This document shows, one piece after another, positions 1-64,000 of a stretch of 64,000 nt of DNA (positions are counted from its first letter, which is position 1; each line of letters begins with the position of its first letter). A model generated the notes under the pieces. The model was not told where the DNA came from. It did no database searches and saw only the letters and a program-made list of their open reading frames with translations. The stretch is from NCBI RefSeq assembly GCF_003575965.1, contig NZ_QWJJ01000008.1, positions 1-64,000 on the forward strand, written 5' to 3'. The DNA is from Pseudooceanicola sediminis (GTDB lineage: Bacteria; Pseudomonadota; Alphaproteobacteria; Rhodobacterales; Rhodobacteraceae). A program made the position numbers and the translations under genes.

Positions 1-467
1 CACCGCCACCCGTTCCGTCCGCCCCGTCTCGCGTCCCGTCGTGCGCCTCAGCGCCGCCGGTGAAGGGGGTTCTAGAGTTTACCACCCAAACCCGCAAGCA
101 CAAAATTCGCAGAAAAGTCACATTTCGCGCGATCACCGCCGTTGAGCCAATAAAATAAGCGCAATCAGCATGATGATGAGAGCGCTCCAGACGGGTTTCA
201 CGCGGCATTTCGGCCCTGCGCAGCCCGTTTCAGCCGATCAGACCGCGGAAAGATTCGGAATCAGGGGCGATTTTTCGGCTCAGCGCGGCCGAATCCTGTC
301 GTCTGCCCCGGCACAGCTCTGCTCAGAGGCCATCTTTTTTCAAACGGCGCCGAATCCGGGCGCTCCCCCCCTGCCCCACCGCATCGCTCGCACCAGCCCC
401 CTGACACCTGCCAGCCTCCGGCCCAAGAGACCGGCGAGGTGTTCCCCTTCCCCGGGGACCGCCCCTG
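1..467. other. Left-edge region without a supported gene
   Basis: I see no gene that I can support here. A frame on the plus strand is open from position 3 to a TAA at 156-158 and could be the tail of a gene that begins outside the window. However, its last part uses CTA, AGA and ATA codons that are rare in the surrounding genes, and its product matches nothing I know. From about 62 to 165 the DNA is AT-richer than its surroundings and could hold promoter elements. The rest lies downstream of the enoyl-CoA hydratase gene. Confidence 0.4.
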
Positions 468-1283
468 CTAGTAGAGTGGGGGAAAATTCGGCGGGCGTTT
501 TTCAAGGTAGCTGCGGACCCCTTCGGCCATATCGGGGGTTGCGATGCAGGCCTCCAGCTCTCGCTCTGCCATCCGCGTCGCCTCGGCAAGGGTCTGCCCC
601 CAGGCGGCGCGCAGTTGCGCCTTGATCACCGCCATGGAACGGGGCGAACAGGATGCGGCCATCTCCTGCGCCACTGCCAGCGCGGCCTCGGCAAAGCCGG
701 CGTCGGGCAGAACACGGCACAGGCCAAGGGCAGCGGCCTCGGTGCCCAGAAAAATGCGCCCGCTCAGCAGCAGGTCCGCCGCCGTCATCGGCCCGACGAG
801 GCGCTGCAACAACCATGCGGCGCCATGCTCGGCCACGAACCCACGCCGCGCAAACGACGTGGTCATCTTCGCGCCCGCGCGCGCGATCCTTATATCCGCG
901 AATAACGCCAGAACCAGCCCGACGCCCGCTGCGCCACCGTTGATTGCGGCAATCAGCGGTTTGCCTCCACCCATCAGGTAGGAATAGCGCTGTGCGAAAT
1001 CTCCCTCTCGGGCGGGTGGCGCCTTCATCGCGTTGTCCGCATCGCCCTCGGCACTGTCCATATCCGCACCGGCGCAAAAGGCACGGCCAGCCCCGGTCAA
1101 CAGCAAGACACGAACCTCGGGGTCAGCTTCTGCGCGCTCAAAGGCCGCGCGCAGGGCGACCTCCATGCCCGGCGTCCATGCGTTCATCCGTGACGGACGG
1201 TTCAGTGTCAGAACACAGACCCCGTCGCGCACCTCGTAAACGACATCAGGGGAGTCGGGCCCGATGTCGAGCGCTTCGCTCAT
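468..1283 (-). CDS. Enoyl-CoA hydratase/isomerase family protein
   Basis: A 271-residue crotonase-fold protein of normal family length. The N-terminal part has the LTLNRPSRMNAW motif, followed by GAGRAFCAGADM, the CoA-binding and oxyanion-hole loop. INGGAAGVGLVLAL is the second oxyanion element, and RRGFVAEHGAAWLLQRLVG carries a Glu at the usual catalytic position. It should hydrate or isomerise an enoyl-CoA thioester in the cytoplasm. Its ATG overlaps the stop of the upstream metallo-hydrolase gene by four bases, so it is the last gene of the acyl-CoA operon. Substrate chain and specificity cannot be read from the sequence. Confidence 0.93.
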   Translation of the reverse strand: MSEALDIGPDSPDVVYEVRDGVCVLTLNRPSRMNAWTPGMEVALRAAFERAEADPEVRVLLLTGAGRAFCAGADMDSAEGDADNAMKAPPAREGDFAQRYSYLMGGGKPLIAAINGGAAGVGLVLALFADIRIARAGAKMTTSFARRGFVAEHGAAWLLQRLVGPMTAADLLLSGRIFLGTEAAALGLCRVLPDAGFAEAALAVAQEMAASCSPRSMAVIKAQLRAAWGQTLAEATRMAERELEACIATPDMAEGVRSYLEKRPPNFPPLY

Positions 1284-2329
1284 GCCACCTGCCTCAGCCA
1301 GAATTTCCCATCCCCATCCGCGTCATGGGTCAACGCCCCGCGTGCGATCAGCGTATTCACATGTGCCAGCGTCTCGGCAAAGGCCAGACCGGCGTGGTGC
1401 GGCGGCAGTTCGCGGCGAAACAGGCGTGGGATCAACGCACCGACGGTGCTGGGCCCATCGGCCGACGCCGCCATGATCTTGCCACAGACCTTTTCGTGAT
1501 GGGCCAGCAGCTCATCCACACGCCGATGCAGACCGCGAAACGGCAACTTGTGCCCGGGCAAGACCAGTGCGTCATCCGGGATCTGATCGCGTATTGCCGT
1601 CAGGGAGGTCAGGAATTCATCCAGGGGCCGCGCCGAGGGTTCCTGCGGCCAGACGCCGATGTTCGGGGTGATCTTTTCCATCACCTGGTCCGCCGCAAGG
1701 AAAACTCCCCCCTGCGGATTCCACAGCATCGCCATTTCGTCGGAATGCCCGCCCCCCGTGCGCAGATGCCAATCCTGCCCGCCAATGCGTATCACGTCCC
1801 CCGCCCGGATCGAGGTATAGGCCGCAGGCAGCGGCGCGACCGTTTCGATATAGGTCGCACCGCGCCCCAGTATGCCATCGGTGGCTGCATCCGACAGGCC
1901 GCGCGCATGATAGAAATCGCGGTCGTGGCCTTCGGTGTCGGCAAACAGCCCCCCCAGCCGGACCCGCGTCAGCAGGAATTCCGACTTTACCATAAGCAGC
2001 TCGGCCCCTGTTCGCGCGCACAGCCAGCCCGCCGCGCCAACGTGATCCGGGTGATGGTGGCTGACCAGCAGCCGCGTTACCGGCCGTCCGCCCAGCGGGC
2101 CGGCCAGCAAGGTTTCCCAGGTGGACAGCGTCGGCGCATCGCCCATGCCTGCATCCCACAGGAACCAGCCATCGCCGTCTTCGATGGCATAGATGTTGAC
2201 GTGATCAAGGGACAGCGGCAGGGCAAGCCGCATCCAAAGCACGCCAGGTGCCACGCGGATCGCCTGCCCGGTCGTCGGCGCATCGGGAAAGGGGTGATCC
2301 AGACCGTTTGGTACAGCGATGGTGTTCAT
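1280..2329 (-). CDS. MBL-fold metallo-hydrolase
   Basis: A 349-residue metallo-beta-lactamase-fold hydrolase. The metal-binding HxHxDH motif is present as SHHHPDHVGAAGWL near residue 90; further ligand candidates are GGGHSDEMAMLW (His), FLAADQVM (Asp) and LPGHKLPF (His). A strong GGAGGT ribosome binding site precedes the ATG. Proteins of this type in acyl-CoA operons often act as thioesterase-like hydrolases, but that role is inferred from context. The gene follows the acyl-CoA ligase after 12 bases and overlaps the next gene by four. Confidence 0.9.
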   Translation of the reverse strand: MNTIAVPNGLDHPFPDAPTTGQAIRVAPGVLWMRLALPLSLDHVNIYAIEDGDGWFLWDAGMGDAPTLSTWETLLAGPLGGRPVTRLLVSHHHPDHVGAAGWLCARTGAELLMVKSEFLLTRVRLGGLFADTEGHDRDFYHARGLSDAATDGILGRGATYIETVAPLPAAYTSIRAGDVIRIGGQDWHLRTGGGHSDEMAMLWNPQGGVFLAADQVMEKITPNIGVWPQEPSARPLDEFLTSLTAIRDQIPDDALVLPGHKLPFRGLHRRVDELLAHHEKVCGKIMAASADGPSTVGALIPRLFRRELPPHHAGLAFAETLAHVNTLIARGALTHDADGDGKFWLRQVA

Positions 2330-2341
2330 TGGGACCTCCGA

Positions 2342-3886
2342 TCAGTCAAGGGGCGCATCCAGCGCATCCATCAGGTGCGCCTTGAGCTTGTTTCGCTCGA
2401 CCTTGCCGGTCGAATTCGAAGGAATTTCAGGCACGAAGAAATAGCGCCGGGGCCGTTTGAAATCTGCCAGGTCGGGGCTCTCGCGGCACCAGCGATCCAA
2501 GGCCTCGGCGGTCAGATCCGTATCCTTGGCGACAATCGCCGCACAGACCATGTCGCCCCATTTCGTGCTCGGCAGGCCGATGACAGCCGCGTCGCGGATC
2601 GCGGGATGACGAAACAGCACGTTCTCCACTTCGGAGGGATGGATATTCTCGCCCCCCGACTTGATCGTGTAGTCGATACGACCATGCACGTAGAGGCTGC
2701 CATCCTCTTCGATCGACCCAGCGTCGCCGGTAAAATACCAGCCATCGCGCAGCACCTGGGCGGTCTTTTCGGGCAGGCCAAGGTAACCGTCCATCACGGC
2801 CGGAGACTTCGCGATCACTTGCCCGATCTGACCGGGCGCGGCGATGTCGTTCGGGTCGGTGGCATCCGGCTTGACCAGCCGCATGTGAACCGAAGCCAGC
2901 TCATGCCCGACCGATCCGATGCGATCGGGGCGTTGCTTGTAATCGATGCCCGTGCAGGTCAGCGCCTCTGTCATGCCGAACAGGTTCATGAAGCGCCCTG
3001 AAAACAGCGCCATCGCCGCCTGCGTGGTTTCATCATTCAGGTTCTGCCCTCCGAAAAAACCGGTGCGCAGCGATGTCAGGTCGTATTTCGACAAATCCTG
3101 TTGCATCATCATGACCAGCTGCGTCGGCACACCGTGCAATACGCTGACCCGTTCATCGACGACGTGGCTCATCGTCTCGTCCACATCGAACCCCCGCGTG
3201 ATGATCGCGGTCGCCCCCAACATGATGAAGGGCAGCACTTGCAGCTGCAATTGCGCAATATGGAACAGCGGCTTGTTGTGGATGCAGATATCGGTATGTC
3301 GAAAGCCGATTTCCTGAGCGGTCATCATGGCGCCGATGGTTTCTGCCCGATGGCTGCGCAACACGCCTTTCGGCAATCCCGTCGTGCCCGAGGTGTACAT
3401 GATAAAGGCCGTGTCGTTCCATCCCGCGCCCAGCGGCGGCTCGGTATCCGAAGCAGGTGCGATGAAGTCATGGAACTCGGTTGCGAAACCGGGACGCGCA
3501 GCGCCGATATTGACAAAACCCAGCACATCGAGATCCGGCACGATCTGCGCCACCCGGTCTGCCAGGTCATCGTCAAAGACAACCATGCGGGCCTGCGAAT
3601 TGCCGATGATGAACTTCAGCTCGTTCGCGGCCAGCCGATAATTCACGGGCACCGGAACCGCGCCCATCTTCAACAGGCCGTAAAAGCTGGCCACCTGCTC
3701 AGGCAGGTTCCACGTCAGAAAGGCAACCCTGTCTCCCGGCCGCACGCCGCGCGCGGCAAAGGCATTGGCCGCCCGGTTGGCCAGTTTGTTGAAGGCGCTG
3801 TAACTCCAGCGCTGTCCTTCAAAGATGATTGCGGTCTTGTCCGGCCAGCGCGCAGCGGCCTGGGTAAGGTGGTGCCCAATATTCAC
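2342..3886 (-). CDS. AMP-dependent acyl-CoA synthetase/ligase
   Basis: A 514-residue ANL-superfamily enzyme of normal length. The P-loop-like AMP-binding motif MYTSGTTGLPKGVLRSH lies near residue 165. The adenylation motif is seen as FGMTEAL, the hinge and ATP-binding motif as GWYFTGDAG, and the C-terminal catalytic lysine motif as SNSTGKVERNKLK. It should activate a carboxylic acid to its CoA thioester with ATP, the entry reaction of the pathway encoded by this operon. Its start overlaps the stop of the upstream MaoC-like gene by four bases. The substrate is unknown. Confidence 0.94.
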   Translation of the reverse strand: MNIGHHLTQAAARWPDKTAIIFEGQRWSYSAFNKLANRAANAFAARGVRPGDRVAFLTWNLPEQVASFYGLLKMGAVPVPVNYRLAANELKFIIGNSQARMVVFDDDLADRVAQIVPDLDVLGFVNIGAARPGFATEFHDFIAPASDTEPPLGAGWNDTAFIMYTSGTTGLPKGVLRSHRAETIGAMMTAQEIGFRHTDICIHNKPLFHIAQLQLQVLPFIMLGATAIITRGFDVDETMSHVVDERVSVLHGVPTQLVMMMQQDLSKYDLTSLRTGFFGGQNLNDETTQAAMALFSGRFMNLFGMTEALTCTGIDYKQRPDRIGSVGHELASVHMRLVKPDATDPNDIAAPGQIGQVIAKSPAVMDGYLGLPEKTAQVLRDGWYFTGDAGSIEEDGSLYVHGRIDYTIKSGGENIHPSEVENVLFRHPAIRDAAVIGLPSTKWGDMVCAAIVAKDTDLTAEALDRWCRESPDLADFKRPRRYFFVPEIPSNSTGKVERNKLKAHLMDALDAPLD

Positions 3887-4368
3887 GTGCGAATACCTTC
3901 TTCTGTGGCTTTTCCGGCAGAGTGTTCCGAGTCAGTTTCCGCGACCCCAGTTGCCGGCAGGATCACGACCGAAATGCAGGAGGCAACGCGCGTGCCCGCC
4001 TTTTCGATCTGTTGGCTGACCTCTATCTCGGTCCCGTCTGCCAGGGGCGAAACACTGGTGATGACGGCGCGGCATTCCACGTGATCGCCGGCAAAACACA
4101 TCGCGTGATAGCGAAGCTTCATGCCCCCCACGAACGCCTGCGGTCCGCAATATGCGCGCAGCTGGCGGGCGAACCATGCCCCCCACATCTGGCCATCCAC
4201 GAATGGCGCCGAAAGGCCCAGATCGCGTGCGGCGGCATCATTGTAATGACAGGCGTACCAATCCCAGGTGGCCGCACCGTAGGCCATCAGGTCAACCGGG
4301 GTCAGCGTCTTTTCAAAAGGTGGCAACACGTCCCCTTCGCGCGGGTTCAGCGCCGTTTGGTGCCTCAT
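3883..4368 (-). CDS. MaoC-like hotdog-fold dehydratase, second half
   Basis: A 161-residue hotdog-fold protein. The start ATG at 4368 overlaps the stop of the preceding MaoC gene by four bases, which fixes it against the longer in-frame extension. The DWYACHYNDAAARDLGLSAPFVDGQMW stretch (near residues 37-62) has the Asp and His expected at a hydratase-2 type active site, followed by a FAGDHVECRAVITSV strand. Together with the neighbouring gene it probably forms a two-subunit hydratase, as in split MaoC dehydratases. It should act on an acyl-CoA intermediate of the operon. Confidence 0.82.
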   Translation of the reverse strand: MRHQTALNPREGDVLPPFEKTLTPVDLMAYGAATWDWYACHYNDAAARDLGLSAPFVDGQMWGAWFARQLRAYCGPQAFVGGMKLRYHAMCFAGDHVECRAVITSVSPLADGTEIEVSQQIEKAGTRVASCISVVILPATGVAETDSEHSAGKATEEGIRT

Positions 4369-4865
4369 TGCCCCGCCTCCAGCGGTTGCAGAAAGAACAG
4401 CTCTCGGTTCGTGGCGACGATCGCGCCCGCGGCATCCAGATATTCCGCCAGCGACACGGCCAGCAATTGCCCGCGCCCGTCGCGCGATGATTTCGCCTCG
4501 ACACTTTCCAGCCGATAGCGCACCGAAATACGGTCGCTCGGCACGATGGGCCGCTTGAACACATAGTCCTGGCCGCCGCGGATGGTGCGAAACCCCTTGG
4601 GCCACGGCCATTCGTGCGGGATATATCCATTGGCACTGGGCGTATTGCCCGCGTATTGCCCGGTCTCCACCACGAATGTCGGGGGGGCGATACGCCCGGA
4701 ATACCCCTGGCGACGGGCCGCCGCATCGTCGACATAAATCGGATCCGTATCCCCGACGGCGATGGCAAAATATCGGATCGCCGCGCCGCCGATCTCTTCG
4801 TGCGCGGGATAGTATCGCTCCGCGCCAATCAGGGCGCGGATCTCATCGCTCAGCAGATCGCTCAT
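4365..4865 (-). CDS. MaoC family dehydratase, N-terminal-type domain
   Basis: A 166-residue protein resembling the MaoC_dehydrat_N family. It opens with LIGAERYYPAHEEIGGAAIRYFAIAVGDTDPIYVDDAAA, typical of the N-terminal hotdog half that pairs with a catalytic MaoC half. The catalytic half is encoded immediately downstream, so a heteromeric enoyl-CoA or hydroxyacyl-CoA hydratase is the simplest reading. Its start overlaps the stop of the RidA-type gene by four bases (4862-4865), so its translation is probably coupled. Confidence 0.82.
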   Translation of the reverse strand: MSDLLSDEIRALIGAERYYPAHEEIGGAAIRYFAIAVGDTDPIYVDDAAARRQGYSGRIAPPTFVVETGQYAGNTPSANGYIPHEWPWPKGFRTIRGGQDYVFKRPIVPSDRISVRYRLESVEAKSSRDGRGQLLAVSLAEYLDAAGAIVATNRELFFLQPLEAGQ

Positions 4866-5998
4866 TCCGAGATCACGGCAATCGGCACGATTTCAATCAC
4901 GAAACTGCGTTTCAGGATACCTTCGCAAACCACTCCGGTCGCCGCAGGCAGCACCTGCGATCCGAAATACTTGCGCCGGACATCCGCGACGCCCTTGTAC
5001 GCCTCCAAGGTCTGGCTTTCGACGAATTCCAGCGTATGCACCACGTCCGACATCTTGGCCCCGGCAACCGCCAGCATCGTCTGGATCGAAGCATAGATCA
5101 TGTCTGCCTGGGCCACGATGTCATAGTCGTGAAAGCATTCTCCGGTCGCACAGTTCAGTGCCCCGAACCCTGACCCGAACACCAGCTTGCCCGCCTTGAC
5201 CCCCGCCGAATAGGACAGGCTGTCATATCGATCCCAGCCCGGCACGCGAATGCGTTCGGGCACATCGCGGGTTGCGGTGATATCGTATTGCACGACGGCA
5301 TCGGGATGCAGCAGGCCCGGTTGCATGATCCCGGCGGCCCCGGGATAGACAGGCCCCAGCGCGTCGAACCGTGGCTGGCCTGCACCGCGGTAATCCCGCC
5401 GGACACTCGGCAGCAGATAGTCGATGGTCTGCACGACGTGGCTCAGGTCCAGACCCATGGCCAGCAGCATCTCTTCCGCCACCTCGAAAATGCGCGCCGT
5501 CTGCCCGACCACGTCGCCGGGATAGCAGATCTCGCCATTCTTCAGCGGCAGGATCGTCGGCAGGTGCACGACGCCCTTGGAAATTCCCGCCGCCGCAATA
5601 TCCGTGTTCGCCTCGATCTCGATCAGGGCATCGGGCCGCAGCAGGCCCTTGACCGGCACGGTGTTGACGCAGATTTCACGTCCGCCCAGGATTTCCGTGC
5701 GCACCCCGATTGCTTCGCCGTATTGCTCCAGCGCCGCAATCGGCACGTATTCGGCGACACGGGTCACATCCTGCAGGCTCTTGCCCTCGGCCTCCAGCAC
5801 GGCCGCGATCTTGGCCCAGGCCAGACGTGCCTGCGCCGCCATGCCGCCCCGGGTCACGACCGCGCCATCGATATGCTCGGATCCGGTCGCGCCGGACAGG
5901 AACAAGCCCGCCGGCGTCTTGCGTCCCAGGGCAAAGGCATATTTGCGATAGTCCAGCCAGGGATAGCTTGTCGGTTCGATTGCGCTCATTACACTCAA
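4862..5998 (-). CDS. Single-chain protein with three RidA/YjgF-type domains
   Basis: A 378-residue protein of about three times the usual 125-130 residue RidA length. Three successive segments share the RidA helix and strand pattern. Matching helices are AQARLAWAKIAAVLEAEG (domain 1), ARIFEVAEEMLLAMGLDLSH (domain 2) and ADMIYASIQTMLAVAGAKMS (domain 3). Each segment ends in a beta strand of the IEIEA type (ALIEIEANT, AVVQYDITA, FVIEIVPIA). RidA proteins form homotrimers, so this may be a covalent pseudo-trimer. By my alignment none of the three carries the Arg at the position of the enamine/imine deaminase arginine, so deaminase activity is doubtful. It lies 70 bases downstream of the acyl-CoA dehydrogenase gene. 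Confidence 0.85.
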   Translation of the reverse strand: MSVMSAIEPTSYPWLDYRKYAFALGRKTPAGLFLSGATGSEHIDGAVVTRGGMAAQARLAWAKIAAVLEAEGKSLQDVTRVAEYVPIAALEQYGEAIGVRTEILGGREICVNTVPVKGLLRPDALIEIEANTDIAAAGISKGVVHLPTILPLKNGEICYPGDVVGQTARIFEVAEEMLLAMGLDLSHVVQTIDYLLPSVRRDYRGAGQPRFDALGPVYPGAAGIMQPGLLHPDAVVQYDITATRDVPERIRVPGWDRYDSLSYSAGVKAGKLVFGSGFGALNCATGECFHDYDIVAQADMIYASIQTMLAVAGAKMSDVVHTLEFVESQTLEAYKGVADVRRKYFGSQVLPAATGVVCEGILKRSFVIEIVPIAVISE

Positions 5999-6068
5999 GT
6001 CATCTTCCTTTGTCTTTACCTGCGGTTCCCGGCGGTGCGATCGCCAGGCGGCCGACCACTGTTGGCAC

Positions 6069-7268
6069 TTAATAGGACCGGGGAAGGCCCAGGCGTTCCC
6101 CGATGAAATTCCGGCTCATCTCGTTCGACACGGGCGAAAACAGGCCCAGGCGCGCATCCCGGAACAACCGCTCCATCGGGCTTTCCTCGACCAGACCGTA
6201 TCCGGCCAATATGCGCATTCCCCGGTCGGTCGCCCGTTGCGCGGCCTCGGACGCAAAGACCTTGGCCATCGCCGCCTCTGACGAACACTCGATCCCGCGC
6301 GAAATCATCCAGGCGGCCTTCGTGGTGAACAGCCGGGCGTGATGCAGATCGGTCGCGATATCGGCCAGCGGATGCTGAACCGCCTGAAAGGCCCCGATGG
6401 GGCGGTCAAAGGCGATACGCTCCTGTGCATAGCCGACCGCCGCGTCCAGCACGCCCTGCATGATCCCGATATAGATCGCGGCTGCCAGGATACGCTCTTC
6501 GTCCAGCGTCTTGATCAAGTGGTAGAAACCACGCCCCTCCTCGCCCAGCAGACCATCGGCGGGGGCAACGGCGTCGTCGTAATATGTTTCGCAAGTGCAG
6601 GCCGCGCGATGCGCCATCAGCTGCATCCGCCGCGCCTCGAACCCCGGCTGATCGGTCGGCACCATCAGCAGCGACAACCCCCGCGCCGGTTTCCCCTCTG
6701 GATGAGGAGAGGTCCGCGCCAACACCAGGACCGCATCCGCCTCGGCCGCGAACGAGGTATAGAGCTTGCGACCGTTGATCTTCCAACTGCCATCATCCTG
6801 TTTCACCGCACGGGTCTTGGCGCGCAGCGCGTCAGTGCCGCAATCCGGTTCGGTGATCCCGAATGCAAAGGTAAAATCCCCGATCGCCATCTTCGGCAGC
6901 CACGCGTCCTTTTGCGCCGCCGAACCGTGTTCCGCGACCGCGCGTGCCCCCATGAAAAAGCCCACGAGGTCCGTCGCCATCGACGGAAACCGCCGTGCGA
7001 CCTCCTCGACCAGAACGGCGGCATAGGTCACATCGGCACCCGCCCCGCCATGGCTTTCGGGTATGGTCAGCCCATGCCAGCCAAGATCGGCGATCGCACG
7101 CAGGATCTTGTCGGGAATCTTGCGCGCCCGGTCTGCCGCGCGAATGCTTGTTTCCGGCAATTCCCGCTCGAAAAAGCTGCGCACCTGATCCCGGATCATT
7201 TCGTGGCCGGGGTCTTGCGAAAAATCCAGAACCGTTTGCATCTCTGATGTGGCATCATCCAGAGTCAT
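6069..7268 (-). CDS. Acyl-CoA dehydrogenase family protein
   Basis: A 399-residue flavoprotein. Signatures are FAFGITEPDCGTDAL (FAD-binding loop), KINGRKLYTSFAAEADAVLV, a C-terminal helical domain with QERIAFDRPIGAFQAVQHPL, and GYGLVEESPMERLFRDARL, where the catalytic-base region is expected. It should introduce an alpha,beta double bond in an acyl-CoA. The start at 7268 is chosen because GGAG lies six bases upstream; longer in-frame starts lack a ribosome binding site. It is the first gene of the seven-gene minus-strand operon and is transcribed from the palindrome-rich region at 7269-7641. Confidence 0.93.
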   Translation of the reverse strand: MTLDDATSEMQTVLDFSQDPGHEMIRDQVRSFFERELPETSIRAADRARKIPDKILRAIADLGWHGLTIPESHGGAGADVTYAAVLVEEVARRFPSMATDLVGFFMGARAVAEHGSAAQKDAWLPKMAIGDFTFAFGITEPDCGTDALRAKTRAVKQDDGSWKINGRKLYTSFAAEADAVLVLARTSPHPEGKPARGLSLLMVPTDQPGFEARRMQLMAHRAACTCETYYDDAVAPADGLLGEEGRGFYHLIKTLDEERILAAAIYIGIMQGVLDAAVGYAQERIAFDRPIGAFQAVQHPLADIATDLHHARLFTTKAAWMISRGIECSSEAAMAKVFASEAAQRATDRGMRILAGYGLVEESPMERLFRDARLGLFSPVSNEMSRNFIGERLGLPRSY

Positions 7269-7641
7269 ATTGCACTCCATGTCGCAGGTCTTGTGGGCGC
7301 GGCGGCTCCGGTCCTCACCACGAAGGGCTGGCACCTGGCTCCGGCGCGCGGCCTCATGAAGAAATGATGCGATGCAGCATTTTGGGCGTCAACTTTGATT
7401 TCATTTAATGCCATAAAATAACCAACATAGTTCATTAAATGAAATTCTTAGAATTTCATACGTGCATTTTTTGCGCACCGCGCCGCAAATGGGCGCATTT
7501 TGTACCCGCTCCTTGCCAAACTTCGGGCATATCCTCACTGCCCGCCGCACAAGTTTTCTATAAGTGAAATTCCGAGTCGCACCACGATGTAATGGCGAAA
7601 TCCGCCTGATCTCGTGCGACCGGCTTAGCGGAGCCCCCGAC
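7269..7641. promoter_or_regulatory. Divergent promoter region of acyl-CoA operon and hydrolase
   Basis: An AT-rich stretch in a GC-rich neighbourhood, flanked by divergent starts. It contains a perfect 13-base inverted repeat (7398-7410 with 7433-7445, 22 bases apart). A perfect 8+8 palindrome, TGAAATTC-TTA-GAATTTCA, lies at 7440-7458 and overlaps the end of the first repeat. The half-site TGAAATTC recurs at 7563-7570. This is what a shared operator for a dimeric repressor looks like. I find no convincing gene here; no regulator gene lies directly beside it, the nearest being the IclR gene at 10318-11220. Confidence 0.6.
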
Positions 7642-9132
7642 ATGCCCCATACCGTCACCCGCCTCATCGTCGACGTGGCACAGCGCAACCACCACGTTCG
7701 CATCCTCGGCAGCGGGCCCGCCGTCGTCCTGCTGCATCTTTCGCCGCGATCTTCTGTCCAGGTGCTGCCGCTTGCCCAGGCGCTGGCCGACCGCTTTACC
7801 GTCTATTGCCCCGATACCCCCGGATACGGGCAATCCGACCCCCTGCGCCAGAAACGGCCCGAGATTGCAGACTTTGCCGACGCAACGGCGGCCCTTCTGG
7901 CTCGCCTTGGCCTTCAGCAGGCCACACTCTATGGCACGCACACGGGCGCCGAAATCGCCCTGTCTCTGGCCCGTCGGCACCCCGGCACCTGCTCTCACGT
8001 GGTGCTGGACGGACTGCCGCTCTTCACCCGGCAGGAAAAGGAAGAGCAACTGCGCCACTACCTGCCGCGCTTTGCCCCGGAATGGTCCGGCACGCACATG
8101 AGCGCGCTCTGGGCCCGCGTGCGCGATCAGCTGATGTTCTATCCATGGTATGCCCACGGAGAGGCGAACCGGCTGCGATTTGATCCGCCACCGCTGGAAT
8201 TTCACATGCAGGTCATCGAGGATCTGCTGGCCGCCGGGGTCAGCGATGCGCCCAACTACACCACAGGATACAGCGCCGCATTTCGGTATGACGCGCACGA
8301 TGATGTGCGCGCGGCCGCAGCGGTCAACCTGCCGGTGACCTACCTGTGCCGCGCCGATGACCTGCTGTTTCCGCACCTTGATCGCGTGCAGGCGCTGGCG
8401 CCTGCGGCCAATATCCTGCGACTGCCCCCCGATCCGGCCCCCTGGCACAGGGCCATCGCCAATGCCCTGCACCATGACACCCCCGCCCCGCCGCGCCCCG
8501 CACAAAGCCAGCGCGCCTTTTTCACGCGCGACGGCCTGTTCCTGCGCCGTCTCGGGCCGGATCGCGACACGGGGCCTGATCGCGACACGGGGCCGGCCCG
8601 CCTGCTGCTGCACGGCCATCCAGGGTCCGGCGCGATGCTGTTGCATCACGGCGAACGCGCCAACGGCCCGGTCTGGGTGCCCGATCTGCCCGGCTCGGGC
8701 CAGTCCGCGCCACTGCCGGACGGCCCACCAGACACCCTTGCCCCCCGCATGGCCGCCGCCCTCGCCCAGGCGATTCCCGGCTCGGCCCTTGTCGAGACAT
8801 GGTTCACCGGTGCCCGCGTCGCCGCGCATCTGCCACGCGACCGGTTCACCCTGACCACGCGGCATGACCCCCTGCCACAGGATCCTTCTGAACTGGCGCG
8901 ACTGCGCGCGCGATATATTCACGACGTGCCCGACGATTGGCACGGCGGACACATGATGGCGGCATGGTGGCGCGCCCGCGACGGGCTGAGCTATGCCCCA
9001 TGGTTCAGCAGGGACGCCGCACATCAGCGTGCGCTTCCGCTTTCGCCCGATCTGGACGCGCTGCAGGCCCAGACCACCGCCATACTGCTGGGCCGAAAAA
9101 CCGAACCCGACATCCTGCGCGCACTGCTGTAA
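7642..9132 (+). CDS. Tandem, catalytically degenerate alpha/beta hydrolase
   Basis: A 496-residue protein with two alpha/beta-hydrolase-like halves. The first (about residues 1-285) has GPAVVLLHLSPRSS for the oxyanion region and PGYGQSD; at the nucleophile elbow it reads YGTHTGAEIALSLARRHP, where GxSxG is replaced by GTHTG. The second (about 300-496) repeats LLLHGHPGSGAMLL and DLPGSGQSA but has no elbow motif. The start at 7642 follows GGAG by eight bases. The protein may be a hydrolase with an unusual nucleophile or a non-catalytic paralogue. It is divergent from the acyl-CoA operon, suggesting a shared pathway. Confidence 0.75.
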   Translation: MPHTVTRLIVDVAQRNHHVRILGSGPAVVLLHLSPRSSVQVLPLAQALADRFTVYCPDTPGYGQSDPLRQKRPEIADFADATAALLARLGLQQATLYGTHTGAEIALSLARRHPGTCSHVVLDGLPLFTRQEKEEQLRHYLPRFAPEWSGTHMSALWARVRDQLMFYPWYAHGEANRLRFDPPPLEFHMQVIEDLLAAGVSDAPNYTTGYSAAFRYDAHDDVRAAAAVNLPVTYLCRADDLLFPHLDRVQALAPAANILRLPPDPAPWHRAIANALHHDTPAPPRPAQSQRAFFTRDGLFLRRLGPDRDTGPDRDTGPARLLLHGHPGSGAMLLHHGERANGPVWVPDLPGSGQSAPLPDGPPDTLAPRMAAALAQAIPGSALVETWFTGARVAAHLPRDRFTLTTRHDPLPQDPSELARLRARYIHDVPDDWHGGHMMAAWWRARDGLSYAPWFSRDAAHQRALPLSPDLDALQAQTTAILLGRKTEPDILRALL

Positions 9133-9182
9133 CAGGCGCCATCACCCAAGCCCCCACGTACGCGGTCATATCCGAGACGTTA

Positions 9183-9212
9183 GGGGCGCGGCAGGTTTCC
9201 CTGCCACGCCCC
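9183..9212. terminator. GC-rich hairpin between convergent genes
   Basis: Arms GGGGCG-C-GGCAGG and CCTGCC-A-CGCCCC form a 12-pair stem with one mismatch and a four-base TTTC loop. It lies about 50 bases after the hydrolase stop and before the end of the convergent oxidoreductase gene. There is no T-run on either side, so it is a weak or factor-assisted terminator at best. Confidence 0.45.
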
Positions 9213-9277
9213 CGTTCACGTCCACTTAGCCGCACGTGCGCCTCGTGATCTGGCGCACCGTCGATGGCCAGCTGCGA

Positions 9278-10264
9278 TCAGGCCACCGACCGCAGCATGC
9301 TGCTTTCGCGCATCAGCCCGGATTTCGCCTTGTCGTAATCATCCACCCAGCGATCGACAATCGCTTCGACCGGGCGCACCGCATCAACCGCTCCGATGCC
9401 CTGCCCCGCGCCCCAGACGTCCTTCCAGCGCTTGACCTTCTTGTGGTTCAGCGTCCATTCCAGCGTTTCCTTCGTCTCAAGGTGCAGCTGTTCAGGATCA
9501 AGCCCGGCGCGTTCGATGGACGGGCGCAGATAGTTGCCCGGATGCCCGGTGAACAAGTCCGTCATCATGATGTCCTTGGCTTCGCTGTCGACGATCATCT
9601 GCTTGTAATCCTCGACCGCATTGGCCTCGGCCGCGGCGATGAAGGCCGACCCGATATAGGCGAAATCTGCGCCCATTGCCTCGGCGGCAAGAATAGACCG
9701 TCCGGTCGAAATGCAACCGGACAGCGCCAACGGACCATCCCACCAGGCGCGGATTTCCTGCATCAGGGCAAAGGGCGACACATCGCTGGCATGACCGCCC
9801 GCGCCGGCGGCAACCGCGATCAGGCCGTCTGCCCCCTTGTCGATGGCCTTGTGCGCATAGAAATTCGTCGTGACGTCATGATAGACCTGCCCACCCCAGC
9901 GGTGCACAGCCTGGTTGACGTCTTCGCGTGCGCCCAGGGACGTGATGATCAGCGGCACCTTGTGCTTCTCGCAGATCTCCATGTCGCTATCCAGGCGTGT
10001 GCTCATCTTGTTGACCACCTGGTTCACTGCGAACGGCGCGGCGGGACGGTCGGGATGGCGGGCGTCGTGCGCAGCCAGCTCCTCGTTGATCTGCGCCAGC
10101 CAATCGTCCAGCATTTCCGGCGGACGCGCGTTCAGCGCCGGGAAAGAGCCGATGATCCCCGCCTTGCATTGCGCAATGACAAGCTCCGGCCCCGAGATGA
10201 TGAAAAGCGGAGAGCAGATGACTGGAAGGCGCAGGCGGCCACGTAGCAGGTCCGTCATGGTCAT
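9278..10264 (-). CDS. Nitronate monooxygenase-like NAD(P)H-dependent flavin oxidoreductase
   Basis: A 328-residue TIM-barrel flavoprotein of the 2-nitropropane dioxygenase/nitronate monooxygenase family. It begins LLRGRLRLPVICSPLFIISGPELVIAQCKAG, contains the family GADGLIAVAAGAGGHASDVSP loop with its His, and has the phosphate-binding LSGCISTGRSILAAEAMGADFAYIGSAFIA stretch. Such enzymes oxidise nitronates, and some act as FMN-dependent reductases or as FabK-like enoyl reductases. An AAAGGAA site precedes the ATG at 10264; a second ATG lies six bases further in. It is downstream of and co-oriented with the IclR regulator. Confidence 0.87.
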   Translation of the reverse strand: MTMTDLLRGRLRLPVICSPLFIISGPELVIAQCKAGIIGSFPALNARPPEMLDDWLAQINEELAAHDARHPDRPAAPFAVNQVVNKMSTRLDSDMEICEKHKVPLIITSLGAREDVNQAVHRWGGQVYHDVTTNFYAHKAIDKGADGLIAVAAGAGGHASDVSPFALMQEIRAWWDGPLALSGCISTGRSILAAEAMGADFAYIGSAFIAAAEANAVEDYKQMIVDSEAKDIMMTDLFTGHPGNYLRPSIERAGLDPEQLHLETKETLEWTLNHKKVKRWKDVWGAGQGIGAVDAVRPVEAIVDRWVDDYDKAKSGLMRESSMLRSVA

Positions 10265-10317
10265 TCGGGCTAGTTCCTTTCTGGATCTGGCCCCTCATGC
10301 GCCCTCCTCAGGCGTCA

Positions 10318-11220
10318 TCAGGGCCGGTTTTGAGAACGCGCAGTCCGCTTGCCCGACCAGCGGGTGCGATGCCGTTCCGTTTCAGGCAGCCGATCAAGCT
10401 GATCGGCCAGTTCGCGCGCCTCTTCCCGCAGCAGGGCCGCAAGGCCAGCCACACGGTCATCGGCGAAACGTTCGGGAATGCCATTCAGCGTCAGCGCGCC
10501 GACAGGACGATTGTTGCGCGAGGTCAGGCACAGGCTCAGCCCCATGATCCGCCCCTGCGGATCGTCTGCGGCCAATGCCCAGCCCCGCTCACGGCACAGG
10601 GCGACCTCGCGGCGGATGCTTTCCGCGTCCGAACCGGGCACCTTGGCCAGCCGCGGTGCCGCACGCGCCAGGATATCCTCGATCTCAGGGTCCGGCAGCG
10701 GTGCCAGCATGGCAATTCCGGTCGCCCCGGCACCGATCGGTTTGCGCGATCCGATGTCCATCGGCATGGTGCGGACGGGAAAATTGCCCATCTGCACATC
10801 CATGCAAATGACATCCAGACCCGAGCGCAGACAGTACATCGCGGTGTCGCCCGTCACTTCGGACAGATGCTCCAGCGCCTCCCGCGCACGATCGGACAGG
10901 TCGTGCCGGTTCGATGCCGCCGACGCCAGCGCAAAGAATTCCAGGCCCAGCGTATACCGCTTTGACTGCATGTCCTGATCGACGAAATTGTGGTTCGCCA
11001 GGCTGGTCACCAGCCGATAGGCCGTCGCCCGGTCCAGCCCGCTCTGTTCCGCCAGGTCCATCAGGCGCAATCCCTCAGAGGAACCGCCAGCGATGATCTT
11101 CAACAATCTCATTGCCTTATCGACTGTCTGACTTCCTTGCGGCGGCTTCTTTCCCGGTGGAATGACCAGTTTGTCATCCGCACCCGTCGGAGTGGCGTCG
11201 GGTTCCTGTTTTATCGGCAT
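10318..11220 (-). CDS. IclR family transcriptional regulator
   Basis: A 300-residue regulator. The N-terminal winged helix-turn-helix is SQTVDKAMRLLKIIAGGSSEGLRLMDLAEQSGLDRATAYRLVTSL; the C-terminal effector domain includes CLRSGLDVICMDVQMGNFPVRTMPMDIGSRKPIGAGATGIAML. The start at 11220 is chosen because GAGGAG lies eight bases upstream. The gene is divergent from the Dpp-type transporter operon that begins at 11554, which it most likely controls, and it precedes the flavin oxidoreductase gene on the same strand. Its effector is unknown. Confidence 0.9.
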   Translation of the reverse strand: MPIKQEPDATPTGADDKLVIPPGKKPPQGSQTVDKAMRLLKIIAGGSSEGLRLMDLAEQSGLDRATAYRLVTSLANHNFVDQDMQSKRYTLGLEFFALASAASNRHDLSDRAREALEHLSEVTGDTAMYCLRSGLDVICMDVQMGNFPVRTMPMDIGSRKPIGAGATGIAMLAPLPDPEIEDILARAAPRLAKVPGSDAESIRREVALCRERGWALAADDPQGRIMGLSLCLTSRNNRPVGALTLNGIPERFADDRVAGLAALLREEARELADQLDRLPETERHRTRWSGKRTARSQNRP

Positions 11221-11553
11221 GCTGCGCGTCTCCTCTGTCTCGCTTTCGGCCCGGCACCCCCGGTCCACACCGAAGGAATGCCCCATAGAGAAGGACGAAG
11301 CGCAGCGACTCAAGCCGTCTGATGCTCATCTAAGCAGAATTGTTCATTATCTGACAATATGATTTCGATATTCAAACTAAAATAAATTTCGAGTGCGAAT
11401 AGTGAATATAAATATTGACAGCAACAACAGTGCAGCCGCAGCATCGAGGCGAAGATTGTTCCAACGGACCCCACACCACGCGCCGCATCGGCATGTCTGC
11501 CGCGGCGATACCGGCTCCGTTTCGCACAATCCGCCAACCGCACGGAGAACCGC
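11221..11553. promoter_or_regulatory. Intergenic region between iclR-type gene and Dpp-type operon
   Basis: About 330 bases between divergent starts. Roughly 11335-11420 is strongly AT-rich and includes a TTGACA at 11415-11420, but I could not find a matching -10 box at the right distance. The region must hold promoters for both directions. I see no gene or clear palindrome, so an IclR operator cannot be named. Confidence 0.45.
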
Positions 11554-12471
11554 ATGGGCCGATATCTGCTGTCACGTTTGCTCGGGGGTGCCGCCACCTT
11601 GCTGGCGGTGCTGACCTTCGTCTTCCTGCTCGTGCGCTTTTCCGGCGATCCCGTGCGCCTCATGCTGCCCGACCAGGCCACAGCCGAAGACGTCGCCGCG
11701 ATGCGCCATGCGCTCGGCCTCGACCTCAGCCTGCCGGTACAATACCTGACCTTCCTGCAATCGGCGGTACAGGGCGATCTGGGCATATCCCTGCGACAGG
11801 GGCGCCCGGCGCTCGACATCGTGCTGGAGCGTATGCCCGCCACGCTGGAACTGGCGCTGATTTCCTTCTCCATCGGCTTCTTCATCGCCGTGGCCCTGGC
11901 GGTCATCAGCGAGGTGTCGGGCTCCAGACGCCTGAACACGCTGATCCTGTGGATTGCAACAGCACGCCAATCCGTGCCGCCCTTCCTGTTCGGAATCCTC
12001 CTCGTGCTGATCTTTTCGGTCAAGATGAACGTCCTGCCGGCCATCGGGCGCAACGACTGGTCCAGCTACGTCATTCCCGTTGCCACCATCGCCAGCTTTG
12101 AAATCGCGCTCTACCTGCGCCTGATCGGCTCGGCGTTTGAGGAAATGCGCGCCAGCGACTGGGTCCGCACGGCGCGGGCCAAGGGCATTTCGCGTCCCCG
12201 TCTGGTGCTCGGTCACATGCTGCCCAATGCGCTGCTGCCGGTGATCACCGTCGCGGGCGTGAACCTTGGCGTGCTGATTGGCGGGCTGGTCGTGCTGGAA
12301 ACGGTATTCAACTGGCCCGGCCTCGGCCGCCTGATCATCGACAGCGTCAGCCAGCGCGACTTTCCCGTCGTCCAGGCCGGCGTTCTGATGATCGCCTGCG
12401 CCTTCGTCGTCATCAACCTTCTTGTCGATTTCATCTACGCGGCGCTCGACCCGCGTGTGAGGCATTCATGA
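11554..12471 (+). CDS. Peptide-type ABC transporter permease (DppB-like)
   Basis: A 305-residue inner-membrane permease. It begins MGRYLLSRLLGGAATLLAVL, the typical first membrane segment of DppB/OppB proteins, and has the loop DWVRTARAKGISRPRLVLGHMLPNALLPVI containing the EAA-like coupling motif for the ATPase, plus further hydrophobic segments. It is first in an operon with a second permease, a binding protein, an isochorismatase-like hydrolase, a double ATPase and an amidohydrolase. The enzyme content suggests uptake of an amide or aromatic compound rather than a simple peptide. Confidence 0.93.
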   Translation: MGRYLLSRLLGGAATLLAVLTFVFLLVRFSGDPVRLMLPDQATAEDVAAMRHALGLDLSLPVQYLTFLQSAVQGDLGISLRQGRPALDIVLERMPATLELALISFSIGFFIAVALAVISEVSGSRRLNTLILWIATARQSVPPFLFGILLVLIFSVKMNVLPAIGRNDWSSYVIPVATIASFEIALYLRLIGSAFEEMRASDWVRTARAKGISRPRLVLGHMLPNALLPVITVAGVNLGVLIGGLVVLETVFNWPGLGRLIIDSVSQRDFPVVQAGVLMIACAFVVINLLVDFIYAALDPRVRHS

Positions 12472-13316
12472 CCGCCACAGACCTGACCACCCCGAAACGC
12501 CGCCGCGCGCGCCTGTCGCTGTCGACCACGCTGTCGCTGATCATGCTGGGCCTCGTGCTGGCGCTGGCGGTGCTGACCCCGCTCTGGCCCGGGTTCGACC
12601 CGATGCACCAGGATCTCTTCGGCTCTCTCGGCCCGGCCTTCAGTGATACCGCCCACCCACTGGGGACCGACGCCCTGGGCCGTGACGTGCTGTCACGACT
12701 GGCGCGTGCGACGCAGGTGTCGCTGCTGATCGCCGCCAGCGCCGTGGCCATCAGCGCCTGCCTCGGCCTGGCCCTGGGGTTGCTTGCAGGCTGGTATCGC
12801 GGGCTGGCCGACACGCTGCTGATGGGCCTGGGCAACATCCAGCTGGCGATCCCCGTCGTGCTGCTGCTGATCGTCCTCGTTGCCGCGCTCGGGGCGTCGA
12901 CATGGATGCTGGTGCTGCTGCTGGGCCTGACCAACTGGGTGACATACGGCCGCCTGACCCGCTCCATGGTGCTCAGCCTGCGCTCTCAGGAATTCGTGAT
13001 CGCCGCCCGCACCGCCGGGGCGACGGATCTTTGGATCCTCGCGCGACACCTTCTGCCCAACGTCGCCCCGAAGGTGCTGATCCTGGCGGCCTTCGACACC
13101 GGCGTCGTCATCGCCATCGAAAGTTCGCTGTCCTTCATCGGCCTCGGGGTGCAACCCCCCACCCCCTCTCTCGGCATGATGATCTCCGAAGGGCAGCGCT
13201 ACCTGCAGACGGAACCGCATCTGACGATCCTGCCTGCATTCGTGATCTTCTGCCTGATCGGCGGCATTCAGTTCGCCGGGCAGGGGCTCGCCGCGAAACC
13301 TCCCTCTCGCGGCTGA
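12468..13316 (+). CDS. Peptide-type ABC transporter permease (DppC-like)
   Basis: A 282-residue partner permease. It has the DppC signature HPLGTDALGRDVLSRLARATQVSLLIA after the first membrane segment, and the cytoplasmic coupling loop SQEFVIAARTAGATDLWILARHLLPNVAPKVLI. It overlaps the upstream permease gene by four bases (ATGA). The two permeases should form the membrane channel of the transporter. Confidence 0.93.
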   Translation: MTATDLTTPKRRRARLSLSTTLSLIMLGLVLALAVLTPLWPGFDPMHQDLFGSLGPAFSDTAHPLGTDALGRDVLSRLARATQVSLLIAASAVAISACLGLALGLLAGWYRGLADTLLMGLGNIQLAIPVVLLLIVLVAALGASTWMLVLLLGLTNWVTYGRLTRSMVLSLRSQEFVIAARTAGATDLWILARHLLPNVAPKVLILAAFDTGVVIAIESSLSFIGLGVQPPTPSLGMMISEGQRYLQTEPHLTILPAFVIFCLIGGIQFAGQGLAAKPPSRG

Positions 13317-13353
13317 CAAGAACCGTTCCTCCCATAAAAAAAAGAGAACACAC

Positions 13354-14832
13354 ATGACCAACAGGATCCTGAAAACCACGATCACGGCCACGGCGCTGGC
13401 GGCACTTGTGCCGCTCGCCGCCCAGGCACAGCCGGCCGAGGTAATCGCCGGCCTGCACGGCGAACCGGACTCCCTCAATCCGCTCTACGATACCAACCTG
13501 CCCGCGCTGAACATCTACTACAACGTGTTCGACCGCCTCGCGACGATTGACGGCAACGGCGATGTCGTGCCCGATCTCGCCACCAGCTGGAGCTTCAACG
13601 ACACCCTGGACCAATGGACGTTCACCCTGGCCGAGGGCATGACCTGCCAGGACGGCGCGCCGATGGACAGCTCCGACGTCAAGTTCACGTTCGACTCCGC
13701 CATGGGCGACAGCACCTCGCGCCTCGGCGGCTACCTCGGTCTGGTCGACACGGTCGAGGCCCCCTCGCCCACCCAGGTCGTGATCAACCTCAAAAGCGCC
13801 TTCGCGCCCTTCGATCGGCAGGTCTCGCTGATCCCCATCGTCTGCCAGGAAGCCTATGAGGAAATGGGCAAGGAGGCATTCGGTCGCAAACCCATCGGCT
13901 CCGGTCCCTACCAGGTGACGAACTGGGTGTCGGGCGATTCCATCGAAATGGTGCGCTATGACGGTTTCTGGGGCGACGCGGCCAAATACGACAAGGTGAC
14001 GTTCAAGCCGATCCCGGATGAAACCACCCGGGCGGCTGCCGTGCAATCGGGCGATGTCGATGTCGCGCTCCTCGGTCCGGCACAGGTTGACGGGGTCAAG
14101 CAGCAGGGCTCGGTCGATGTCGTCGCGCAGGACGCAAACCGCGTCGTGTTTCTGGGCTTCAACGGCGGCGCGCCGTTCCTTGGCGACCAGAAAATGCGCA
14201 AGGCCGTTGACCTTTCCATCGACCGCACCCTGATTTCGCAACGCCTGCTGAACGGGGCCGCAACCCCGACCGCGCAGATCATCGCACCTGTGACCTTTGG
14301 CTTCGATCCGACGATGGAGCCGACCAAGGCCGATGTCGAAGCCGCCAAGGCGCTGGTGCAAGAGGCCGGCTATGACGGCACCCCGATCAAGATTTCCTAC
14401 CCCACCACCGGCCTGCCGCAGATTGACCAGCTGGCCCAGGCCATCGCCTATTTCATGGACCAGATCGGTGTGAAAACCGAACTCGACCCGATGGAGCAGA
14501 ATACCTTCTACGGCAACTGGTTCGGCAAATCCTTCCCCGGCATCTTCATCTTTGCCTTTGCACCCTCGGTGATGGACGCGCATCTGCCCTTCTACATGCT
14601 GCTCGCCAAGGATCAGCAGGGCTATATCTACGATGATCGGATCGACACGCTGATGGCCAAGCAGGTCGGAGAGAACGACGCCGAAGCCCGCGCCGCCGAC
14701 CTGGCCGAGATTTCGGCAATCAACGCCGAGCGGACGATCTACGCCCCGCTCTTCATCGACAGCTACATCTACGGCGTGTCCAAGGACATCGACTGGTCGC
14801 CGCGCCCTGATGGCATGATGGTCTTTCGCTGA
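13354..14832 (+). CDS. Peptide-type ABC transporter substrate-binding protein (SBP_bac_5)
   Basis: A 492-residue periplasmic binding protein with an ordinary Sec signal peptide that probably ends at AAQAQ near residue 27. Family features are LHGEPDSLNPLYDTNLP, the domain motif FDRLATIDGNGDVVPDLATSWSF, and GKEAFGRKPIGSGPYQVTNW. It delivers ligand to the two permeases encoded upstream. The ligand is not evident; the co-encoded amidases point to an amide- or carbamoyl-containing molecule. Confidence 0.93.
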   Translation: MTNRILKTTITATALAALVPLAAQAQPAEVIAGLHGEPDSLNPLYDTNLPALNIYYNVFDRLATIDGNGDVVPDLATSWSFNDTLDQWTFTLAEGMTCQDGAPMDSSDVKFTFDSAMGDSTSRLGGYLGLVDTVEAPSPTQVVINLKSAFAPFDRQVSLIPIVCQEAYEEMGKEAFGRKPIGSGPYQVTNWVSGDSIEMVRYDGFWGDAAKYDKVTFKPIPDETTRAAAVQSGDVDVALLGPAQVDGVKQQGSVDVVAQDANRVVFLGFNGGAPFLGDQKMRKAVDLSIDRTLISQRLLNGAATPTAQIIAPVTFGFDPTMEPTKADVEAAKALVQEAGYDGTPIKISYPTTGLPQIDQLAQAIAYFMDQIGVKTELDPMEQNTFYGNWFGKSFPGIFIFAFAPSVMDAHLPFYMLLAKDQQGYIYDDRIDTLMAKQVGENDAEARAADLAEISAINAERTIYAPLFIDSYIYGVSKDIDWSPRPDGMMVFR

Positions 14833-14841
14833 GGAATGAAC

Positions 14842-15474
14842 ATGACACCCATCCCGACACAGAACACCGCCCTGCTTGTCGTCGACATGCAAAAGGCCTT
14901 CATCGACAACCAATACAGCCTTGGCCAGCTCGGCCTTGACGTGACCCCCCTGCAAGCGGCCATTCCCGGCTGCGTCAGCCTGGTCAAGATGGCCCGCGCC
15001 GCAGGTATCCCGGTGATCTTCACCCGGTATGTCTACATGCCCGGAATGGTCGACTTCGGGCTGCATCGCGGCGCCAAGGGCGACGAACGCCTGACCAACG
15101 GCTCGCTCGGCTTCGGCACCGAGGAGATCGAGGTGATAGACGAGCTCGGAGTGCGCCCCGATGACATCGTCATCGACAAGTCGCGGCCTTCTTCGTTCTA
15201 CGGCACCCGCCTTGAACCGGTGCTGACCTCGATGGGCATCCGCAACCTGGTTGTCTGCGGCGTGACCACGAACATCTGCGTGGAAACCACCGTGCGCGAC
15301 GCCGGCCAGCGCGACTACGGCACCTATGTCGTCAAGGACGCGGTGGCCGAATTCACGCCCGAGCGCAATCACTACGCCCTCGTCGGCATGGGCTGGTCCT
15401 TTGCCGAGGTCGTCGAAACCGCCGATATCGCCGCCGCCTGGCCCGCCGACGTGGCGACACAGGCCGCCGAATAA
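14842..15474 (+). CDS. Isochorismatase-family cysteine hydrolase
   Basis: A 210-residue cysteine hydrolase. The catalytic triad is visible: Asp15 (LLVVDMQKAF), Lys113 (VIDKSRPSSF) and Cys146 (GVTTNICVETTVRDA), together with the cis-peptide VTTN. Relatives include N-carbamoylsarcosine amidase, ureidoacrylate amidohydrolase and nicotinamidase. GAGGA at 14831-14835, overlapping the stop of the binding-protein gene, is six bases from the ATG at 14842; it would touch the alternative ATG at 14836. The enzyme probably cleaves an amide or carbamoyl bond in the imported compound. Confidence 0.9.
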   Translation: MTPIPTQNTALLVVDMQKAFIDNQYSLGQLGLDVTPLQAAIPGCVSLVKMARAAGIPVIFTRYVYMPGMVDFGLHRGAKGDERLTNGSLGFGTEEIEVIDELGVRPDDIVIDKSRPSSFYGTRLEPVLTSMGIRNLVVCGVTTNICVETTVRDAGQRDYGTYVVKDAVAEFTPERNHYALVGMGWSFAEVVETADIAAAWPADVATQAAE

Positions 15475-15584
15475 CCTCGGGGATGGGCGCGCCTGACCGG
15501 TGCGCCCGCCTCATGTGCGGGCAGGTGCCGATTGCACCCTGCCCGTCACGCCGTTCTGCCCCTCACGTTTCCGGAGTCCGCCTG

Positions 15585-17345
15585 ATGTCCTCTGCCTCCA
15601 TCGCTCCGCTGCTGTCGATCCGCGACCTGCACATCGAATTCGACACGCCCCATGGTCCGGTCTCCGCGGTGCGCGGCATCAACCTGGATCTTGCACCGGC
15701 GCAGACCGTCGCCGTCGTAGGCGAAAGCGGCTCGGGAAAATCCACCATGGCCGCCGCCGTCAACGGCCTGCTGGCCGGCAACGGGCGTGTCACCAGCGGC
15801 CAGATCCTGTTCGAGGGGCGCGACCTCGTACAGGCCAGCGAGGCCGAGTTGCGGCGCATCCGCGGCAGCGGCATCGGCCTTGTGCCGCAGGACCCGATGT
15901 CGAACCTCAATCCCATTCAGCGCGTCGGCACGCAGATCGCCGAGGTGCTCAAGGTCCACGGACAGGCCAGCGGTCGTGCGGCCCACGCCCGCGCCGTCGA
16001 CCTGCTGGACATGGTCGGCATCAACGACCCGGCGCGCCGGGCGCGCCAGTATCCGCACGAATTGTCCGGCGGGATGCGTCAGCGCGTGCTGATCGCCATC
16101 GGTCTCGCCTGCCGCCCCCGTCTGCTGATCGCGGATGAACCGACCTCGGCGCTGGACGTGACCGTGCAAAAGGTCATCCTGGACGAGCTGCAAAGCCTGA
16201 CGGCTGAAATGGGCACCGCCGTCATCCTGATCACCCATGACCTGCCGCTTGCCTCCGAACGCTGCGACGAGGCACTGGTGATGTTTCGCGGAGACATGAT
16301 CGAACGCGGCCCGGCCGCCCGCGTCATGCAGGCCCCCCAGTCGGAATATACCCGCCGCCTGATCGACGCGGCACCGACCCTTGACGCCCCGCGCCTTGTG
16401 CGCAGCCCCACGACCGCCAGTCCCGGCACCCCCGGCAGCCAGCGCGTGCTGGCCGAACTGGTACAGGCCCGCAAGGAATACCCCGGCGCCGCACGCCTGT
16501 TCGGTCGCGCCGCGCCCTTTGTCGCGGTCGAGGGCATGAACCTGAAAATCCCGCGGGGCCAGACAGTTGCCGTCGTCGGTGAAAGCGGATCGGGCAAATC
16601 CACCACGGCCAAGATGTTGCTGCGCACCGAACAGGTCACGACCGGCGACATCATCTTCGACGGCCTTGCCGTGACCCGACTGCGCCGCAAGCGGCTGCAT
16701 GATTTCCGCCGCCGCGTGCAACCGGTGTTCCAGAACCCCTATGGCTCTCTCGATGCCCGCTGGACTGTCGGCGCCTCGATCGAGGAACCCCTTTGCATCC
16801 ACCGCATCGGCACCCCCGCCACCCGCCAGCGCAAGGTCGAAGAGGCGCTGGATGCCGTCGCCCTGCCGCGTGACTTGGCCAGCCGCCTGCCCGCCGAACT
16901 GTCCGGTGGTCAGCGCCAGAGGGTCGCGATCGCCCGCGCCCTCGTGCTCGACCCCGACCTCGTCGTGCTGGACGAAGCCGTCTCGGCGCTGGATGTGATC
17001 GTGCAGGCGCAGATCCTGAAACTGCTCGCGGATCTTCAGGAAAAGCTTGGCCTGTCCTATCTCTTCATCTCCCACGACCTTGCCGTGGTGCGCCAGATCG
17101 CGCACCACGTCTATGTCATGCAGCACGGTCGCATCGTCGAACACGGCGAAACCGAGGCGCTGTTCGCCGCCCCGCAGCAGGAGTATACGCGCCAGCTGCT
17201 TGCCGCCATTCCCGGTGTCACGCCACTTGTGCGCGCCGGGGCGCAAAAGGCGCCATCGCTACGCCCGCCCCAGACGGAAACACCCGCAACCACCGACGTC
17301 CCGGCAGACCCACGGCACCGCTCGGCCACCGCGCGGACCGCCTGA
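15585..17345 (+). CDS. Double ABC transporter ATP-binding protein (DppD-DppF type)
   Basis: A 586-residue protein with two complete ABC ATPase domains. The first has Walker A GESGSGKSTMAA, signature LSGGMRQRVLIA and Walker B LLIADEPTSALD. The second has Walker A GESGSGKSTTAKM, signature LSGGQRQRVAIA and Walker B LVVLDEAVSALD. Both should be catalytically competent, and together they energise the permease pair encoded upstream. The start at 15585 follows CCGGAG by eight bases and removes 34 unsupported residues. The next gene overlaps by one base (TGATG). Confidence 0.93.
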   Translation: MSSASIAPLLSIRDLHIEFDTPHGPVSAVRGINLDLAPAQTVAVVGESGSGKSTMAAAVNGLLAGNGRVTSGQILFEGRDLVQASEAELRRIRGSGIGLVPQDPMSNLNPIQRVGTQIAEVLKVHGQASGRAAHARAVDLLDMVGINDPARRARQYPHELSGGMRQRVLIAIGLACRPRLLIADEPTSALDVTVQKVILDELQSLTAEMGTAVILITHDLPLASERCDEALVMFRGDMIERGPAARVMQAPQSEYTRRLIDAAPTLDAPRLVRSPTTASPGTPGSQRVLAELVQARKEYPGAARLFGRAAPFVAVEGMNLKIPRGQTVAVVGESGSGKSTTAKMLLRTEQVTTGDIIFDGLAVTRLRRKRLHDFRRRVQPVFQNPYGSLDARWTVGASIEEPLCIHRIGTPATRQRKVEEALDAVALPRDLASRLPAELSGGQRQRVAIARALVLDPDLVVLDEAVSALDVIVQAQILKLLADLQEKLGLSYLFISHDLAVVRQIAHHVYVMQHGRIVEHGETEALFAAPQQEYTRQLLAAIPGVTPLVRAGAQKAPSLRPPQTETPATTDVPADPRHRSATARTA

Positions 17346-18244
17346 TGACGACTGCCCGTCTTGGCGCCATCGACATTGCCTGCAACCTGCATGAACCCGG
17401 CGATGCCACCAGCCACGGTGGCGGTCTCTCTGCCAGCTTTCGTGACCTTCTGCACCTGGATGACCACGCCCGCACCGGCGCCGGTGTCGATGTCCTGCTC
17501 GACCAGATGGACCGCGCCGGGATCGAACGCAGCTTTTTGATCGCCGTGCGTGCCGGTGACATGCGCATGCGCGGATCGTTCGAAATTCCCTATGATCGCG
17601 TCGCCCGCATCTGTGCCCGGCACCCCGACCGGTTCAGCGGGCTGGCCGGGATCGACCCCACGCGAGGCATGTCCGGCCTGCAAGATCTGGAACGTGCCGT
17701 GCGGGACATGGGCTTTGTCGGTGCGCACCTCTATCCGCACTGGTTCGGGCTGGCCCCGGATCACGCGCGCTACTATCCCACCTACGCCAAATGCTGCGAA
17801 CTCGACGTGCCGATCCAGATCCAGGTCGGGCACGCCCTGATCTATGACCCGGATCGCCCCCTGCGCAGCTTCGGGCATCCGATGACGCTCGATACCGTCG
17901 CCTGCGATTTCCCCGAACTCAAGCTGATCGGCAGCCATATCGGCGTGCCCTGGACCGATGAAATGATCTCGGTCGCGTTCAAGCATCCGAATGTGCGCAT
18001 CGCCACCGATGCCCACCCGCCGCGCCACTGGCCTGCCGCGCTGGTCGACTACCTCGCGCGGCGCGGCGTCGGCAAGGTGATGTTCGGCACCGACTGGCCC
18101 GTGGTCGACCCGGTGCGCGCCCGCGCCCAGATCGACGGGATCGAAATGCCCGATGCCGCCCGGCGCGCCCTGCTGCGCGATACCGCGCTGGCGTTCTACG
18201 GGCTTACCGATGCAAAGCCCGCGACGGGTTCCACCCCCGCCTAG
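17345..18244 (+). CDS. Amidohydrolase-family (COG2159-type) protein
   Basis: A 299-residue TIM-barrel protein similar to metal-dependent amidohydrolases and decarboxylases of the ACMSD group. Recognisable parts are GLAGIDPTRG, GFVGAHLYPHWFGL, QIQVGHALIY (His), LIGSHIGVPWTDEM (His) and VMFGTDWPVVDP (Asp). The N-terminal HxH metal motif normally found in strand 1 is not present; the segment reads GAIDIACNLHEPGD. It may use an altered metal site or have lost activity. It is the last gene of the operon and is translationally coupled to the ATPase gene. Confidence 0.83.
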   Translation: MTTARLGAIDIACNLHEPGDATSHGGGLSASFRDLLHLDDHARTGAGVDVLLDQMDRAGIERSFLIAVRAGDMRMRGSFEIPYDRVARICARHPDRFSGLAGIDPTRGMSGLQDLERAVRDMGFVGAHLYPHWFGLAPDHARYYPTYAKCCELDVPIQIQVGHALIYDPDRPLRSFGHPMTLDTVACDFPELKLIGSHIGVPWTDEMISVAFKHPNVRIATDAHPPRHWPAALVDYLARRGVGKVMFGTDWPVVDPVRARAQIDGIEMPDAARRALLRDTALAFYGLTDAKPATGSTPA

Positions 18245-18246
18245 GC

Positions 18247-18276
18247 GCGCCTCGCCGCGCCTCGCCGCGCCTCGCC
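18247..18276. repeat. 10-bp tandem repeat, three copies
   Basis: The unit GCGCCTCGCC is repeated three times without change, directly after the amidohydrolase stop codon. It looks like local slippage in GC-rich DNA. Confidence 0.7.
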
Positions 18277-18401
18277 GCACTGCACCAAACACCCCCCCGG
18301 CGGGCGGGGCCAAGATGCGACGGGCGCTAAAGACGCCCCCCAGACGAAACCACACGCGAAACCTCTGGGGAAATGCGCCCCGGGCACGGCCCTGAAGGGG
18401 C

Positions 18402-18418
18402 GGCCCGCGATGCGGGCC
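18402..18418 (-). terminator. Short hairpin after the glycosyltransferase gene
   Basis: GGCCCGC-GAT-GCGGGCC forms a seven-pair stem ten bases beyond the stop of the minus-strand glycosyltransferase gene. There is no T-run, so it is only a possible transcript end. Confidence 0.35.
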
Positions 18419-18427
18419 TGCATCGCC

Positions 18428-21400
18428 TCAGCGCGTCGTGCCGACCACGTTCAGAACCGCCGTCTTCATCTTCTCCATCTGCGGCAATGCACCGAACAAC
18501 CGCTCCACTGCGTGCAACTCCGTGCCATCGTCTGGCAGCGGCTCGGACGGATAGCTGTCCCAGTCGAATCCCAAGCCCAGGAACCGCTCGAACAGGGCCC
18601 TGCGCATCCAGAACATCGACCCCACCGGAAAGTTGAAGTAATCCGGCAGCGGGCCGGCATTCAGACGCCGGGCAAGATCCTCGGCGATTTCCGCGTTCTC
18701 GCACCAGGACATCATCCCGGGATCGTCGGGATAGACGATGGCAATTTCAGGGTCGCGCGCCATCGCGGTGATGGTCCGGCTCGCCATCGGACCGGCCTCC
18801 TCGGACCCCAGCAGGTTGTTCAGCATGAAGTTGCTCCACTTGCTGACAACGCCGCGGTCCTGAACATGCAGGGATTTCTTGGTGTGGGTGTGGCCGACGA
18901 TGTCATACTGCCGCAGGCTGTCACCAAAACCGCTCAGCATCGGGCCCAGGTCACGCCCGATGTTGGGAAAGGCACGGGCCTCCACCAGCTTGCCCTTGTA
19001 GGCGCGCGCGCCCTGCGTGACCGCGTCCTCTCCGCCCGCCCGGGTCGAGATGAACAGGTCGGGAAACACGCTGCCGACATTCAGACGCGTGATCAGCTCG
19101 TCCAGCATTTCCGGGTAATAGGCGTGGATATGCAATGCCACGGATACCTTTGCGGCCTCTGCCTCGTCGACCTCCGCGTGTTCATCGATGACCAGCGCGT
19201 TCCAGATCCCCTGCGGGGTGCCGGTGCCGATGTAATGCGCCAGCGGATCACGGGTCGAATCCAGCCCGGTTTCCGCCGCATAGACCAGCGGATGAAATCC
19301 CGGCACGGCCTTGCGCGCGGCCCGCCCGGTCTTGCTGCGATCGACATATTCGGCAATCAGATCCCGCTGGGACATCTTGCGCGCGTGCACATCATAGAAA
19401 TCCGTCCGGAACATCCCGGAGGCGTCAATCGTGTCGATATCCTCCTGGCGCTGCGCGACCGCGTTCCCAAGATCGCAGGCGACCGCATCGATCTGCGCCA
19501 CGTATGAGGCCATGTCGAATGTCGGCCCCAGCGCACCGGATTGCCGGCGCCCCAGTTCGATCGCCGCGTCCTTGCTGGTCAGGGCGGCGATGATCCGGTC
19601 CGCCATGTCGGAGGTGTCGAAGAAATCCGCGATGCACGCGCCAAAGCCTTCGTCCCGCAGAATTTCGGCAAAACCCGTGGTCTTTTCAAAACAGAAGATC
19701 GGCTTGCCCGCATCGATCATGTCGATCGCGACGTTCGGCAGCGGATCAAGGCGCGACGCGATGATCAGCGCATCTGCCGCGGCATAGACCTCGTCCAGCG
19801 CCGAGACGGAGGGCAGGAAATGGAAACTTGTCTGCAACTGGGCCCGATTGACCTGGTCGATCAGGAACCGCGGATATTCCGCCCCCTGCGGGTCCAGCCC
19901 GTCCCCGACCCAGACAAAGCGGAACCGCGTGGCGGGGGCGCGCTGCTTGATCTTGCGCGCGATCTCGATAAAGACATCCGGCCCCTTGCGGTAATGGATC
20001 GACCCGATACCGACCAGCGTGATCTCGGCAGGGTTGCTGCCGAACGCCCGCCCGATGGCGGCAAGCTCGCCTTTCCTGATGGTCTCATCCACCAGCGATG
20101 ACGGCACCTCGGATTTCCCCTGCGCCAGGATCATCGCCTTGGGGGGGCGGCAGATATGTTGATTTTCCAGCAGGTTCGACAACGTCAGCTCGGTCGAGAA
20201 CACGACCTTGTCGGCCAGCTCCAGCGTCTCGATGAAATACGGATGGGCCGGCAGATCCGAGGCGAATTCGTGCACCAGCGCCACGATCGGCACCCCCGAC
20301 TTCTTCAGCGCCGGCAGCGCGCTGTAGCTGGCCGCGGAATTCGCGACGGCGAACAGGGGCTTCGTGGCCTGCGCGATCTCCATGACCCGCACCTCGATCT
20401 CTGCCGGTGACATCGTCGCGCGGTCCAGTTCGATGCTGCAATAGCTCTCCTCGCTGAAATATCGCGCCAGCGGCCCGCCCAGCAGCGAAATCGAAATCAC
20501 GTCATACTTGCGCGACAACTCCCTGATGATGTTCAGCGACAGGATCGGCGCGCCGGTGCGCGTCGCCTCGTGGCTGACCACGATCACGCAGTCGCGTGGC
20601 GGCTTGGTCAGGACGGGAACCTCGGGCGCTTCGGACGGGACCACCGGGACCACCGCACCCTGTGGTGACTGCGGTGACTGCGATGACTGAGGCAGCGCCA
20701 TGATCGGCCGCTTGGGATTGCGCTTCTGCGCGCTCCTGGCAAATCGCTGGGTCATGTCCTTCGGCAAGGGCGGCGACAACTTGGCCAGCACGCGCAGCAC
20801 ACGGTATTCCAGCAGCTTGACCAGCAGCGCCTGCGGCCGCCGCCGCGCGCGCACGACCAGGTTCACCGCCATTTCGCGCTGTGCCTGCAACTGCACCAGG
20901 GTATCGTTCTGCGCCTGCAACCTCAGCGCCGCCTCGGCCGCCTGCGCTTCCTGAAGTTCCAGTTGTTCCGTCAGCGCCGTGCGCGCGGTTTCCGCCGCGA
21001 ACCGCTTCTCCTGGGACGCCGCAAGCTTCTCCTCCGAGGCCGCAAGCTTCGCCTGCGCGTCTTCCAGCAGCTTCACCTGCTCGGCCAGCTGCGCATCCCT
21101 GTGCCTGACCACGTTTTCCAGTTCCCGCGCATGGTCGCGCCATTCGCCCAGCTCGCGGGTCCGGCTCTGTTCGACCTGAAGCGCCCAGTTCCGGTTCATG
21201 TTCGCGCCCAGCGTGCTATAGGCAAACCGGTAGGCTTCGGCGGCGGCGTCACCGGCCTCGAAAAACGCCGCCAGGCTGGCGGGAACCTCGCCGATCGCAA
21301 GCACGCCCAGACCATGCTGGTGAAAGAACTCGAACGTGCTGTAGGTCTCGCCCAGCTCCTTGAACAGCTTCCAGACGCCAAAATCGCGCTCTCTCACGTT

Positions 21401-21883
21401 GGTGTCGTGGAACAGCACGATGGCGTTGCTGGACAGTTTCGGCAGCCATTCGAAAAAGTCCTGTTTGACGTCGTCATAGAAATGGCGCCCGTCGATATGC
21501 AGAAGGTCGATGCCCCCGTCCGGGAAATAGTCCACCGCGTCGCTGAAGGTCGCCCGCATCAGTGTCGAAAACGACGCGTATTTCTGATTGATCGCCGTCA
21601 CGCTGTTGAAAACCGCGTCGGAATAGAAACCGGCGTGTTCATCGCCCTGCCATGTGTCGACGGCATAGGCCGCGGTTTCCAGGCCCTTGCTGGCGATGGT
21701 CTGGCAAAAGCAGAAATAGGAAAATCCGTTGTGCGTGCCCAGTTCGACGAACACCTTCGGCTTCAGTCGCGCAATGACATGAAATGCGAACGGTCCGTGA
21801 CCCAGCCAGGCCGACTCCACGAAAGTCTCGGGAACCGTCAGACTTTCTCTTGAAATGAAATCCTGTACATTGAACTCGGTCAA
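18428..21883 (-). CDS. Methyltransferase / glycosyltransferase family 4 / RgpF-like fusion protein
   Basis: A 1151-residue cytoplasmic protein. Residues about 40-200 form a class I SAM methyltransferase (VFVELGTHNGFSYF for SAM binding, then LLHIDGRHFYDDV and LFHDTNV). Residues about 240-345 are Glu/Ala/Gln-rich and probably coiled coil. About 430-800 is a GT4 glycosyltransferase with VGIGSIHYRKGPDVFIEIA and DALIIASRLDPLPNVAIDMI. About 850-1145 resembles rhamnan-synthesis protein F (IGRDLGPMLSGFGDSLRQYD, HTHTKKS, FPVGSMFWMRRALF). It likely builds a methylated cell-surface glycan. The start is TTG at 21883, with GGGAG eight bases upstream. Confidence 0.85.
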   Translation of the reverse strand: MTEFNVQDFISRESLTVPETFVESAWLGHGPFAFHVIARLKPKVFVELGTHNGFSYFCFCQTIASKGLETAAYAVDTWQGDEHAGFYSDAVFNSVTAINQKYASFSTLMRATFSDAVDYFPDGGIDLLHIDGRHFYDDVKQDFFEWLPKLSSNAIVLFHDTNVRERDFGVWKLFKELGETYSTFEFFHQHGLGVLAIGEVPASLAAFFEAGDAAAEAYRFAYSTLGANMNRNWALQVEQSRTRELGEWRDHARELENVVRHRDAQLAEQVKLLEDAQAKLAASEEKLAASQEKRFAAETARTALTEQLELQEAQAAEAALRLQAQNDTLVQLQAQREMAVNLVVRARRRPQALLVKLLEYRVLRVLAKLSPPLPKDMTQRFARSAQKRNPKRPIMALPQSSQSPQSPQGAVVPVVPSEAPEVPVLTKPPRDCVIVVSHEATRTGAPILSLNIIRELSRKYDVISISLLGGPLARYFSEESYCSIELDRATMSPAEIEVRVMEIAQATKPLFAVANSAASYSALPALKKSGVPIVALVHEFASDLPAHPYFIETLELADKVVFSTELTLSNLLENQHICRPPKAMILAQGKSEVPSSLVDETIRKGELAAIGRAFGSNPAEITLVGIGSIHYRKGPDVFIEIARKIKQRAPATRFRFVWVGDGLDPQGAEYPRFLIDQVNRAQLQTSFHFLPSVSALDEVYAAADALIIASRLDPLPNVAIDMIDAGKPIFCFEKTTGFAEILRDEGFGACIADFFDTSDMADRIIAALTSKDAAIELGRRQSGALGPTFDMASYVAQIDAVACDLGNAVAQRQEDIDTIDASGMFRTDFYDVHARKMSQRDLIAEYVDRSKTGRAARKAVPGFHPLVYAAETGLDSTRDPLAHYIGTGTPQGIWNALVIDEHAEVDEAEAAKVSVALHIHAYYPEMLDELITRLNVGSVFPDLFISTRAGGEDAVTQGARAYKGKLVEARAFPNIGRDLGPMLSGFGDSLRQYDIVGHTHTKKSLHVQDRGVVSKWSNFMLNNLLGSEEAGPMASRTITAMARDPEIAIVYPDDPGMMSWCENAEIAEDLARRLNAGPLPDYFNFPVGSMFWMRRALFERFLGLGFDWDSYPSEPLPDDGTELHAVERLFGALPQMEKMKTAVLNVVGTTR

Positions 21884-22334
21884 AGTGTTTTCTCCCTAGG
21901 GCGTCGGACCCTGCGCGACGAAATATCCCCTTGCTTCTGTCAAAATTAACGACCCGCGTCCAGTGCGCCGGATGCACCCGCGCGCCACGGCGGCACCGTT
22001 CCGCGCGCCGCTAACCCCGCAGAATCCCTGACAGGTTCGCCCGCCCTGCGCACGCCGCGCCCGACCCGCCGCGCGGCTGGCCCGGGACCTGTATCGGGGC
22101 CTTTGGCGGGGCCTGTCGCAGGGCTTGGCACAATGGGGTCACAACCGGCGCACTCCGGCCCGGGAAATGCAGGCGCCTCGGTGCTGGTGGGGCCGCGCGG
22201 ATGGGGCGAACCGCGCGCCCACGCCCCCCCTTCGCACACGACCTGCACAAGACGACGCAGATGCGCCACCCCCCTGCCCGGGCGTCGGGCAGGCGCTGCC
22301 GCCGTCGGATGCCCGACAGGGGCGGCACCCCCTC
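21884..22334. other. Intergenic region upstream of ileS
   Basis: About 450 bases between the divergent glycosyltransferase and ileS units. It is GC-rich with several C-runs. I see no gene I can support. Short inverted GC-rich stretches occur near 22270-22330, just upstream of the ileS promoter; their role is unclear. Confidence 0.4.
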
Positions 22335-22363
22335 TGGACGCTCACAGGTCCCGCGCGTATAAG
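22335..22363 (+). promoter_or_regulatory. Predicted ileS promoter giving a leaderless transcript
   Basis: TGGACG (22335-22340, 4 of 6 to the -35 consensus), a 17-base spacer and TATAAG (22358-22363, 5 of 6 to the -10 consensus). A start about seven bases later falls at 22370-22373, at the ATG of the short isoleucine-rich ORF. That ORF would therefore be read from the 5' end of the transcript without a ribosome binding site. Confidence 0.55.
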
Positions 22364-22372
22364 CGCCGCAGG

Positions 22373-22429
22373 ATGACAAATGCTTTCGCCATCATCATTC
22401 GAATTACCGGCCCGGCGCTCTCCTTCTGA
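22373..22429 (+). CDS. Putative isoleucine leader peptide upstream of ileS
   Basis: An 18-residue ORF, MTNAFAIIIRITGPALSF, with four Ile codons in a run of five (ATC ATC ATT CGA ATT) at 22391-22405. There is no ribosome binding site, but the predicted transcription start is at the ATG. Downstream, CCCGGCG at 22411-22417 can pair with CGCCGGG at 22432-22438, and the overlapping CGGCGC at 22413-22418 can instead pair with GCGCCG at 22459-22464. These are two exclusive structures, as in attenuators. It ends 80 bases before ileS. I saw no U-rich terminator, so the switch could act on translation. Confidence 0.55.
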   Translation: MTNAFAIIIRITGPALSF

Positions 22430-22509
22430 GCCGCCGGGACAAGGCGTATGGACAGACCGCGCCGCCCCCTCTTCCTGACATTTCGACATGAGAGAACGGA
22501 TCGCCAAAG

Positions 22510-25437
22510 ATGTGCGCCGACACGCCAGACACCACCGCCGAAACGCCGGACTACAAGTCCACCCTGAACCTGCCCAAGACCGATTTTCCGATGCGCGCGG
22601 GCCTGCCCAAGCGCGAGCCGGAATGGCTCGCCCGCTGGGACCAGATCGGCGTCTATGACCGCCTGCGCGAAAAGACAGGCCGGACCTCCTTCACCCTGCA
22701 TGACGGCCCCCCCTACGCCAACGGGCACCTGCACATCGGTCACGCGCTGAACAAGACGATCAAGGACATGATCGTACGGTCGCACCAGATGATGGGCCAC
22801 GACGCCCGCTATGTGCCCGGCTGGGATTGCCACGGCCTGCCCATCGAATGGAAGATCGAGGAGCAGTATCGCGCCAAGGGCAAGAACAAGGACGAGGTGC
22901 CTGTCGTCGACTTCCGCCAGGAATGCCGCCGCTTTGCCGAAGGCTGGGTCGACATCCAGCGCGACGAATTCAAGCGCCTCGGGATCACCGGCAACTGGGC
23001 CGATCCCTACCTGACGATGAACTTCCACGCCGAACGTGTCATCGCCGAGGAGTTCATGAAGTTCCTGATGAACGGCACGCTCTATCAGGGCTCCAAGCCC
23101 GTGATGTGGTCGCCCGTTGAAAAGACCGCCCTGGCCGAGGCCGAGGTCGAATATCACGACAAGGAAAGCCCGACGATCTGGGTCAAGTTCAAGGTCGTCG
23201 GTACCGGTGACGCCACGCTCGACGACGCCTATGTCGTGATCTGGACCACGACACCCTGGACGATGCCGTCGAACAAGGCCGTCGTCTATGGCGCCGACAT
23301 CTCCTACGGTCTGTACGAAATCACCGGCCGCCCCGAGGAATGCTGGGTCAACATCGGGGATCGCTACCTGCTGGCCGACAACCTGGCCGCCGACGTGCTG
23401 GGCCGGGCCCGTCTGGACGACACCATGTATCGCCGCCTGTGCGATGTGACGCCCGACGATCTGGCAAAGATCTCGCTCACCCACCCGCTCCACGGGGCCG
23501 AGGGTGGCATGGGCGAATGGGACGACATCCGCGATTTCCGCGCCGCCCCCTTCGTCACCGACACCGAGGGCACCGGCTTCGTGCATTGCGCGCCGTCCCA
23601 CGGGATGGAGGAGTATGAGCTCTACCGCGATCTCGGCATGCTGGAGCAGGTCATCACCTACAACGTGATGGACGACGGCTCCTTCCGCGACAGCCTGCCG
23701 TTTTTCGGCGGCAAGATGATCCTGAAACCCAACGGCAAGGAAGGCGACGCCAACGGCGCCGTCATCGCCAAGCTGGTCGAGGTCGGCGGCCTGCTGGCGC
23801 GCGGCAAGATCAAGCACTCCTACCCGCACTCCTGGCGTTCCAAGGCGCCGATCATCTATCGCAACACGCCACAGTGGTTCGCCGCCATCGACAAGCCTGC
23901 GGGCGGCAATGACACCCACGGCAAGACCATCCGCGAACGCGCCCTGACCTCGATCGACCAGCTGGTGAAATTCACCCCGCCATCGGGCCGCAACCGGCTC
24001 TATTCGATGATCGAATCCCGGCCTGACTGGGTGCTGTCGCGGCAACGTGCCTGGGGCGTGCCGCTGACCTGCTTCGTGAAAAAGGGTGCCCTGCCGACCG
24101 ACGCCGACTACCTGCTGCGCGACGACGCGGTCAACGCCCGCATCGCCGAGGCCTTCGAGGCCGAGGGCGCAGACGCCTGGTACGCCCCCGGTGCCAAGGA
24201 ACGCTTCATCGGCACCGCCGCCGATGCCGCCGCCTACGATCAGGTGTTCGACGTGCTCGACGTCTGGTTCGACAGCGGCTCGACCCACGCCTTCGTGCTG
24301 CGCGACCGGGCTGACGGCACCGAGGACGGCATCGCAGATGTCTACATGGAGGGCACCGACCAGCACCGCGGCTGGTTCCACTCCTCCCTGCTCGAGGCCT
24401 GCGGCACCCTGGGCCGCGCGCCCTACCGCAATGTCGTCACCCATGGCTTCACGCTGGATGCCAAGGGCAACAAGATGTCGAAATCTCTCGGCAACACCAT
24501 CGTGCCGGAAAAGATCGTCCAGCAATACGGTGCCGACATCCTGCGTCTCTGGGTCGCCCAGACGGATTACACCGCCGATCAGCGCATCGGCGACGAGATC
24601 CTGAAAGGCACCGCCGACAGCTACCGCCGGCTGCGCAACACCATGCGCTTCCTGCTCGGCAGCCTCGGTGATTTCCGAGAGGAAGACCGCGTCGCCCCCG
24701 CCGACATGCCCGAACTGGAACGCTGGGTGCTGCACCGCCTGTCCGAACTGGACGAGGTCGTGCGCACCGGCTACCGCGCCTTCGACTTTCAGGCGACCTT
24801 CCAGGCCGTGTTCAACTTTGCCACGGTCGAGCTTTCGGCCTTCTACTTCGACATCCGCAAGGACGCGCTCTATTGCGACGGCGACACGCTCCGCGCCAGA
24901 TCGGCCCGCACCGTGCTCGACCTTCTGTTCCACCGCCTGACCAGCTGGCTTGCGCCGATCCTGGTCTTCACGATGGAGGAAGTCTGGCTTGAACGCTTCC
25001 CCGGCGACACCAGCTCGATCCACCTGACCGACTTCGCCGATACCCCGTCGGACTGGCGCGACCCCGCGTTGGCGGCGAAATGGGCCAAGGTGCGTCAGGC
25101 CCGCCGCGTCGTCACGGCCGCGCTGGAACTGCAACGGGTGGAAAAGGTCATCGGCGCCTCGCTTGAGGCCGCGCCCGTGGTGCATGTCGACGACCCCGAG
25201 ACGCTGGCGGCCCTGAAATCCGTCGCGTTCGAGGATGTCTGCATCACCTCGGGTCTCAGCCTGACCGCCGATCCGGCCCCGGCCGAGGCGTTCCGCATGG
25301 CCGAGGTGCCCGGCATCGCCGTCGTGTTCGACGCCGCAGAGGGCGAGAAATGCCAACGTTGCTGGAAGATCCTGCCCGACGTCGGCACCCATGCGCACGC
25401 CGGCGTATGTGGGCGCTGTGACGAGGCGCTCGGCTGA
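22510..25437 (+). CDS. ileS: Isoleucyl-tRNA synthetase
   Basis: A 975-residue class I aminoacyl-tRNA synthetase of normal bacterial length. HIGH is at residues 75-78 within PPYANGHLHIGHALNKT. The large editing insertion contains TTTPWTMPSNKAVVY and EGTGFVHCAPSHG. KMSKS is at 655-659, followed by the anticodon-binding domain. A C-terminal zinc finger, CQRCW...CGRC, ends the protein. It charges tRNA-Ile in the cytoplasm. It is a single-gene unit with a strong terminator after it and a probable isoleucine-sensing leader before it. Confidence 0.98.
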   Translation: MCADTPDTTAETPDYKSTLNLPKTDFPMRAGLPKREPEWLARWDQIGVYDRLREKTGRTSFTLHDGPPYANGHLHIGHALNKTIKDMIVRSHQMMGHDARYVPGWDCHGLPIEWKIEEQYRAKGKNKDEVPVVDFRQECRRFAEGWVDIQRDEFKRLGITGNWADPYLTMNFHAERVIAEEFMKFLMNGTLYQGSKPVMWSPVEKTALAEAEVEYHDKESPTIWVKFKVVGTGDATLDDAYVVIWTTTPWTMPSNKAVVYGADISYGLYEITGRPEECWVNIGDRYLLADNLAADVLGRARLDDTMYRRLCDVTPDDLAKISLTHPLHGAEGGMGEWDDIRDFRAAPFVTDTEGTGFVHCAPSHGMEEYELYRDLGMLEQVITYNVMDDGSFRDSLPFFGGKMILKPNGKEGDANGAVIAKLVEVGGLLARGKIKHSYPHSWRSKAPIIYRNTPQWFAAIDKPAGGNDTHGKTIRERALTSIDQLVKFTPPSGRNRLYSMIESRPDWVLSRQRAWGVPLTCFVKKGALPTDADYLLRDDAVNARIAEAFEAEGADAWYAPGAKERFIGTAADAAAYDQVFDVLDVWFDSGSTHAFVLRDRADGTEDGIADVYMEGTDQHRGWFHSSLLEACGTLGRAPYRNVVTHGFTLDAKGNKMSKSLGNTIVPEKIVQQYGADILRLWVAQTDYTADQRIGDEILKGTADSYRRLRNTMRFLLGSLGDFREEDRVAPADMPELERWVLHRLSELDEVVRTGYRAFDFQATFQAVFNFATVELSAFYFDIRKDALYCDGDTLRARSARTVLDLLFHRLTSWLAPILVFTMEEVWLERFPGDTSSIHLTDFADTPSDWRDPALAAKWAKVRQARRVVTAALELQRVEKVIGASLEAAPVVHVDDPETLAALKSVAFEDVCITSGLSLTADPAPAEAFRMAEVPGIAVVFDAAEGEKCQRCWKILPDVGTHAHAGVCGRCDEALG

Positions 25438-25471
25438 CGCGACGCCCGGCCCACCCCTGACCTGAAACGCG

Positions 25472-25507
25472 AAACCCCCGGCAGTCCGCGCGACTGCCGG
25501 GGGTTTT
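25472..25507 (+). terminator. Intrinsic terminator after ileS
   Basis: A perfect 14-pair stem (25472-25485 with 25493-25506), a seven-base loop and TTTT at the 3' end. It lies about 35 bases after the ileS stop. The convergent hypothetical gene ends 24 bases further on and may use it in the other direction. Confidence 0.9.
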
Positions 25508-25530
25508 GCATGTCAGGGCCACACCTGCGC

Positions 25531-25989
25531 TCAGGCGGCCAGCCGCACCCTTGGCTGAACCAATGTCGCCAGTTGCTGTACCAGCGCATAGATCTGGAAC
25601 GCGTTGTCCGACCCGCTGTCGCCCGCACGGCTGGCCTGCGCCACCAATCCCTGAAACAGGCTGACAGGGTCCATGCGCGGCGCGTTGTTGCTGAAAGACT
25701 CCTCGGCGCGCTCGGCCTGATCTGCGGGATCGGGCAGCGCGTCATGATGGGCCAGCGCCTCGTGCACCCGGTCATGCGGTCCCGGGGCATTCTCCGGCGC
25801 CCGATCCGGTGCACGTCCCGGCACCGGCAGCGCCAGCAATCCCACCGGCTCCATCGCGGCCATCGCCTCGACCGGCGGCACCAGCGCGTTGGACCCCGCC
25901 ACCGTCCGGGTGTCAGGGTCCGCACCGGCCACGCTTGCGCGTGGCTCCACCGGCGTCACGATGCGAACAGAGGTCTGTATCTCGATCAT
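25531..25989 (-). CDS. Conserved-looking hypothetical protein
   Basis: A 152-residue soluble protein that I do not recognise. It has an Ala/Pro-rich N-terminal half (MIEIQTSVRIVTPVEP, then low-complexity Pro/Ala/Arg stretches) and a C-terminal helical part ending FQIYALVQQLATLVQPRVRLAA. There is no signal peptide or membrane segment. AAAGGAG lies eight bases before the ATG at 25989, which together with the codon use supports it as a real gene. It stands alone, convergent with ileS and divergent from ogt. Confidence 0.7.
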   Translation of the reverse strand: MIEIQTSVRIVTPVEPRASVAGADPDTRTVAGSNALVPPVEAMAAMEPVGLLALPVPGRAPDRAPENAPGPHDRVHEALAHHDALPDPADQAERAEESFSNNAPRMDPVSLFQGLVAQASRAGDSGSDNAFQIYALVQQLATLVQPRVRLAA

Positions 25990-26362
25990 GTCACCGGCTC
26001 CTTTCCCGCTGCTGAACACGTAAGACAAACCTGACCGGCAAAGATGACCGAAATCTTGAATCGGTGCTGAATCGCCGCGCCGATCTGCCCCGCCGCCCTG
26101 CCCCTCCGCCTTGTCGTGAGTCTGGCGGTCACACAGGGCGATGCCGCGCCCGGGTCGCGCCGCCACAGGATGACCAAGTTTTGTGCAGCCGCGTTAACCT
26201 TTGGCCCATGCTGCACCGCGGCGCGAACGCTGCGTTCATCTGGCCTGCCCCGGCGACACACCGAAAGATCGCCGCACGAATACCGACGTGATACCGACGT
26301 AGGTACCGACATGAAATCGAGCTGAAATTGCCCCGTGATTCGTGCGCACCGGAAAGGTTAAG
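25990..26362. other. Intergenic region between hypothetical gene and ogt
   Basis: This region must contain the two divergent promoters. It includes a short imperfect tandem repeat, TACCGACGTGA / TACCGACGTAGG / TACCGACATGA, at 26281-26314. No gene or RNA is evident. Confidence 0.4.
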
Positions 26363-26830
26363 ATGCCCACAGCCTGCCTCGACACGCCGACCGGCCCTCT
26401 TCGCCTGACCGAAGAAGACGGCGCCATCACGCGCCTGTCCTGGTGCCTCGGGCAGGCAGACCTTGGGGGGCCCGCGCCGACGCCGCTGCTGGCGACGGCG
26501 CTTAATCAACTGCGTGCCTATTTCGCCGGAACGCTTCGCACCTTCGACCTGCCGCTGCGCGTCGCAGGATCGGATCTGCAACGCGCCGTCTGCACGGTTA
26601 TGCAGGGCATTCCCTATGGTGAAACAATGACTTATGGCGACATCGCGCGTCGGCTGGATCGCCCGGCGCAGGCGATTGGGCAGGCCTGCGGCGGCAATCC
26701 GATCCCGGTGATCATTCCCTGCCATCGCGTTCTGGGGGCCAATGGCCTGGGCGGTTTTTCTGGTCAGGGCGGCGTCGAAACCAAGATCGCCCTGTTGCGG
26801 CTCGAAGGCGCCGCGTCGCTGTTGATCTGA
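26363..26830 (+). CDS. ogt: Methylated-DNA--protein-cysteine methyltransferase
   Basis: A 155-residue DNA repair protein that removes alkyl groups from O6-alkylguanine by transfer to its own Cys. The active-site motif is IPCHRV with Cys120, followed by LGANGLGGFSGQGGVETKIALLRLEG. The DNA-binding helix region VMQGIPYGETMTYGDIARRLDRPAQAIGQACGGNP is typical. The start at 26363 has GGAAAGG five bases upstream; a GTG 21 bases earlier lacks such a site. The gene stands alone, with no Ada-type regulatory domain. Confidence 0.95.
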   Translation: MPTACLDTPTGPLRLTEEDGAITRLSWCLGQADLGGPAPTPLLATALNQLRAYFAGTLRTFDLPLRVAGSDLQRAVCTVMQGIPYGETMTYGDIARRLDRPAQAIGQACGGNPIPVIIPCHRVLGANGLGGFSGQGGVETKIALLRLEGAASLLI

Positions 26831-26846
26831 CGGCCCCGGATACGAA

Positions 26847-26873
26847 AAATGCCCGCGACCAGCGCAGGCATTT
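26847..26873. terminator. Bidirectional hairpin between ogt and phaZ
   Basis: AAATGCCCGCG and CGCAGGCATTT pair over 11 bases with one mismatch around a five-base loop. It lies between two convergent genes, with A/T at both outer ends, so it can end transcripts from both sides. Confidence 0.75.
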
Positions 26874-26912
26874 CCCTTTGTTTCCGGGCAGTTGGCAGCC
26901 TCAGGTCACGGC

Positions 26913-28184
26913 TCAGGTCACGGCGGTCAGCTTGGCCTTGGGGCCTTGTTTCCTGCCCGCGTTCTGGTCAATGAACTCCAGCACCAGGGGTCGGATGTTG
27001 TTGCGCCAGGACGATCCGGCAAAGATGCCATAGTGCCCCGCGCCCGGCTCAAGGTGGCTGGCCTTCTTGCTCGCATCCAGCCCGGTCAGCAGATCCAGCG
27101 CCGCAACGCATTGACCCGGCGCGGAAATATCGTCCTTCTCGCCCTCGACGGTCTTGACGGCCACGTCGGTAATCTTGCCGATATCCACCTGATGCCCGTT
27201 GATGGTGAAGGTATTGCTGGCGATCTCGGAGTTCTTGAAGATCCGCTCGACCGTCGACAGATAGAACTCTGCCGTCATGTCCATCACCGCAAGGTATTCA
27301 TCGTAAAAGCGATTGTGCGGATCGTGGTCCGACGCTTCGCCGCGGGCCACGCGAAAGATCTGTTCGTTGAATGCCTTGGCATGACGATCCGCGTTCATCG
27401 AGATGAAGGACGTCAGCTGTAGCAGCCCCGGATAGACGCGCCGCCCGATGCCCTTGTACTTGGTGCCAACCCTTTGAATCATCATCTCTTCCAGCTGGCC
27501 CATCTGGACCCGGTTGCCGAAATCGGTGACCTCTGTCGGGGTCGCGTCGGGATCGATCGGACCGCCGATCAGGGTCAGCGTGCTGGGCTGCGCCTCGGGA
27601 AAGATCTCGGCCAGATAGGCCGTTGCCGCCAGCGTCAGAGGCGCCGGCTGGCACACCGCGATGACGTTGATCTCCGGCCCCAGCTCCTTCATGAAATCAA
27701 CGAGGTACAGGGTGTAATCCTCGATATCGAACTTGCCCTCGCTGACCGGGATGTCACGGGCATTGTGCCAGTCGGTGATATAGACCTCGCAGTCGGGCAG
27801 CAGCGACACCACGGTCGAGCGCAGCAGCGTCGCATAGTGCCCCGACATCGGCGCGACCAGCAGAACCTTGCGGGCCCGCTCGGCCCGGTCCTGGACGCGG
27901 AAATGGATCAGGTCGCCAAAGGGCCGGGTGATCACCTGCTCGACGCTGACAAGGTGGTCGCGGCCATCCTCGCAGGCGACCGAATGAATGCCCCAATCCG
28001 GCTTGATCACCATCCGCTTGAACGCCCGCTCGGTCACCTCGCCCCAGGCAGACATCATCGTCAGCATCGGGTTCGACGCCAGCGCGAAGGCCGGGTAGGA
28101 CGCAAAGCTCAGCGCCGACGCGCCCATCCATTGCTGGGTATTGCGCATGGTCTCCATAAGGTCGTAGCTTGCCATAAAGCGCAT
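26913..28184 (-). CDS. phaZ: Intracellular polyhydroxyalkanoate depolymerase
   Basis: A 423-residue protein of the intracellular PhaZ family, which degrades polyhydroxyalkanoate granules. Characteristic parts are MRFMASYDLMETMRNTQQWMG, VLLVAPMSGHYATLLRSTVVSLLPDCEVYITDWHNARDIPV, VIAVCQPAPLTLAATAYLAE (the nucleophile region, with Cys in place of Ser as usual for this family) and PGAGHYGIFAGSSWR for the catalytic His. The start at 28184 has AAAGGAG six bases upstream. It is divergent from phaC and shares a 133-base control region containing one PhaR-type site. Confidence 0.95.
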   Translation of the reverse strand: MRFMASYDLMETMRNTQQWMGASALSFASYPAFALASNPMLTMMSAWGEVTERAFKRMVIKPDWGIHSVACEDGRDHLVSVEQVITRPFGDLIHFRVQDRAERARKVLLVAPMSGHYATLLRSTVVSLLPDCEVYITDWHNARDIPVSEGKFDIEDYTLYLVDFMKELGPEINVIAVCQPAPLTLAATAYLAEIFPEAQPSTLTLIGGPIDPDATPTEVTDFGNRVQMGQLEEMMIQRVGTKYKGIGRRVYPGLLQLTSFISMNADRHAKAFNEQIFRVARGEASDHDPHNRFYDEYLAVMDMTAEFYLSTVERIFKNSEIASNTFTINGHQVDIGKITDVAVKTVEGEKDDISAPGQCVAALDLLTGLDASKKASHLEPGAGHYGIFAGSSWRNNIRPLVLEFIDQNAGRKQGPKAKLTAVT

Positions 28185-28284
28185 AGGCGTCTCCTTTTTG
28201 CGGGGCAAAACCCGGCGGTTAGGTAACATGGGCATGGCGGAAAGGTGGTATCCTGATACGACCGATCACCCGGATCGCCACATG

Positions 28285-28295
28285 CTGCAAAGCAG
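28285..28295. promoter_or_regulatory. PhaR-type operator in the phaZ-phaC gap
   Basis: CTGC-AAA-GCAG is an exact match to CTGC-N3-GCAG, the site reported for PhaR of Paracoccus denitrificans. It lies 22 bases before the phaC start, downstream of where the phaC promoter should be and inside the shared phaZ-phaC control region. Confidence 0.65.
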
Positions 28296-28317
28296 AAAAT
28301 AGAGGGGAATCGTTAAC

Positions 28318-30126
28318 ATGACAACACAAGAGACAGTTGGCGACGTGACGACTTCTGGAGAAAACCTCGAAAAACTCAATGAAAACCTGGCGAGAGTGGA
28401 CGCTCTCACGCAAAGATTTCTTGCTGCGCTACAGCAAAAGCAGGGCAGCCGCCCCGAACTGAACGGCCCGGATCCATCGTTGTTCGCCAAGGCCGCGGGC
28501 GCCTACTGGAGCGAGATGCTGCAAAACCCCGCGCGCATCTTTGAACATCAGCTGGAATACTGGGGCAATTCGGTAAAGCATTTTCTTGAGGCGCAGCAGG
28601 CATTTGCAGCGGGAAAGTTGCAGGCACCCAGCGATTCCGGCCCCGATGATCCGCGCTTTCGCAACCCGCTGTGGAAAACGCATCCCTATTTCAACTACAT
28701 CAAGCAGCAGTACCAGCTGAACGCCAGCGCCGTCGCCAAGGCAGTCGAGGATGCCGAGGACATGAGCACGGTCGAAAAGGCCCGCCTGGCCTATTTCGCG
28801 CGCCAGATCGTCGACCTGATGGCGCCGACGAATTTTCTAGCCACCAACCCCGACGCGCTGGAGCGCGCGATTGAAACCGATGGCGAAAGCCTGGTGAAGG
28901 GCCTTGAAAATCTGGTCGCCGATCTTGAACACAACAATGGCGAAATGTTGGTGCGGCTGGCGGACGACAGCGCGTTCAAGCTGGGCGAAAACGTCGCCAC
29001 CGCGGCGGGCGAAGTGGTCTATCGCAACCGCATGATCGAGCTTATCCAATACGCGCCAGGCACCGAAAAGGTCCACGCCACACCGCTGATCATCTTTCCG
29101 CCCTGGATCAACAAGTTCTATATCCTCGACCTCAAGGAAAAGAACTCGCTCATCCGGTGGATTACCGACCAGGGCTTTACCCTGTTCGTGGTGTCATGGG
29201 TCAACCCGGATGCGACCTACCGTGAGGTCGGGCTGGAGGACTACATCGAAGACGGCTATCTGGCCGCCATCGAGCAGGTCAAGCAGATCACCGGCCAGAA
29301 GCAGGTCAACACCGTCGGATATTGCATTGGCGGCACCACCCTGAACCTTGTTCTGGCCCTGCTGAAAAAACGCAAGGATCGCTCCGTCAAGTCGGCCACC
29401 TTCTTTACCACGCTGACGGATTTCTCGGATCAGGGCGATTTCACGCCCTTCCTGCAAGACGATTTCATCGACGGCATCGAGGCAGATGTGCGCGAGGTCG
29501 GCATCCTGCGCAGTCACATCATGTCGCGCACGTTTTCCTTTCTGCGCTCAAACGACCTCGTCTATCAGCCTGCGATCCGATCCTACATGCTGGGCGAGGC
29601 ACCGCCGGCCTTTGATTTGCTGTACTGGAACGGCGACGGTACCAACCTGCCCGCGCGCATGGCGGTGCAGTACCTGCGCCGGCTGTGCCAGGGCAATGAA
29701 TTCACCACTGATGGCATGGACCTGTTGGGCGAACATCTGCACATCAGCGATGTCACCGTCCCCATCTGCGCCATTACCTGCGAGACGGATCATATCGCGG
29801 CCTGGCGCAGCGCCTATCGCGGCTTCATGCAGACCAAGTCCAAGGATCGAACGTTCATCGTTTCGCAATCGGGTCACATCGCCGGGATCGTCAATCCACC
29901 GTCGAAAAAGAAATACGGCCACTACACCAATGCCGCCCTGCCCGAGACGGCGCAGGAATGGATGGATGGCGCGACCTTTACCGACGGATCGTGGTGGCCG
30001 AAATGGGGCGAATGGCTGGCGGGCAAATCCGGCTCGATGGTTCCCGCCAGGACGCCCGGCGATTCGTCTCATCCGCCGCTTTGCCCGGCACCGGGAACTT
30101 ACGTGGCGGCACCCCTGCCAAAGTAG
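28318..30126 (+). CDS. phaC: Class I polyhydroxyalkanoate synthase
   Basis: A 602-residue synthase that polymerises hydroxyacyl-CoA into storage polyester on granules. The lipase-like box is GYCIGG with the nucleophile Cys336. The other catalytic residues are Asp491 (CETDHIAAWRSAY) and His520 (SQSGHIAGIVNPP). Length and motifs fit class I enzymes with a single subunit type. AGGGGAA lies eight bases before the ATG. It is followed by phaP and phaR on the same strand, but each of those has its own control signals. Confidence 0.97.
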   Translation: MTTQETVGDVTTSGENLEKLNENLARVDALTQRFLAALQQKQGSRPELNGPDPSLFAKAAGAYWSEMLQNPARIFEHQLEYWGNSVKHFLEAQQAFAAGKLQAPSDSGPDDPRFRNPLWKTHPYFNYIKQQYQLNASAVAKAVEDAEDMSTVEKARLAYFARQIVDLMAPTNFLATNPDALERAIETDGESLVKGLENLVADLEHNNGEMLVRLADDSAFKLGENVATAAGEVVYRNRMIELIQYAPGTEKVHATPLIIFPPWINKFYILDLKEKNSLIRWITDQGFTLFVVSWVNPDATYREVGLEDYIEDGYLAAIEQVKQITGQKQVNTVGYCIGGTTLNLVLALLKKRKDRSVKSATFFTTLTDFSDQGDFTPFLQDDFIDGIEADVREVGILRSHIMSRTFSFLRSNDLVYQPAIRSYMLGEAPPAFDLLYWNGDGTNLPARMAVQYLRRLCQGNEFTTDGMDLLGEHLHISDVTVPICAITCETDHIAAWRSAYRGFMQTKSKDRTFIVSQSGHIAGIVNPPSKKKYGHYTNAALPETAQEWMDGATFTDGSWWPKWGEWLAGKSGSMVPARTPGDSSHPPLCPAPGTYVAAPLPK

Positions 30127-30159
30127 ACGCATCCTATCTCCCTATGATTGTGGAGTTTT

Positions 30160-30170
30160 CTGCGCCGCAG
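30160..30170. promoter_or_regulatory. PhaR-type operator 1 upstream of phaP
   Basis: CTGC-GCC-GCAG is an exact CTGC-N3-GCAG match. It sits just upstream of the predicted phaP -35 box, and its start is 28 bases from that of the second site. Together the two sites form a 10-base inverted repeat. Confidence 0.75.
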
Positions 30171-30179
30171 AAAAAATAC

Positions 30180-30208
30180 TTGATTTGCTGCGGCGCAGCA
30201 TTCATATT
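30180..30208 (+). promoter_or_regulatory. Predicted phaP promoter with embedded operator
   Basis: TTGATT (30180-30185), a 17-base spacer and CATATT (30203-30208), each 4 of 6 to the housekeeping consensus. The second PhaR-type site lies wholly inside the spacer, so bound PhaR would block RNA polymerase directly. This fits derepression of phasin when PhaR is titrated by polyester granules. Confidence 0.55.
30188..30198. promoter_or_regulatory. PhaR-type operator 2 upstream of phaP
   Basis: CTGC-GGC-GCAG is an exact CTGC-N3-GCAG match between the predicted -35 and -10 boxes of phaP. Confidence 0.75.
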
Positions 30209-30271
30209 GGGGTCAACGCCAAAGCTAGCGGGATGCAAAGTATGCCCCGCACCAAGAAGAGGATTTTAGAC

Positions 30272-30715
30272 ATGGCCAAGACACAAGATTTCTCCGAGAT
30301 CATGAAAGACTTCATGGGCGCATTCCCTGTTGATACGTCCTCCATGGAAGACGCCTTCAAAACGCAGGCAGCCCTGGGCGAAAAGCTCTCCGGCGTCGCG
30401 ATTGAAGCAGCCGGCAAATCCACGGACCTGTCGACCAAATGGACCAAGGAAGCCCTGACCAAGATCTCCGAGCTGTCCAAAGCCAAAAGCGAACCGGCCG
30501 ATTATGCCAAGGCAATGACCGATTTCGCGTCGGCCTACGCCGAAATGTCGGCAGAAAACATGGCGGCCTTCGCTGAGATTGCCAAGAAAGTTCAGACCGA
30601 CACCGTCGAACTGATGATGGCAGCCGGCAAGGACATGACCGAGGAAGCTTCGGCAGCGATGCAGAAAGCAACCAAGGACGCCACGACCGCGGCCAAGAAA
30701 ACCGCAGCTAAGTAA
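30272..30715 (+). CDS. phaP: Phasin (polyhydroxyalkanoate granule protein)
   Basis: A 147-residue helical, Ala/Lys/Met-rich protein without membrane segments. It carries the phasin pattern: MAKTQDFSEIMKDFMGAFPVD, then a long amphipathic region, and an Ala/Lys tail ending TTAAKKTAAK. Phasins coat polyester granules and set their size. The start at 30272 has GAGGA eight bases upstream. It sits between phaC and phaR with its own promoter and two terminators after it, so it can be expressed strongly and separately. Confidence 0.92.
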   Translation: MAKTQDFSEIMKDFMGAFPVDTSSMEDAFKTQAALGEKLSGVAIEAAGKSTDLSTKWTKEALTKISELSKAKSEPADYAKAMTDFASAYAEMSAENMAAFAEIAKKVQTDTVELMMAAGKDMTEEASAAMQKATKDATTAAKKTAAK

Positions 30716-30780
30716 TTCCTTTCCTCCCAAGGAATTTGCGCCCCAGTGCTCCTCCCCCTTTGACAGGGCGCGATCAAGAA

Positions 30781-30814
30781 GGGCGGGTCCTCGGACCCGT
30801 CCTATTTGTTTGTG
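30781..30814 (+). terminator. Terminator after phaP
   Basis: A nine-pair stem, GGGCGGGTC / GACCCGTCC (one G-T pair), with a CTCG tetraloop, followed by a T-rich tail at 30803-30814. It lies about 65 bases after the phaP stop. Confidence 0.8.
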
Positions 30815-30890
30815 GAACGGGGCCATACCGTACGCCAGCGTACTGACCTAAGCCTGTTTCGCGGGTCACGTTTCAGGGTGTTTTTGAATT

Positions 30891-30924
30891 GCGCAGAGGC
30901 GAGAGTCTCTGCGCTTTCTTTTTG
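30891..30924 (+). terminator. Second terminator, upstream of phaR
   Basis: GCGCAGAG and CTCTGCGC form a perfect eight-pair stem with an eight-base loop, followed by TTTCTTTTTG. It insulates phaR from phaP readthrough. If phaR were transcribed from further upstream it could act as an attenuator. Confidence 0.85.
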
Positions 30925-30947
30925 TCTGACAGTGCACTAGGCTTTGC

Positions 30948-30959
30948 TGCAGCGCTGCA
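30948..30959. promoter_or_regulatory. TGC-rich palindrome before phaR
   Basis: TGCAGCGCTGCA is a perfect 12-base palindrome 19 bases before the phaR start. It is TGC-rich like the PhaR sites but has a different spacing, so it could be an autoregulatory site of lower affinity. Confidence 0.45.
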
Positions 30960-30978
30960 TTTTCGGGAGGGTACGCCA

Positions 30979-31545
30979 GTGGCCAATAGTGACTCCACGC
31001 TTTTGATCAAACGTTACGCCTCGCGCCGTCTCTACAATACCGAGACGAGCGATTACGTGACACTGGAGGATATCGCAGGTTTCATCCGTGAAGGCCGCGA
31101 AGTCCAGATCGTCGATTTGAAATCAGGCGACGACCTGACGCGGCAATACCTGTTGCAGATCGTCGCGGAACACGAAAGCCGGGGCGAAAATGTTCTGCCA
31201 CTGAATGTTCTTATCGATCTCGTGCGCAGCTACAGCGGCACCGCGGGTTCCGTCGTTCCACAGTTCCTTGCCGCATCTTTCGAGATGCTGCGCGACGGGC
31301 AGTCGAAGATGATGGAAAACATGAAAACGGTGAATCCGATCATGGCCAACATGCCAGGCTTTGACGCGATGCAGGCTCAGCAAGAAGCCTTCATCAAGGC
31401 GATGACCGGCAGCTTCTCCGGCAGCTGGAGCGGCCCTGGCCGTGAAGAGGGCGAGGCCCCGTCCACCACGACGAGCGATGAGGACCTGACCCTGATCAAG
31501 AAGCAACTGGCCGAGTTGCAGCAAAAGCTGAACAAGCTGAGCTGA
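30979..31545 (+). CDS. phaR: Polyhydroxyalkanoate synthesis repressor PhaR
   Basis: A 188-residue regulator. The N-terminal DNA-binding domain is LLIKRYASRRLYNTETSDYVTLEDIAGFIREGREVQIVDLKSGDDLTRQYL, diagnostic for the PHB/PHA accumulation regulator family. The C-terminal part binds polyester in relatives and ends in a predicted coiled coil, LIKKQLAELQQKLNKL. The start is a GTG at 30979 with GGGAGGG eight bases upstream; the upstream in-frame extension crosses the terminator and is not credible. It likely represses phaP and itself through the CTGC-N3-GCAG sites. Confidence 0.93.
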   Translation: MANSDSTLLIKRYASRRLYNTETSDYVTLEDIAGFIREGREVQIVDLKSGDDLTRQYLLQIVAEHESRGENVLPLNVLIDLVRSYSGTAGSVVPQFLAASFEMLRDGQSKMMENMKTVNPIMANMPGFDAMQAQQEAFIKAMTGSFSGSWSGPGREEGEAPSTTTSDEDLTLIKKQLAELQQKLNKLS

Positions 31546-31552
31546 GCGCGTC

Positions 31553-32527
31553 ATGACCGGCAGCCCAGGACGGATCACCCTGTGGGGGATCGAAGTCTTC
31601 GTGGCCACGGCTGAGGAACGCTCGATCACCGCTGCCGCGCGCCGCTTGGGGGCAAGCCCCTCGGCGGTGTCCCAGCAACTGACAAATCTGGAAACCGCGC
31701 TGGATGCGACGCTGCTTATGCGCTCGGCCCGCCCCGTGACCCTGACCCCGGCTGGCGAGGCATTTCGCCGCCGCGCTCAATCCATCCTGAACGAAGCCGC
31801 ACAGGCCCGCGCGGAACTGGCGGTGTCCGATGCCCCCGCGCTCACGCGTCTGCGGCTCGGCGTGATCGAGGATTTCGAGGCGGACGTGACCCCGCGCCTG
31901 CTGACCCGCATGTCCGACGTGCTGTCCGACTGCCGGTTCCTGCTGGAAACGGGCGCAAGCCACTTCCTGCATGATCAGCTGGACGCAGAAGCTCTGGACG
32001 TGATCGTCGCCGCCGAGATGGGCACGCCACAACCCTGGGCCGAAGTGCATCCCGTCCTGACCGAAGGCCTGGTCGTTGCCACGCAGCGTGGATCACTGCG
32101 CACCGATTCCGACCTGTTGGCCCAGCTCAAGACGCGGCCCATGGTGCAATACACGACACGCCACTACATGGGGCGCCTGATCGCCACGCACCTTGAACAA
32201 CAGAACCTGCGGCTGGACCACCGGTTCGAACTGGACAGTTACCACGCCATTCTGGCCCTCGTCGGAGGCGGTACCGGCTGGACGATCCTGCCACCGCTGG
32301 CTCTTCTCAGGGCGCGCAGACTGATGGCGCAACTCGATATCTTTCCTTTGCCACTTGCCCCTCTGTCGCGCCGTATCGTGCTGACGGCGCGGGCCGGCAT
32401 CCTGGGCGATGTCCCCGCCCAGATCGCCGCGGATCTGCGGGCGTTGCTGCGCGCGATGGCCCGGGAAATTGATCAAAGCACATATCCCTGGCTCGACGCC
32501 TCCGTCAGGATCGCGCCCGACACCTGA
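31553..32527 (+). CDS. LysR family transcriptional regulator
   Basis: A 324-residue LysR-type regulator. The N-terminal helix-turn-helix is FVATAEERSITAAARRLGASPSAVSQQLTNLETAL, followed by the linker helix and a two-lobed effector domain (LRLGVIEDFEADVTPRLL, LDVIVAAEMG, ALVGGGTGWTILPPLALL). It starts seven bases after phaR but is probably functionally tied to other targets. It is convergent with the second Dpp-type operon, whose last gene ends two bases away. Targets and ligand are unknown. Confidence 0.9.
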   Translation: MTGSPGRITLWGIEVFVATAEERSITAAARRLGASPSAVSQQLTNLETALDATLLMRSARPVTLTPAGEAFRRRAQSILNEAAQARAELAVSDAPALTRLRLGVIEDFEADVTPRLLTRMSDVLSDCRFLLETGASHFLHDQLDAEALDVIVAAEMGTPQPWAEVHPVLTEGLVVATQRGSLRTDSDLLAQLKTRPMVQYTTRHYMGRLIATHLEQQNLRLDHRFELDSYHAILALVGGGTGWTILPPLALLRARRLMAQLDIFPLPLAPLSRRIVLTARAGILGDVPAQIAADLRALLRAMAREIDQSTYPWLDASVRIAPDT

Positions 32528-32529
32528 CT

Positions 32530-33486
32530 TCAAAGCGGATGGAAACAGGCCACCCGGTGGTCCGTATCCGCGCCAGCTGTCAGATCCGGCGCGACGGCTG
32601 CGCACTGCTCTGTCGCACGCGGGCACCGCGCCCTGAAGGCACAGCCTGTGGGCGGGTTTAGCGGATCCGGCAACTCGGTCTCGCGCCCCTCCGGCGCACG
32701 CAACGGGCGCCCCACGACCGGCGCCGACTGCGCCAGAAGGCGCGTATAGGGATGACGCGGCGCGCGAAAGATATCCTCGGCCGGGCCAATTTCCACGACC
32801 GAGCCGAAATAAAGCACCGCGACGCGATCCGACACCGCCTCGACCACGGCAAGGTCGTGACTGATGAACAGATAGGTCAGGTCCAGGCGCGACTTGAGGT
32901 CACCCAGCAGGTTCAGCACCTGAGCCTGCACCGATACATCCAGCGCCGAGACCGGCTCATCCAGGATCAGGATCTTCGCCTCCGCCGCCAGGGCGCGCGC
33001 AATACCGATCCGTTGCGCCTGCCCGCCCGAAAACTCGTGCGGGTAGCGATCAAGGAAGTCCTCGCGCAGATTCACGCTGGCGAATATCTCGGCAATCCGC
33101 CGGGCACGGGCGGCACTGTCCATCCGATGCAATCGCTTCAACGGCGCCTCCATCACCTGCCGTATGGTCTTGCGCGGGTTGAGGGAGCTGATGGGGTCCT
33201 GAAAGACATATTGGATCTTCCTGCCGAATGCCGCCGGGTCCGCCGTGTTCAGCGGTTCGCCGTTGATCTCGATCCGTCCGGTCGTTGCCGGCAGCAGCCC
33301 CACCAGCATCCGCGCCAGCGTGGACTTGCCGCAGCCGCTCTCCCCGACAATACCAAGCGTTTCGCCCTGCTGCACGACCAGATCGACGGGCCGGACCGCA
33401 TGCACCACGCCCTTGGGCGCGCCGAACAGGCGTTTGCCGACGGGAAAGCTCTTTGAAAGTCGCTCCAGTTTCAGAACATCGCTCAT
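32530..33486 (-). CDS. Peptide-type ABC transporter ATP-binding protein (DppF/OppF-like)
   Basis: A 318-residue ATPase. Walker A is GESGCGKSTLARM, the signature is FSGGQAQRIGIA and Walker B is ILILDEPVSALD. The C-terminal oligopeptide extension ends in CAFRARCPRATEQCAAVAP, a cysteine-containing motif usual in this subfamily. The start at 33486 overlaps the stop of the permease-ATPase fusion by four bases. It pairs with the ATPase half of that fusion. Confidence 0.93.
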   Translation of the reverse strand: MSDVLKLERLSKSFPVGKRLFGAPKGVVHAVRPVDLVVQQGETLGIVGESGCGKSTLARMLVGLLPATTGRIEINGEPLNTADPAAFGRKIQYVFQDPISSLNPRKTIRQVMEAPLKRLHRMDSAARARRIAEIFASVNLREDFLDRYPHEFSGGQAQRIGIARALAAEAKILILDEPVSALDVSVQAQVLNLLGDLKSRLDLTYLFISHDLAVVEAVSDRVAVLYFGSVVEIGPAEDIFRAPRHPYTRLLAQSAPVVGRPLRAPEGRETELPDPLNPPTGCAFRARCPRATEQCAAVAPDLTAGADTDHRVACFHPL

Positions 33487-35375
33487 GCGCTTTGCTCGCT
33501 CGGAATTTCGGTTTCGGGAAACAGGCAGCGTACGGCACGCTGCCCCGATCCAGCCAAGGCGATCTCTCCCGTCAGGCAGGCCGCGCGGGCCTTCTCGCAT
33601 CGGGGCGCAAACGCACAGCCGGGGTCAAGGCGATCCACGGCGGGCGGCAAGCCCGGTATCGCCTCCAGCTTGCGACGCCCCTCGCCCAGCTCCGGGACGC
33701 AGGCAATCAGGCGACGGGTATAGGGATGCGCAGGTGTGGTTAGAATGGCCTCCGTCGGCCCCTGTTCCACGATCCGGCCCGCGTACATCACTGCGATCCG
33801 ATCGCACAACTGGCCCACCACGCCGAAATCGTGCGTGATAAAGACGATTGCCAGCCCGCGTTCGCGCCGCAGATCATTCAGCAGCGACAGGATCTGGGCC
33901 TGCACCGTGACATCCAGCGCGGTGGTCGGCTCGTCCGCTATGATGACATCCGGATCATTGGCCATCGCCATGGCGATCCCGACGCGCTGACGCATCCCGC
34001 CCGACATCTCGTGCGGAAAGCTGCTGGCTCGGCTTTCGGCATTCGGAATGCGCACCTGCTTCAGCAGATCGATCGCCCTTTGCCATGCCTCGGCCTTGCT
34101 TACCGTGCGATGGCAACGGATCGCCTCGACCAGCTGGTCACCCACCTTGTAAAGCGGGTGCAGCGTCGCCAGAGGATCCTGAAAGATATACGCAATGCGG
34201 TCGCCGCGCAGGCGGCGCAGGGTTTCGTAACGTGCGCCGATCAGGTCCTGTCCGTCATACCTGGCGGCCCCCGCAGTGATCACGCCGGGGGGCGAGGCGA
34301 CCAGCCCCATGACGCTCAGCGCAGTGACGGATTTGCCCGATCCGCTTTCACCGATGATGCCCAGACATTCCCCGGGCCTGACCGCAAGGCTGGCACCGCC
34401 CACGGCCTTGTAGACCCTCTTCTTGACATGAAACTGCGTCTGAAGATCACTTAGCGCCAGAACGGCTCCGCCCTCCTCCGTCTCGGCAGGCGGGGGTGTC
34501 GGGCGGTCGACCCGCGTCGCCGGCATCGGCCGCGTCAACGCACCAGAGCGCAGCCGAGGGTCCAGGGCATCGCGCACCCCGTCACCCAGCAGGTTGATCC
34601 CCATGACAATCACCAGGATCATCGCCCCTGGCACGATCGACGTCAGCGGGTTCGTGATCAGCGCCGAACGCGCCTCGCCCAGCATGGAGCCGAGGTCGGC
34701 CTGCGGCGGCTGCGATCCCAGACCCAGGAACGACAGGCCGGCGGTTTCCAGGATCATCCAGCCGATGGTCGTGGACATGGCGATCACGATCACCGGAACG
34801 ACGTTGGGCAGGATCTCCGTCAGGATGATGCGCCCGTGTCCCAGGCCGGACAGGCGCGCCGCGTCGACAAATTCCTTGTGCGCCAGCCCGACGGTAACAC
34901 CGCGAATGTTGCGCGCGAAAAAGGGGATGTTCACCGCCGCCACGGCGATAAGCGCATTGCCAAGCCCGGGACCCAGTGCCGCCACGATTGCCAGCGCCAA
35001 CAGGATATAGGGAAAGGCCATCAGCATATCGACACCCCGCATGATCAGGTTGTCGGTCCGCCCGCCAAAATACCCCGCGATGATCCCGATGGCCGCGCCA
35101 AGGGTCGCGGCAAAGATCGCGGCGGCAAAGCCCACGGCAAGGCTTAGCCGGGTCCCCCACAAAAGGCGGCTCAGCAAATCGCGACCCAGGTGATCGGTTC
35201 CCAGCAGATGCGCGCGGCTCAGGGCCGGTTGAAACCGGTTGGCCGTATCGGTGGCATCGGGATTGGCCAATGGCAGCACCGGCGTCAGCACCGCCAGCAC
35301 GACGACGACCAACAGGACAATCCCGCCTGCCGCCGCCAGGCGATTGCGCAACAGCAGGGCAAGAAACTGCGTCAT
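33483..35375 (-). CDS. Fused ABC transporter permease and ATPase (DppC-DppD type)
   Basis: A 630-residue fusion. Residues 1 to about 290 are a DppC-like permease with membrane segments, LGTDHLGRDLLSRLLWGTRLSLA and the coupling loop KEFVDAARLSGLGHGRIILTEILPNVVPV. After a Pro-rich linker (ATRVDRPTPPPAETEEGG) comes a full DppD-like ATPase. Its Walker A is GESGSGKSVTAL, its signature MSGGMRQRVGIA and its Walker B VIIADEPTTALD; it ends in the CAFAPRCEKARAAC cysteine motif. The reading frame is continuous, so this is a true fusion and not a sequencing artefact. The start overlaps the upstream permease gene by four bases. Confidence 0.92.
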   Translation of the reverse strand: MTQFLALLLRNRLAAAGGIVLLVVVVLAVLTPVLPLANPDATDTANRFQPALSRAHLLGTDHLGRDLLSRLLWGTRLSLAVGFAAAIFAATLGAAIGIIAGYFGGRTDNLIMRGVDMLMAFPYILLALAIVAALGPGLGNALIAVAAVNIPFFARNIRGVTVGLAHKEFVDAARLSGLGHGRIILTEILPNVVPVIVIAMSTTIGWMILETAGLSFLGLGSQPPQADLGSMLGEARSALITNPLTSIVPGAMILVIVMGINLLGDGVRDALDPRLRSGALTRPMPATRVDRPTPPPAETEEGGAVLALSDLQTQFHVKKRVYKAVGGASLAVRPGECLGIIGESGSGKSVTALSVMGLVASPPGVITAGAARYDGQDLIGARYETLRRLRGDRIAYIFQDPLATLHPLYKVGDQLVEAIRCHRTVSKAEAWQRAIDLLKQVRIPNAESRASSFPHEMSGGMRQRVGIAMAMANDPDVIIADEPTTALDVTVQAQILSLLNDLRRERGLAIVFITHDFGVVGQLCDRIAVMYAGRIVEQGPTEAILTTPAHPYTRRLIACVPELGEGRRKLEAIPGLPPAVDRLDPGCAFAPRCEKARAACLTGEIALAGSGQRAVRCLFPETEIPSEQSA

Positions 35376-36319
35376 GTCTTGATCCTCGGGTCCAGCAGGC
35401 TCTGTGCGACATCGACCGCGATATTGAACAGCACATAGCAGGCGGCGACGAAAACCACGCCGCCCTGCACCAGCAGGATATCGCGTTTCAGGATGGCATC
35501 GACCAGCATCCGGCCGACACCGGGCCATTGAAACACCATCTCGATATAGACCGCGCCGGACAGCACGAAGCCCGCCTGAATGCCCAGCACGGGAATGATG
35601 CTGACCATGGCCGAACGCAACGCATGACCCCAGATCACCCGCCCTTCGCCCACGCCCTTGGCGCGCGCCGTCCGAATGTAATCCTGCCGCAGCACCTCCA
35701 GCATGGCCCCGCGCGACAATCGTGCCACGACGCCTGTTGCGACCACCGACAGCGCCAGCGCGGGCATCACCAGGTGCCGGGCCACATCCACAAAACCACC
35801 CCCACCATAGGCCATCTTCATCCCCGACACCGGAAACCAGCGCAGATCGACGGCAAAGATCAGGATCATCATCATGCCAAGGAAAAAGCTGGGGATGGAA
35901 ATGCCAAGCAGCACGACAAAGGTGATCGCCTTGTCAGCCATCCCATACTGACGCGCTGCGCTGATCACGCCCGCCGCGATGCCCAGCACCGCGCAAAGCA
36001 CGAAGGACACGCCCGCAAGCAGCAGCGTCGCGCTGAACCGCTCCAGCACCTCGTCCAGAACCGGGCGGTTCAACGCAAAGCTCTGCCCGAAGTCACCTTG
36101 CAGCATATTGCCAAGCCAGATGAAATACCGCGCGACCAGTGGCGCATCGAGGCCAAGATCCCGGTTCAGCTTGGCCACGTTTTCCGGGGTCGCATAGCTG
36201 CCCAGGATCGCCAGGGCCGGATCGCCCGGGATCAGCGCCATGATCAGGAAAACGATCACCGTAATTCCCAACAGAACCGGAATGGCCGACAGCAGTCGTT
36301 TCAGGATGTAACCGGTCAT
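35372..36319 (-). CDS. Peptide-type ABC transporter permease (DppB-like)
   Basis: A 315-residue permease starting MTGYILKRLLSAIPVLLGIT, the usual first membrane segment. It has the coupling loop QDYIRTARAKGVGEGRVIWGHALRSAMVSII and several further hydrophobic segments. The start at 36319 has GGAAAG upstream, and the longer frame adds nine residues without support. It follows the binding-protein gene after about 200 bases containing a strong hairpin. Confidence 0.92.
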   Translation of the reverse strand: MTGYILKRLLSAIPVLLGITVIVFLIMALIPGDPALAILGSYATPENVAKLNRDLGLDAPLVARYFIWLGNMLQGDFGQSFALNRPVLDEVLERFSATLLLAGVSFVLCAVLGIAAGVISAARQYGMADKAITFVVLLGISIPSFFLGMMMILIFAVDLRWFPVSGMKMAYGGGGFVDVARHLVMPALALSVVATGVVARLSRGAMLEVLRQDYIRTARAKGVGEGRVIWGHALRSAMVSIIPVLGIQAGFVLSGAVYIEMVFQWPGVGRMLVDAILKRDILLVQGGVVFVAACYVLFNIAVDVAQSLLDPRIKT

Positions 36320-36369
36320 GTGGGGACTTTCCGGCTGGGGCGGCAATCGCGGCCCTGACTTTTACGGAT

Positions 36370-36400
36370 GGGCCGCCCACCTTTCGCGGGCGGCCCCTTT
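36370..36400. terminator. Hairpin between binding-protein and permease genes
   Basis: GGGCCGCCC and GGGCGGCCC form a perfect nine-pair stem with a nine-base loop (36370-36396). In the direction of the operon no T-run follows. It probably protects the binding-protein mRNA or partly ends transcription, giving more binding protein than permease. A plus-strand reading has CTTTT after it. Confidence 0.65.
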
Positions 36401-36464
36401 TCGAGCATTGGCACCTGGCCTTTGGGCACCGGCCGCGGTGGTCCTGTCTCAGCAGACCGGCATC

Positions 36465-36502
36465 GCTTCTCCGGCGCAGCTTCTCCGGCGCAGCTTTTCC
36501 GG
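36465..36502. repeat. 14-bp tandem repeat
   Basis: The unit GCTTCTCCGGCGCA occurs twice exactly, followed by a partial third copy, just downstream of the binding-protein stop codon. No function is evident. Confidence 0.65.
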
Positions 36503-36521
36503 CCATACCTTCCGCCTGGCG

Positions 36522-38105
36522 TCAGTTCTTGGCGACGTCTTTCAGCAGCAGAAAGAACGACGGCTCAAGCGCAAAATTCTCCACCGCCTCGCTGGCGACG
36601 GCGTTCTGCTTCCAGTTGGCAACGAACAGCCAGGGCGCGTCTTCCTGCACGATGGTCTGCATCTTCTTGTACAGCCGTGCGCGTTCGTCCTGATCGGTTG
36701 CAACCCGTGCCTCTTCCAGCAGGGTGTCGACCTCCGCGTTCGAATAATAGCCGGAGTTAAAGCCGCCCTTGTCTGGCCAGGCGTCGCTGCGCAGCGCCAG
36801 ATAGGGCAGCGTATCGGGATCATTCGTCATCCAGGCCATCTCGGCCATGTCGGCCTTGCCTTCCAGGCCGGGATTTACTTCGCCCAGAAAGGTATTCCAC
36901 TCGTAGGTTTCGATCTTGACGTCAAAGCCCACGGCCTTCAGGTCGGCCTGAATGGCGGTCCCCATGGCGATGGGGTCCAGCATCCCCGACCCACCTTCGG
37001 TGACGAAAAAGGTCACCTCCGGGTGCTCATTTCCGGCTTCGCCCAGCAGTGTCCTGGCCTTTTCGGGATCATACGGGTAAGGCTCCAGATCCTCGTTGTA
37101 GGCCCAGGCAAAGGCGGGCGGTGTGGGACCTGCCGCAACCTCGGCCGTGCCTTCAAGGACATTGTCGACCAGCGCCGTCTTGTCGACCGCGTAGTTCGCC
37201 GCCTGTCGCACCCGCTTGTCGGCAAACGGGCCTTCCTTGGCGTTCAGGATCAGGAACCACACATGCGGGCCGGCCTGCTCGAAAACCTTGTAGCGGTCGC
37301 CCTCGAATTCGGACAGGGCCACCGGGGGGACTTCGACCATCAGGTCGATACCCCCTGCCAGCATCTCGGCGGTGCGGGTATTTGCGTCGGTAATCGGACG
37401 GAAGACCAGCGTTTCGGATGCCGGTGCGCCATCCCAGTAATCGGGGTTCGCATTCAGGATGACATGTTCATTCGACTTCCACTCCGCAAAGCGGAACGGG
37501 CCCGTCCCGCTGGGATTGCGACCGAAATCACCGCCAGACTGTTCGACCGCCGCAGGCGAAACGATCAGACCGGTCGGATAGGCAAGGTTCGACAGGAACG
37601 GCGCATAAGGCGCGTTCAGCGTGAACTCGACCGTCATCGGATCGACCACGCTGACCTCCTCGACCGAGGAAAAGAAGAACGCCAGCGGAAACGGCCCGGT
37701 GTCGTGGAAAGGGTGATCCTCTTTCAGCATCCGGTCAAAGTTGAACTTGACCGCCTCGGCATCGAAATCCGATCCATCGTGGAACTTGACCCCCTCGCGC
37801 AGATGAAAGGTATAGACCGTCCCATCCTCGCTGATGTCCCAATCCGTCGCCAACGCCGGTTCGACCTCCAGCGTGCCGGATTTATAGCGCACCAGCCCGT
37901 CGTAGACGTTCATCAGAATGCGGAAATCATTGACGGCTGTCACCGCCGCCGGGTCCAGCGCCTTCGGCTCGGCAATCTGGCCGATGATCAGAACCCCGGG
38001 CGGCGTCTGCGCCGCTGCGGGGGACATCGCGCCAAGCGCCAGCGACATCGCCACCCCGGTTGCCAGAACGCCACGCCGCGTCCAATTGCGAAATCCCTGT
38101 GTCAT
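36522..38105 (-). CDS. Peptide-type ABC transporter substrate-binding protein (SBP_bac_5)
   Basis: A 527-residue periplasmic binding protein. The N-terminus, MTQGFRNWTRRGVLATGVAM, looks like a twin-arginine signal, with cleavage likely after AAAQ near residue 33. Family signatures are IAEPKALDPAAVTAVNDF, VKFHDGSDFDAEAVKFNFDRML and PSGTGPFRFAEWKSNEHVILN. The start at 38105 has GAGGAG six bases upstream. It heads the second Dpp-type operon and faces a DUF1028 gene across two copies of a repeated motif. Confidence 0.93.
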   Translation of the reverse strand: MTQGFRNWTRRGVLATGVAMSLALGAMSPAAAQTPPGVLIIGQIAEPKALDPAAVTAVNDFRILMNVYDGLVRYKSGTLEVEPALATDWDISEDGTVYTFHLREGVKFHDGSDFDAEAVKFNFDRMLKEDHPFHDTGPFPLAFFFSSVEEVSVVDPMTVEFTLNAPYAPFLSNLAYPTGLIVSPAAVEQSGGDFGRNPSGTGPFRFAEWKSNEHVILNANPDYWDGAPASETLVFRPITDANTRTAEMLAGGIDLMVEVPPVALSEFEGDRYKVFEQAGPHVWFLILNAKEGPFADKRVRQAANYAVDKTALVDNVLEGTAEVAAGPTPPAFAWAYNEDLEPYPYDPEKARTLLGEAGNEHPEVTFFVTEGGSGMLDPIAMGTAIQADLKAVGFDVKIETYEWNTFLGEVNPGLEGKADMAEMAWMTNDPDTLPYLALRSDAWPDKGGFNSGYYSNAEVDTLLEEARVATDQDERARLYKKMQTIVQEDAPWLFVANWKQNAVASEAVENFALEPSFFLLLKDVAKN

Positions 38106-38139
38106 GAGCCACTCCTCTGTCGCGGGCTTCACTTATTAA

Positions 38140-38151
38140 TCATGATAAATT
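38140..38151. promoter_or_regulatory. TCATGATAAATT motif, copy 1
   Basis: One of two exact copies between the divergent binding-protein and DUF1028 genes. A near copy lies before the GntR-type regulator gene. It is a likely operator of that regulator. Confidence 0.55.
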
Positions 38152-38167
38152 GAAGTCACGCAAATTT

Positions 38168-38179
38168 TCATGATAAATT
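38168..38179. promoter_or_regulatory. TCATGATAAATT motif, copy 2
   Basis: The second exact copy. Its start is 28 bases from that of the first, and it shares the longer context TTTTCATGATAAATT with the copy upstream of the regulator gene (TTTTCATTATAAATT). Confidence 0.55.
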
Positions 38180-38208
38180 CAAGAGGCAAGTAATCCGGAG
38201 GTTCGCCG

Positions 38209-38925
38209 ATGACGTTTTCCATTCTCGCCCGTGATGCCGAAACAGGCAGGATCGGCGGCGCCGCAGCCACCGGGTCGCTCTGCGTCGGCGGTTGGGTGCT
38301 GCGCGGACGTGTCGAGGCGGGCCTGACCGCCAGCCAGGGCACTGCGCCCTCAACGCTCTGGGGCGAGGCTGCGTTGGACGAAATGCAGGCGGGCAGCTCT
38401 GCCGCGCAGGCGGTATCGCGCGTCACCACCCCCGATCCGGGGCGGGCGCACAGGCAACTTGCTGCACTGGATGTGCTGGGGGGAACGGCCGCGTTCACCG
38501 GCGAGGCATCGGTCCCTGCCTGCGCCAGTCGCAGCGCAAGCGGCGTCATCGTGTCCGGGAACATGCTGACCAGCGAATCGGTCCTCGACGCGGTACTGTC
38601 CACGTTCGTCTCGACCACCGGCGCACTGCCCGACAGGCTGTTGGCGGCACTGACGGCTGGTGAAAAAGCAGGCAGTGACAGTCGCGGCCTGATGTCCTCC
38701 GCGATGCTCTGCCTCGGGCCGGACATGCCGCCGCTGAACTTGCGTATCGATTACTCGGAAACGCCGCTGGGCGACCTGGCGGGCTTGCTTGGGCGGGCGA
38801 CGGCACGGCCTTACGCGGACTGGTCCTACCTGGTACCGACACGGCAGGCCCCCTTTCGCGCCCCCACCGATCAGGATCTCGCGCGGCTCAACGCATCGGT
38901 GCCGACCGATATGCAGGGCAAGTGA
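38209..38925 (+). CDS. DUF1028 family protein
   Basis: A 238-residue protein of the DUF1028 family, recognised by MTFSILARDAETGRIGGAAATGSLCVGGWVLRGRVEAGLTASQG and SGNMLTSESVLDAVLSTF. The family is thought to have an Ntn-hydrolase-like fold, with Thr or Ser residues close to the N-terminus, but no proven reaction is known to me. It is divergent from the binding protein of a Dpp-type system and convergent with a GntR-type regulator. A role in hydrolysing the imported compound is a reasonable inference. Confidence 0.85.
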   Translation: MTFSILARDAETGRIGGAAATGSLCVGGWVLRGRVEAGLTASQGTAPSTLWGEAALDEMQAGSSAAQAVSRVTTPDPGRAHRQLAALDVLGGTAAFTGEASVPACASRSASGVIVSGNMLTSESVLDAVLSTFVSTTGALPDRLLAALTAGEKAGSDSRGLMSSAMLCLGPDMPPLNLRIDYSETPLGDLAGLLGRATARPYADWSYLVPTRQAPFRAPTDQDLARLNASVPTDMQGK

Positions 38926-38940
38926 CCAGGGCGTCGTGGC

Positions 38941-39672
38941 TCAGGTATTCAGAAAGCGTTTCAGCATCAGGGCTTCCTGCCCCTCCATCAATCCCTCGGC
39001 CGTGGCCATGTGGTCGGCCATGACCAGGCGCGCACGTTCTGCATCCCCGATCCGCAGCGCCTCGATCAGCTCCAGCTGGTAGGCCCGGCCACGCTCCCAC
39101 AGCTCCCGGTTCGGCGGTGCATAGAGGTGGCGGTAAACCGTCAGGTCGCTGAGAATCTGCGCCATGAACCCGATGACGAACCCCAGCAGTTCGTTGCGCG
39201 CATATCCAGCGAGAAGCTGATGAAACCGCAACGACGCGACATGCTGTTCGCGCTCCTCCTCCTCGGTGGCCGAGGGGGCATCATAGCTCTCGACCACGGC
39301 ACTCAGCGCAGCCAGCTGCGTGTCGCTCAGCGTGCCGGCAAGCGACGCCGCCAATTCAGGCTCCAGCAGCCGCCGCATCTGGTAGATGTCGGTCAGCCTC
39401 AGGTCACGAAAATAGAAATAATTTCCAAGCAGCGCGCGGGCGCGCTCGCTCGACACCTCGTGCACGAAACTGCCGCCACCGGGACCGGTACGCGTCTTGA
39501 CCAATCCCTGTGCTTCGAGAATGCGCATCGCTTCGCGGATCGTGCCCTTTGACATGGCAAAACGGTCAATCAACTCGGTTTCGCCCGGCAGGCGGTCGCC
39601 CATGCGCAACCCCTGCTCGACCACCCAATCCTTGATCTGGTCGGCCACCTGCACGGGGCGCGAACGCCGCAT
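38941..39672 (-). CDS. GntR family (FadR/FCD-type) transcriptional regulator
   Basis: A 243-residue regulator. The N-terminal winged helix is VADQIKDWVVEQGLRMGDRLPGETELIDRFAMSKGTIREAMRILEAQGLVKTRTGPGGGSFV; the C-terminal domain is all-helical with YQMRRLLEPELAASLAG, typical of FCD sensors that bind carboxylates. I prefer the ATG at 39672, preceded by AAGGCGGG; an in-frame GTG at 39729 is an alternative. It probably controls the Dpp-type operon and the DUF1028 gene through the TCATGATAAATT motif, which also lies before its own gene. Confidence 0.88.
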   Translation of the reverse strand: MRRSRPVQVADQIKDWVVEQGLRMGDRLPGETELIDRFAMSKGTIREAMRILEAQGLVKTRTGPGGGSFVHEVSSERARALLGNYFYFRDLRLTDIYQMRRLLEPELAASLAGTLSDTQLAALSAVVESYDAPSATEEEEREQHVASLRFHQLLAGYARNELLGFVIGFMAQILSDLTVYRHLYAPPNRELWERGRAYQLELIEALRIGDAERARLVMADHMATAEGLMEGQEALMLKRFLNT

Positions 39673-39763
39673 CGGCCCGCCTTTTTCGCTGTCGTGTTTC
39701 AGCGGTTCAGCCCCCTGCACTCTCGCCACCTGAACAAGGTTACCTGATCAATCTCGTTAATTT

Positions 39764-39775
39764 TCATTATAAATT
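39764..39775. promoter_or_regulatory. TCATTATAAATT motif before the GntR-type gene
   Basis: It matches the two TCATGATAAATT copies at 38140 and 38168 in 11 of 12 positions and shares the preceding TTT. Its place in the promoter region of the regulator gene suggests autoregulation. Confidence 0.5.
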
Positions 39776-39785
39776 TACTGACAGC

Positions 39786-39817
39786 AAAAGGGCCGGTGCG
39801 CAATGCCCGGCCCTTTT
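39786..39817 (-). terminator. Terminator at the end of the pyrimidine transporter operon
   Basis: AAAAGGGCCGG (39786-39796) and CCGGCCCTTTT (39807-39817) form a perfect 11-pair stem around a ten-base loop. A/T tails on both sides allow it to work in both directions. It lies 22 bases after the stop of the minus-strand binding-protein gene. Confidence 0.88.
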
Positions 39818-39839
39818 CCACTATCGTTTCAAGATGCCC

Positions 39840-40844
39840 TTACTTCAGGGCTTCGTCCGTGATGTCCAGCGTATAGGCGCCCTCGGGCTCCTTGGTGATC
39901 GCGGGGTTGTCCGGCGAAACCGCCTTCAGCAGGGTCGCGACCGTCTGGTCGTAATCCGCGGGATCAAGTGCGCCATTGGAACCTGCGGTCAGCTTGGCAA
40001 CTTCGCCCATCATGTATTCCTGATGGTCCAGCGTCTGCGCACCGGTCTCGTCGTTTTCCAGAACGATCTCGGCGGCCTCGTCCGGGTGCTCCTCGGCGTA
40101 TTTCCAGCCCTTCATCGAGGCGCGCACGAACCGCACCATCTCGTCCTTGAAGGCCGGATCCTCCAACTTGTCACCCAGCACGTAGAGGCCGTCCTCCAGC
40201 ATGCCAAAGCCTTCGTCGAGGTAGTTGAACGTCACCAGTTCATCCTCGGTGATGCCCGCCTGAAGGATCTGACGATATTCGTTGTAAGTCATCGTCGAAA
40301 TGCAGTCGGCCTGCCCCTGGATCAGCGGGTCGGCGCTGAACGCCTGCTTGATCACCGTGACGCCGTTGTCGTCCGCACCGTCCGTCTCGATCCCCAGCGA
40401 CGCCATCCAGGCGTAGAACGGGTATTCGTTGCCATAGAACCAGACGCCCATGGTGTGACCCGGGAAATCTGCCGGCGTCTCGATCCCGCTGGACTTCAGG
40501 CAGTTGACCTGAAGGCCACCGGTCTTGAACGGCTGGGCGATATTCACCAGGTCGACACCACGTTCCCGCGCGGCCAGCGCAGCGGCCATCCAGGTGGTGA
40601 TCACGTCGGCACCGCCGGCGGCAATCACCTGCTCGGGCGCGATATCCGGGCCACCGGCCTTGATCGTCACGTCCAGGTCTTCCTCGTCGTAAAACCCCTT
40701 GTCCTTTGCCACGTAGTAGCCCGCGAACTGGGCTTGCGTGACCCATTTCAGCTGCAATGTCACCTCATCGGCGGCCGAGGCCGCACCGGCGGTCAGACCT
40801 GTCGCCAGGCCCAGGGTCATTGCCCCTGCGATCATCTTTTTCAT
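39840..40844 (-). CDS. ABC transporter substrate-binding protein (NMT1/SsuA-like), probably pyrimidine-related
   Basis: A 334-residue periplasmic protein with a signal peptide that probably ends at GAASA near residue 24. The family pattern is VTLQLKWVTQAQFAGYYVAKDKGFYDEEDLDVTIKAGGPD, as in NMT1/THI5-type pyrimidine-precursor binding proteins. It is the last gene of a six-gene operon with hydantoinase-type and carbamoyl-hydrolase genes. Uptake of uracil, thymine, dihydropyrimidines or hydantoins is the likely job; this is an inference from context. Confidence 0.9.
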   Translation of the reverse strand: MKKMIAGAMTLGLATGLTAGAASAADEVTLQLKWVTQAQFAGYYVAKDKGFYDEEDLDVTIKAGGPDIAPEQVIAAGGADVITTWMAAALAARERGVDLVNIAQPFKTGGLQVNCLKSSGIETPADFPGHTMGVWFYGNEYPFYAWMASLGIETDGADDNGVTVIKQAFSADPLIQGQADCISTMTYNEYRQILQAGITEDELVTFNYLDEGFGMLEDGLYVLGDKLEDPAFKDEMVRFVRASMKGWKYAEEHPDEAAEIVLENDETGAQTLDHQEYMMGEVAKLTAGSNGALDPADYDQTVATLLKAVSPDNPAITKEPEGAYTLDITDEALK

Positions 40845-40885
40845 CTCTTAGCTCCCGTGCTGGTTTTTATAACTTGCTTATGTTT

Positions 40886-41731
40886 TCACTTGCGTTGCGA
40901 CGGGTGCCAGAAGGTCACCCCCCGCTCTATCAGGGCGATGACCCCGTAGAAGACCGATCCCGACAGGGCGGCGACAAAGATTTCGGCCCAGACCATGTCC
41001 AGCGCCAGTTGTCCCACCGAGGTCGAGATGCGGAACCCCATTCCCGATATTGGCGAGCCAAAGAATTCCGCGACGATGGCGCCAATCAATGCCAACGTAG
41101 ACGAGATTTTCAAGCCGTTGAAGATAAACGGCATCGCAGCGGGCAGACGCATTTTCCAAAAGCCCTGCCAATAGCTCGCCGCCCAGGTTTTCATCTGGTC
41201 GCGCTGCATGTTGGTGGTTTCCTGCAAACCCGCCGTGATGTTCACCAACATCGGAAAGAACACCATGACCACGACGACCGCCGCCTTGGACTGCCAGTCG
41301 AACCCATACCACATCACCAGAATGGGCGCGGTGCCGACGATCGGCATGGCGGCAACGAACGATCCGACGGGCAAAAGTCCGCGACGCAGGAAACTGCTCC
41401 GGTCAGCGATGACCGCCACCACGAACGCCGCCGCGATACCGATCAGATACCCCGACAATGCCCCCTTGATGAACGTCTGAACGAAATCGGTCCACAGGAT
41501 CGGCAGGCTGGTACTGATCTTCTCGGCAATGACGCTCGGCGCGGGCAGGATCACCATCGAAACGCCCAGGCCACGGACCACCAGCTCCCAGATGGCCAAC
41601 AGTGTTAGGCCAAAAATCAGGGGCACTGCCAGGCGGGTTGCGGCCATGTCGCGCGCTGGCCCGTTGGCCAGCCAGACATTGCACCACCATGCCAGCGCCC
41701 AGAGGACGAATGCAGCAATCACCAGTGTCAT
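40886..41731 (-). CDS. ABC transporter permease (SsuC-like)
   Basis: A 281-residue permease starting MTLVIAAFVLWALAWWCNVW, with several further membrane segments and the coupling loop DQMKTWAASYWQGFWKMRLPAAMPFIFNGLKI. The start at 41731 overlaps the stop of the other permease gene by four bases. It forms the channel with the neighbouring permease. Confidence 0.9.
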   Translation of the reverse strand: MTLVIAAFVLWALAWWCNVWLANGPARDMAATRLAVPLIFGLTLLAIWELVVRGLGVSMVILPAPSVIAEKISTSLPILWTDFVQTFIKGALSGYLIGIAAAFVVAVIADRSSFLRRGLLPVGSFVAAMPIVGTAPILVMWYGFDWQSKAAVVVVMVFFPMLVNITAGLQETTNMQRDQMKTWAASYWQGFWKMRLPAAMPFIFNGLKISSTLALIGAIVAEFFGSPISGMGFRISTSVGQLALDMVWAEIFVAALSGSVFYGVIALIERGVTFWHPSQRK

Positions 41732-42642
41732 GCCAACCCCATCCGTTTCAGGGTGCCGCGCTCGATCCCGCTGATGATCGCCACCAGCCCGGCGGCCAGT
41801 ATCGCCGTGGCGAACAGGGCGGCCCAGATCTGCACGGTCTGCCCATAGTAGCTGCCAGACAGCAGGCGAAACCCGAGCCCCTGGCCTCCACCCGCCGGCA
41901 GTTCGGCCACGATCGTGCCGACCAGCGATGACGCCACCCCGATCTTGAGCGAGGCAAACAGGTAAGGTGCGCTGGCGGGCAGACGCAGTTTCCAGAACGT
42001 CTGGGCCCGCGTCGCGCTCCACGTGCGCATCTGATCCAGATCCATCGGGCCGGGGCTACGCAGCCCCTTGACCATGCCGACGACAACCGGGAAAAAACTC
42101 AGATAGGCGCTGATGATGGCCTTCGGCAGCAATCCCTGCACGCCGAACGAATTCAGCACGACGATGATCATCGGCGCAATGGCCAGGATCGGGATGGTCT
42201 GGCTGGCAATGGCCCAGGGCATCACGCTCATGTCCATGGCGCGGGAATGCACGATACCGACCGCCAGGATGATCCCTGCACCGGCCCCGATGACAAACCC
42301 CGCAAGCGTCGCCGACAACGTCACCCAGGCATGAAAGACCAGCGACCGCTTGGAGGTAGGCTTCACCTCGGCCGTGGTCTTCCACAGTTCGGCCACCACC
42401 TGATGCGGGGCCGGCAGGCGGGGCTTGTCCTGCGTCCAGGTATCGGCCCAGACCACAGGATTACGCACCGCCAGCAGGATGGCTGACATGTCGCGACGCG
42501 CCTGCACACCCTCGGGGCTGACGACCACGCCCTGGCGCTCGGCCGTCATCATCGCGAACTTCACGTTCATTGGAACGCAGGCAAGGTACCAGAAGACGAC
42601 AATGGCCGCGACCACGCTCAGCACCGGCAGAAACCATTTCAT
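41728..42642 (-). CDS. ABC transporter permease (SsuC-like)
   Basis: A 304-residue permease beginning MKWFLPVLSVVAAIVVFWYL. It has the coupling loop DQMRTWSATRAQTFWKLRLPASAPYLFASLKI, closely similar to that of its partner, so the pair probably arose by duplication. An in-frame ATG at 42660 is an alternative start; neither has a strong ribosome binding site. There is about 110 bases between it and the ATPase gene. Confidence 0.88.
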   Translation of the reverse strand: MKWFLPVLSVVAAIVVFWYLACVPMNVKFAMMTAERQGVVVSPEGVQARRDMSAILLAVRNPVVWADTWTQDKPRLPAPHQVVAELWKTTAEVKPTSKRSLVFHAWVTLSATLAGFVIGAGAGIILAVGIVHSRAMDMSVMPWAIASQTIPILAIAPMIIVVLNSFGVQGLLPKAIISAYLSFFPVVVGMVKGLRSPGPMDLDQMRTWSATRAQTFWKLRLPASAPYLFASLKIGVASSLVGTIVAELPAGGGQGLGFRLLSGSYYGQTVQIWAALFATAILAAGLVAIISGIERGTLKRMGLA

Positions 42643-42753
42643 CGCCGCCACCCCGTCCATGTCACGCAACCCGTCACCCCGCCGGGTGCCCCCATGTTGC
42701 CCTTCGCAGGACCTGCGCGGACGGGCGCCTGGCAAGGCACGGCGCAGCTGGGA

Positions 42754-43536
42754 TCAGTCATAGGCGTGCCCCGCACGCAAACCTTCACGCACGCGGTGCG
42801 CGATCTCCAGGAACTCGGGTGAATCGCGAATATCCAGCGGGCGCTCTCGTGGCAGCGGGCTTTCGATCACATCGGTGATACGCCCGGGGCGCGGGCTCAT
42901 CACCACGATCTTGGTCGATAGGTAGACCGCTTCGGGGATCGAATGCGTCACAAAGCCGATGGTCTTGCCCGTCCTTGCCCACAACTTCAGCAGCTCTTCG
43001 TTCAGATGGTCGCGCACGATCTCGTCCAGCGCCCCGAACGGCTCGTCCATCAGCAGGATATCGGCATCGAACGACAATGACCGGGCGATGCTGGCCCGCT
43101 GCTGCATCCCGCCGGACAATTGCCAGGGAAATTTCCTGCCGAAGGTCTCCAGGTCGACCAGTTCCAGCACCTCGGCCACGCGCCTGGTCTGCTCGGCCTT
43201 GCTGAACCCCATGATTTCCAGCGGCAGCCGAATGTTCCCCGCGATGGTGCGCCAGGGATAAAGGCCCGCCGCCTGAAAGACATAGCCGTAGGCGCGCGCC
43301 TTGCGGGCCTCTTCCGGGTGCATCCCATTGACCGTGATCTCGCCCCCTGTCGGGGTCTCAAGCGCCGCAATTGTGCGCAGGAACGTAGTCTTTCCACAGC
43401 CCGAAGGGCCGATAAAGCTGACGAAATCGCCCTTTTCGATCTCAAGGTTCACATCGCGCAGCGCCTGGACCGGACCATCATTCGTCTCGAAGGTCAGATC
43501 CAGGCCGCTGGCCGTTATCACTGGGGTCCTGGTCAC
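42754..43536 (-). CDS. ABC transporter ATP-binding protein (SsuB/TauB-like)
   Basis: A 260-residue ATPase. Walker A is GPSGCGKTTFLRT, the Q-loop YVFQAAGLYPWRT, the signature LSGGMQQRASIA and Walker B ILLMDEPFGALD, followed by THSIPEAVYL. The start codon is GTG at 43536 with GAGGGGAA upstream. It lies 10 bases after the dihydropyrimidinase gene, in the same operon. Confidence 0.92.
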   Translation of the reverse strand: MTRTPVITASGLDLTFETNDGPVQALRDVNLEIEKGDFVSFIGPSGCGKTTFLRTIAALETPTGGEITVNGMHPEEARKARAYGYVFQAAGLYPWRTIAGNIRLPLEIMGFSKAEQTRRVAEVLELVDLETFGRKFPWQLSGGMQQRASIARSLSFDADILLMDEPFGALDEIVRDHLNEELLKLWARTGKTIGFVTHSIPEAVYLSTKIVVMSPRPGRITDVIESPLPRERPLDIRDSPEFLEIAHRVREGLRAGHAYD

Positions 43537-43546
43537 GCAGTTCCCC

Positions 43547-45007
43547 TCAGATGCCAGCCGGAATGTTCATCGGATCACGCTGAACCGAGCGCGGAGAGTT
43601 CAGCTCCTTCCACTTGCTCAACGCGGTATTGGCCGACGGAAACGCCGGACGCGGCACGAACCGCCCGCGTCCCGGCTGGGGTTGCGAATTCTGTCCCCAG
43701 GCCCAGATCACCTCGCCCCGGCTCAGCGTATACCGCGCCTGCGCCGTGACCTCGTAGCCCTCGAAGACATTGTAATCGATGATCGAATGATGGTTCGACG
43801 CGCTGATCGTCTTGGAAATCTTCGGATCCCACACAACCACATCCGCATCCGCACCGGGGACGAGCGCGCCCTTCCTGGGATAGATATTCAGGATCTTGGC
43901 AATATTGGTCGAGGTAACGGCGACGAATTCCTCGGGCGTCAGCCGCCCCGTCTCGACCCCTTGCGTCCACAGCACCGCCAGACGCTCCTCGACACCGTTG
44001 GAGCCGTTCGGGATCTTGGTAAAATCCTTCAGCCCCATACGCTTCTGCTCCGTCGTGAAGGCACAATGGTCCGTCGCCACCACCTGCAACGAGCCGGATT
44101 GCAACCCGGCCCAAAGCCCGTCCTGGTGCTCCTTGCCGCGAAAGGGTGGCGACATCACGCGCCGCGCGGCATGGTCCCAGTCGGGGTTCAGGTAATCGCT
44201 TTCATCCAAGGTCAGGAACTGGGCCAGCGGCTCGCCATAAACCCGCATCCCCTTCTGACGGGCCCGCCGGATCGCCTCGTGCGCCTGTTCGCAGGACACG
44301 TGCACGATATACAGCGGCACCCCGGCCGCATCGGCAATCGTGATCGCGCGGTTCGCCGCCTCCCCTTCGAATTCCGGCGGACGCGACCGCGCGTGCCACT
44401 CCGGCCCGGTCTTGCCCTCCGCCAGGAATTTCTTCTGCATGATATCGACAAGGTCGCCGTTCTCGGCATGTACCATGGGGATCGCCCCCAGCTCGCGGCA
44501 GCGGCTGAAGCTGGCGAACATCTCGTCATCCTCCACCATCAACGCGCCCTTGTAGGCCATGAAGTGCTTGAAGGAGTTCACCCCGTTGTCCACGGCGTAT
44601 TTCATCTCGTCAAAGATCAGCTCGTTCCAGCCCGTGATCGCCATGTGATAGCCGATGTCGGAACAGATCTGCGGCGCGCTCTTGCGGTGCCACTCGTTGA
44701 TCGCATTCTTGATCGACCCATCCGCCCCCGGCAGGCAAAAATCCACCAGCATCGTCGTCCCGCCGGTGGCCGCAGCCCAGGTTCCACTCTCAAAGGTTTC
44801 CGCCGCGGTGGTTCCCATGAAGGGCATTTCGAGGTGCGTATGCGGATCGATCCCGCCGGGAATCACATAGGCCCCCTCGGCGTCGATCACCTCGTCGCCC
44901 ATCAGGTCCACGCCGATCTCCTTGATCGTCTCCCCCTCGATCAGGACATCCGCCTTCCATTGCCGGTCCGCCGTGACAACCGTTCCGCCCTTGATCACCT
45001 TGCTCAT
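43547..45007 (-). CDS. hydA: Dihydropyrimidinase (D-hydantoinase)
   Basis: A 486-residue cyclic amidohydrolase that opens the ring of 5,6-dihydropyrimidines or hydantoins to N-carbamoyl products. The metal-binding HxH is in IDPHTHLEMPFMGTTAAETFESG. The lysine expected to be carboxylated lies in SFKHFMAYKGALM. Further metal ligands fall in PMVHAENGD and YIVHVSCEQA. The family C-terminal strand VVWDPKISKTISASNHHS is present. With PreT-PreA and the carbamoyl hydrolase it completes the reductive pyrimidine route. Confidence 0.94.
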   Translation of the reverse strand: MSKVIKGGTVVTADRQWKADVLIEGETIKEIGVDLMGDEVIDAEGAYVIPGGIDPHTHLEMPFMGTTAAETFESGTWAAATGGTTMLVDFCLPGADGSIKNAINEWHRKSAPQICSDIGYHMAITGWNELIFDEMKYAVDNGVNSFKHFMAYKGALMVEDDEMFASFSRCRELGAIPMVHAENGDLVDIMQKKFLAEGKTGPEWHARSRPPEFEGEAANRAITIADAAGVPLYIVHVSCEQAHEAIRRARQKGMRVYGEPLAQFLTLDESDYLNPDWDHAARRVMSPPFRGKEHQDGLWAGLQSGSLQVVATDHCAFTTEQKRMGLKDFTKIPNGSNGVEERLAVLWTQGVETGRLTPEEFVAVTSTNIAKILNIYPRKGALVPGADADVVVWDPKISKTISASNHHSIIDYNVFEGYEVTAQARYTLSRGEVIWAWGQNSQPQPGRGRFVPRPAFPSANTALSKWKELNSPRSVQRDPMNIPAGI

Positions 45008-45040
45008 CTTACTCTCCCTGTCTGTTCCAACCCCGGCCCT

Positions 45041-45103
45041 GTTTCCCTGTTGGAAATATCCCGGGGGCGTCGCGCCTTTGGCGCGGCGGGGGCAGCGCCC
45101 CCT
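45041..45103. repeat. Dispersed hairpin repeat, copy 1
   Basis: An approximately 63-base element in the gap between the carbamoyl hydrolase and dihydropyrimidinase genes. It starts GTTTCCCTGTTGGAAATATC and continues as a GC-rich, self-complementary part (GGGGGCGTCGCGCC, then GGCGCGGCGGGGGC and AGCGCCCCC). A close relative lies at 47296-47355. It looks like a family of non-coding REP-like elements. Confidence 0.7.
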
Positions 45104-45142
45104 CTTCCCTCTGCCAACCCGCCCTCGGGGCAGGCGGCACGA

Positions 45143-46393
45143 TCACTCTACAATCACAGCAGTCTCGACGACCGCATGCAGCAGCACATCCGCCCCCGCT
45201 GCGGCCCATTCCTTGCTGATGTCTTCCGCCTCGTTATGGCTCAACCCGTCGACGCAGGGGCACATCACCATTGCGGTCGGCGCCACCCGGTTCATCCAGC
45301 AGGCATCATGCCCGGCCCCCGACACGATATCGCGGTGCGAATATCCCAGGCGATCGGCAGCATCGCGCAACGCCCCGACACAGCCCTCATCAAAGGTCAC
45401 GGGGTCGAAATGCCCCACCGGCTCGATGGAAATCCCAAGCCCCAGGTCTTCGGCAATCTTCGGCGCCTCCGCCTCCAGCCGGGCGCGCATCCCGTCCAGC
45501 TTCTCCAGGTCGGGCGAACGGAAATCGATGGTAAAGACGGCCTTGCCCGGGATCACGTTGCGCGAATTGGGATAGACATTCGCCTGGCCGATGGCGCCTA
45601 CGGCATCCGGCTGCGCGTCCATCGCGATCGAATGCACCAACTCGGTGATCCGCGCCATTCCCAAGCCGGCATTCACCCGCATGTTCATCGGCGTCGATCC
45701 GGTATGCGCGTCCTTGCCGGTCAGCGTGACCTCCAGCCACCACAATCCCTGCCCATGCGTGACGATGCCGATATCCTTGCCTTCGGCCTCCAGGATGGGT
45801 CCCTGTTCGATATGCAGTTCGAAAAAGGCGTGCATCTTGCGCTGCCCCACCGGCTCATCGCCTTCCCAGCCAATCCGCTTCAGTTCGTCGCCAAATCGCT
45901 TCCCGTCGGAATCCACGCGATCCTTGGCCCAGGATTCCTCGTGCAAACCGGCGAAAACGCCGCTCGCCAGCATCGCCGGGGCATATCGCGTCCCCTCTTC
46001 ATTGGTCCAGTTGGTCACCACGATGGGATGTTTGGTCTTCACATCCAGATCGTTCAGCGTCCGCACCAGTTCCAGCCCGCCAAGAACGCCCAGCACGCCG
46101 TCGTACTTGCCCCCCGTCGGCTGCGTATCGAGGTGCGAACCGACATAGACCGGCAAGGCGTCGGGGTCCGTGCCCGCCCGTTGCGCGAACATGTTGCCCA
46201 TGGAATCCACCCCCATGGTGCACCCGGCGGCCTCGCACCAGTCCCGAAACAACGCCCGACCCTCGGCGTCCTCGTCGGTCAGCGTCTGCCGGTTGTTCCC
46301 GCCCGCGACACCGGGCCCGATCTTGGCCATTTCCATCAGACTGTCCCACAGTCTTTCCCCGTTAATCTTGAAATTCTCACCGGGTGCAGACAT
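45143..46393 (-). CDS. Zn-dependent hydantoinase/carbamoylase-family amidase (beta-ureidopropionase type)
   Basis: A 416-residue M20-type metallo-amidase. Metal and catalytic positions are visible in VGSHLDTQPTGGKYDGVLGVLGGLELV, NWTNEEGTRYAPAML, HIEQGPILEAEGKDIG and SGAGHDACWMNRVAPTAM. Enzymes of this family split N-carbamoyl-beta-alanine or N-carbamoyl-amino acids to ammonia, CO2 and the amino acid. The pathway context favours the beta-ureidopropionase role. It is the first gene of the operon, starting 31 bases from a RutR-type operator. Confidence 0.92.
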   Translation of the reverse strand: MSAPGENFKINGERLWDSLMEMAKIGPGVAGGNNRQTLTDEDAEGRALFRDWCEAAGCTMGVDSMGNMFAQRAGTDPDALPVYVGSHLDTQPTGGKYDGVLGVLGGLELVRTLNDLDVKTKHPIVVTNWTNEEGTRYAPAMLASGVFAGLHEESWAKDRVDSDGKRFGDELKRIGWEGDEPVGQRKMHAFFELHIEQGPILEAEGKDIGIVTHGQGLWWLEVTLTGKDAHTGSTPMNMRVNAGLGMARITELVHSIAMDAQPDAVGAIGQANVYPNSRNVIPGKAVFTIDFRSPDLEKLDGMRARLEAEAPKIAEDLGLGISIEPVGHFDPVTFDEGCVGALRDAADRLGYSHRDIVSGAGHDACWMNRVAPTAMVMCPCVDGLSHNEAEDISKEWAAAGADVLLHAVVETAVIVE

Positions 46394-46424
46394 GACAAGG
46401 CTCCTTGACTGACCTAAATTCCTT

Positions 46425-46440
46425 TTGACCTTTTGGTCAA
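46425..46440. promoter_or_regulatory. RutR-type operator
   Basis: TTGACC-TTTT-GGTCAA is a perfect 6+6 inverted repeat. It matches the Escherichia coli RutR consensus TTGACCA-NN-TGGTCAA at all but one fixed position. It lies between the carbamoyl hydrolase gene (minus) and the RutR-like regulator gene (plus) and could control both. Confidence 0.8.
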
Positions 46441-46641
46441 AGCCACGCTAGCAGAGCACATGGGGCAGTCAAGAAATTCGCCCGTCCAACACCGCTGCAA
46501 GACACCTGATGCCCGGATTGATCATATTTCAGTCACTCCGCACGCCCCGCCACGCCCACCCAAGCGACACAGCCGGCCATTTACGCAGAAAAGCTTTTAG
46601 AGACAGAAACTTCCCGTAGATTCGAAGGACCCTGCAACAGG

Positions 46642-47274
46642 ATGAACAAACCCTTGGCCCGCACCCGAATTCAACGCAAGAACATCGCCCTGATTTCCGA
46701 GGCAGCCCTGAACATCTTCTCCGCACAGGGCTTCCGCGGCGCCACGGTCGACCAGATCGCACGCGAAGCCAGCCTGTCGAAACCGAACCTGCTGTACTAT
46801 TTCCCCTCCAAGGAGGCGATCCACACGCACCTCCTCTCCACCTTGATGGACACCTGGCTCGACCCTTTGCGTGAACTCCAGGCCACCGGCGATCCGCTGG
46901 ACGAAATCCTCACCTACGTGCGCCGCAAACTGGAAATGAGCCGCGATCATCCACGCGAAAGCCGCCTCTTCGCCAATGAAATCGTCCAGGGCGCCCCCCA
47001 TATCCTCGGCCTGCTCGGCACCGACCTCAAGACTCTCGTCGATGAAAAGGCCGCGATCATCGCAGGCTGGATGGCCGAGGGGCGCCTCGCCCCCGCCGAC
47101 CCGCATCACCTGATCTTCTCGATCTGGTCGCTGACCCAGCACTACGCCGATTTCGATGTCCAGGTGCGTGCCGTTCTCGGCCCCGACCGCCCCGATCCCT
47201 TCCCCCAGGCCGAGGCCTACCTGACGACCCTGTTCACCCGAATGCTGTCCGTGGCCCCCCAGGGCCCCGCCTGA
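46642..47274 (+). CDS. rutR: RutR-like TetR family regulator
   Basis: A 210-residue TetR-type regulator. The N-terminal helix-turn-helix is ISEAALNIFSAQGFRGATVDQIAREASLSKPNLLYYFPSKEAIH. The C-terminal domain resembles YcdC/RutR, with SRLFANEIVQGAPHI and VDEKAAIIAGWMAEGRL. RutR of E. coli binds uracil and leaves TTGACCA-NN-TGGTCAA sites when pyrimidine is present. The gene is divergent from the pyrimidine operon, with such a site in the gap. No Rut (RutA) pathway genes are present, so here RutR serves the reductive route. Confidence 0.88.
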   Translation: MNKPLARTRIQRKNIALISEAALNIFSAQGFRGATVDQIAREASLSKPNLLYYFPSKEAIHTHLLSTLMDTWLDPLRELQATGDPLDEILTYVRRKLEMSRDHPRESRLFANEIVQGAPHILGLLGTDLKTLVDEKAAIIAGWMAEGRLAPADPHHLIFSIWSLTQHYADFDVQVRAVLGPDRPDPFPQAEAYLTTLFTRMLSVAPQGPA

Positions 47275-47295
47275 CGCGGGCGTGCCGGCCTGGAT

Positions 47296-47355
47296 GTTTC
47301 CCTGTTTGAAATATCCCCGGGGGACGCGCCGCCGGCGCGGGGGGCGGCGCCCCCT
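47296..47355. repeat. Dispersed hairpin repeat, copy 2
   Basis: The second copy of the element at 45041. It starts GTTTCCCTGTTTGAAATATC and continues with CCCGGGGGACGCGCCGCC, GGCGCGGGGGG and CGGCGCCCCC. It lies just after the rutR stop codon, in the same orientation as the first copy. The shared head is nearly identical, while the GC-rich hairpin part varies. Confidence 0.7.
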
Positions 47356-47380
47356 CCACCTCTACCGCCAGGGCCGTCGT

Positions 47381-47767
47381 TCACCCGGCACGACCTGCCC
47401 CGGGATCAATGCCGACCTGGTCGAAATAGGCGCGAACCGCGCTCTGGACATGGCGAAACCGGTCGCCGCCCAGATGCGTGCCCCCGAACCAGCGGGTCAC
47501 GATGACGACATGCCCCCGAAGGTCCGCGCGTTCCAGCATCCGCAAGATCACCAATCCAGCCCCTGCCTCGCCATCGTCGGACTTCACCGGTTCGCCCGGC
47601 AACAGCAGCGCCCAGGTGTTGTGGGTTGCCTTGGCGAATTTCTTGCGCCGCTTCAGTTCCTTGATCATCGCCTCGGCCTGCGCCCGGCTGTCCGCTGGCC
47701 CGCCCGACACCGCGTATCGCGATCCGCGGTCGCTCAGGACATTTTCCAGAATGGTCAGTTCCGTCAT
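47381..47767 (-). CDS. YigZ/IMPACT N-terminal (UPF0029) domain protein
   Basis: A 128-residue protein consisting only of the UPF0029/IMPACT N-terminal domain. It shows SRYAVSGGPADSRAQAEAMIKELKRRKKFAKATHNTWALLL, then SDDGEAGAG and VIVTRWFGGTHLGGDRFRHV. Typical YigZ proteins have an extra C-terminal domain and about 200 residues; this one lacks it. The molecular function is not established; the eukaryotic relative modulates translation control. The start at 47767 has GAGGTGA upstream. Confidence 0.8.
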   Translation of the reverse strand: MTELTILENVLSDRGSRYAVSGGPADSRAQAEAMIKELKRRKKFAKATHNTWALLLPGEPVKSDDGEAGAGLVILRMLERADLRGHVVIVTRWFGGTHLGGDRFRHVQSAVRAYFDQVGIDPGAGRAG

Positions 47768-47944
47768 GCTCACCTCGACGCCGCATTAGGGGCCCGCAAT
47801 CCCGGGGTCCGCAATATCGCACCCGCCCCGCCTTGGAAACACGCGCCCCACCACCTCCCCCCCTGAAAGCAGGTAGGGCCGCCCGATAAGGACGACCCTG
47901 AGACAGCCTGAAAACTGGTGGGGATCAGATTGCCTGTCTCAATC

Positions 47945-49249
47945 TCATTCAGCCGCCTTGATCGCGCCGGGGTTATTCGGATGGCTGGTCCAGTTGGCAT
48001 AAGGTTTGACGATTTCCCCGGTACGCTCGTCCAACGCGCCCATTTCCAGCTCGACCATCTCGATACAGCCCTCGACAGGGCAGACATTAACGCAAAGGTT
48101 GCACGCCACGCATTCGTCATCCTTTACCGTGAACACCCGATCAATGGACATGTCGATCGCCTGGTGGCTTGTATCCTCGCAGGCGGCATAGCAGCGGCCG
48201 CAGGAAATGCAGGCATCCTGGTCAATTCTGGCCTTGGTCACGTAATTCAGGTTCAGATATTGCCAATCCGTCACATTGGGCACCGCCATGCCGACAAAAT
48301 CCGACGTCTTCTCATATCCCTTTTCATCCATCCATTGGCTCAGACCCGAGATCATCTCCTGAACCACCTTGAAGCCATAGGTCATTGCAGCGGTGCACAC
48401 CTGTACATTGCCCGCGCCAAGCGCCATGAATTCCGCCGCGTCCCGCCATGTCGTGATACCGCCGATGGCACTGATCGGCTTGCCATTGGTTTCGGGATCA
48501 CGGGCGATTTCCGCGCACATGTTCATCGCGATCGGCTTGACCGCCGGTCCGCAATACCCGCCATGCGTGCCCTTGCCGTCAATCATCGGCTCCGGGCTCA
48601 TCGCATCCAGATTGACGCTGGTGATTGAATTGATGGTGTTGATCAGGCTCACCGCATCGGCATTGCCCTTGAACGCAGCACGGGCAGGCTGGCGAATATC
48701 GGTGATATTCGGTGTCAGCTTCACGATGACCGGCTTGGAATAGTACATCTTGCACCATTCCGTCACCATGGTGATGTATTCCGGCACCTGCCCGACAGCC
48801 GACCCCATGCCACGTTCGGCCATCCCGTGCGGACATCCGAAGTTCAGCTCGATCCCGTCCGCCCCGGTCGCTTCGACCAGCGGCAGGATGGCTTTCCATG
48901 CCTCTTCCTCGCAGGGCACCATGATCGACACGATCAGCGCCCGATCGGGATAGTCCTTCTTGACGCGCGTGATCTCCTCTAGATTGCGATGCAGATCGCG
49001 GTCCGTGATCAGTTCGATGTTGTTCAACCCGAGCAGCCGGCGGTCGGCACCGAAAATCGCGCCGTAGCGTGGCCCGTTCACGTTCACGACCGGCTGACCT
49101 TCCATGCCGAGCGTCTTCCACACCACGCCACCCCACCCAGCCTCGAAGGCACGGCGCACGTTGTATTCCTTGTCGGTCGGCGGTGCAGAGGCCAGCCAAA
49201 AGGGGTTCGGGCTGGTAATGCCCAGAAAAGTTGTCGTCAGATCAGCCAT
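47945..49249 (-). CDS. preA: NAD-dependent dihydropyrimidine dehydrogenase subunit PreA
   Basis: A 434-residue FMN and Fe-S subunit. The N-terminal TIM barrel resembles dihydroorotate dehydrogenase, with NPFWLASAPPTDKEYNVRRAFEAGWGGVVWKTLG and ELNFGCPHGMAERGMGSAVGQ, which holds the catalytic region. The C-terminus carries two 4Fe-4S clusters, CISCGRCYAAC and CVACNLCVNVC. It reduces uracil and thymine to dihydropyrimidines with electrons from PreT. It follows preT after 66 bases on the same strand. Confidence 0.96.
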   Translation of the reverse strand: MADLTTTFLGITSPNPFWLASAPPTDKEYNVRRAFEAGWGGVVWKTLGMEGQPVVNVNGPRYGAIFGADRRLLGLNNIELITDRDLHRNLEEITRVKKDYPDRALIVSIMVPCEEEAWKAILPLVEATGADGIELNFGCPHGMAERGMGSAVGQVPEYITMVTEWCKMYYSKPVIVKLTPNITDIRQPARAAFKGNADAVSLINTINSITSVNLDAMSPEPMIDGKGTHGGYCGPAVKPIAMNMCAEIARDPETNGKPISAIGGITTWRDAAEFMALGAGNVQVCTAAMTYGFKVVQEMISGLSQWMDEKGYEKTSDFVGMAVPNVTDWQYLNLNYVTKARIDQDACISCGRCYAACEDTSHQAIDMSIDRVFTVKDDECVACNLCVNVCPVEGCIEMVELEMGALDERTGEIVKPYANWTSHPNNPGAIKAAE

Positions 49250-49315
49250 ATCACGTCTCCCTGCGTAGGGCGGCCGGGCATGCCCGAAACCACCTTTGCG
49301 TGGGGGGCTCGCGCC

Positions 49316-50650
49316 CTACCCCATCAATGCCTTGTGAATATCCTCGGCCGCATCGCGCCCTTCGGCCACGGCGGTCACCGTCAGGTCCTCGCCACCCAGG
49401 GCACAGTCCCCCCCGGCCCAGACGCCCTTAACCGAGGTACGCCCGCCCCCCGTCACCACGATCTTGCCCCGGGTGATTTCCAGCCCCTCGGGCGCGCCCT
49501 GCAACGTCTGGCCAATGGCCTTGAACACCTGGTCCGCCACCAGCCGCACCGTCTCGCCGGTGCCGGTCAGACGGCCATCCACGTCCTGCGTATACTCCAG
49601 CTCGACCTCGCTGGCCGCGCCGTTGCCGTGCACGGCAACCGGCATCACGTTGGTCATGATCCGCACGCCCTTGGACGCCGCAAGATCCTGTTCAAACTGC
49701 GATGCCCCCATGCGGTCGGCTCCGCGCCGATAGGCCACGGTAACGCTCTCCGCGCCCAGCAGCCGCGACTGGACGGCGGCGTCGATCGCCGTCATCCCGC
49801 CACCGATCACCACGACGCGACGCCCCACCGGCAGCGTCGCCAGATCCTCCGCCTGCCGCAACTCGGCAATGAAGGAAACAGCGTCGACAACCCCGTCCTT
49901 CTCCGCACCCGCGACCGACAAGGCATTGACCCCCGCCAGGCCAATCCCGAGGAAAACGGCATCATGGTCCTGTTTCAGCTGCTCCAGGCTCAGTCCGGCG
50001 CCCAGCGATCTGCCGGTTTCCACGGTGATCCCGCCGATCCCCAGCAGCCAGGCGACCTCGCGCGCGGCGAAATCCTCGGTCGATTTGTAGGCGGCGATAC
50101 CGAATTCGTTCAGGCCGCCCGCCTTGGCGCGGGCGTCATACATGACCACGTCATGCCCCTTCATCGCCAGGCGGTGCGCGCAGGCCAGGCCCGCAGGACC
50201 AGCCCCCACAACCGCCACGCGCTTGCCGGTTTCGGCGGCGCGGGCAAAGGGGTGCGAATTGCGCGCCATCAGCGTGTCCGTCGCGTACCTTTGCAGACGA
50301 CCGATCTCGACCGGCTGACCCTCTGCCGTTTCGCGCACGCAGACCTCCTCGCACAGCGTCTCGGTCGGGCAGACCCGCGCGCACATCCCGCCAAGGATGT
50401 TCTGTTCCAGGATCGTCCTTGCCGCCGCTTCGGGCGTACCGGTCATGATCTGGCGGATGAACAACGGAATGTCGATCGAGGTCGGACAGGCCGTCATGCA
50501 CGGGGCGTCGTGGCAGAAATAGCAGCGGTCCGCTGCAACATGCGCCTCATGCGGCGTCAGCGGCGGATGCAGGTCCTGAAAATTCACGTCCAGATTTTCG
50601 CCCGGCAGGCGCCCCGGCTGGATACCCGGTGTCATTGTCGTGTTGCTCAT
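49316..50650 (-). CDS. preT: NAD-dependent dihydropyrimidine dehydrogenase subunit PreT
   Basis: A 444-residue FAD and Fe-S oxidoreductase. The N-terminal cysteine clusters are CYFCHDAPCMTACPTSIDI and GGMCARVCPTETLCEEVC. They are followed by the FAD-binding VAVVGAGPAGLACAHRLAMKGHDV and the NAD(P)-binding VVVIGGGMTAIDAAVQSRLLG, as in the glutamate synthase small subunit. It supplies electrons to PreA. The start at 50650 has GGGAGG seven bases upstream; longer frames run through the promoter region. A RutR-like site lies 55 bases upstream. Confidence 0.95.
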   Translation of the reverse strand: MSNTTMTPGIQPGRLPGENLDVNFQDLHPPLTPHEAHVAADRCYFCHDAPCMTACPTSIDIPLFIRQIMTGTPEAAARTILEQNILGGMCARVCPTETLCEEVCVRETAEGQPVEIGRLQRYATDTLMARNSHPFARAAETGKRVAVVGAGPAGLACAHRLAMKGHDVVMYDARAKAGGLNEFGIAAYKSTEDFAAREVAWLLGIGGITVETGRSLGAGLSLEQLKQDHDAVFLGIGLAGVNALSVAGAEKDGVVDAVSFIAELRQAEDLATLPVGRRVVVIGGGMTAIDAAVQSRLLGAESVTVAYRRGADRMGASQFEQDLAASKGVRIMTNVMPVAVHGNGAASEVELEYTQDVDGRLTGTGETVRLVADQVFKAIGQTLQGAPEGLEITRGKIVVTGGGRTSVKGVWAGGDCALGGEDLTVTAVAEGRDAAEDIHKALMG

Positions 50651-50704
50651 CCTGGGGCCTCCCGTTGAGATCCTTGGTAGAGCCAGCGTGGCATGTTTCA
50701 ATTT

Positions 50705-50720
50705 TTTATCAAATGGTAAA
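50705..50720. promoter_or_regulatory. RutR-like operator before preT-preA
   Basis: TTTATCA-AA-TGGTAAA is an imperfect palindrome that matches TTGACCA-NN-TGGTCAA in 11 of 14 fixed positions. It is weaker than the site at 46425 but placed correctly, 55 bases before the preT start. Confidence 0.45.
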
Positions 50721-50869
50721 TTTTCTACGCGGACATTATTTTTCAAATGGCCCCGCATCTGCGCAAAATTCAATCGCCCCGCCGTACGACCGGATGCACC
50801 GCACGTGCAAACCGACCGTCCGAACCAACAGCCCCCCTGACAGACCTGCAAACAGCAGGCCCCTGCGCA

Positions 50870-50892
50870 TAAAAAAAGAGGCCCCTGGCCCC
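50870..50892 (-). terminator. Terminator of the hns-like gene
   Basis: Read on the minus strand, GGGGCC-AGG-GGCCTC forms a six-pair stem (one G-T pair) followed by seven T residues and then AT. It lies 71 bases after the hns-like stop. Confidence 0.75.
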
Positions 50893-50962
50893 TTCATCGG
50901 TCTCACTCGCGGCGGTCTGGCCGGGCTCCATGAACGCATGGTGGCCCGACCGTACCGGACGA

Positions 50963-51286
50963 TTATTTCACGATCAGAAACTGATCCAGGGACTCGCCCC
51001 GCGCAATCGCATCCTTGATCCAGCTCGGCTGGCGGCCACGGCCGCTCCACGTCTGGGTCAGGTCTTCGGTATTGCGGTATTTCGGCGGATTCACTTTCGG
51101 CTTACGGCTACCGTGGTTCCCCGTCAGGTCGGACAGGGAAAATCCCATTTCCGCGGCCTTGGCTTCAAGTTCGGCAATTGCCGCTTTGCGCTGACGGTCT
51201 TCGTAGGTCTTGATGGCAGTGTTCACCTGCACTTGCAACTTTTTCAGATCCGCCAGTGCCATGGCGTCCAGATCTAAATCTAACAT
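50963..51286 (-). CDS. H-NS family (HvrA-like) nucleoid protein
   Basis: A 107-residue nucleoid-associated regulator. The N-terminal helical oligomerisation part is LDLDLDAMALADLKKLQVQVNTAIKTYEDRQRKAAIAELEAKAAEMG. The C-terminal DNA-binding motif KYRNTEDLTQTWSGRGRQPSWIKDAI matches the H-NS/HvrA consensus. In photosynthetic Rhodobacterales HvrA modulates photosynthesis and nitrogen genes; here no such genes are nearby. ATG at 51286 gives a good distance from GAGG; an ATG at 51292 is possible. It is a single-gene unit with its own terminator. Confidence 0.92.
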   Translation of the reverse strand: MLDLDLDAMALADLKKLQVQVNTAIKTYEDRQRKAAIAELEAKAAEMGFSLSDLTGNHGSRKPKVNPPKYRNTEDLTQTWSGRGRQPSWIKDAIARGESLDQFLIVK

Positions 51287-51476
51287 TTTCATTGTCCTCA
51301 TACACTCAGAAACGGAGTGGCCATTTCTGAAAACGACCTTTAAGACGATTTATTCATCATTGGCAATAGAGCAGAAATAATCAAGATTTGGTTAATCCGA
51401 AATTTATTGTGCTTGAGCGAACATCCGCCAGATCATCACGCCGATGTCTAAAGATGACGCTATTGGGCATCCGTAC

Positions 51477-51510
51477 AAAATGAAAAGACCGGACACCTTT
51501 CGATGTCCGG
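51477..51510 (-). terminator. Terminator of trpE(G)
   Basis: On the minus strand CCGGACA and TGTCCGG pair around an eight-base loop, followed by TCTTTTCATTTT. It lies 32 bases after the trpE(G) stop codon. Confidence 0.8.
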
Positions 51511-51542
51511 CCTGTCCAGCATTCAATTGCAGATTGAACGGG

Positions 51543-53720
51543 CTACTCGCCTGCCATTGCCTTTGCCCCTGTATTGACGCCAAGGCGCGCCACCACGTTT
51601 TCAATCATTCGCATTCCTGCGTCCTGGCCCAGAGACATGATTGACTCGGGGTGAAACTGCACGGCTGCAATTGGCAGGTCGCGATGTTCTATTCCCATGA
51701 CGATACCATCCGAAGTGCTGGCCGTAATAGCCATCTCCTGCGGCAGGCTTTCCACGGATACATGCAGGGAATGATATCTTCCAATCGTGATCTGCGACTC
51801 CAGCCCGGCAAAGACCTCGCCCGGATTGGTGATTGAAATGCGCGACGGTTTGCCATGAACCGGGTCGTCCAGCTGCCGCAACTCGCCCCCGAAATATTCC
51901 GAAATCGCCTGCAGGCCGAGGCAGACGCCGAACAAGGCCAACCCACGGTCCAGCGTCTTGCGGATCGTGGCCGCGCAATCGAAATCCGACGGGTTGCCCG
52001 GCCCCGGCGACAGCACGACCAGATCCGGGCGGAACTGGTCGAAAACCGCATCGGCAACGGGGCTGCGGGTCGTCAGAACCTCGGCCCCTGTCTGGCGAAA
52101 GTAGTTGGCCAGCGTATGCACAAAGGAATCTTCGTGATCGACCAGCAGCAATCGCCGCCCCTTGCCGGACGGCAGGCGGGTGCCGTCCCCGCCCCCGCTG
52201 TTGCTGCGCATGTCGCCGCGAATGGCGGCCCGCATGGCGCTGGCCTTCAGCTCGGTCTCGGCCTCTTCCTCGTCCGGGTCGCTGTCGTTCAGCAGGGTCG
52301 CACCGGCGCGCACCTCGGCAACACCGTTCTTGATGCGAATGGTGCGCAGCGTCAGGCCGGTGTTCATGCCACCGTCGAACTGGATCGCCCCGACCGCGCC
52401 GCCATACCAGAACCGCGTGCTCTTTTCGTGCTTTTCGATGAACCGCATCGCCCACAGCTTCGGCGCGCCAGTGACCGTCACGGCCCAGGCGTGCGACAGG
52501 AAGGCGTCAAAGGCATCCATTCCCTCGCGCAGACGCCCCTCGATATGGTCGACCGTATGGATCAGGCGCGAATACATCTCGATCTGGCGCCGCCCGATCA
52601 CGCGCACGCTGCCGGGTTCGCACACCCGGCTCTTGTCGTTGCGATCCACGTCCGAACACATCGTCAGCTCTGATTCGTCCTTTTTGGACTGCAACAGCTT
52701 CAGGATCTGCTCGCTGTCCTCGATCGCGTCCCGGCCCCGCTTGATGGTGCCGGAAATCGGGCAGGTCTCGACCCGCCGTCCCGTCACCCGCACGAACATC
52801 TCGGGGCTGGCGCCCACCAGGTACTCCTGTTCGCCAAGGTTCATGATGAACCCGAAAGGGGCCGGATTGATCTTTTTCAACCGCTCGAAAATGGCCGAAG
52901 GGCTGTCCTTGCACGGCTCGTAGAACACCTGCCCCGGCACCACCTCGAACAGGTCGCCGCGGCGAAAGCTTTCCTTGGCGCGGGTGACAAGCTGGGCGTA
53001 TTCGCCGGGGTTGTGATCCCCGCGCGGCAGATCCTCGCGTCCCCGCTGGAACGGTTCGGCCACGCTGCCGCCACGCGCGCCCTCGGTGCTCAGCCCATCC
53101 TTGGCGAACTCGTACCGGTACCGCATGGCCGAGGTCGAATAATGGTCCCCGACCAGGATGTCATCTGCTAGGAACAGCACCAGGTCGCGCTGATCGGCAG
53201 GGCGTTCCAGGGTGAATTCGATCGGCTCGAACTGGAACGCCAGGTCATAGCCAAACGCGCCGTACAACCCGAGGTGCCCGTCTTCGTCGGTGAAAAACAG
53301 CGCCACGATGGCCCGCAATACGGAAAACACCGACGGTGCGCGCGACCGCTCTTCCTCGTTGTACACCCGGTCGGGCTGGCGGATGTCCAGCGTGATGGTG
53401 GTCTGCGAAACCTCGGCCCCGGCGACCGCGTCCAGCGCGGTGACCGTCGGCGCGATCATCTGCAACAGAACTTCGCCGCGCCCGTTCAGCGCCCGCAGCT
53501 TCATCTTGCGACCACGGCTTTCGATCATCACCGGCGGCTCGGCAAAGCCGAAATCCCACCGGGTATAGCGGCCGGGATATTCGTAGTTCGAAGTCAACAG
53601 CACCCCGCGGTGCGAATCCAATTGTACCGCCAGCGCATCGGTGTCGGTCATGTAGGTCGCGGGCAGTTCGCGGCGGGTGACGGTCACACCCCCCTTGGTC
53701 TGGAAAGTGAGGTCGGTCAT
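51543..53720 (-). CDS. trpE(G): Fused anthranilate synthase, components I and II
   Basis: A 725-residue fusion that makes anthranilate from chorismate and glutamine, the first step of tryptophan synthesis. Residues 1 to about 510 are Trp[16 protein letters not shown]-type feedback region, [30 protein letters not shown] and [19 protein letters not shown]. From about 525 the TrpG glutaminase follows, with [30 protein letters not shown] (nucleophile Cys) and QFHPESIMS (His). Length and order match the TrpE(G) of rhizobia. A Trp-rich leader ORF lies 87 bases upstream. Confidence 0.95.
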
Positions 53721-53796
53721 CGGGAATACATCTCTGTGCAGGGGCGGCGCGCGGACAAGGGCGTCAGACCGCTTTGGCAATGGAATGGGGTCAGTG

Positions 53797-53819
53797 CGGC
53801 GATGGCCTTACCATCGCCG
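53797..53819 (-). promoter_or_regulatory. Hairpin overlapping the end of the trp leader ORF
   Basis: CGGCGATGG and CCATCGCCG form a perfect nine-pair stem with a five-base loop. It includes the last Trp codon and the stop of the leader ORF, so a ribosome at that point would open it. TGGCAA within the leader ORF can also pair with TTGCCA about 70 bases downstream, giving an alternative fold. I saw no U-rich terminator before trpE(G). Confidence 0.5.
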
Positions 53820-53855
53820 GGAAAACGGCCAGCTTTGCCATCGTTTCCCGCTCAT
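53808..53855 (-). CDS. trpL: Putative tryptophan leader peptide
   Basis: A 15-residue ORF, MSGKRWQSWPFSRRW, with three Trp codons, ending 87 bases before the trpE(G) start. A GAAGGG site lies six bases before its ATG. Rhizobia have a Trp-rich trpL before trpE(G); in this case the Trp codons are spread rather than consecutive. The position, the Trp content and the overlapping hairpin support attenuation, but this is a prediction. Confidence 0.5.
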   Translation of the reverse strand: MSGKRWQSWPFSRRW

Positions 53856-54041
53856 TCCGTGCCCTTCTTTCGTCCTGCCTGCCCGATCGTGCCGGGCAAC
53901 ATGACTTAGCAATGAAAATCGACCCTGTAAATCCGTCCTTGGGCGCCGCCTGTCAAGCACTCTTGCAACACCGCCTCGCCTTGCGCCCGGCCCGATCCCG
54001 GGCCTAGTTTGCCCGGAACGCAAGACAACAGGAAATGCCCG

Positions 54042-55106
54042 ATGACCGAAGTGACCCAGACCCCGCCCGCCGACCTGCCCGACCTGCCCGACCTGCCCGA
54101 CCGCCCCCTGTCGATCTGCGTCGTCGGGGCCGGGGCGATCGGCGGCGCCATCGCCGCCCAGCTTGCCGCGGCCCCGCCCGAAGCCGGGATCGGCGCGGTC
54201 TCCGTCGTCGCGCGCGGTGCGCATCTTGCGGCCATCCAGGCGCAGGGCCTGCGCCTCAGAACCACCTCTGCCCCCGACATTCGCACCTTTCAGGTGACCG
54301 CCACAGACGACCCCGACAGCCTGCCCGCGCAGGACGTGATCATCACCGCACTGAAGGGGCACCAGATACCGCCCATGGCAGATCAGCTCGCTCGGCTGCT
54401 CGCGCCCCATGGCCGCATCCTCAGCGTCGTCAATGGCCTGCCCTGGTGGTACCCGATCAGCGATGGCAACGGCGGCACCCGCGGCGCGGACGAGGTCGAC
54501 CCGGGCGGGGCCTTGTGGTCTGCCATCGGGCCGGCGCGGGCCATCGGCGCCATCGCCTTTTTCAGCGCCTTTGTCGAGGAACCAGGTCTTATCAACGTCA
54601 ACAACGAAGGCTACATCGACCTTGGCCGCCTGCCCGGCCAGGACACGCGCGACGTGCTGCGGATGGCCGAGGTGATGCAAGCCGCCGGTCTGTCGATCCG
54701 CCGCACCCAGCCATTCCAGAATGCACTGTGGAACAAGATCATGGGCAACGCGGCGCTGAATTCGGTCTGCGCCGTTTCGCAGACGCCGGTGCACAAGGCG
54801 CTGGCCGATCCGGTGCTGATGCAGTTCGTCGTCGCGATCATGCACGAGGTACAGGCCGTCGGGCTGGCCGAACAGGTCGTATTCCCGACCTCACCCGAAC
54901 AGCGCGCACAGGCGGCGCGGGAAAAGCTGCGGATCAAGCCGTCGACCCTGCAAGACCTCGAAGCCGGCCGCCCGATGGAGATCGAGCCTATCTTCGGCGC
55001 CGCCCTTGCGGTGGCGCGTTCGCATGGGCTGGGATGCCCCAACCTCGCGCTGGTCACCGCCATGCTGCGCGCCATTGACCGCACCCGTTTCGGCGATCCC
55101 GCCTGA
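54042..55106 (+). CDS. Ketopantoate reductase family (ApbA/PanE-like) protein
   Basis: A 354-residue NAD(P)-dependent oxidoreductase. It has the Rossmann motif ICVVGAGAIGGAIAAQLAA near residue 26, FQNALWNKIMGNAALNSVCAVSQTP for the substrate Lys and Asn region, and a C-terminal helical domain. Residues about 10-20 encode LPDLPDLPDRP from a 9-base tandem repeat in the DNA (three units), an odd addition before the fold. The role may be pantothenate synthesis or reduction of another 2-keto acid. It stands alone, divergent from trpE(G). The start has AGGAA upstream. Confidence 0.87.
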   Translation: MTEVTQTPPADLPDLPDLPDRPLSICVVGAGAIGGAIAAQLAAAPPEAGIGAVSVVARGAHLAAIQAQGLRLRTTSAPDIRTFQVTATDDPDSLPAQDVIITALKGHQIPPMADQLARLLAPHGRILSVVNGLPWWYPISDGNGGTRGADEVDPGGALWSAIGPARAIGAIAFFSAFVEEPGLINVNNEGYIDLGRLPGQDTRDVLRMAEVMQAAGLSIRRTQPFQNALWNKIMGNAALNSVCAVSQTPVHKALADPVLMQFVVAIMHEVQAVGLAEQVVFPTSPEQRAQAAREKLRIKPSTLQDLEAGRPMEIEPIFGAALAVARSHGLGCPNLALVTAMLRAIDRTRFGDPA

Positions 55107-55201
55107 TCACCCAAGTGGCCCGCAGCAGCGGGCCACCCCACACGCAGGCAGGCGCAGGCCCGTCAGATGAGCGGCGGGCCCCCGACAGGCACCTGCACGG
55201 C

Positions 55202-55780
55202 TCAGCGCAGACCATCGCCCTTGGAAATCTGATCGACCGTCAGCCCGCCGACACGCGCGTGGATGCGCCCGCCGCGCGACATCGCCAGCGCGAACAACAG
55301 CTCGTCGGCTTTCGGGCCGTCAGGCAGCCCCACCTCCATCGCGTCGAAGTGGCTGCGCACATAGGCCGCGTTGATATGGCCCAGCGGAATGTCGATCCGC
55401 GTGCCCGGCCCGCCCTGCTTCATCGACGACGGCACGATGGCCAGCGCCTCGCCCAGCCGTTCGCGCATCGAATACCCCCCCGGCACGTGCCACAGCGCGG
55501 TATGCTCCAGCTCTCCGGCCTCGCCGCACATGGCCGCCTTGCCGTAACCGTCGATCCCCTCGATCCCGCCCATGGCCGCAATCAGCTTGTCGGTCATCTC
55601 CAGGCCCAGCGGTTTCAGGTCGTCCATCGCGCTGGCAATATCCTCGACATAGCCGCCCGCAAAAGGGTTTTTGACCAGCGCCACGATGGCACCGCGCTGC
55701 CGCGCAGGCCCGCTCGGGCCACCGTCATGGGCAATCTCTTCCAGGAAAATCATCGTCTTGCGCAGGGTGAATTCAGCCAT
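55202..55780 (-). CDS. DUF1185 (amino acid synthesis family) protein
   Basis: A 192-residue protein of the DUF1185/AA_synth family. Features are LRKTMIFLEEIAHDGGPSGPARQRGAIVALVKNPFAGGYVEDIASAM, GIEGIDGYGKAAMCGEAGELEHTALWHVPGG and RIDIPLGHINAAYVRSHFDAMEV. No reaction has been assigned to this family to my knowledge. Its start overlaps the end of the UPF0280 gene by eight bases. It completes a three-gene operon with the 6-hydroxynicotinate-reductase-like protein. Confidence 0.88.
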   Translation of the reverse strand: MAEFTLRKTMIFLEEIAHDGGPSGPARQRGAIVALVKNPFAGGYVEDIASAMDDLKPLGLEMTDKLIAAMGGIEGIDGYGKAAMCGEAGELEHTALWHVPGGYSMRERLGEALAIVPSSMKQGGPGTRIDIPLGHINAAYVRSHFDAMEVGLPDGPKADELLFALAMSRGGRIHARVGGLTVDQISKGDGLR

Positions 55781-56642
55781 GCCGCTCCTCCAGTTTCATT
55801 TTTTCATCCGTTATCAGATCGCGCGCGCCAACCTGCCGCGATTGCCCCTGCAACGCCAGGTGCACCGGCCCGATCACCCCGCGCGCCTGCAACTCCGCCG
55901 CATGAGAGGCACCGCGCGCCAGCGCCAGCGCCACCTCGGCCTCGCTCAGGGGATCCAGGCCCACCGTCACCAGACGCGCGCCCAGGTCACTGTCGGGCGA
56001 CAGCGCGTCGGCGGGGCGGCGATGCACTGCGGGATGGCCCGGCAGATCGACGCGATTGGCGATCATCGTCGCCGCCGCGTCGGCCACCGCGGCGCCGCGC
56101 GCCAGCACCGTCACCGCATCCGCGATGCCCAGCGAATGACTGCGCCCCCCCCGACCGGATGTCGCGCAGCCCCGCCACGGGGCAGAGGCCGGCACCGCGA
56201 TCACGCCGCCCGCCATCGCCAGCCGCATCTCTTCGTCTCCGCCGACCTGCCAGGCAATATCCCCGCCGTTGTTCACCCACAGCTTGGCGCCCGGCGCGAC
56301 AGCGGCCATGGCCCCCAGAACCTCCTCGGCCACGGCGCCGGCCACCGCCGCCATCGGCGTGATGAAATCGGGCGCATGGGGGGCAACCGCACGCGCCATG
56401 CGCTGCGCCACCACGCCCTGCGGCTGGCCACCCTGGCGGCGCAGCTCGGCCAGTTCCGCCACCAGATCTTCCAGTAGGCCGTCGAAACGCCGGACCGCCG
56501 CCGCATGGGCCACAGGTCGCACATCCACCTCCGCCCAGAGGATCAGGTCGATCGGCCCCGCCTGCAAATGCAGCCGCGCGCCATCGGGCAGCATCGCCGC
56601 CCGCGCCACGCCCGAGCGCATCTGCGGCAGCGCCTCGATCAC
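55773..56642 (-). CDS. UPF0280 family (ApbE-superfamily) protein
   Basis: A 289-residue protein of the UPF0280 family, which belongs to the ApbE-like superfamily. It shows PDFITPMAAVAGAVAEEVLGAM and LWVNNGGDIAWQVGG, equivalent to the GGD region of ApbE flavin transferases, and SLGIADAVTVLARGAAVADAAATMIANRV. The start is a GTG at 56642 inside a GTGA overlap with the upstream gene, so the two are translationally coupled. ApbE proteins attach FMN to target proteins; a similar role on the adjacent reductase is an inference. Confidence 0.88.
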   Translation of the reverse strand: MIEALPQMRSGVARAAMLPDGARLHLQAGPIDLILWAEVDVRPVAHAAAVRRFDGLLEDLVAELAELRRQGGQPQGVVAQRMARAVAPHAPDFITPMAAVAGAVAEEVLGAMAAVAPGAKLWVNNGGDIAWQVGGDEEMRLAMAGGVIAVPASAPWRGCATSGRGGRSHSLGIADAVTVLARGAAVADAAATMIANRVDLPGHPAVHRRPADALSPDSDLGARLVTVGLDPLSEAEVALALARGASHAAELQARGVIGPVHLALQGQSRQVGARDLITDEKMKLEERHG

Positions 56643-58084
56643 CGCACGACCGGGGCAACCGGGGCGACCGCGCGAAAGCTGTCGCCGTATTCGCCGCCCT
56701 CTTCCAGCACCTGCGCCAGCGGCCGGATCGCGGCCCCATAGCCGCCGAGGGCGACGTACAGATCGCGCGGCATGGTGAATTCCAGCGGCGCGACCAGCGC
56801 CGGCGTCGGCACATAGCCAAAGCTGCCCGCCGGCATGTCCAGCACATCGACCATCAGGGTAATTCCGCCGCCGGGCCACAAAAACGCCTGCGCCCCGCCC
56901 AATGTCACCTTGGCCGCGCCCGATTGCACCGCGCGGGTCAGCCGCACCGGGTTCTGCGTGACCCCGGATCGCAACGACCCACCGGCCCCGGCGCAGAACA
57001 TCACCGTGCACAGCGCCGGTTCGCAGTTTTCCTCGATCAGCGCGACCGAGGGGCGCAAGCTCTCGGGCAGCGGTTGCTGCACCGGGCGCAGGTCCGCATC
57101 CAGCACGTAATAGGCTGCATGTTCGCCCGTGGTCGACACCATCAGCAGCGTCAGTCCGGGCCGCGCGCCCTTCTTGGGCTGCCAGTCGCCAAGGATGGTC
57201 AGCGGATCGCTGATATCTGTGCCACCCCAGCCCAGCCCCGGCTCGGCCACCTGAAAGTACCGGCCCGGCGTCGACCGCCGCCCCTTGATCTTGATCCCGG
57301 TGTCCTGCCAGCCGATCACCTTGCCCGCCTGATGTTCGCTGACCACGCCGGTGATATGGTCGTCTACCACGACAACCTCGTCGACCAGGCCCTGCCACTG
57401 GCTCGCGAACATGCCGATTGTCGCGCTGCCGCAACCAACGCGCATCCGTTCCTCGCGCGCACCGTCCACGACGGGGGCCTGCCCCGCCTGCACCAGCACG
57501 GTTGACCCGCCCTCGATCTCCAGCTCCACCGCCGCGCCGTTGCACAGCGCCATCAGCGTGTCGCAGGTGGCACGCCCCTCGGCCTTGGACCCGCCCGTCA
57601 GGTGATCCACACCGCCCAGCGACAGCATCTGCGACCCATACTCGGCCGTCATCACCATGCCGATCGGCTCGCCCCTGGCGCGCACCACCGCGCGCTCGTC
57701 CCCGATGTGGCGGTCGGTGTCGATCTTTACCTTGACGCCACAGTAGGAATAGATCGCCTCGGTCACGACCGTCACCGTATCGACGCCCTCGATCTCGCGG
57801 CTGACGATGAACGGCGCCGGTTTGAAATCGGGATAGGTCGTGCCCGCGCCGATGCCCGACACGAACAGATCGCCCCCCGCCACCGCGTCACCGTCCCAAT
57901 CACGCTGCGCAAAGGGGCGGATCTCTCCGCCCGCCGCGATACGCCGATCCAGCACCGTCACCGGATCACAGCGCACAATCCGTCCGCCTTCGTTTGCATA
58001 TCGGTCACAGGCGCCTGTGCGCCCTTCGGCCACATAGCACATCACCGGGCAGGCATCGCATCGGATCTTGTCAACTGGCGCCAT
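56639..58084 (-). CDS. 6-hydroxynicotinate reductase-like Fe-S protein
   Basis: A 481-residue protein similar to 6-hydroxynicotinate reductase (Hnr) of anaerobic nicotinate degraders. Cys9, Cys12, Cys16 and Cys26 (CDACPVMCYVAEGRTGACDRY) can bind an Fe-S cluster. Further blocks are YSYCGVKVKIDTDRHIGDERAVVRARG, MVMTAEYGSQMLSLGGVDHLTGGS and QPKKGARPGLTLLMVSTTGEHAAYYVLD. Residues 160-166, DHLTGGS, resemble the D-x-x-(S/T)-G-A-(S/T) flavinylation motif. It should reduce an N-heterocycle or related substrate. It is first in an operon that is divergent from a MarR-type regulator. Confidence 0.8.
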   Translation of the reverse strand: MAPVDKIRCDACPVMCYVAEGRTGACDRYANEGGRIVRCDPVTVLDRRIAAGGEIRPFAQRDWDGDAVAGGDLFVSGIGAGTTYPDFKPAPFIVSREIEGVDTVTVVTEAIYSYCGVKVKIDTDRHIGDERAVVRARGEPIGMVMTAEYGSQMLSLGGVDHLTGGSKAEGRATCDTLMALCNGAAVELEIEGGSTVLVQAGQAPVVDGAREERMRVGCGSATIGMFASQWQGLVDEVVVVDDHITGVVSEHQAGKVIGWQDTGIKIKGRRSTPGRYFQVAEPGLGWGGTDISDPLTILGDWQPKKGARPGLTLLMVSTTGEHAAYYVLDADLRPVQQPLPESLRPSVALIEENCEPALCTVMFCAGAGGSLRSGVTQNPVRLTRAVQSGAAKVTLGGAQAFLWPGGGITLMVDVLDMPAGSFGYVPTPALVAPLEFTMPRDLYVALGGYGAAIRPLAQVLEEGGEYGDSFRAVAPVAPVVR

Positions 58085-58158
58085 ACCGCGTCACTCCTGT
58101 AAACAAGGGGTCCGGCGCCGCACCGGCCAGCAGAGCCGCCGCGCGATACGCCCGACAT

Positions 58159-58174
58159 TTTGTTCGTATACAAA
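58159..58174. promoter_or_regulatory. Candidate MarR-type operator
   Basis: TTTGT-TCGTAT-ACAAA is an inverted repeat, with GTATAC inside, in the 170-base gap between the reductase-like gene and the MarR-type gene. This is the usual place and form for an operator of a divergent MarR regulator. Confidence 0.5.
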
Positions 58175-58254
58175 TGGAATTTGCCTGTTCGCCGACCTCG
58201 GTGTCAATCTCTTTCCACCTTGCCAATCGCAACCGGGCCAGAGATACCTTTTTC

Positions 58255-58692
58255 ATGCAATATGAGTTCAAGGATAAGGCAGCAAATGCCTACAGGCTGG
58301 AGGAGCAGGTTGGCTTCCTTCTGCGCCGTGCGTCGCAACGCCATCTCTCTATCTTCACCCAGATGCTGCCCGATCTCACCTCGACACAGTTCGCCACGCT
58401 GGCCAAGCTGTGCGAAATGGGGCCGACCTCGCAGAACGCGCTTGGCCGCGCCGTGGCGATGGACGCCGCCACGATCAAGGGTGTCGCGGACCGCCTGCGC
58501 GCCCGGGGCCTCGTCATGGCAACCCCCGACGAAGAGGACCGCCGCCGCCACTACCTCTCGGCCACCGAAGAGGGCCGCGCGCTCTATGAACGCACCGCCC
58601 ATGCCGCCCTTGCCATCACCGGCGAAACCCTCGCCCCGCTTGATGCCGATGAAATCGAGACATTCCTGACCCTGCTGCGCAAGCTCTGCTGA
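58255..58692 (+). CDS. MarR family transcriptional regulator
   Basis: A 145-residue winged-helix regulator. It shows YRLEEQVGFLLRRASQRHLSIFTQMLP, the recognition region TSQNALGRAVAMDAATIKGVADRLRARGLV and the wing DEEDRRRHYLSATEEGRALY, all typical of MarR proteins that respond to aromatic acids. The start at 58255 gives a protein of normal length, but its ribosome binding site is weak. It faces the reductase-like operon and ends ten bases from the convergent ABC transporter operon, so it likely controls one or both. NicR of Pseudomonas nicotinate degradation is of the same family. Confidence 0.88.
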   Translation: MQYEFKDKAANAYRLEEQVGFLLRRASQRHLSIFTQMLPDLTSTQFATLAKLCEMGPTSQNALGRAVAMDAATIKGVADRLRARGLVMATPDEEDRRRHYLSATEEGRALYERTAHAALAITGETLAPLDADEIETFLTLLRKLC

Positions 58693-58701
58693 CCCTCCGC
58701 C

Positions 58702-59415
58702 TCAGACCCCCAGATGCCCCCGCAGGCGCCTGGCATGTTCCGGCACCGCCAGATCGGCGCGGCTGAAATCTTCGGCATTGCGGCCCATCTCGATCACGCT
58801 GACCCGGTCGGCAAGCCCCAGCACGGCATCGATGCGCTGTTCCACCAGCAGCACCGCCAGCCCCTTGTCGCGCATCGCCACCATGACCTGCCGGATCGCC
58901 TCGATCATCGACGGCTGAAGCCCCTCTGTCGGCTCGTCCAGCAGCAACAGCCTTGGCCGCACGCACAGCGCCCGCGCCGTCGCCAGCATCTGCTGTTCGC
59001 CGCCCGACAGGGTGCCCGCGCGCTGGCTCATGCGTTCCTGCAGGCGCGGAAACAGCTCCAGCACCTCGGCGCGCAGGGCGCGGCGGCTGGCGGTGTCCTT
59101 TGGCCCGGCCCCAACACCGACCTCGATATTCTGCGCCACGCTCAGATCCGCAAACAGCCGCCTGCCCTGCGGCACGTACCCGACCCCCTGTCGCGGCACC
59201 TGGTGCGCAGGCATCTGCGCCAGGTCGGCGCCCCCCAGACCGATCCGCCCCGCCTCGGCGCGCACCAGCCCCATGATCGCCTTCATCAGCGTCGTCTTGC
59301 CCGCGCCGTTGCGCCCCATCAGCACGGTGATTTCCCCGGCCTCGGCACGCAGGTTCACGCCCCGCAACACCGGCGCGGCGCCATACCCGGCACTCAGCCC
59401 CTCAATGTTCAGCAT
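58702..59415 (-). CDS. Branched-chain-type ABC transporter ATP-binding protein (LivF-like)
   Basis: A 237-residue ATPase. Walker A is GRNGAGKTTLMKA, the signature LSGGEQQMLATA and Walker B LLLLDEPTEGLQ. The start at 59415 lies inside the end of the LivG-like gene (14-base overlap). It works with the LivG-like ATPase, two permeases and a binding protein encoded upstream. Confidence 0.93.
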   Translation of the reverse strand: MLNIEGLSAGYGAAPVLRGVNLRAEAGEITVLMGRNGAGKTTLMKAIMGLVRAEAGRIGLGGADLAQMPAHQVPRQGVGYVPQGRRLFADLSVAQNIEVGVGAGPKDTASRRALRAEVLELFPRLQERMSQRAGTLSGGEQQMLATARALCVRPRLLLLDEPTEGLQPSMIEAIRQVMVAMRDKGLAVLLVEQRIDAVLGLADRVSVIEMGRNAEDFSRADLAVPEHARRLRGHLGV

Positions 59416-60127
59416 CGTCGCCTCCGGTGCCCAGATAGGCCGATTGCACCTCGGCACTTTGGTGGATCTCCTGCGGCGTCCCCTGCGCCAGCACCTCGCC
59501 GAAATTCAGCACGGTGATGCGGTCGGCCAGCTCCATCACGACGGACATGTTATGCTCGATCAGCAGGATCGTCGTCTCGGTCGCCAAGCCGCGGATCAGC
59601 GCCTTGAAGCCAGCGATCTCGCTCTCGGCCAGGCCCTGCGTCGGCTCATCCAGGATCAGCAAGGCCGGGCGCTGCGCCAACCCCATCGCAATCTCCAGCA
59701 ACCGCTGGTGCCCATAGGACAGATCGCCCGCGATTTCCCCGGCACGCGCCCCCAGTCCGACCCGTGACAGGGCCGAGGCAACCTCGGCCTCGACATCCCC
59801 GCCCAGACGCCGGGCGGCAAGGGCGACATTTTCATGGCAGCTCAGCTTGGCAAACACGCTGGTGATCTGAAAGGTATAGGCCATGCCCGCCTGCACCCGC
59901 GCCTGCGCCCCCAGCCGCGTCACGTCCCGCCCCTCAAAGGTGATCACCCCGGAGGTGGGCCGCAGCCGCCCGATCAACATCGACACAAAGGTCGTCTTGC
60001 CCGCGCCGTTCGGCCCGATCAGCGCATGAACCTCGTGGCGGTGCAGCGCGAAATTGATGTCGTGGTTGGCGCGCAGCCCGTCAAAGCTCTTGCTCAACCC
60101 CTTGGTCGACAGGATCACATCGCTCAT
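59402..60127 (-). CDS. Branched-chain-type ABC transporter ATP-binding protein (LivG-like)
   Basis: A 241-residue ATPase. Walker A is GPNGAGKTTFVSM and Walker B LLILDEPTQGLA. The signature region reads LSYGHQRLLEIA, the usual LivG form. The start at 60127 overlaps the stop of the LivM-like gene by four bases. Confidence 0.93.
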   Translation of the reverse strand: MSDVILSTKGLSKSFDGLRANHDINFALHRHEVHALIGPNGAGKTTFVSMLIGRLRPTSGVITFEGRDVTRLGAQARVQAGMAYTFQITSVFAKLSCHENVALAARRLGGDVEAEVASALSRVGLGARAGEIAGDLSYGHQRLLEIAMGLAQRPALLILDEPTQGLAESEIAGFKALIRGLATETTILLIEHNMSVVMELADRITVLNFGEVLAQGTPQEIHQSAEVQSAYLGTGGDDAEH

Positions 60128-61074
60128 GGCAGATCCCTCCACAGGCGTCGGCGCACCTCGCCCACGATACCCTGCGGCGCGAACAGCGTCAGGCCCACCA
60201 GCACCACGCCCGCAATCAGCATGTAGGCGTCGGTCACCCCGGTCGCGAGGTCGATCAGATAGAACATGAACAGCGTCCCCACGAACGGCCCCAACACGGT
60301 GCCCGCGCCGCCCAGCAACACCCAGAGCAGCGCAAAGATCGAATATTGCACCCCTGCAAAGCTGGCCCCGACATAGCCGAACAGCAGCCCGTAGGCGGCC
60401 CCCGACGCGGCCGAGATCGCGCCGGAAATCACCAGCGCCCCCAGCTTGCGGCGTCCCGTGTCATAGCCCAGCAGGCGCGCGCGTTCCTCGTTTTCACGGA
60501 TCGCCACCAGAACCCGGCCAAAGGGTGCCCTGACCAGCCACAGGCTGAACAGCAGCGCGGCGGAAAACAGAACCCATCCGACCAGATATCGCGGGTGCTG
60601 CTGGCTCAGGTCGATGCCTGCCAGCGTCCGGCTGACGCCCGGCACGACAAACCCGTCGTCGCCATGGGTGATATCCCCGAAATACAGGATCGTCAGGTAG
60701 ACCGCCTGCGCGAACATCAGCGTCACGATCATGAACGACACGCCCGCCGTGCGCAGCGCCAGCGCGCCGACCACCAGCGCCAGCAACGCGCCGGCCCCCG
60801 TACCGACCAGCCACGCGGGCAGCGCCGACATGCCGAAATGCAGCCCCATCAGACCCGCGCCATACAGGCCCGCGCCAAAGAACATCGCATGGCCAAGGCT
60901 CAGCAGCCCGGTATAGCCAAAGGCGATATTGTACCCGATCGCATAGACCGCCAGCACCATGACCCGCGCCAGCACGCCCTGATGATAGACCGGCAGGACA
61001 AAGTTCAGCGCAAACAGCACCGCCACCAGCCCCAGATGCAGCGCGACGACCGCGCCCCAGGTCTTGCCCCTCAT
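60124..61074 (-). CDS. Branched-chain-type ABC transporter permease (LivM-like)
   Basis: A 316-residue permease with about eight to ten membrane segments. The family motif AIGYNIAFGYTGLLSLGHAMFFGAGLY and the late GAGTVLGPFVGTLFMFYL are both present. The start overlaps the stop of the LivH-like gene by four bases. Confidence 0.93.
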   Translation of the reverse strand: MRGKTWGAVVALHLGLVAVLFALNFVLPVYHQGVLARVMVLAVYAIGYNIAFGYTGLLSLGHAMFFGAGLYGAGLMGLHFGMSALPAWLVGTGAGALLALVVGALALRTAGVSFMIVTLMFAQAVYLTILYFGDITHGDDGFVVPGVSRTLAGIDLSQQHPRYLVGWVLFSAALLFSLWLVRAPFGRVLVAIRENEERARLLGYDTGRRKLGALVISGAISAASGAAYGLLFGYVGASFAGVQYSIFALLWVLLGGAGTVLGPFVGTLFMFYLIDLATGVTDAYMLIAGVVLVGLTLFAPQGIVGEVRRRLWRDLP

Positions 61075-61997
61075 CGCTCACGCACCCCGAACAGGCCCTG
61101 CGGGCGGAACACCAGCACCAGCGCCACCAGCAGCGTCGCGATGATCTTGGCCAGCGTCGGCGTGAAAAAGACCGAGATGATGCCATCGCTCATCCCGATC
61201 AGCACCGCCGCAACGACCGTGCCCGCAAGCGAGCCGAGCCCGCCGATGATCACCACGATAAAGCTCAGCAACAGGGCGTCGCCCCCCATCAGGTAATGCG
61301 CCTGCTGGATCGGCACGATCAGCACCCCGGCCAGCGCCGCCAGCGCGGCCCCCGCGCCAAAGACCAGCGCATAGACCCGCTCGACCGGGATGCCGAAGGC
61401 CGTCGCCATCTCGCCGTCGGCCTGCGTCGCGCGCATGATCAGCCCGGCGCGGCTGCGCGTCATGAACAGGCGCAGCGCCGCCAGCAGCACCACGGCCGCC
61501 ACGATCACGAACAGCTTGTAACTCGTCGTCGACAGACCCCAGGGGAAATACAGGCCAATCCCGCCCTCGCCCCACTCGACCCACGGCAGGGCAATGCGGC
61601 TGTTGAACGGCGGCGCCACGGGCCGCGCCTCGGGGCCATACCCCATCAGCGCCAACTGCTGGATGATGTACAGCAACCCGATGGTCGCCACGATCGTGCG
61701 CTCGGGGTCATAGCTTAGCCGCTTCAGGATCGTCACATCCGCCAGCACCGCCAGCGCGCCGACGATCAGCGGCGCCAGGATCAGGGCCGCGACGAAATTG
61801 ATCACCGCTCCGCCGCCCAGCACGCTGGTCACCACCCAGGCCATCACCGCGCCCAGCATGTAGAACTCGCCGTGCGCCACGTTGACAACGCGCATGACAC
61901 CGAAGACGAGGCTCAGCCCCGAGGCCATCAGCGCCAGCACAGCCGCCAGCACCGCGCCCTCCAGGCAGGCGAGCAATAAGTAAGGTCCGAATTCCAT
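61071..61997 (-). CDS. Branched-chain-type ABC transporter permease (LivH-like)
   Basis: A 308-residue permease. Signatures are ALMASGLSLVFGVMRVVNVAHGEFYMLGA near the N-terminus and IVVIIGGLGSLAGTVVAAVLIGMSDGI near the end. It is separated from the binding-protein gene by 146 bases without a clear hairpin and is otherwise co-oriented with it. Confidence 0.93.
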   Translation of the reverse strand: MEFGPYLLLACLEGAVLAAVLALMASGLSLVFGVMRVVNVAHGEFYMLGAVMAWVVTSVLGGGAVINFVAALILAPLIVGALAVLADVTILKRLSYDPERTIVATIGLLYIIQQLALMGYGPEARPVAPPFNSRIALPWVEWGEGGIGLYFPWGLSTTSYKLFVIVAAVVLLAALRLFMTRSRAGLIMRATQADGEMATAFGIPVERVYALVFGAGAALAALAGVLIVPIQQAHYLMGGDALLLSFIVVIIGGLGSLAGTVVAAVLIGMSDGIISVFFTPTLAKIIATLLVALVLVFRPQGLFGVRER

Positions 61998-62143
61998 TGA
62001 TCATTCTCCGAGGGCGCTGCCGATCCGTGCCGGGCAGGTGGCGGGTCCCTCAACCGGGCGCGACTGGCCCGCTGGTCTGGACATGTCCTCCCCCTGCCCG
62101 GCACGCGGCGTCGGACAGGGGGATCGTTTCAGGCGCGATGGCG

Positions 62144-63457
62144 TCAGAAACTCATCGTGGTGTAGTCCACTTCGTCCGGGTACAGCGTATCTTCGTAGTC
62201 GACCGTTTCGGCCACCACCAGCTTGCCGTCCGTCACCTTGGAAATGTACTGCGGCCCGAACACCTGGTGCGTCTTGCCGTTGAACCGTTTCGCGCCCTGC
62301 GGGTGGTCCGGCCCGGCGGGCATGTCGGTCATCGCCTCGACCGCCTCGATCAGCGCCTGGCGGTCATCGGTGGATTTGTAATCCGCCGCTTCCATGCCCG
62401 CCTTGATGATGTGCAGCGTTTCCCAGCAGCCGAACATGTGCGCCGCGGTCGACACATCCGCCCCGTCGCTGGTGCTGGCGCCATTCGCGTCGATCCCCAC
62501 CGCATCGCGGTAGGCTTTGACATAGTCGGGCGCATCGTCCTGCAGGTACCGCGGCATCCCTTCCCAGAAATACGTGCCCTCCAGGAACTCCAACCCGGGC
62601 GAGGACAGATCGACCGCCTCCAGCGAATCGATGAAGCCGAAGATCTCGGGGCGCGAGGGTCCGAAGAACTCGCCCATCTCCTTGACAAAGGTCAGCACGG
62701 CCGGCCCGACCATGACGTGATAGATCACTTCGGTGTCGCGCGGGATCTTGGGGAAATACTTGGTAAAGCTGGTCTCGGTCGGCGGAATGGCGATCTGCGC
62801 CACCACTTCGCCACCCGCTGCCGTGATCGCCGGGGTCAGGTTGTCGCGGTGATCATAGCCGAAACCGTAATCGGGGTAGATCATCGTCACCTTCTTGCCC
62901 AGCGTATTGGTCAGAAAGGGGGCCATCGCCGTCACCTGGCTTTTCACGTCCGTGATACCGGGTTGCAGCGTCCAGCGGTTCAGCATCCCCGACGCGACGT
63001 GATGCCCCTCGGACACCACGAAATACGGCAGCTTCAGTTCAGCCGCGCGCGGGGCGGCCCCGATCACGACATGGCTGAACAGCGTGCCGAAGGCGATGTC
63101 GCACTTGGACTGGCTGGCGAATTTCTCCAGCACCTCGGCGGCGCGTTTCGGGTCGGTGCCGTCATCCTCGGTCACCAGTTCCACCTGGCGGCCATTGATA
63201 CCGCCCTCTGCGTTGATCTTGGCCAGGGCCGCAACCGAGGTGCGCTCGTACCAGCGGCCATAGGCCGCGCCGATGCCGGTGGCGTGCTTGCCAAAGCCGA
63301 TGCGGATCGGCTCGGCGCTCTGCGCGCCGGCGTAACGCGACCACAGCGGCATGGTGGCCGCCGCACCTGCGCCCGCGGCCAGGGTCTTCAGCGCCTGGCG
63401 GCGCGTCGGCAGGGCTGAACTCGCCCCGGAAAGTCTCTTGCTGGGTGTATCGGTCAT
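62144..63457 (-). CDS. Branched-chain-type ABC transporter substrate-binding protein
   Basis: A 437-residue periplasmic binding protein of the Leu/Ile/Val (Peripla_BP_6) type. The N-terminus has a twin-arginine motif, TRRQALKTLAAGAGAAAT, so export by Tat is likely, with cleavage after the AGAQSA region. Family signatures are IRIGFGKHATGIGAAYGRWYERTSVAALAKINAEGGINGRQVELVTEDDGTDP and VTMIYPDYGFGYDHRDNL. The start at 63457 is preceded by AGGGA. The likely ligand, from the neighbouring Hnr-like genes and the MarR regulator, is an aromatic or N-heterocyclic acid rather than a branched-chain amino acid. Confidence 0.9.
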   Translation of the reverse strand: MTDTPSKRLSGASSALPTRRQALKTLAAGAGAAATMPLWSRYAGAQSAEPIRIGFGKHATGIGAAYGRWYERTSVAALAKINAEGGINGRQVELVTEDDGTDPKRAAEVLEKFASQSKCDIAFGTLFSHVVIGAAPRAAELKLPYFVVSEGHHVASGMLNRWTLQPGITDVKSQVTAMAPFLTNTLGKKVTMIYPDYGFGYDHRDNLTPAITAAGGEVVAQIAIPPTETSFTKYFPKIPRDTEVIYHVMVGPAVLTFVKEMGEFFGPSRPEIFGFIDSLEAVDLSSPGLEFLEGTYFWEGMPRYLQDDAPDYVKAYRDAVGIDANGASTSDGADVSTAAHMFGCWETLHIIKAGMEAADYKSTDDRQALIEAVEAMTDMPAGPDHPQGAKRFNGKTHQVFGPQYISKVTDGKLVVAETVDYEDTLYPDEVDYTTMSF

Positions 63458-63650
63458 GATCAGAACATCCCTGTTGGATATGATTGACGAGGTCTTATTA
63501 GGCTGACCCTGCGTCGCAGTCTGTAGGCGCGCAAATGAGCTGTCCAATAATTTATCTGCACCGAAACTCGTTTGTGTGCATTCTTTCTGGTCGCCGCTCA
63601 AAGATCGGGCGCCACTCCGCCCCGCATTGCCGCCCGCTGACATTCCGCCC

Positions 63651-63720
63651 GCCCGAACGTCGCCCCTTGCCCGAACGTCGCCCCGCCCGTGCTACGCCCC
63701 GCCCGCGCTACGCCCCGCCC
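63651..63720. repeat. GC-rich tandem repeats near the right edge
   Basis: GCCCGAACGTCGCCCC occurs twice with an 18-base period (63651-63684). The unit GCTACGCCCCGCCC occurs twice with a 16-base period (63691-63720). They lie between the stop of the membrane protein gene and the binding-protein gene. They look like local duplications without function. Confidence 0.65.
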
Positions 63721-63739
63721 CAACCACAGCCCGCCCGCA

Positions 63740-64000
63740 TCATGCGCCGCGCGGTGATGCCAGCAGCCACAGCCCGAAAAGGGTATAGGCGATCATGAAC
63801 AGCGCCAGCGGCGCCTGGCTGATCGCCGCGCGCCGGTGGCTGCCGGTCAGCCGCAATGCGGCGGCATGGCTCATCAGGATGGCAATGACATGGCCCAGGA
63901 CAACGGCCCCCGCCTGCACCATGAACAGCACATGAACCGGGGCGCGCTGGTTCAGGAACCCCGTCGTCACCTCGATCTCCGGCCCGCCGATGTGATCGCT
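63740..64000 (-). CDS. Membrane protein, C-terminal part (runs off the window)
   Basis: The last 86 residues of a protein whose gene begins beyond the right edge. The visible part has two to three membrane segments (VLFMVQAGAVVLGHVIAILMSH and LALFMIAYTLFGLWLLAS) and a short loop with LTGSHRRAAISQAP. The conserved-looking GFLNQRAPVH before the first segment gives no firm family. I cannot name it. Confidence 0.65.
   Translation of the reverse strand, partial: SDHIGGPEIEVTTGFLNQRAPVHVLFMVQAGAVVLGHVIAILMSHAAALRLTGSHRRAAISQAPLALFMIAYTLFGLWLLASPRGA

Follow-up and report, generated by a model that had tools for sequence, protein, structure and literature searches.

The window, that is, the whole 64,000-nucleotide stretch of DNA from the marine bacterium Pseudooceanicola sediminis that we analysed, seems reasonably likely to contain the central part of a catabolic locus that works reductively, and probably aerobically, on nicotinate (vitamin B3) or a very similar compound; in this locus HyuAB would stand in for enamidase and UPF0280 would mature the Hnr-like reductase. 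The ring would probably be reduced first and then opened by an enzyme other than the one already described. Gene content, co-occurrence, the mutual exclusion of enamidase and HyuAB in the loci examined and a shared sequence motif were all observed directly.

Locus layout and recurrence

The genes for the Hnr-like reductase, UPF0280 and DUF1185 form a single overlapping operon, as the sequence-only reading had proposed: the GTG start of the UPF0280 gene overlaps the Hnr stop codon as GTGA, and the DUF1185 gene overlaps the end of the UPF0280 gene by 8 bases (Table 1). Also verified were the divergent MarR gene opposite this operon and the complete transporter set alongside it, comprising LivF, LivG, LivM, LivH and a periplasmic binding protein. 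The cluster runs beyond the window end into HyuAB.

Table 1. Coordinates of the features of the Hnr locus
Feature	Coordinates	Strand	Basis
DUF1185 / PF06684 (AA_synth) protein, 192 aa	55202-55780	-	Pfam
UPF0280/COG2122 protein, 289 aa, GTG start at 56642	55773-56642	-	NCBIfam NF003322
Hnr-like Fe-S reductase (6-hydroxynicotinate reductase family), 481 aa	56639-58084	-	Annotated relatives, conserved cysteines
Near-palindromic operator-like site, Hnr/MarR intergenic region	58162-58175	.	Alignment of 8 congeneric loci including this one
MarR-family regulator, 145 aa	58255-58692	+	BpsR 6pcp match
LivF-type ABC ATPase	58702-59457	-	Pfam/NCBIfam-type family matches
LivG-type ABC ATPase	59402-60142	-	
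LivM-type ABC permease	60124-61074	-	
LivH-type ABC permease	61071-61997	-	
Peripla_BP_6 substrate-binding protein, twin-arginine-like signal	62144-63457	-	
Conserved membrane protein, 467 aa, 3' end in window	63740-64000, on to L120:2143	-	
HyuA, past window end, divergent from membrane-protein gene	L120:2302-4368	+	
HyuB, past window end	L120:4682-6424	+	

The comparison covered 105 distinct loci in which each flank reached 7 kb or more; loci with shorter flanks were excluded, and two partial Hnr genes (L194 and L195) and six duplicates were removed. UPF0280 accompanied Hnr in all 105 of them; DUF1185 was nearby in 90, a MarR gene in 79 and an ABC permease gene in 70. The grouping of trio, MarR and transporter is not due to chance. 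In sister clusters Hnr is joined to a molybdenum hydroxylase, often to a ferredoxin reductase and in some cases to an enamidase. The loci taken from genomes belong to the best 80 of 591 confirmed relatives and are therefore skewed to near kin; a survey of 289 genomes of the class is less biased. In that survey, Hnr and UPF0280 occupied identical sets of 44 genomes, and 39 of these also had DUF1185; UPF0280 was further present in 27 plasmid records, of which 26 were the 26 Hnr records. What had been read as a trio is therefore a tight Hnr-UPF0280 pair with DUF1185 as an optional member.

The system can no longer be called undescribed, since the portion of PMC3511419 cited here already presents a nicotinate cluster around Hnr, conserved in Azorhizobium caulinodans ORS571 and Bradyrhizobiaceae SG-6C, that also encodes an ABC transporter and two functionally uncharacterised proteins. 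According to that paper, these clusters encode the first three steps (hydroxylase and Hnr, with enamidase by inference); the present locus lacks an adjacent hydroxylase and an enamidase and has HyuAB instead.

The Hnr-like reductase and UPF0280

Relatives of the Hnr-like protein encoded on 26 plasmids share 59-75% identity with it, and 17 of them are annotated as 6-hydroxynicotinate reductase. Through these annotated relatives the P. sediminis protein qualifies as the Hnr homologue of a reductive nicotinate cluster. It had no Pfam match up to E 10 and no NCBIfam match, and the Hnr model had no relative in the PDB. The Fe-S cysteines noted earlier proved to be conserved: among 60 aligned relatives, C16, C26, C115, C218 and C354 were kept in all 60, C174 in 59, C181 and C359 in 57, C9 and C12 in 56, and C39 in 41.

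UPF0280, searched as 55773-56651 (three extra codons), scored 302.7 bits against the curated model NF003322, above its cut-off of 290. Its proposed role is to serve Hnr specifically, in maturation or in cofactor insertion. COG2122 is described in passages of PMC5764234 as distantly related to ApbE, with a homology that seemingly stops short of the flavin-binding region. A UPF0280 profile search of the PDB returned only 2o34 above noise (E 1.2e-11) and no ApbE, and the ApbE target motif D-x-x-[ST]-G-A-[ST], as given in an excerpt of PMC12052999, occurred in 0 of 60 Hnr sequences. On these grounds a role as a plain ApbE flavin transferase was set aside as unlikely, and we retain only the term maturation factor. 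Genetic data in the same passages of PMC5764234 tie COG2122 to DUF39 and NIL/ferredoxin proteins in the homocysteine synthesis of Desulfovibrio and methanogens. That system resembles the present locus in having a UPF0280-family protein, there tied to a protein set that includes a ferredoxin, but the partner here is a different one, and PF01837 (DUF39) was found in 0 of 349 genomes of the phylum.

The MarR regulator and the operator-like motif

The MarR protein, searched with a translation from 58177, matched BpsR (6pcp) at E=2.9e-24. BpsR is a Bordetella MarR protein that binds 6-hydroxynicotinate and regulates a nic cluster (PMC6837509, in the parts cited). Three of its four ligand contacts (Tyr15, Arg26 and His32) are kept in the P. 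sediminis protein, which differs in having Phe at His23 and so lacks the full BpsR-type set. Residues could be read in 83 of 139 loci (alignment score at least 150); the pocket Tyr and Arg were present in all 83 and the His in 72, including 7 of 11 enamidase loci and 27 of 31 HyuA loci. Judged by these residues, the regulator is likely to be a sensor of 6-hydroxynicotinate or a close analogue.

A near-palindrome lies ahead of Hnr, ahead of HyuAB and at the start of an unlinked ferredoxin reductase (Fpr) gene. With a matrix trained on eight congeneric Hnr promoters, we scanned 130 kb of P. sediminis DNA in stretches picked for pathway genes and obtained three sites scoring at least 16, namely the Hnr/MarR site (itself a training site), the gap between the membrane-protein and HyuA genes, and the Fpr start; a fourth site scored 14.1. 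Across the relatives, sites of at least 14 preceded 11 of 14 Fpr genes, 14 of 32 HyuA genes with an upstream region of their own (12 regions common to other cluster genes were omitted) and 79 of 123 non-training Hnr-operon heads (13 locus identifiers from the training set were omitted), compared with 7 of 483 controls. These counts are not independent: for nine of the 11 Fpr sites the gap also borders a HyuA, enamidase or FAD-subunit gene, and nine of the 14 HyuA sites are from Pseudooceanicola itself. Of 13 enamidase genes only 2 had a site, and the one ahead of the P. sediminis NicA gene is weak (10.9); the NicAB-like cluster of a relative has the same motif.

Ring opening, hydroxylation and the proposed pathway

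Nicotinate fermentation by Eubacterium barkeri involves Ndh, Hnr and enamidase, and the Hnr reaction yields 1,4,5,6-tetrahydro-6-oxonicotinate (THON). The system studied here would share the Hnr reaction and has, in some sister clusters, an enamidase near 2vun (titled ENAMIDASE; E=1e-106 by phmmer for that of L037). It differs in being probably aerobic and in that the P. sediminis genome had no enamidase match at E 1e-6; with the same query, matches at E 1e-30 came up in 22 of the 289 genomes of the class. Among the 105 loci, 13 had enamidase, 41 had HyuA, none had both (Fisher p=0.0014) and 51 had neither. Of the 44 Hnr genomes of the class, 17 had an enamidase orthologue, 16 a HyuA locus and none both (p=5e-5), with three loci that were not fetched (G028, G064 and G231) counted as lacking HyuA and with enamidase-like matches at 35-44% identity, one of them (41%) in the HyuA genome G104, not scored as orthologues. 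HyuA at least 60% identical occurred in 16 plasmid records, 10 of which were Hnr records.

The best NCBIfam models for HyuA and HyuB were caprolactamase alpha (492 bits) and beta (303 bits); both scores fall short of 1000, the equivalog cut-off for caprolactamase proper. HyuA carries the ATP motifs DVGGTFTD, DMGGT and GATPGP, and HyuB a metal signature HxxD...H, located by pattern rather than by alignment (motifs from the cited part of PMC8453981), and ATP motifs in the one and metal ligands in the other place the pair in the ATP-dependent lactamase (CapAB) family. The caprolactamase CapAB of Pseudomonas jessenii is thus their nearest NCBIfam counterpart, with both kinds of motif retained; they differ from it, as far as that part of PMC8453981 describes it, in scoring far under the cut-off and in a HyuB without the vicinal Cys pair.

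On the Hnr tree, which took in 30 of the 51 loci without either opener, enamidase and HyuA labels interleave, also within small clades, with six changes, at least three of them forced by starred branches. Because the labels cluster as well as interleave, the two openers may act on different substrates. Another ring handled by the same logic (picolinate, isonicotinate or a substituted nicotinate), with HyuAB replacing enamidase because the reduced lactam differs, would also suit the Phe at His23 and a genome without an Hnr-linked hydroxylase. We nevertheless consider it unlikely, given the interleaving inside small clades, the much alike MarR pockets of enamidase and HyuA loci, and the motif at the relative's NicAB-like cluster.

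The earlier statement that the window has no nicotinate hydroxylase holds in that none is linked to Hnr in this genome, where the Hnr-linked hydroxylase of a THON cluster is lacking; it does not extend to the rest of the genome, which has an unlinked NicAB-like pair about 107 kb away (C48:164551-168503). An adjacent Mo hydroxylase is likewise absent in nine congeners. The name NicAB rests on a relative's annotation: the pair reached no NCBIfam cut-off, and the best PDB matches of NicB were aldehyde- and sugar-dehydrogenase subunits, with nicotinate dehydrogenase 3hrd later (4.8e-25). The missing neighbour, together with the distance, weak site and aldehyde-dehydrogenase likeness of this pair, would suit a pathway that starts from imported 6-hydroxynicotinate, the hydroxylase having been lost and the pair serving another oxidation. 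This is decidedly improbable, since within the genus NicB occurred in 10 of 10 genomes without an adjacent hydroxylase at the Hnr locus and in 0 of 7 having one (the NicB search covered 50 of the 80 genomes and scored up to 15 candidates per genome), and NicAB-like genes lie inside the fetched Hnr flanks of L033, L035, L039 and L193. One congener (G349) has NicAB without Hnr.

DUF1185 belongs to PF06684 (212 bits against a cut-off of 27), a family with a solved fold; its presence in 13 of 13 enamidase loci ruled it out as a replacement for enamidase. Amino-acid metabolism, suggested by the Pfam name, the Liv-type transporter and a proposal from fold and neighbours in the cited part of the structure paper PMC2954203, was rejected as highly improbable, given that genes for Mo hydroxylase, Hnr, enamidase or HyuAB recur alongside and that urea and LivK-type models match the binding protein (searched as 62144-63643) only distantly.

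The best overall theme is still the one first suggested, uptake of an N-heterocyclic acid followed by its reductive degradation; it is backed by the Mo hydroxylase, Hnr and enamidase of sister clusters and by the BpsR-like MarR. In the nicotinate pathway that we favour, the ABC transporter would import the acid, and a Mo hydroxylase would form 6-hydroxynicotinate; for this step most relatives would use an adjacent pair of FAD and Mo subunits, and this genus perhaps the unlinked NicAB-like enzyme. Hnr, presumably matured or supplied with its cofactor by UPF0280, would reduce the ring to THON with electrons that, to judge from its family and the operator, may come from the ferredoxin-NADP reductase of the same regulon. 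HyuAB, as an ATP-dependent lactamase encoded just outside the window, would open the lactam in place of enamidase, and DUF1185 may take part in ring opening or in the step directly after it, with an enamine or imine as a possible substrate. MarR would keep Hnr and HyuAB repressed at their promoters, and probably the reductase gene too, until it is released by 6-hydroxynicotinate or an analogue. More tentatively, all of this might be parts of one picture: a second widespread reductive nicotinate pathway in which a CapAB-type ATP-dependent lactamase opens THON, UPF0280/COG2122 is an obligate maturase for Hnr-type reductases and equally for the homocysteine system with DUF39, DUF1185 hydrolyses the ring-opening enamine in a Rid-like manner, and one MarR acting on TTTGTATACGAA-type palindromes controls the entire regulon, including the unlinked ferredoxin reductase.

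From the exchange of enamidase for HyuAB, a lactam is predicted as the substrate of family members whose annotation often says no more than hydantoinase or oxoprolinase, and the shared motif predicts unlinked genes that belong to the pathway in marine bacteria. Through the cluster, two protein families of poorly understood role also become accessible to testing. Work on homocysteine biosynthesis has left the function of UPF0280/COG2122 open, and its identical distribution in the class survey with one nameable enzyme, Hnr, offers a simple partner with which to probe it.

Layout of the Hnr locus and its relatives

The reading frames, strands, and GTGA and 8-base overlaps that the sequence-only reading had assigned to the trio of Hnr-like reductase, UPF0280 and DUF1185 genes were borne out, as was a MarR gene facing them. 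Family searches of the window genes placed LivF, LivG, LivM, LivH and a binding protein after MarR, and beyond the end of the window the contig continues with a membrane protein gene, followed by divergent hyuA, hyuB and a nitronate-monooxygenase-like gene. The membrane protein (467 amino acids, multi-spanning; positions 740-2143 of L120, the fetched stretch of this contig) gave no match in Pfam or NCBIfam and is found nearby in 51/147 Hnr-cluster loci, duplicates included.

Positions of the trio genes in the window and of operator-like sites scoring at least 16 in P. sediminis DNA
Feature	Position	Strand	Remark
Hnr-like	56639-58084	(-)	GTGA overlap at its end with UPF0280 start
UPF0280	GTG start at 56642	(-)	3' end overlaps DUF1185 by 8 bases
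DUF1185	55202-55780	(-)	overlapped by 8 bases by UPF0280 end
Site	Hnr/MarR gap		training site of the matrix
Site	membrane-protein/HyuA gap
Site	start of unlinked Fpr gene, contig C3		overlaps candidate start codons

We compared the locus with 8 annotated plasmid loci (from 26 records) and 80 genome loci, the best 80 of 591 confirmed Hnr relatives. The association of the trio claimed from the window recurred there: the common layout comprises membrane protein, Liv transporter, MarR, FAD subunit, molybdenum subunit, Hnr, UPF0280 and DUF1185, and part of these loci have HyuAB or an amidohydrolase and a ferredoxin-NADP reductase (Fpr) close by. The nearest named Hnr relative among the matches listed (best 80 of 591) is from Pseudooceanicola spongiae (93%). 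A conserved Hnr cluster has been reported from Azorhizobium caulinodans and SG-6C, where it includes an ABC transporter and two functionally uncharacterised proteins (PMC3511419); we infer that these two, which the text of the paper does not name, are UPF0280 and DUF1185.

A ketopantoate-reductase-like gene (window 54009-55106) adjoins DUF1185, and one lies beside DUF1185 in 13 of the 16 same-genus loci reaching that side (L178-L192 and L194); speculatively, the enzyme could use a formylglutarate-type intermediate. Also near Hnr is a reductive pyrimidine-type gene set (window 39840-50851), which we take to encode an SsuA/Thi5-like transporter and dihydropyrimidinase-like, amidase-like, TetR-like, PreA-like and PreT-like proteins; several congeners also have genes related to PreT, PreA, the amidase or the dihydropyrimidinase on the downstream side of their Hnr locus. 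Two Hnr copies in surveyed genomes look broken, one with five in-frame stops (G374:C28:4403-5656) and one in two overlapping pieces (G028:C1:2969823-2971222).

Distribution of enamidase and HyuAB

The product of Hnr, 1,4,5,6-tetrahydro-6-oxonicotinate (THON), is opened by enamidase (PMC9304392). Judging by its top PDB match (2vun, E=1e-106), the amidohydrolase of Hnr locus L037 is a predicted enamidase. Among 105 distinct Hnr loci, each with at least 7 kb on either side, enamidase was present in 13 and HyuA in 41; no locus had the two together, and 51 had neither one (Fisher p=0.0014). Of the 44 Hnr genomes of the class survey, 17 had an enamidase orthologue (64-75% identity), 16 had HyuA in the Hnr locus and none had the two (p=5e-5; three loci not fetched). 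One of the 18 genomes carrying such an orthologue, G082, lacked Hnr. In a rapidly built tree of 84 Hnr proteins, the enamidase and HyuA labels are clustered yet interleaved: they need 6 changes versus a shuffled mean of 11.9, and at least 3 are forced by starred branches. For example, L035 (HyuA) stands beside L037 and L038 (enamidase) with a support of 85, inside a starred group of five.

The best NCBIfam models for P. sediminis HyuA and HyuB were caprolactamase alpha (492 bits) and beta (303 bits), neither reaching the cut-off of 1000, and both proteins retain motifs of caprolactamase's ATP-dependent lactamase family (motifs from PMC8453981). HyuA proteins at least 60% identical were present on 16 plasmid records, of which 10 are Hnr records and 6 Sinorhizobium medicae. 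Because THON is a six-membered lactam, the putative replacement of enamidase by HyuAB would be chemically sensible.

A shared operator-like motif and the MarR pocket

In eight congeneric loci the gap between Hnr and MarR contains a common near-palindrome (window copy TTTGTATACGAA). With a matrix trained on these eight gaps, sites scoring at least 14 were counted upstream of 79/123 other Hnr-operon heads, 11/14 Fpr genes, 21/44 HyuA genes (14/32 with their own upstream region), 13/27 membrane-protein genes, 1/3 NicA genes, 2/13 enamidase genes, 0/72 binding-protein genes and 7/483 control ORFs. These counts are not independent: 9 of the 11 Fpr sites sit in a gap also bordered by a HyuA, enamidase or FAD-subunit gene, and the window's genus supplies 9 of the 14 HyuA sites. 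Across 130 kb of P. sediminis DNA, picked for pathway genes, three sites scored at least 16 and the next best 14.1, while five base shuffles yielded none at or above 16.

The nearest PDB sequences to the window MarR were 2nnn, an unnamed regulator (3.3e-30), and BpsR (6pcp, 2.9e-24), and no NCBIfam MarR model reached its cut-off. BpsR contacts 6-hydroxynicotinate through Tyr15, His23, Arg26 and His32 (PMC6837509), positions occupied by Tyr, Phe, Arg and His in the window MarR. Of 139 loci, 83 could be scored for these residues; every one of them has Tyr and Arg, and 72 keep the last His, including 7/11 enamidase loci and 27/31 HyuA loci.

Two plasmids carry related genes without Hnr. That of S. 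medicae (L203, CP140910.1) encodes hydantoinase A, DUF1185, MarR, an isochorismatase-family protein, two nucleoside hydrolases and a BMP-type transporter (9694-22116), with a strong operator-like site at both ends, upstream of hydantoinase A at one and of the transporter at the other; the transporter adjoins nucleoside hydrolase and isochorismatase-family genes. This set would fit pyridine-nucleoside catabolism, a reading that is only suggestive; its MarR has pocket residues Tyr, His, Arg and Ala. On a Hydrogenophaga sp. BPS33 plasmid (L204), UPF0280 lies in repeats with a Rieske oxygenase, PDR reductase and MarR, adjoining IS1071 copies, and a scan of this locus found no operator-like site.

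Candidate hydroxylases and a proposed role of UPF0280

The FAD/molybdenum pair is absent beside Hnr in P. sediminis and nine congeners. NicB was found in all 10 of these pair-less genus genomes and in 0/7 with the pair; a further congener, G349, has NicB and lacks Hnr. Across 50 of the best-80 relative genomes, NicB (E 1e-100) occurred in all 4 without the pair and in 0/46 others, but these four sit among the ten genus genomes, and since all carriers form one clade the pattern may reflect one event. NicAB-like genes also lie inside the fetched flanks of four Hnr loci (L033, L035, L039 and L193).

The top PDB matches of P. sediminis NicB were cytochrome subunits of aldehyde and sugar dehydrogenases, with nicotinate dehydrogenase (3hrd) at 4.8e-25, and even the molybdenum subunit of an enamidase cluster, L037, matched aldehyde oxidoreductase better (7e-109) than 3hrd (7e-72); these matches would count against the name NicAB. 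The P. sediminis NicAB-like pair (C48:164551-168503) is unlinked to Hnr and has only a weak site upstream (10.9), so it stands as a candidate hydroxylase for the pathway. Plasmid p4 of Pseudosulfitobacter pseudonitzschiae (L206) carries MarR, a NicAB-like pair (66% to P. sediminis NicB) and an FAD monooxygenase preceded by a gap with operator-like sites, and might represent a non-reductive 6-hydroxynicotinate branch. The monooxygenase reached no NCBIfam cut-off, the best model being 3-hydroxybenzoate 6-monooxygenase (241 of 459).

Hnr of E. barkeri has a covalent flavin and Fe-S clusters. A profile search of the PDB with UPF0280 returned no ApbE match, and the ApbE target motif (from PMC12052999) was absent from all 60 Hnr sequences examined; we therefore propose UPF0280 as a maturation factor only, with flavin attachment or sulfur/Fe-S insertion as alternatives. 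In Desulfovibrio, UPF0280 (COG2122), DUF39 and a NIL/ferredoxin protein are required for homocysteine synthesis, and a persulfide role was suggested for COG2122, a distant relative of ApbE whose homology seemingly stops short of the flavin-binding region (PMC5764234).

The exchange of enamidase for HyuAB, the tie between Hnr and UPF0280 and the common motif all have good genomic support. The locus would encode a variant of reductive nicotinate catabolism, itself an established kind of pathway; we infer its substrate and every enzymatic step.
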